Below are positions 1 through 16,258 of a stretch of DNA of 16,258 nt, one piece after another. The DNA is taken from the NCBI GenBank assembly GCA_007279775.1, contig QYPD01000033.1, positions 1 through 16,258 on the forward strand. The letters run 5' to 3'. Made by a program: the position numbers and the translations under genes. Each line of letters begins with the position of its first letter. The stretch's first letter is position 1. The notes beneath the pieces are model-generated. The model did no database searches, was not told the DNA's origin, and worked only from the letters and a program-made list of their open reading frames with translations. This stretch comes from Spirochaetia bacterium (lineage in GTDB: Bacteria; Patescibacteriota; Minisyncoccia; UBA6257; UBA9933).

Positions 1-9
1 TCCATATAT

Positions 10-18
10 ATTATATCA
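10..18 (-). promoter_or_regulatory. Candidate extended -10 promoter firing off the left edge
   Basis: Read on the minus strand, this is TGATATAAT: a perfect TATAAT box at 10-15 preceded by the TGn extension. No -35 element is visible at the expected distance, because that position holds the T-tract of the upstream terminator. It would start transcription of whatever gene lies beyond the left end of the window, insulated from the 89-751 gene by the terminator at 34-72. AT-rich DNA produces such boxes by chance, so confidence is low. Confidence 0.3.
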
Positions 19-33
19 GATTATTTTTGATAA

Positions 34-72
34 TAAAAAATCCCTTGGTCTCGCGAAACAAAACCAAGGGAT
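34..72 (-). terminator. Rho-independent terminator of the 89-751 gene
   Basis: A perfect 10-bp stem (ATCCCTTGGT at 40-49 pairing with ACCAAGGGAT at 63-72) with a 13-nt loop. In the minus-strand transcript it is followed by a run of U residues (the A-tract at 35-40). It lies 17 bp past the stop codon of the 89-751 gene. Confidence 0.9.
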
Positions 73-88
73 CAAGGCATTAAGGGTT

Positions 89-751
89 TCAGGAATTGCA
101 GGAGAAAACACGATAACCATCGTCCCACGTCGTCGGGCGCCCAACGGAGCCCGCGCGCACGCCCCAGCCACCGCCACGCCAGTAGACGCGCACCGCGCGA
201 AGCTCGCCGTTGACATCGCGAACATAGAAAATATTCGCGTAGCCGTTCGTGAGAAGGGCTCCGTCTTCCCTATTTTGCTGACGTTCCATAAGAGCGTAAA
301 CCGCAGAGAGTGTGGTTTCGGCGGTGTCGCCAAGTTCAGAAAGAATCGGTTTATCAATCGACGATTCCACTAATTCCGCGTAACGGAGTGTCGTCTCGGC
401 TGCCGACTCCTCGATTTTACCAAGGAACCATTCCTGGAAATTGTCTCCCAGATAGGAGATTTTGACCGGAGCGTTTTCGCCGGTGTCCACCACGAACTTG
501 TTGCGGGCGACGAATTTTTCGGTTGTCGCGGGGATATTTACCTCACCGATAAACCGAAGTAAACTCGGCCCCAAAGGTTTTAATCCGAAAAACTGGCGCA
601 ATTTATCACGATTTACATCCGCGATATTATTTGCGTCCCGAACGTCCGCGAGAAATCCGGATTCAATAACATCTTGTAATTGATCCGTCGGAGTATCACT
701 GAATAACGATAAAATCTTTTCCGCTTGTTTTAGGGTTGCACCTTTCTTCAT
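89..751 (-). CDS. Hypothetical protein of a CPR paralogous family with a variable-looking C-terminus
   Basis: A protein of 220 residues with no signal peptide or membrane segment. I do not know its function. The N-terminus (about 1-60) is helical and charged. The middle (about 60-130) carries GEVNIPATTEKFVARNKFVV and KISYLGDNFQEW, which I recall as constant parts of a family found in many copies in Parcubacteria. The last 34 residues (187-220) are rich in Trp, Gly and Arg, with RGGGW and W-DDGYRVFS, and faintly resemble the end of C-type-lectin or formylglycine-enzyme folds. The start is set by the AAGGAGG at 759-765, 7 nt before the ATG. The gene has its own promoter, structured leader and terminator, so it is monocistronic. 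Its 3' third is far more GC-rich than the rest of the window (49 of 60 bases at 121-180). Family recall is from memory and unverified. Confidence 0.85.
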   Translation of the reverse strand: MKKGATLKQAEKILSLFSDTPTDQLQDVIESGFLADVRDANNIADVNRDKLRQFFGLKPLGPSLLRFIGEVNIPATTEKFVARNKFVVDTGENAPVKISYLGDNFQEWFLGKIEESAAETTLRYAELVESSIDKPILSELGDTAETTLSAVYALMERQQNREDGALLTNGYANIFYVRDVNGELRAVRVYWRGGGWGVRAGSVGRPTTWDDGYRVFSCNS

Positions 752-758
752 GGCAAGT

Positions 759-765
759 CCTCCTT
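759..765 (-). promoter_or_regulatory. Strong Shine-Dalgarno site
   Basis: AAGGAGG on the minus strand, with 7 nt between GGAGG and the ATG at 749-751. It is the only full-strength ribosome binding site I find in the window and it fixes the start of the 89-751 gene. Confidence 0.9.
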
Positions 766-803
766 TTTGCGATCACCTTTTAGGGTGGCGCGTTTTAATC
801 CGC

Positions 804-855
804 ATCATTGCGGTTTTTAAATTCGTTTTTCAACGGACCTAAAAACCGCAATGAT
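804..855 (-). promoter_or_regulatory. Long leader hairpin with GAAA tetraloop (candidate cis-regulatory RNA)
   Basis: A perfect 16-bp inverted repeat (ATCATTGCGGTTTTTA and its complement, 840-855 and 804-819). Its 20-nt centre, read as minus-strand RNA, is GGUC-CGUU-GAAA-AACG-AAUU. CGUU and AACG pair around a GAAA (GNRA) tetraloop. GGUC opposite AAUU gives two G-U pairs, one U-A pair and a C-A mismatch, so the whole 52 nt forms a nearly continuous 24-bp rod. It lies within the untranslated leader of the 89-751 gene, about 40 nt upstream of the Shine-Dalgarno. No U-tract follows, so it is not a classical terminator. The G-U pairs and the GNRA loop exist only in the minus-strand RNA, which supports an RNA role over a DNA one. 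Confidence 0.75.
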
Positions 856-893
856 TTATTCATATAATTTTCAATGTTCAAATTAACGTTGTA

Positions 894-921
894 ATTATAC
901 CAGATTGTCAAAATTTGTCAA
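894..921 (-). promoter_or_regulatory. Near-consensus sigma70 promoter for the 89-751 gene
   Basis: On the minus strand: -35 TTGACA (916-921), a 16-bp spacer and -10 TATAAT (894-899), with TGG just before the -10 giving an extended -10 (TGnTATAAT). The start of transcription is expected near 887, giving a leader of about 135 nt. The -35 is the distal copy of a direct repeat, TTGACAA-ATT-TTGACAA, with a period of 10 bp. No terminator separates this promoter from the transketolase gene at 939, so readthrough is possible. Confidence 0.85.
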
Positions 922-938
922 GTCTTTGATTTTATTTT

Positions 939-1931
939 TTATTTCTTCCTTTTAATAACTTTTTTTACGGCGTTTATGATATCTTTCGGTTCAAGGCCGT
1001 ATTTTTTGAATAAATCTTTAGGCGCGGCGCTTTCGCCGAAAACATCTTTTGTGCCGATAAATTCCATCGGCACCGGATAGTTTTTTGCCAGAAGTTCTGC
1101 TATTGCTCCGCCCAATCCTCCCAAAATATTATGTTCTTCAACACTCACAACCGCTCCGCATTTTTTCACTAATTCAATTATTTTGTTTTCATCCAACGGT
1201 TTTACCGTATGGCTATTTAAAACAATTACTCCGATTTTTTCTTTTTCAAGCTCTTTGGCGGCTAAAAGCGCGTTGTATAAAACCGGCCCACAGCCAATAA
1301 TCAAAACTTCCGGCTTTTTCCCTCCGGCCAAAGACTGCCAAAAAATTTCCGCCTTGCCTATTGTAAAAGGCGTTTCTTCCGATGTGAAAACTGGAGTTTT
1401 TTCACGCGCAAACCTTAAATAAACCGGCCCGTTTATTTTAGCCGAAAAAATCGTCGCTTTTCTCGCTTCAATGGCATCAGCCGGGACAACCACCTTCATA
1501 TTTGGAATCGTCCGCATTATGGCAATATCTTCAAGCGCTTGGTGAGTGGCGCCGTCAAACCCGGTTAATAAACCCGCATGATGGCCGGCAATTTTAACAT
1601 TAGCGTCGTTATACGCGATTGCCGTCCTAATTTGTTCCAATGTCCTGCCCGGCGAAAAAACCGAATAAGTCGCCGTAAAGGGAATTTTCCCTGAAACTGC
1701 CAAACCGGCGGCAACTCCAACCAAATTTTGTTCTGCCACGCCAACCTGAAAAAATCTTTTCGGAAATTTCTCGGCGAAAAAATTCATCCGGCATGAATTT
1801 GAAACGTCTGCGGAAAGCCCCACTACGTTTTCATTTTCTTCGCCCAATTTAAGTAATCCTTCGCCGAATCCATCGCGAGTGGCCCTTTGCTCAATATCTT
1901 CCATAAAAATTTTATCCGATAATTTTTCCAT
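939..1931 (-). CDS. Transketolase, C-terminal subunit (split enzyme)
   Basis: A protein of 330 residues matching the pyrimidine-binding and C-terminal domains of transketolase. With the partner subunit encoded just upstream it transfers two-carbon units between sugar phosphates in the non-oxidative pentose phosphate pathway, using thiamine diphosphate, in the cytoplasm. QVGVAEQNLVGVAAGLA at about 62-78 carries the catalytic Glu67 that activates the cofactor; GATHQALED at about 127-135 holds the conserved substrate-side His. The C-terminal domain (about 205-325) is intact. It starts 8 bp after the stop of the N-terminal subunit, so the two are probably co-translated. There is only a distant GAGG upstream; Met10 is an alternative start. 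A split transketolase is common in archaea and CPR, so this is not a broken gene. DXS is excluded by the separate subunits and by the motifs. Confidence 0.93.
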   Translation of the reverse strand: MEKLSDKIFMEDIEQRATRDGFGEGLLKLGEENENVVGLSADVSNSCRMNFFAEKFPKRFFQVGVAEQNLVGVAAGLAVSGKIPFTATYSVFSPGRTLEQIRTAIAYNDANVKIAGHHAGLLTGFDGATHQALEDIAIMRTIPNMKVVVPADAIEARKATIFSAKINGPVYLRFAREKTPVFTSEETPFTIGKAEIFWQSLAGGKKPEVLIIGCGPVLYNALLAAKELEKEKIGVIVLNSHTVKPLDENKIIELVKKCGAVVSVEEHNILGGLGGAIAELLAKNYPVPMEFIGTKDVFGESAAPKDLFKKYGLEPKDIINAVKKVIKRKK

Positions 1932-1939
1932 TGTTTTTT

Positions 1940-2815
1940 TTAATCCGTTTCCTCTATTTTCCCTTTCAGTGTCTTTATTTCTTTTAACGCTTCTTCGGCT
2001 TGTTTTTTATTTAAAGGCGAAGCGTGCCAATGATAATCAAATTCCATAAAGTCCACTCCCTTGCCAGCAATCGTATGAGCGATGATAACTGTCGGTTTTT
2101 CAAAAATAGCCCGCGCCTCGTTCGCCGCTCCGATAAATTCTTCAATATTGTGGCCATCCATTTCTAAAACATGCCAATTAAAAGCTTCGTATTTTTCGCG
2201 CAAAGATTCAAGCGGCATTATATCTTCGGTAAAACCATCGCTTTGAATATTATTTCTGTCTATTATCGCCGTAAGATTTCCTAATTTATATTTTCCCGCG
2301 AGCATTATTGCTTCCCACGTGTTTCCGCAATCGTGCTCGGCATCCGACATAACGCAATAAACCTGATATTTCGCCCGCGGCGAGTTTACCGCACTATCGA
2401 GCCGCGCCGCCAAAGCCATGCCTACCGCCTGCGAAAGCCCTTCTCCCAAAGGGCCGGAAGAAGTTTCTATCCCCGGCAGCGCCTTGCGATGCGGATGCCC
2501 CTGGAGCCGGCTGTTTAATTTTCTTAAAGTTTTCAATTCTTCAACTGGGAAATATCCCGCTCTCGCTAAAGCCGCGTATTGAACCGGGCAAATATGACCA
2601 TTAGACAAAACTAACCTGTCTCTTTCCGGCCAATCCGGATTCTTTGGATTATGTTTCAATATATAAAAATAAAGCGCGGAAAAAATATCGGCCATCGCCA
2701 AAGAACCGGCAGGATGGCCGGAACCGGCGTTTAAAATCATTTCAATAACATCTTGCCGAAGCAAACATGCCGTGTTTTCAAGAAATCTGATTTTTTTACT
2801 GTTTAAAATTTCCAC
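1940..2815 (-). CDS. Transketolase, N-terminal thiamine-diphosphate subunit (split enzyme)
   Basis: A protein of 291 residues matching the first domain of transketolase, which binds the diphosphate of thiamine diphosphate. Visible landmarks are GSGHPAGSL (31-39), SNGHI (71-75, active-site His74), LQGHP (104-108) and GPLGEGLSQAVGMA (121-134). The cofactor motif runs from SDAEHDCGNTWEA (157-169) to NN (188-189). The family normally begins this motif with GDGE, so SDAE is a deviation, although the metal-binding Asp158 is kept. The start codon is GTG: an in-frame stop lies four codons upstream and the next Met (26) would remove conserved helix. No Shine-Dalgarno is seen. It lies 12 bp after rpiB and 8 bp before the C-terminal subunit, in one operon with gap. 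Confidence 0.93.
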   Translation of the reverse strand: MEILNSKKIRFLENTACLLRQDVIEMILNAGSGHPAGSLAMADIFSALYFYILKHNPKNPDWPERDRLVLSNGHICPVQYAALARAGYFPVEELKTLRKLNSRLQGHPHRKALPGIETSSGPLGEGLSQAVGMALAARLDSAVNSPRAKYQVYCVMSDAEHDCGNTWEAIMLAGKYKLGNLTAIIDRNNIQSDGFTEDIMPLESLREKYEAFNWHVLEMDGHNIEEFIGAANEARAIFEKPTVIIAHTIAGKGVDFMEFDYHWHASPLNKKQAEEALKEIKTLKGKIEETD

Positions 2816-2827
2816 GATTTTAATTTA

Positions 2828-3280
2828 TTAAATCTGACTTTCAATTTCACTAATCTTTTCAAGTCTCCTTTTGTGCGGCTCTTTTCCGGAAAAACCGGTT
2901 GCCAGCCAAGTGCCTAAAATTTTTTCGGCGTCTTCTTCGCTTAAAAAATCCGCCGGCAAAGACAAAACATTAGCATCATCGTCATTGCGCGCTAAAAACG
3001 CCTGGTCAGGATTAAAAGCTAAAGAAGAGCGTACTCCTTTAAATTTATTAGCCACCACGTCTACTCCCACGCCCGAACCGCAAATCAAAACGCCTTTGCG
3101 AGCCATTGGGTCTTGGCTTACCGCATCGCCTACAAGTTTGGCGAAATCAGGATAGTCATCATTTTCATCAAGCTTGGCATTTCCAACATCAATAACTTCG
3201 TAGCCTTTCTTCTCCAAGAAATTTTTCAGAGATTTTTTAAGATTGAATCCCCTGTGGTCGGCGCCGATGTAAATTAACAT
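2828..3280 (-). CDS. rpiB: Ribose-5-phosphate isomerase B (RpiB/LacA/LacB family)
   Basis: A protein of 150 residues, the usual family length. It interconverts ribose 5-phosphate and ribulose 5-phosphate, feeding the transketolase encoded next door. GADHRGF (6-12) is the phosphate- and ring-binding segment. LICGSGVGVDVVANK (65-79) contains the catalytic Cys67, with Ser69 where E. coli has the Thr of CGTG. NDDDANVLSLPA (99-110) replaces the usual HNDTNVLAFG, so the His that helps open the sugar ring (His99 in E. coli) is Asp100 here. The start codon lies against a heptamer repeat tract and has no Shine-Dalgarno. LacA/LacB-like isomerases are the alternative, but the transketolase context favours ribose. 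Confidence 0.9.
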   Translation of the reverse strand: MLIYIGADHRGFNLKKSLKNFLEKKGYEVIDVGNAKLDENDDYPDFAKLVGDAVSQDPMARKGVLICGSGVGVDVVANKFKGVRSSLAFNPDQAFLARNDDDANVLSLPADFLSEEDAEKILGTWLATGFSGKEPHKRRLEKISEIESQI

Positions 3281-3310
3281 GGTTTATGATTTAAGAATTA
3301 AGATTTAAGA
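3281..3310. repeat. Degenerate heptamer repeat tract between gap and rpiB
   Basis: Four tandem heptamers on the plus strand: TTTATGA, TTTAAGA, ATTAAGA, TTTAAGA (3283-3310), preceded by GG that touches the rpiB start codon. The consensus is NTTAAGA. A related tract with the same TAAGA core and 7-nt period lies at 11416-11483. It fills the place where an rpiB ribosome binding site would be. Confidence 0.65.
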
Positions 3311-3319
3311 AAAAATTAT

Positions 3320-4333
3320 TTACGCGGTTTTTAAAACGTGCTTCAAAAGCATTGCTGCATACCCCCATTCATTATCATACCAGCTCAAAACTTTAACCAA
3401 ATCGCCATCAACAACTTTGGTAAATTTCAAATCAATTATTGCCCCGTAAGGTTCAGCGACAATATCAGAAGAAACAATTTGCTCTTCAACGGTTTTTAAA
3501 ATTCCCTGCCAGCGCGGCTCTTTTTCCGCTTTTTTGAAAATTTCATTTACTTCTTCAACTGAAGTTTTTCTTTTCGCCAAAAAAGTGATATCGGCGATTG
3601 AACCGGCAACCACCGGCACTCTTAAGGCAATGCCGTCAAACTTTCCTTCCAATTCCTTAAACGCCCGCGTTACCGCGATTGCCGCGCCGGTTGTTGAAGG
3701 AATAATGTTTTGCGCTCCGGCTCTGCCTCGCCTAAAATCGCTTCCTTTAACCGGCGAATCAACTATTGTTTGCGTGTTCGTATAGGCATGAACCGTGTTT
3801 AAAACCGCCTTTTGAATGCCAATAGTTTCCGCCATTATCGCGATAACCGGATAAGCGGCGTTCGTGGTGCATGAAGCATTTGAAGAAAGGTTGCAAGTTT
3901 TCAGTTCGGCATCATTTAACCCTACAAGCACAGTCTTGCCTCCCGCAATTCCATCCGCGTCTTTCGCCGGCGCGGTTAAAACAACTTTTTTCGCGCCCGC
4001 GTCCAAATGAACTTTAGCTTTTTCAAAAGATTCAAAAACTCCGGTCGCTTCAATAACCAAATCGATATTTAAATCTTTCCATGGAAGTTTCGTCGGGTCT
4101 TTTTCCTGAATAAATTTTATTTTTCTCCCGTCAATAATCAAAAACCCATTCCCCTTGTCACATTTAACATTTCCCTTATAGGCCCTATAAACCGAATCGT
4201 ATTTAAAAAGATAAGCGAGATTTTCCAAATCGCCCAAATCATTTATGGCAACAACTTCAATTTTCGGCTCGGAAAGCGCCTGGCGCAAAAATAACCTACC
4301 AATTCTTCCAAAACCATTTATCGCTATTTTCAT
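3320..4333 (-). CDS. gap: Glyceraldehyde-3-phosphate dehydrogenase (type I, NAD-dependent)
   Basis: A protein of 337 residues, full length. It oxidises glyceraldehyde 3-phosphate to 1,3-bisphosphoglycerate in cytoplasmic glycolysis. The Rossmann motif INGFGRIGRLFLRQAL is at 5-20, and Asp32 at the end of the second strand predicts NAD rather than NADP. The catalytic Cys155 sits in SNASCTTN (151-158) and His182 in NTVHAYTN. The phosphate-site segment FRRGRAGAQNIIPSTTGAA follows, and WYDNEWGY lies near the C-terminus. It is the first gene of gap-rpiB-transketolase, so its product and the pentose phosphate enzymes share triose phosphate. There is no Shine-Dalgarno: a long imperfect palindrome ends only 8 bp before the ATG. 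Confidence 0.97.
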   Translation of the reverse strand: MKIAINGFGRIGRLFLRQALSEPKIEVVAINDLGDLENLAYLFKYDSVYRAYKGNVKCDKGNGFLIIDGRKIKFIQEKDPTKLPWKDLNIDLVIEATGVFESFEKAKVHLDAGAKKVVLTAPAKDADGIAGGKTVLVGLNDAELKTCNLSSNASCTTNAAYPVIAIMAETIGIQKAVLNTVHAYTNTQTIVDSPVKGSDFRRGRAGAQNIIPSTTGAAIAVTRAFKELEGKFDGIALRVPVVAGSIADITFLAKRKTSVEEVNEIFKKAEKEPRWQGILKTVEEQIVSSDIVAEPYGAIIDLKFTKVVDGDLVKVLSWYDNEWGYAAMLLKHVLKTA

Positions 4334-4341
4334 GATAAAGC

Positions 4342-4454
4342 AATCCGAAACTACGAATTACATCCGAATCTGCGAACAAATCCGAATAGCTAACGTCGTT
4401 TTTACTTTTTTCGTAGCCATTCGTAGATTCGAATAAATTTGTAGATTGGGATTA
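4342..4454. repeat. Long imperfect palindrome of CGAAT/ATTCG units
   Basis: The left arm begins AATCCGAAACTACGAATT (4342-4359) and continues through CCGAATCTGCGAA (4364-4376). The right arm (about 4410-4454), read in reverse complement, is AATCCCAATCTACAAATT, then TTCGAATCTACGAA and GGCTACGA. The arms match over about 40 positions with scattered mismatches and one 11-nt gap. CGAA cores recur every 8 to 11 bases. It fills nearly the whole gap between the RNA methyltransferase stop and the gap start. I recall similar attcgtagattcg-type repeats in CPR intergenic DNA; that is memory, not a search. Confidence 0.75.
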
Positions 4455-4456
4455 TT

Positions 4457-4981
4457 TTAATCATTATACAATTCTCTTATTTTAAAAACAACAATGCCGA
4501 ATGCTACGGCGACATTGAGCGATTCTTTTTTGCCAAACATCGGAATTTCCAATATTTTATCGGCGCGCTTTAAAATTGACGGCGGCAAACCATTCATCTC
4601 ACTTCCCAATATCAAAGCGATTTTTTGTCTACTTTCCCGCGGGAAAGTAGACGAATTTTTAACTTTATAATATGGGATCGATTTTTTGTTTTGCTCAATG
4701 GCGAAAATTTTATATCCGTCTTTTTTTAATCTTTTGAGCAATTTTGTAATTGCTTGCACTGAATGCGCCGAAGCATCCCACTTAACATATTTTTCCGCGC
4801 CTAAAGAAACCTTAGTTAACTGCTGGCGCGGCCGGCCAAAAGAATCAACCGGCGCTGACGTAATCCCGCAAAGATAAATCTTTTCAACTCCAGCCGCGTC
4901 GGCGGTTCGGAATATTGAACCTACATTATGTAAACTTCTAACGTTATGAAGAATAATGACCATAACAATATTATAATACAC
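4457..4981 (-). CDS. SpoU/TrmH-family RNA 2'-O-methyltransferase
   Basis: A protein of up to 174 residues in the SPOUT superfamily, predicted to methylate a ribose in tRNA or rRNA using S-adenosylmethionine bound in a trefoil knot. Motif 1 is NVRSLHNVGSIFRTADAAGV (13-32), with the catalytic Arg; motif 2 is LILGSEMNGL (123-132); motif 3 is IPMFGKKESLNVAVA (146-160). There is no N-terminal substrate domain, so the target cannot be named. The frame opens with GTG at 4979-4981, but ATG at 4961-4963 (Met7) is more likely: a TATAAT at 4969-4974 places the transcription start near that ATG, suggesting leaderless translation. Residues 110-119 (NSSTFPRESR) have no counterpart in the family as I know it and are encoded by a perfect 26-bp palindrome. 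Confidence 0.92.
   Translation of the reverse strand: MYYNIVMVIILHNVRSLHNVGSIFRTADAAGVEKIYLCGITSAPVDSFGRPRQQLTKVSLGAEKYVKWDASAHSVQAITKLLKRLKKDGYKIFAIEQNKKSIPYYKVKNSSTFPRESRQKIALILGSEMNGLPPSILKRADKILEIPMFGKKESLNVAVAFGIVVFKIRELYND
4627..4652. repeat. Perfect 26-bp palindrome inside the RNA methyltransferase gene
   Basis: GTCTACTTTCCCG is followed directly by its exact complement CGGGAAAGTAGAC. It is in frame and encodes part of residues 110-119, between strands leading to motif 2. A perfect 26-bp palindrome in AT-rich coding DNA is not expected by chance and suggests a small inserted repeat. Confidence 0.85.
4969..4974 (-). promoter_or_regulatory. Candidate -10 box of the RNA methyltransferase gene
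   Basis: TATAAT on the minus strand, ending 6 bp before the ATG at 4961-4963. The -35 region is poor. It sits between the terminator at 5022-5050 and the gene, where a promoter is needed. Confidence 0.45.
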
Positions 4982-5021
4982 TTAATCGATAATTGTTTTG
5001 TTCGACTTATTTTCTGATAAT

Positions 5022-5050
5022 AAAAAATCCCGCCTCACGCGGGATTTTTT
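5022..5050 (-). terminator. Rho-independent terminator of the zinc ribbon gene
   Basis: A perfect 12-bp stem (AAAAAATCCCGC at 5022-5033 with GCGGGATTTTTT at 5039-5050) and a 5-nt loop. With A and T tracts on both sides it could work in both directions. It lies 6 bp past the stop of the 5057-5254 gene, the only gene that reads into it. Confidence 0.92.
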
Positions 5051-5056
5051 ATTTGT

Positions 5057-5254
5057 TTATCTTCCGAAAGACCTGGGGCCTCCGAATGATTGGCGTTTTT
5101 CACGGAAGCAATTTCTGCACATAAGCTGGTCCATTCTTTCCGGGCTCGGTTCAAACGGAAGCTCAGTTATTTCGCCTCCGCACTTCGAGCATTTCCAGTT
5201 GCCCTGAAACATCTGCCTTTGAAAACCGCCTTGTTGGTTATCGTTATAAGCCAT
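5057..5254 (-). CDS. Small zinc ribbon protein (CxxC-x20-CxxC)
   Basis: A protein of 65 residues. Cys22, Cys25, Cys46 and Cys49 form two CxxC knuckles 20 residues apart, around ELPFEPSPER. This resembles the CxxC-x17-CxxC small zinc-binding domain (C-x2-C-G-E...PF-P...R...YC-x2-CF), which is frequent in CPR and of unknown function. Both tails are rich in Gly, Gln, Phe and Arg (NQQGGFQRQ at 6-14, and FGGPRSFGR at the end), as in flexible nucleic-acid-binding tails. RNA or DNA binding is therefore an inference. It is followed by its own strong terminator, which suggests substantial independent expression. No Shine-Dalgarno is seen. Confidence 0.85.
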   Translation of the reverse strand: MAYNDNQQGGFQRQMFQGNWKCSKCGGEITELPFEPSPERMDQLMCRNCFREKRQSFGGPRSFGR

Positions 5255-5357
5255 TTTTGCTTTTTATTTTAATATTTCGCCCTTTTATTTATTCCGAATT
5301 TAAGGCAAAACAGCTTTTTAAAAGCGTTTACTTTTGTCTTAAAGCTTTTTAGTTAAT

Positions 5358-6068
5358 TTATTTTTTTAACGCTTCATCAATCGCCTGCGAAAAAGTCGCG
5401 TACGGGTAAGCGCCTTGAATTATTTTATCGCCGATAAAAATGGTTGGCGTGGAAATTTGCGCAATGACCGTTTTGGCCTCATTTGTGTCTTTTTCAACCT
5501 CGGAAGCGTATTTTTTTGAATCATAACAGGAAAGAAAATCGTCAACGTTCATTTTTAAATCTGTCGCTATTTTTTTGAATGTTTCGCGGTTCAAATTACC
5601 GGTATTTTCGCTGTTGCCGGATTTTTTAAGTTCTTTGATTTCGGTTTCAAAAATCGCGTCGTGATAATCCCAATATTTTCCTTGATCTTTAGCGCAATCG
5701 GCCGCCTCCGAAGCATCCGTTGATTCTTGTCCGAGGAATGCCAAGTCTTTATAAACCATATTTATCTTTCCGGTTTTAACGTAGTTTTCCCTGATTTGAC
5801 GTTCCGCTTCTTGGTAGAATTTTCCGCAAAACGGGCACTGGTAATCGCTGAAAATGAAAACTGTGAGCGGAGCCTTTGAATCTCCCAAAATAACGTCATC
5901 GTCTATTTGAGGTTTGGCCGATAACTCCGCAGTTTTTTTTGTATCTGCGGTTTGAGTTTTTGGATTTTTTATTCCGACCGCATAAATAATAGAGCCTGAA
6001 ATTAAAATAGCGGCTATTAGAATGCTTGCCGCCAAGAAATTATCGTATTTTTTTGATGTATCGTCCAT
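5358..6068 (-). CDS. Membrane-anchored DsbA-like thiol-disulfide oxidoreductase
   Basis: A protein of 236 residues. A single membrane segment at 11-33 follows a short cytoplasmic tail, with the rest predicted outside. A linker (34-58) leads to a DsbA-type thioredoxin fold (thioredoxin_4/BdbD group). It has the LGDSKAPLTVFIFSDYQCPF start, the active site C78-P-F-C81 and the cis-Pro loop STPT (206-209). It is expected to introduce or shuffle disulfides in exported proteins. An additional pair, Cys125 and Cys181, could form a structural disulfide. No VKOR or DsbB partner is in the window. The start ATG lies about 20 bp after a -10 box, so the leader is very short and has no Shine-Dalgarno. Confidence 0.93.
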   Translation of the reverse strand: MDDTSKKYDNFLAASILIAAILISGSIIYAVGIKNPKTQTADTKKTAELSAKPQIDDDVILGDSKAPLTVFIFSDYQCPFCGKFYQEAERQIRENYVKTGKINMVYKDLAFLGQESTDASEAADCAKDQGKYWDYHDAIFETEIKELKKSGNSENTGNLNRETFKKIATDLKMNVDDFLSCYDSKKYASEVEKDTNEAKTVIAQISTPTIFIGDKIIQGAYPYATFSQAIDEALKK

Positions 6069-6087
6069 ATATAAATGTTATAATAAT

Positions 6088-6113
6088 ATTATAGGATTTT
6101 TTTTGATTGTCAA
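6088..6113 (-). promoter_or_regulatory. Candidate promoter of the DsbA-like gene
   Basis: On the minus strand, TTGACA (6108-6113) and TATAAT (6088-6093) are both perfect, but separated by only 14 bp, including a run of eight A residues. That is 2-3 bp shorter than ideal. A shifted box, TAATAT, gives a 16-bp spacer. The -35 abuts the inverted-repeat element starting at 6114-6118. Confidence 0.6.
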
Positions 6114-6265
6114 CATGCCCGGTAGTGAAAACTCGACATAAACTCGCCTCGCAAAAATTAGATTTTTGAATAAATTAAGCTATAAATATAATAAAGATAT
6201 ATTAAATTAAGCATAGATTCTTCGGCTCGCTTTTTTGCGCAGTCGAGTTTCTACTACCGGGTATG
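6114..6265. repeat. Inverted-repeat element between the DsbA-like gene and recO
   Basis: Terminal arms CCCGGTAGTGAAAACTCGAC (6118-6137) and, in reverse complement at 6242-6261, CCCGGTAGTAGAAACTCGAC: 18 of 20 positions match. Similarity extends outward to CATG/CATA (6114 and 6265), so the right arm includes the recO ATG. The 104-bp interior is AT-rich. It holds a CAAAAATTAGATTTTTG hairpin (6151-6167) and a 10-bp direct repeat TAAATTAAGC (6171-6180 and 6203-6212). There is no open frame of its own. The shape resembles a MITE or a palindromic repeat; no target duplication is obvious. Confidence 0.7.
6187..6192 (+). promoter_or_regulatory. Possible -10 box for recO inside the repeat element
   Basis: TATAAT on the plus strand, with only weak -35 candidates (TTGAAT at 6166-6171 with a 15-bp spacer). 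If used, recO and its downstream genes are driven from within the repeat. The surrounding DNA is so AT-rich that chance is a real alternative. Confidence 0.3.
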
Positions 6266-6766
6266 AAAGAATTTTTAACTGAGGCGTTGGTTTTGGATGT
6301 CGAGGACTCCGCCGAATTCGACAAATTTGTCATTTTATACACTAAAGAATTGGGCAAGATTTCCGCCAGAGCCAGAGGCGCCAGAAAAATCACTTCAAAA
6401 TTAACAGGGCATCTTCAACCGCTTGATTTTACAAGAGTACGTCTGATAGAGAAAAACGGTTTTCAAATAGCCGACGCTTTGGCTTTTAAGAAAATGGAGC
6501 GGTCGCCGGAGTCTTTGGTGGCGGTGAAATTCATTAAAGAAATGACATTCGATCTCCAACCCGACCATGATTTGTGGAATATTTTGAAAAAAAACAAAAA
6601 AATTTCCAATAAGGATTTACTGAGCGTCTTAGGCTTTGACCCGACTTTCGCCGAATGTGGAGTTTGTAACGTGAAAAAACCGGATTTTTTTTCAAAAACC
6701 GAGCAGATATTTTTATGCAAGCGTTGCGCTTCCAAAGCGCCGAAAAATGAGATAGTATTAATATAA
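6263..6766 (+). CDS. recO: Recombination mediator RecO, short form
   Basis: A protein of 167 residues, against about 240 in most bacteria. RecO anneals single strands and helps load RecA in gap repair. The N-terminal OB fold is clear (FLTEALVLDVEDSAEFDKFV, then YTKELGKISARARGARK and LTGHLQPLDFTRVRL). The helical middle is shortened, and a zinc knuckle remains near the C-terminus (Cys132, Cys135, Cys152, Cys155, spaced C-x2-C-x16-C-x2-C). The ATG is part of the right arm of the inverted-repeat element, and no Shine-Dalgarno precedes it. The stop overlaps the next ATG by one base (TAATG), which implies translational coupling with the surface protein gene. Confidence 0.9.
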   Translation: MKEFLTEALVLDVEDSAEFDKFVILYTKELGKISARARGARKITSKLTGHLQPLDFTRVRLIEKNGFQIADALAFKKMERSPESLVAVKFIKEMTFDLQPDHDLWNILKKNKKISNKDLLSVLGFDPTFAECGVCNVKKPDFFSKTEQIFLCKRCASKAPKNEIVLI

Positions 6767-8586
6767 TGATACCATCGGACGATTTAAATAAAAATAAAAT
6801 CAATTTAAAAAATCCCGAGAAAATCGGCTGGGAAGGAGATACGCCGAGGACTGGAAATTTCAGTTCAAATATTTATTCAAAAATAGATAAAATAAGTAGA
6901 CCGGTTTTTTGGACGGCGCTCGTCGTTTTTGTTTTGACTGCCGCCGGAATAGGTTTTTATTTTTATTCTTATCTGGTTAATCGTGATATTGCTTTTGTTT
7001 TGAACGCTCCACAAAGCGTTTTATCCGGCGTTCCGTTTGATATTGAAGCGGGGGCAAAAAATAATTTTAATAACTCGTTAAACGACGTGAAGATATCACT
7101 TGTTTTGCCTAATGGAGCGTTTTTTATCGGAGAAAGTCAGGGGAAAAGATATTACGATAAAAGTTTCGGCAATCTTGGAAAAGACGCCAATTTTCAGGAG
7201 AGAATTCCGATAGTGGTTATTCCCGGCGGCCAGACACTTAAATTCGACGTCGAGATTTCTTATTACACTCCGGCCTTGGGTTCAAAAGCGCGGTTTAAAC
7301 AGATAAGAACTGTTGAAGTTTCCGCGGACGAACCGGCGCTGAAATTAGACATTTCCGCTCCTCAAAAAATTTTAAACAACGAAGATTTTGAAATAGAAAT
7401 CCGTTATCAAAACATTTCAAACGTCCAATTTGAAAACGCGGAGTTGAAATTGGATTATCCAAGCTTTTTTACTTTTAAAAGCGCGACAGTTGCCCCTTCT
7501 TCGGGAAATAATGTTTGGGAATTAGGTTCTCTTCCCGCAAAAGGCGTGGAGGGAAATTTCATAATAAAGGGTAAAGCGGTGAATCCAAACGATTCTTTGA
7601 GTAATTTTGAAATCAATGGAGAATTGATCGCGGAAATTTCCGGCCAAAAATATTCAATCAATAAAAAATCAGCCCAGTTAAGCATTGTTTCGTCACCCTT
7701 GGTTTTAAACGTAAGTTTGAACGACAGCCAAAATTACGTCGCTTCTTTGAGAGATAATTTAAGATATAAAATAAATTATCGCAATTCTTCCGATATCGGG
7801 CTTAATGATATAGTTATAATCGCTAAATTAACCGGTGAAATGTTTGATTTCAAAACTTTGGGCGGCGGCGGATTTTTCGATTCAAAAAGCAATACGATAA
7901 CCTGGAACGTCGCCAATACTTCAAATCTTCGCGTGATTAATCCGGGCGGTGAGGGCTACGTGGAATTTCAAATACAGACAAAAGAAAGTTATCCAATCAA
8001 AAGGCAAGGCGATAAAAATTTTATGTTGAACGTTGCCGCTGAAATATCTTCGCCAACAGTGCCCTATTACGTTTCAAGCGATAAAACAATCAGCTTCGCC
8101 AATATCAAAAACAATGTTTCGGGCGCGGTCGCGATTGTCGCCAAGGCGCCTTTCTACGACCCGAGTTCCGGAATAAGCAATAAGGGGCAGTTTCCGCCAA
8201 GAGTAAATCAACCGACCAATTTCACCATACATTGGACTATAACCAATTATTCAACCGACGTAAGCAATGTTAAAATAAGCGCGTTTTTGCAATCGGGCGT
8301 CCGCTGGACAGACCAGGTTAAAAGCAGTATAAATTCAGTGCCTTCGTATGATGAAAGGACCCAGGAGATTGTTTGGAATATAGATAAAGTTTTGGCGACG
8401 CAGGGCGTTATTTTAAGCCCGATAGAAGCGATTTTCCAAGTGGAGGCTACGCCTAACGTCACTCAAGTCGGCCAAAATATGCCGCTTTTGGGCCAAACGA
8501 CGATTCAGGCGAAAGATGATTTCAATAATATTATATTAAACAATTCGGCGGCTCCGCTCACGAGCGGAACGACTGTTGTCCAATAA
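6766..8586 (+). CDS. Membrane-anchored surface protein with DUF11-like beta-sandwich repeats
   Basis: A protein of 606 residues. A cytoplasmic tail of about 45 residues precedes one membrane helix (about 47-70, ending FYFYSYLV). The remaining 530 or so residues lie outside. They look like consecutive Ig-like or DUF11-type beta sandwiches, with repeated themes such as FDIEAGAKNNFNNSLNDVKI, FEIEIRYQNISNVQFENAEL, LRYKINYRNSSDIGLNDIVI and FTIHWTITNYSTDVSNVKI. Each has alternating hydrophobic strands and Asn-rich turns, then a W-x-V or W-x-I strand (VWELGSL, ITWNVAN, IVWNIDK). Such proteins are common in CPR envelopes; a structural or adhesive role is inference. It overlaps recO by one base and glyS by up to 11 bases, so it is part of a tight operon. 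Confidence 0.85.
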   Translation: MIPSDDLNKNKINLKNPEKIGWEGDTPRTGNFSSNIYSKIDKISRPVFWTALVVFVLTAAGIGFYFYSYLVNRDIAFVLNAPQSVLSGVPFDIEAGAKNNFNNSLNDVKISLVLPNGAFFIGESQGKRYYDKSFGNLGKDANFQERIPIVVIPGGQTLKFDVEISYYTPALGSKARFKQIRTVEVSADEPALKLDISAPQKILNNEDFEIEIRYQNISNVQFENAELKLDYPSFFTFKSATVAPSSGNNVWELGSLPAKGVEGNFIIKGKAVNPNDSLSNFEINGELIAEISGQKYSINKKSAQLSIVSSPLVLNVSLNDSQNYVASLRDNLRYKINYRNSSDIGLNDIVIIAKLTGEMFDFKTLGGGGFFDSKSNTITWNVANTSNLRVINPGGEGYVEFQIQTKESYPIKRQGDKNFMLNVAAEISSPTVPYYVSSDKTISFANIKNNVSGAVAIVAKAPFYDPSSGISNKGQFPPRVNQPTNFTIHWTITNYSTDVSNVKISAFLQSGVRWTDQVKSSINSVPSYDERTQEIVWNIDKVLATQGVILSPIEAIFQVEATPNVTQVGQNMPLLGQTTIQAKDDFNNIILNNSAAPLTSGTTVVQ

Positions 8587-9874
8587 AAAACAAGCTGTGG
8601 ATAATTTAATGGAAAAAATAGTTTCTTTATGCAAACGGCGCGGATTTATTTTCCCGGGTTCGGAGATTTATGGCGGTTTGGCAAACTCCTGGGATTACGG
8701 CCCGCTTGGCGTTGAAATTAAAAACAACATTAAAAATCTTTGGTGGAAAAAATTCGTCCAAAGCAGGAACGACATCGTTGGGATAGACGCGGCTTTGATT
8801 ATGAATCCGAAAGTTTGGGAAGCGAGCGGACATCTTTCAGTCGGATTCGCCGACTTTTTGGTCGAGTGTAAAAAATGCCATAGTCGTTATCGCGCCGACC
8901 AAATTGATTTAAAAGCTGCTTGCGAAAATTGCGAAACGAATAATAGTTTTACCGAACCTCACCAATTCAATTTAATGTTTAAAACATTTATCGGTCTGGC
9001 GGAAGAAAAAGAAAATGTTGCTTATTTCCGACCAGAAACCGCGCAGGCGATGTTCGTTGATTTTAAAAGCGTTTTGGGCACGACTCGGAAAAAATTGCCT
9101 TTCGGTATTGCACAAATCGGTAAAGCGTTTCGTAATGAAATCACTCCGGGGAATTTTATTTTCCGTACCCGCGAATTCGAGCAGATGGAAATAGAATATT
9201 TTATCAGAGAGAGTGATTGGGGAAATTCTTTTGAAAACTGGCGGAAAGAAATGCATAGTTGGATGGAAAACGATTTGGGGTTGGACAAAAAACATGTCCA
9301 CGAGCTGGAAATTCCGGAAAACGAGCGCGCTCATTATTCAAAGCAAACAATAGACCTGGAATATGATTTCCCGTTCGGCAGAAAAGAACTTTACGGTTTG
9401 GCATACAGGGGCGATTTTGATTTAAGAAATCATTTTAAAGAAGCTCCGTATAAAGATTTAGAAACCAATGATAAGTTTTGGCCTCATGTCATTGAGCCTA
9501 CATGGGGAGTAGACAGATCTGTTTTAGCGGTTTTAACAGAACATTATAGCGAAGAAGAAGATAGAATTGTGTTAAAATTGCCATTTAAGCTTGCGCCCTA
9601 CAAAGCGGCGGTTTTCCCGCTTTTGGCGAATAAGCCGAAATTGGTTGAAAAAGCTAAAGAAATTTACGACAATTTACGAAAAGACTTCATGGTTGCTTGG
9701 GACGACAGGGGGAATATCGGCAAACGCTATTATTCGCAAGATGAAATCGGCACACCGTTTTGCATCACAGTTGATTTTGACAGTTTGGAAGACGATAGCG
9801 TTACGATTCGCGACCGCGACACCGCCAAGCAAGAAAGAATAAAAATAAGGGATTTGGCCAGCAGGTTAAGATAA
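8576..9874 (+). CDS. glyS: Glycyl-tRNA synthetase, class II alpha2 type
   Basis: A protein of 432 residues that charges tRNA-Gly as a homodimer; this is the eukaryote- and archaea-like single-chain form. It starts RRGFIFPGSEIYGGLANSWD, has a zinc knuckle (Cys98, Cys101, Cys116, Cys119), FRPETAQAMFVDF (151-163), class II motif 2 around IGKAFRNEITPGNFIFRTRE (181-200) and motif 3 in IEPTWGVDRSVLAVL. The anticodon-binding domain (about 340-432) includes WDDRGNIGKRYYSQDEIGTP. The open frame begins with TTG at 8576, overlapping the previous gene by 11 bases. ATG at 8609 (residue 12) starts MEKIVSLCKRRGF and is an equally credible start, because conservation begins there. Neither has a clear Shine-Dalgarno. 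Confidence 0.95.
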   Translation: MSNKKQAVDNLMEKIVSLCKRRGFIFPGSEIYGGLANSWDYGPLGVEIKNNIKNLWWKKFVQSRNDIVGIDAALIMNPKVWEASGHLSVGFADFLVECKKCHSRYRADQIDLKAACENCETNNSFTEPHQFNLMFKTFIGLAEEKENVAYFRPETAQAMFVDFKSVLGTTRKKLPFGIAQIGKAFRNEITPGNFIFRTREFEQMEIEYFIRESDWGNSFENWRKEMHSWMENDLGLDKKHVHELEIPENERAHYSKQTIDLEYDFPFGRKELYGLAYRGDFDLRNHFKEAPYKDLETNDKFWPHVIEPTWGVDRSVLAVLTEHYSEEEDRIVLKLPFKLAPYKAAVFPLLANKPKLVEKAKEIYDNLRKDFMVAWDDRGNIGKRYYSQDEIGTPFCITVDFDSLEDDSVTIRDRDTAKQERIKIRDLASRLR

Positions 9875-9879
9875 TCTTC

Positions 9880-11415
9880 ATGAAGCGATTTTTTGAAATT
9901 CTTCCGGGAGCTCTCGCCTGGATAACGATAATTTTAATGTTTTTGCTTTCGTGGCTCGCGCCGGCGTGGACAGCTATTTTTATAATCCTTTTTGACATTT
10001 ATTGGCTCCTTAAAACGGTTTATTTATCAATTCATTTGCGGGTGAGTTTTAAAAAAATAAGGGAAAATTTAAAAGTAAATTGGCTTAATGAGCTCGCGAA
10101 TTTACGCGAATGTTCCACAAATAACACGAATAATATTAGTGAAATTCGTGGCCAAATTTGTGATTATTCGCGAATTTATCATTTAATAATTCTCCCGATG
10201 TATAAAGAGCAGTACGAAGTTGTCAGGGAGTCTTTTAACGCGTTGGCGAAAACGAATTATTCGAAAGACAAGATAATCGTTGTTTTGGCGCCCGAGGAAA
10301 GGGCGGGCGAAGAAACGCGCGAAACCGCTAGAAAAATAGAAAACGAGTTTAGCGGTAAATTCTTTAAATTTTTAACCGTTTTTCATCCTGTGGATTTGCC
10401 GGGTGAAATTCCGGGCAAGGGTTCAAACCAGGCTTGGGCGGCAAAGGAAGTAAAAAAATCAATTATAGATTCTTTGCAAATCCCGTACGAAAATATTTTA
10501 CTTTCGGTTTTTGATGTTGATACTCAGGTACCATTAAATTATTTCGGCAGGCTCACTTATGTGTTTTTGACCTGTAAAAATCCTCAACGTTCAAGCTTCC
10601 AGCCAGTTCCGTTGTTCACGAACAATATTTTCCAGGCAACGGCCTTGGCGAGAGTAATCGCCTTTTCTTCAACCTTTTGGCATATGATTCAGCAATCTCG
10701 ACCGGAACGCCAGACAACTTTTTCTTCGCATTCAATGTCTTTTAAGGCGATTACGGAAATAGGTTTCTGGGATAAAGATATTGTTTCTGAAGATTCGCGG
10801 ATTTTTTGGCAGTGTTACCTTCATTACGGTGGCGATTGGCGCGTGGAAGCGCTTTTTTATCCGGTCTCAATGGACGCCAACGTGGCGCCGACTTTTTGGA
10901 AAACGATGGTAAACCAGTATAAACAACAACGTCGCTGGGGCTGGGGATGCGAAAACATACCTTATTTTTTGAAAGGATTCGGAAAAGATTCGGCGGGGAA
11001 AAAAAGAATTCCACTGGGCAAAAAATTATATTGGACGTTTAATATACTTGAAAGTTTTCATTCGTGGGCGACGAACACGCTTATGATATTCGCGCTCGGT
11101 TGGCTCCCAATTTATTTGGGCGGGGCGAATTTTAGCTTTACGGTGCTTTCATATAATTTGCCCCAAGTGACGAAATTTATTATGACTTTAGCTATGGTCG
11201 GAGTAGTTAGTTCGGCGATTTTAAGCATAATTCTTCTTCCGCCGAAACCGAATTGGTTTAAAAAACGGCATTATGTTTTTTACATTCTTCAGTGGCTTTT
11301 AATGCCCATTACTTTGGTTATTTTCGGCGCCATCCCGGGGCTTGAGGCGCAAACCAGAATGATGCTCGGCGGAAAATTTCGCCTCGGTTTTTGGGTTACC
11401 CCAAAGCACCGTTAA
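9880..11415 (+). CDS. Family 2 glycosyltransferase, multi-pass membrane protein
   Basis: A protein of 511 residues. Two N-terminal membrane helices (about 8-27 and 29-50) are followed by a cytoplasmic GT2 catalytic domain (about 99-355) and about four C-terminal helices (388-495). Motifs: HLIILPMYKE (101-110) begins the nucleotide-binding fold, DVDT (212-215) is the metal-binding DxD, SED (303-305) supplies the catalytic acid and QQRRW (349-353) is the QxxRW signature of processive or membrane GT2 enzymes. It likely builds or exports a surface glycan; the donor and product cannot be told. It starts 5 bp after the glyS stop. Residues about 73-98, just before the catalytic domain, are encoded by an imperfect palindrome and look like an insertion. 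Confidence 0.92.
   Translation: MKRFFEILPGALAWITIILMFLLSWLAPAWTAIFIILFDIYWLLKTVYLSIHLRVSFKKIRENLKVNWLNELANLRECSTNNTNNISEIRGQICDYSRIYHLIILPMYKEQYEVVRESFNALAKTNYSKDKIIVVLAPEERAGEETRETARKIENEFSGKFFKFLTVFHPVDLPGEIPGKGSNQAWAAKEVKKSIIDSLQIPYENILLSVFDVDTQVPLNYFGRLTYVFLTCKNPQRSSFQPVPLFTNNIFQATALARVIAFSSTFWHMIQQSRPERQTTFSSHSMSFKAITEIGFWDKDIVSEDSRIFWQCYLHYGGDWRVEALFYPVSMDANVAPTFWKTMVNQYKQQRRWGWGCENIPYFLKGFGKDSAGKKRIPLGKKLYWTFNILESFHSWATNTLMIFALGWLPIYLGGANFSFTVLSYNLPQVTKFIMTLAMVGVVSSAILSIILLPPKPNWFKKRHYVFYILQWLLMPITLVIFGAIPGLEAQTRMMLGGKFRLGFWVTPKHR
10095..10178. repeat. Palindromic repeat in frame inside the glycosyltransferase gene
   Basis: The left arm carries CGCGAAT (10105-10111), CACAAAT (10116-10122) and CACGAAT (10125-10131). 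The right arm carries their complements in mirrored order: ATTCGTG (10144-10150), ATTTGTG (10156-10162) and ATTCGCG (10166-10172), around a 12-nt centre. A 10-bp direct repeat CGCGAATTTA bounds it (10095-10104 and 10169-10178). The translated stretch (ECSTNNTNNISEIRG and flanks) is polar and lies between the membrane helices and the first catalytic strand. The CGAAT units resemble the intergenic palindrome at 4342-4454. Confidence 0.75.
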
Positions 11416-11483
11416 GGTTTAAGATATAAGAAACAAGACGTAGAAAAACAAGTTTTTGTTTCTTATACCTTATGTCTTAAACC
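11416..11483. repeat. Hairpin of heptamer repeats between convergent genes
   Basis: The left arm GGTTTAAGATATAAGAAACAA (11416-11436) pairs with TTGTTTCTTATA and TCTTAAACC in the right arm (11456-11483), leaving a bulge of 7-8 nt on the right. Both arms have a 7-nt period with a TAAGA or TCTTA core: TAAGATA, TAAGAAA, CAAGACG on the left; TTTCTTA, TACCTTA, TGTCTTA on the right. It starts one base after the glycosyltransferase stop and ends before the trpS stop, so it may act as a two-way terminator, although no clean T-tract follows the stem. Confidence 0.7.
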
Positions 11484-11500
11484 TTTATTTCTTGTCTCAT

Positions 11501-12592
11501 CTATATCAGGCCCACTTTCTTTTTAACTTCTAAGATTTTTTTGTTGGCGATTTTTTCGGCTTTTTTGGAGCCTGCCGCTAAAACAGTGGAAAGTTTTGCT
11601 GGATTTTTAAGCAAGGCCGTTTTCTTTTTTCTGAAATCGGCAAAATAATCGGCGGTAAGCTCCGCTAAATCATTTTTAAGGGTTGAATAATTTTTGCCCG
11701 CGAATTTCTTTCCCAGTTTTTCAACTTTTTCTCCGCTTAAAGCCGAATAAATTTCAAGCAAATTGCTTATCGCCGGTTTATCTTTTTTATGTTTGATTTC
11801 CGAGCCGGAATCCGTAACCGCTCTTTTGATTTTATTTTTTATTTCTTCCGGAGAATCGTCTATAAAAAGGCAGCTTTCCGGCTGAGATTTAGACATTTTC
11901 TTTTCCGGATTCGCCAAGCTCATTACTCTTGGCGTTTCCGTATGAAGCGCCTGCGGTTCAATAAATGTTTTGCCGAATTTAGTATTAAATTTACGCGCGA
12001 GTGTGCGGGTAATTTCAAGATGTTGGTCTTGATCATTGCCAACCGGAACAAACTTGGCATCGTAAATGATGATATCTGCCGCCATAAGAACTGGATAGTC
12101 AAAAAGGCCAATATTTGTCACTAGGGCATTAGCTTCTTCCGCACTTATTTGATCAGACCAAATTTTTTCTCCTTTATTATGTTTTGCGTCTAGGTGTGCC
12201 CAAATTTCTTCACGATGATCTTTTTTTGAGGGATCGAAAACTATTTCAGCTTTATCTTTAAATTGAGTCATCCTTTTAAGCTCTCCCATCGGCGTAATTG
12301 TATTTAAAACCCACATTAATTCGCTGTGCGCCGGAATCTGAGACTGCTGAAAAATCACTGACTTTTTCGGGTCTAAGCCGGCAGCCAAAAAGTCGGCGGT
12401 CAAATTCAAAATCTGTTTTTGTTTTTCTTTGGGGTTAAAATTTTCTGTTAAAGAGTGTAAATCGGCGATAAAAAAGTAGCATTGGTATTTTCCGGAGTTT
12501 TGCAAATCAACGAAGTTTTTCAACGCGCCCAAATAATTTCCGATATGGAGTTTTCCAGTTGGCTGAACGCCGGAAACTAAAACCGGTTTCAT
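11501..12592 (-). CDS. trpS: Tryptophanyl-tRNA synthetase
   Basis: A protein of 363 residues, against about 330 in E. coli. It charges tRNA-Trp. VSGVQPTGKLHIGNYLGAL (6-24) includes the HIGH-type motif HIGN (16-19). GELKRMTQFKDK (103-114) is present, and KKMSKSQPES includes KMSKS (232-236). DYPVLMAADI and PVGNDQDQHLE, from the tryptophan pocket, are intact. The extra length comes mainly from a charged insertion at about 115-158 (DPSKKDHREEIWAHLDAKHN and following), where the usual enzyme has some 8-12 residues before NxGLxDYP. The gene starts 5 bp after the RNase J stop with no Shine-Dalgarno, so translation is probably coupled. Confidence 0.95.
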   Translation of the reverse strand: MKPVLVSGVQPTGKLHIGNYLGALKNFVDLQNSGKYQCYFFIADLHSLTENFNPKEKQKQILNLTADFLAAGLDPKKSVIFQQSQIPAHSELMWVLNTITPMGELKRMTQFKDKAEIVFDPSKKDHREEIWAHLDAKHNKGEKIWSDQISAEEANALVTNIGLFDYPVLMAADIIIYDAKFVPVGNDQDQHLEITRTLARKFNTKFGKTFIEPQALHTETPRVMSLANPEKKMSKSQPESCLFIDDSPEEIKNKIKRAVTDSGSEIKHKKDKPAISNLLEIYSALSGEKVEKLGKKFAGKNYSTLKNDLAELTADYFADFRKKKTALLKNPAKLSTVLAAGSKKAEKIANKKILEVKKKVGLI

Positions 12593-12597
12593 AAAAT

Positions 12598-14367
12598 TTA
12601 GACTATTATTACAACAGGCAAAATCATCGGCCTTCTCTTGGTCTTATTATACAAGAATTGTCCGATTTGGTCTCTAATTAAAGATTTCAAGTAATCAGTG
12701 TCTATTTGCTGGTGCCTGGGAATTCGAGCAACCAAAGCTCTGATGTATTTTCTCAAATCTTCCACAAAATCTTTGCTCTCGCGTAAATGAATGAACCCAC
12801 GTGAAATAATATCGGGATTTTTAAGGAATTGGCCCGTTCTACGATCAAGTGTAGCGATTACCACAACCATTCCTTCTTGCGCCAAAACTCTCCTATCCCT
12901 TAAAACAATTTCTCCCACGTCGCCAACTCCCAAACCGTCAACCATCACGTAAAATGCCGGAATATTTTCGGAAGTTATCTTCGCAGAATCTTTGGTTAAA
13001 AGCACTATCTGACCGTTATCAATCAAAATTGTTTCTTCGGGTTTAAGACCAATGGCTTCTTGCGCGTTTTGAGCATTCCGCCAACGCATAAAATAATAGC
13101 CGTGGATTGGAACCACAAATCTCGGCTTAATCATCCGCACGACGGCTTTTAATTCTTCCTGCGGAGCATGGCCGCTGGAGTGAATGTCTATCATTTTGTA
13201 GTGATAAACCAAAGCGCCCTGCCGCGAAAAATCATCTTTCAAAATCTGGACGCTTCTTTCGTTGCCCGGGACAATTGAAGAAGAAAGAATAACGGTATCG
13301 CCTTTTTTTATTCGGATATTACGATGTTCGCCGTTAACGATTTTCATCAAACTGGCGTTCGGCTCGCCCTGGGCGCCGGTACAAAGAATGACAAGTTTGT
13401 CGTCACGATATTTATGGATTTCTTCCAAAGGAATAATCGTATCTTTTTTCACCTTCATAAAATTAAGATTCCTGGCAATTTGGACGTTTGTTTTCATTGA
13501 AAGGCCGCTGATCGCCACTTTTTTGTTCATTTTTTCGGCGATTTTGATTATTTCGGCGATTCTGTCTAAAAGCGAAGCAAACGTGCCGACAATAATCCTG
13601 CCGCCGGCTTTTTTGAAAAGTTTTTCTATTTCCTGTTCAACCACCCTTTCGGAAATGGAATAACCCGGCTCTTCCGCGCCGGTCGATTCCAAAAGCAAAG
13701 TGTGAATTTTTTGTTTACCGATTTTTTCCCAAACGTCCAAATTTTTCGGCCTGCCTTCGTTGTCATAATCGAATTTAAATTCTCCTCCATGGACCATTTT
13801 ACCTACTGGCGTTTCCAAGATTATTCCGACGCCGTCGGGAATATTGTGGGTGACGCCAAAAAATTCCGCTTTGAAATTTTTCGAAAGCTGACGGATGTCT
13901 CCTGCCTTAACCACTTCAAAATTTATTTTCGGCGCTTTGGGAAAATCCTCCTGCCGCCTGAGAATAATTTCTTTTGTCATCGCGGCGGTAAAAAGCGGCG
14001 GGTTGCCAAGTTTATCCATTATGTAAGGAATGGCGCCAATGTGGTCGTAGTGGCCATGAGTGATGATTATCGCTTTTACTTTATTTTTCCTTTCTTCGAG
14101 ATAAGTGACGTTGGGGATAATATAATCTATGCCTGGAGTCGCTTCTTCCGGAAATTGCAAACCGGCATCCAAAACGACGATTTCATCTTCATATTCAAAA
14201 AACATCATATTACGGCCGACTTCTTCAAGTCCGCCCAGGGTCGCAAAACGCACCGCTTCTTCTTTTTTAAGCGTTTCTATTTCTTTCTCTTTTTTAGGAG
14301 AATAAATTTTTCTCCGCGTTATTGTTGATTTTTGCCTGGCTAATTGCCTGACTGATTGTCTAATCAT
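12598..14367 (-). CDS. rnj: Ribonuclease J
   Basis: A protein of 589 residues: a beta-lactamase and beta-CASP ribonuclease that degrades and matures RNA with endo- and 5'-exonuclease activity. A basic tail of about 35 residues precedes the catalytic domain. The metal site is THGHYDHIGA (His104, His106, Asp108, His109), with Tyr at the position that is often Glu. THNIPD supplies His174. The third ligand segment reads MVHGGEFKFD where the family usually has HTGDFK, putting Glu196 in place of the metal-ligand Asp. The beta-CASP segments CTGAQGEPNASL and DIHSSGHAPQEEL are intact, and the C-terminal dimer domain ends at 589. It lies between tRNA-Leu and trpS on the same strand; the leader is AT-rich, without a Shine-Dalgarno. 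Confidence 0.94.
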   Translation of the reverse strand: MIRQSVRQLARQKSTITRRKIYSPKKEKEIETLKKEEAVRFATLGGLEEVGRNMMFFEYEDEIVVLDAGLQFPEEATPGIDYIIPNVTYLEERKNKVKAIIITHGHYDHIGAIPYIMDKLGNPPLFTAAMTKEIILRRQEDFPKAPKINFEVVKAGDIRQLSKNFKAEFFGVTHNIPDGVGIILETPVGKMVHGGEFKFDYDNEGRPKNLDVWEKIGKQKIHTLLLESTGAEEPGYSISERVVEQEIEKLFKKAGGRIIVGTFASLLDRIAEIIKIAEKMNKKVAISGLSMKTNVQIARNLNFMKVKKDTIIPLEEIHKYRDDKLVILCTGAQGEPNASLMKIVNGEHRNIRIKKGDTVILSSSIVPGNERSVQILKDDFSRQGALVYHYKMIDIHSSGHAPQEELKAVVRMIKPRFVVPIHGYYFMRWRNAQNAQEAIGLKPEETILIDNGQIVLLTKDSAKITSENIPAFYVMVDGLGVGDVGEIVLRDRRVLAQEGMVVVIATLDRRTGQFLKNPDIISRGFIHLRESKDFVEDLRKYIRALVARIPRHQQIDTDYLKSLIRDQIGQFLYNKTKRRPMILPVVIIV

Positions 14368-14414
14368 ATATTTTTATTTATTTAATAATATTTTTTAAAT
14401 GCGCGCCACAAAAG

Positions 14415-14497
14415 TGGGCGAGGAGGGACTTGAACCCTCAAGATCTCGCGATCATAGACTCCTGAAGCCTACGTGTTTGCCATTTCACCACTCGCCC
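14415..14497 (-). tRNA. tRNA-Leu(CAG)
   Basis: An 83-nt cloverleaf. Acceptor GGGCGAG pairs with CTCGCCC; the D stem is GTG/CAC; anticodon stem TAGGC/GTCTA closes the loop TTCAGGA with anticodon CAG (14462-14464). The long variable arm is GATC-GCGA-GATC, and the T arm is GAGGG-TTCAAGT-CCCTC. The long variable arm and anticodon identify leucine (codon CUG). The discriminator is A and the next bases are not CCA, so CCA must be added after transcription. It begins 4 bp after the cupin stop and lies 47 bp before RNase J, probably in a shared transcript. Confidence 0.95.
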
Positions 14498-14501
14498 GTT
14501 T

Positions 14502-14837
14502 TTATTTTCCTCTTCCCTCGTATTTTTCAAAAATCGCCCAAAAACTCAAAATTCCTTCACTTTTATTATGGATTCTGTGAAAGTCGCCTTCCTTAACTGG
14601 AACAACATCGCCGGTTTTCACGTCAATGTTTTGCGAACCGTTTTCCATCGTTCCTTCGCCTTTAATGAAAAGGTAAACCTCGTCGGCTTCGGCGTGTGAA
14701 TGCCCCATTGTAGATTCATGGGGATTAAGTTCCGTTAAGGAAATTTCCAGATCTTTAAGTTCGGGCAGGTCGTAAACCTTATAAACCTCATTATCTTTTA
14801 TAAGCTTGGCAAGTTGTTTATATCTTTCAATATCCAT
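14502..14837 (-). CDS. Small cupin-domain protein
   Basis: A protein of 111 residues forming a single cupin barrel. Motif 1 is GHSHAEADEVYLFIKGEG (45-62), with metal ligands His46, His48 and Glu53. Motif 2 is GDVVPVKEGDFHRIHN (76-91), with His87. All four canonical ligands are present, so it should bind a divalent metal. The length and motifs fit mannose-6-phosphate-isomerase-like small cupins, which may act as sugar isomerases, epimerases or binding proteins. The substrate cannot be named from sequence. It lies between the solute-binding protein gene and tRNA-Leu on one strand, without a clear Shine-Dalgarno. Confidence 0.88.
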   Translation of the reverse strand: MDIERYKQLAKLIKDNEVYKVYDLPELKDLEISLTELNPHESTMGHSHAEADEVYLFIKGEGTMENGSQNIDVKTGDVVPVKEGDFHRIHNKSEGILSFWAIFEKYEGRGK

Positions 14838-14860
14838 AAGAAAAAGTCAAGTTATTAAAT

Positions 14861-16258
14861 TTATTTAAATACTCTCGCCGTCCTAATATACCAATTTTCA
14901 ATGTTTTTAAAACGGCCGCTAGCGGAATTTATTTCAGTTTCTTCAAAGCCTTCCAATTGCGGTTTACTAACGTAAGTATAGTCGGGCGAAAAAAGAAAAA
15001 CTGCAGGCTGGTCGCCAACAATAAGCGATTGCAAACTTGAAAGAGCTGACTGACGTTTTGAGTTGTTCATTGTTTCCCGTGAAATTTCGATTAAATTATC
15101 AACCGACTTATTTTTATAAAGCGACAGATTGAATCCCGGATAAAATTTCTGCGACGAATACCAAAAAGAAGACATATCGGGGTTGCTATAACTCGTAAAA
15201 CTGTTTCCAAAAATTATCATTTCGTAATTTCTGGTTTTGATTATTTCGTCTATTTCTTCAGACGACTTTGCCAAAACATTCAATTTAACGCCTATTTTCG
15301 TCCAATCGGAAGCTATTATATTAGCAGCGTCTTCCAAGAATTGGACTTTCGGCGAAATCAAATTGAATTCCAAGCGGAATGTTTCTTTTTTAACTATTTT
15401 CTCGCGGACTCCGTCTTCGCCAATCCGCCAGCCATCAGCGTCTAAAATACTCGCCGCTTTTTCCAATGAAAAAGCGCTCTCGGAAGAAACTTTCTGGCTA
15501 TAACCATCCATTCCCAAAACTATCGGCCCATCGGCAACCACCGCGCCGCCGTTAAAAATTTCGTCTATCATTTTTTTCTTATCGGTGGCGTAATCCAAGG
15601 CCATTCTCACGTTTTTCCCGGCCAAATTTTTTTGGGCGTAAGAATTAAAAAACAGCGCGTAATATCTCGGCATCATCAAACTGAAAATCTTGCTGTTTAT
15701 GCTTATCTTTTCAAGATTTTTCGCGCTCAATCCGCCAAAACCGCTTATTTCACCCGAATTAAAAGCGTTTATTAATTCATCTTCGCTTTTATAAAATTTA
15801 AAAACCACGCTTTCAATGTAGGGTTTTTTGCCGAAATAGGCTTCGTTTCTGACGAATTTATATTCTGAAATAAATCCGGATTTTTCTTTTTTGAAAGATT
15901 GGAATTTGAAAGGCCCGTTTCCCGTCGGCTCAAGATTATAATCGGAAATTTTAATGTTTGCCGCCGGAGTGTCTGTAAAAAGATGCGCCGGAATTATCAC
16001 CAAATTTTTCAGCGTTTCATCAAAAAAGAAATAAGGTTCGGAAAGTGCCACTTTCATTTCCAATTTACTTATAACTTCCGTCTGGGCTCCGCGCCACATT
16101 GATTCAAGCGGCGATTGCGTGTCGCTATTTTGAATTTTCTTTATGGTAAAATCAATATCCTGGCTTGTTATCGGCTGCTTATCATCCCAAAAAATATCAG
16201 CTTTTAAACGAATATCCCAAACTTTTCCATTATCGCTCATCTTGATACTGTCTGATAA
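14861..16258 (-). CDS. Family 5 extracellular solute-binding protein (OppA/DppA type), 5' end missing
   Basis: The frame stays open to the right edge: six more codons (LSDSIK) lie before the first visible Met, and the expected family context (LAxSYEISxDGKVW) shows that this Met is internal. The 465 visible residues cover most of the SBP_bac_5 fold. They run from KVWDIRLKADIFWDDKQPITSQDIDFTI through PTGNGPFKFQ, VRMALDYATDKKKMID and FNLISPKVQFLEDAANIIASDWTKIGVKLNV to the C-terminal lobe. Such proteins capture peptides, nickel or sugars for an ABC importer. The ligand and the permease genes are not visible. The signal peptide or lipobox would be beyond the window. Confidence 0.92.
   Translation of the reverse strand, partial: LSDSIKMSDNGKVWDIRLKADIFWDDKQPITSQDIDFTIKKIQNSDTQSPLESMWRGAQTEVISKLEMKVALSEPYFFFDETLKNLVIIPAHLFTDTPAANIKISDYNLEPTGNGPFKFQSFKKEKSGFISEYKFVRNEAYFGKKPYIESVVFKFYKSEDELINAFNSGEISGFGGLSAKNLEKISINSKIFSLMMPRYYALFFNSYAQKNLAGKNVRMALDYATDKKKMIDEIFNGGAVVADGPIVLGMDGYSQKVSSESAFSLEKAASILDADGWRIGEDGVREKIVKKETFRLEFNLISPKVQFLEDAANIIASDWTKIGVKLNVLAKSSEEIDEIIKTRNYEMIIFGNSFTSYSNPDMSSFWYSSQKFYPGFNLSLYKNKSVDNLIEISRETMNNSKRQSALSSLQSLIVGDQPAVFLFSPDYTYVSKPQLEGFEETEINSASGRFKNIENWYIRTARVFK

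Follow-up and report, generated by a model that had tools for sequence, protein, structure and literature searches.

The window, meaning the whole stretch of DNA that was analysed, is 16,258 nt long (contig QYPD01000033.1, positions 1 to 16,258 of the forward strand, assembly GCA_007279775.1). In the intergenic region behind a transketolase gene it carries a promoter and a long hairpin, here called the rod, that lead into a gene on the minus strand. In the direction of transcription, this unit consists of the following features.

916 to 921, minus strand: -35 box TTGACA, read from the sequence; TTGACA is common before the rods of relatives
894 to 899, minus strand: -10 box TATAAT, read from the sequence, 16 nt from the -35 box
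866 to 879, minus strand: boxA-like element in diverged form, GAACATTGAAAATT, after the promoter and before the rod, its position agreeing with GTTCTTTGATAA-like boxes of other leaders
804 to 855, minus strand: leader RNA rod (hairpin), fold z -5.7, seed member of covariance model R1, with covariation in relatives
769 to 791, minus strand: small hairpin GCGC-CACC-CTAAAA-GGTG-ATCGC preceding the Shine-Dalgarno sequence, from sequence comparison
759 to 764, minus strand: Shine-Dalgarno sequence AGGAGG, read from the sequence
89 to 751, minus strand: gene for a 220-aa protein of a diversity-generating retroelement (DGR) target family, residues 65-220 weakly C-type-lectin-like
92 to 205, minus strand: variable repeat (VR), limits approximate, differing from relatives' template repeats (TRs) chiefly at A sites
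31 to 73, minus strand: intrinsic terminator directly past the stop codon, a stem of -22.7 kcal/mol followed by a U-rich tail

Transcription of this unit would start near position 887. Read from 855 to 804, the rod forms a single 52-nt fold in which 16 Watson-Crick pairs at the base are followed by two G·U pairs, a U-A pair, a C·A mismatch and a CGUU/AACG stem closed by a GAAA loop, reproducing exactly the minus-strand structure described in an earlier, sequence-only reading of this DNA. That reading had also placed the rod between a good promoter and a strong ribosome binding site, and the TTGACA and TATAAT boxes before it and the AGGAGG after it bear this out. The rod by itself folds with -28.1 kcal/mol, and the 149-nt leader (752-900) with -44.9 kcal/mol, compared with -24.5 +/- 3.6 for 200 dinucleotide shuffles, none of which was equally stable. 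Listed as inverted repeat I10 of the window, the rod has no second DNA copy in its own genome, where a 70-nt query returned itself on both strands and otherwise only matches of 17 and 14 nt. Model R1 scores it at 42.5 bits on the minus strand, a match that holds by construction because the rod is one of the seeds, and no plus-strand match to it is found among the matches listed at E up to 10; a search of the window's genome on its own also gave a weak 15.9-bit match elsewhere. Two finer details of the earlier description stand in part. The GAAA tetraloop and inner pairs are present here but not conserved in relatives, which keep instead a GC step, an A-U/G·U step and a U·G pair, and the small hairpin drawn as GCG-CACC...GGUG-CGC has its 4-bp CACC/GGTG stem in the minimum-energy fold, whereas the GCG/CGC pairs are unformed. 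By eye, a shape resembling this small hairpin occurs in loci L030 and L018.

The gene behind the rod, left as unknown by the sequence-only reading, can be placed. Its ORF has 594 homologs, its protein matched no Pfam family, and the C-terminal stretch of the family interleaves invariant residues with freely varying ones. In 13 relatives (L002, L016, L017, L021, L024, L027, L033, L034, L037, L038, L043, L044 and L066) a repeat of the gene end, the template, and a reverse transcriptase (RT) gene lie downstream. Mismatches between VR and TR fall at TR adenines in 22/22 cases at L019, 17/17 at both L024 and L004, 16/16 at L038 and 20/21 at L034, with lower shares at L018 (16/21) and L037 (17/22); because the listing was restricted to repeats in which 70% or more of the mismatches fall at A in one copy, these are cases and not a rate. 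Judged from sequence, such adenine-biased differences between gene and repeat are the signature of a DGR, and the gene behind the rod belongs to a DGR target family.

The window's contig stops 88 nt beyond the end of the ORF. No template repeat belonging to the window turned up in the assembly in a 300-nt search. Compared with relatives' TRs, the window VR differs at 70-80% of TR A sites and at 20-29% of the remaining positions across the 14 best rows, which include two duplicate pairs (L016/L141 and L004/L248). The window genome does encode a DGR-type RT on contig C38 (RVT_1, 87.1 bits; also a row of RT profile A3), truncated by the contig end and similar to the RTs found beside relatives' TRs; it may supply the part of the window's DGR that is lacking downstream. 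This RT (L074, G000 contig C38, 4652-5716) adjoins a G run at the contig end. A second DGR-like locus of the same genome (L075, G000 contig C17, 2193-5531), where R1 finds no rod, holds what read from their sequences as a pilin-like ORF with a lectin-like end and an Avd-sized ORF (3761-4108), together with an RT split over two frames beside a short repeat reading RERERE. Past the window gene, informal inspection found that the inverted repeat has the look of an intrinsic terminator, with a loop longer than the 4-nt GRNA of DGR DNA hairpins. Target homologs also appear in Verrucomicrobia/Opitutaceae assemblies (L053, L055) and in one record labelled Spirochaetota (P0060), a distribution that suggests transfer or binning error.

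Conservation of the rod was examined by folding 103 leaders of the gene family, about a quarter of which contain long rods with similar arms. Twenty-four rods were trimmed and 20 hand-picked as seeds, with L034, both L067 copies and L162 omitted as too long. Among the seeds 92.7% of cells pair, double changes occur in 19 of 22 pairs, and the covariation score is 0.767 as against 0.274 for shuffled and at most 0.160 for slid controls. Selecting the seeds by folding inflates the paired fraction, so model R1 was built from them and rods outside the seed were gathered; these come from a model that rewards pairing and so are not wholly independent. Several R1 searches were combined by hand into a set of 72 rods; for three of them (L167, L238, L245) the strand of the promoter and gene was used although the opposite one had a score 0.3-1.2 bits higher. 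The non-seed alignment (A4) took in 44 of 45 rods, L208 being omitted and seven others having been dropped for length. In these 44 rods (42 distinct), all absent from the R1 seed, compensatory changes again exceed controls: 90.9% of cells are paired, double changes are seen at 18 of 23 pairs, and the score is 0.665, compared with 0.223 shuffled and at most 0.155 slid. The covariation among homologs that the sequence-only reading had proposed as a check on RNA-structure selection is thus present in both seed and non-seed sets.

Particular letters are conserved as well. In the non-seed columns a C-G pair stands at 11-55 in 42/42 rods, a G-C pair at 10-56 in 40/42 and an A-U pair at 16-50 in 41/42, while columns 17-49 hold G·U in 36/42, G-C in 6/42 and A·C in none; the same site in the seeds is G·U in 15/20 and A·C once. 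A second wobble, the U·G following columns 17-49, occurs in 24/42 non-seed rods. Over all positions G·U outnumbers A·C by 112 to 50 in the non-seed rods and by 50 to 16 in the seeds, and 27 of the 50 non-seed A·C pairs belong to a two-position internal loop at columns 14-15 in one subgroup. That wobbles are kept as G·U and rarely as A·C indicates selection on the mRNA strand, so the strand-specific argument first made for the window's rod extends to the rod set. The better-scoring strand is likewise that of the downstream gene as read at 28 of 30 genome-scan loci (exceptions L191 and L204), three of which (L187, L207, L208) precede a gene that is not a DGR target. Rods range from 48 to 109 nt, and their loop and middle pairs vary freely.

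The rod is far from universal in the family. By hand tally it occurs in 26 of the 103 family leaders, and the other 77 have other structures or none recognised, so that homologs lacking the hairpin, which the sequence-only reading had named as counting against its proposal, do in part exist and the rod is not required for a DGR target. An early count of hairpins of -20 kcal/mol or below gave a small difference, 21/70 target leaders vs 6/26 intergenic controls. Several rod-less target leaders among L017, L039, L066, L004, L132, L025, L133 and L014 show by eye a short hairpin next to the Shine-Dalgarno sequence, some of the form (G)GC-AAGUC..hairpin..GAC-GCC, and possibly represent a second leader RNA class. 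The leaders of L043 and L173 carry long rods with near-identical arms, TTCTTGAAGCCCC.../...GGGGCTTCAAGAA, upstream of the target, to which R1 is blind. Alphaproteobacterial homologs (Afipia, Bradyrhizobium; L050, L054, L057, L059, L061, L062) have by eye a leader hairpin of the CCTTG...CAAGGA type, which would hide the Shine-Dalgarno sequence.

Across relatives, the typical unit consists of a promoter, often a boxA-like box, the rod, a Shine-Dalgarno sequence, an ORF of about 210 aa and a terminator. TTGACA lies within 100 nt upstream of 42 of the 72 rods, against 2.2 expected from mononucleotide shuffling. A start codon follows 15-100 nt past the rod in 64 of 69 cases (median 54 nt), the rod-led ORF has a median length of 211 aa, with an intrinsic terminator behind 56 of 66 such ORFs.

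Where rods occur was assessed by scanning 244 genomes of the order with R1, without protein input, at an E cutoff of 0.1. Rods were matched in 37 genomes, three of them (G055, G176, G180) with matches all below 25 bits, at up to four distinct places per genome (G135). Because the scan took at most 23 candidates per genome under strict filters and did not pick up the window's own rod, which the single-genome search recovered at 42.5 bits, its yield is a lower bound. By hand count it comprises 58 distinct places, of which 47 were taken up; L185 is the same site as L139, and 10 weaker ones (at most 36.6 bits) were left out. Thirty-nine of the 47 places precede members of one DGR-target superfamily. 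Three more probably do so, judging by a frame-broken member at L235 and a pair with similar variable ends at L216 and L225. L226 lies at a contig end, and four places precede something else: L242, L207, L208 and L213 (9163). With gene names read from the ORFs, L242 (2090-2143, 46.9 bits) lies near grpE-dnaK and has the look of a full leader, and L208 (1483-1535, 31.1 bits) precedes rpmI-rplT; L207 (1501-1550, 37.5 bits) precedes a membrane-like ORF. Named carriers of the rod, according to record titles, are Taylor-, Nomura-, Portnoy-, Brenner- and Moranbacteria and other Parcubacteria, and no R1 match exceeds 12.6 bits at L169-L177, nine loci representing other classes in the phylum.

A following ORF is present for 69 of the 72 unique rods, and 63 of the 69 proteins fall into one BLAST-linked cluster (single linkage, E 1e-5), within which 15 have a local template repeat. 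A template repeat whose differences are mostly at adenines lies within 1500 nt downstream of 16 of the 60 rod-led genes having at least 1400 nt downstream. The rod also precedes other modular subfamilies of DGR targets, and in rod-led genes outside the window's subfamily differences from the TR again fall mostly at adenine (L209 18/19, L239 15/15, L231 22/24, L240 20/23). At E 1e-15 a DGR-type RT is found in 24 of 37 rod genomes vs 79 of 207 others (Fisher p 0.0023; hand tally with phylogeny ignored and the window genome counted as rod-less); 13 rod genomes have no RT at this threshold, some of the assemblies being incomplete. The loci searched have no R1 match at E 0.01 or better in the stretch from template repeat to RT, and a weak one lies past the template repeat of L166 (13.1 bits, E 0.85). 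Tandem targets each with its own rod occur at L067 (1166-1256 and 2935-3027) and L022 (2326 and 3688), and the L067 rods differ in the inner stem by changes that look compensatory by eye. In genome G130, the variable ends of two rod-led genes (L227 and L228) differ at 16 sites with few A in either copy, as would be expected of two VRs diversified independently.

DGRs of clade 2 in CPR bacteria are parcubacterial and cell-encoded, with targets that typically have no recognisable domain, as set out in the main text of Roux et al. 2021 (PMC8144416). The loci described here resemble that account in being cell-encoded, in a target without recognisable domain, in a C-terminal VR and, where complete, in a TR and RT downstream; they differ from it by the shared leader RNA. 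That main text, supplements aside, mentions no hairpin, promoter, leader, untranslated region or secondary structure. In BPP-1 as well, a DGR target gene is accompanied by a hairpin; there a DNA hairpin/cruciform with a stem of 7-10 bp and a GRNA loop lies just downstream of the VR and sequence upstream of the VR is dispensable (the text of PMC3240598); the rod, unlike that element, lies upstream and is a sense-strand RNA. In combining a boxA-like box with a hairpin in a 5' leader, rod leaders resemble the boxA/boxB elements of nut, put and rrn and the LoaP-type leader elements. Those elements serve long operons, whereas rod units are short and terminated, and a Nus-type factor for the rod is hypothetical. 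As a conserved structure before a set of genes the rod is also like the cis-regulatory leader motifs of Rfam, although Rfam 15 at gathering score found only tRNA in the window and seven DGR loci, and at a lax threshold the rod matches in five loci were sub-threshold microRNA models. The full-text literature, with bioRxiv and most subscription papers outside its scope, yielded no article containing both 'diversity-generating retroelement' and 'leader RNA', and no such DGR leader is described in the titles and abstract openings among the matches listed. The rod is apparently an undescribed RNA structure, and we know of no described control of parcubacterial DGR targets.

Both the structure of the rod and its link to DGR targets are well supported. 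The rod is an RNA structure of the mRNA strand, conserved between promoter and ORF and associated with DGR targets, and it is probably a new cis-acting 5' leader RNA of these genes, recognised by a factor and serving one shared control after initiation; the transcription start, recognising factor and direction of effect are what we infer. A serious variant of this reading, owing to the boxA-like element, is a special case in which that element at the 5' end of the transcript, together with the rod, modifies RNA polymerase as boxA does in rRNA leaders, giving processive antitermination or protection from early termination. Boxes of the form GT[TA]C[TC]TT are present in 33 of 72 leaders, with 2.3 expected (mononucleotide shuffle; the motif was picked once the leaders had been inspected). 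Most lie 17-31 nt ahead of the rod, near the inferred transcript start. After promoter-like sites the box is present in 9/22 cases with a rod vs 3/47 without, two of those three preceding rod-less family members (L018, L052), and visual inspection shows similar boxes in the rRNA leaders of some of these genomes (for example L258 and the window's own L264). Yet 4 of 14 rRNA leaders fit the pattern, two of them (L252, L261) far upstream, and about half of the rod leaders lack the box or have it in diverged form, including the window's, whose copy does not fit the pattern. The units are moreover short, with a strong terminator in 56 of 66, which argues against long-range antitermination since there is little to read through, and overall the variant seems unlikely.

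It is also rather unlikely that the rod acts generically, as a 5' hairpin for stabilisation or RNase III processing that needs nothing beyond a long stem close to the 5' end. The rod is long and stable and lies near the inferred 5' end, and its variable loop, middle pairs and length (48 to 109 nt) suit such a role, but the letters and wobbles kept in divergent stems (C-G 42/42, A-U 41/42, G·U 36/42) go beyond what stability alone requires. An inverted repeat, with some stems scoring on both strands, could in principle be a DNA element, namely an operator palindrome, a cruciform or a DGR homing signal, given that DGRs do use a DNA hairpin (the text of PMC3240598). That hairpin, however, sits just downstream of the VR and the rod about 600 bp upstream of it, and together with the excess of G·U over A·C (112 vs 50 and 50 vs 16) this makes a DNA role very improbable. 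Least credible is an intrinsic terminator or attenuator, or the relic of a mobile element, as might be supposed of a strong intergenic hairpin behind a transketolase gene: a U-rich tract follows just one of 72 rods (L199) and is absent in the window, the genome holds no other DNA copy, and rods carry compensatory changes.

On the favoured reading of the rod as a factor-recognised leader RNA, transcripts would begin about 20-35 nt before the rod, which would fold as soon as it is transcribed. A trans-acting factor, most likely a host protein, would then recognise it through the GC step and the two wobble pairs, so that the genes for hypervariable proteins would share a single control, acting after initiation on transcript fate or on translation; no candidate partner gene is obvious. 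A more far-reaching and distinctly tentative proposal, which we regard as possible but doubtful, is a regulon of hypervariable proteins, in which one RNA-binding factor would control modular DGR-target mRNAs genome-wide across Parcubacteria-type bacteria, with expression of the diversified receptors coordinated with, or feeding back on, retroelement activity. If so, the leader would be a portable tag for new DGR targets, including ones far from any template repeat. The distribution of the rod suggests that DGR-target genes of these very small, uncultured bacteria share a common control signal, and the shared leader RNA offers a regulatory handle, a route to remote DGR targets that needs nothing but an RNA search, and a molecule for pull-down. 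It suggests, too, that the massively variable proteins of these bacteria are expressed as a coordinated set and not gene by gene.
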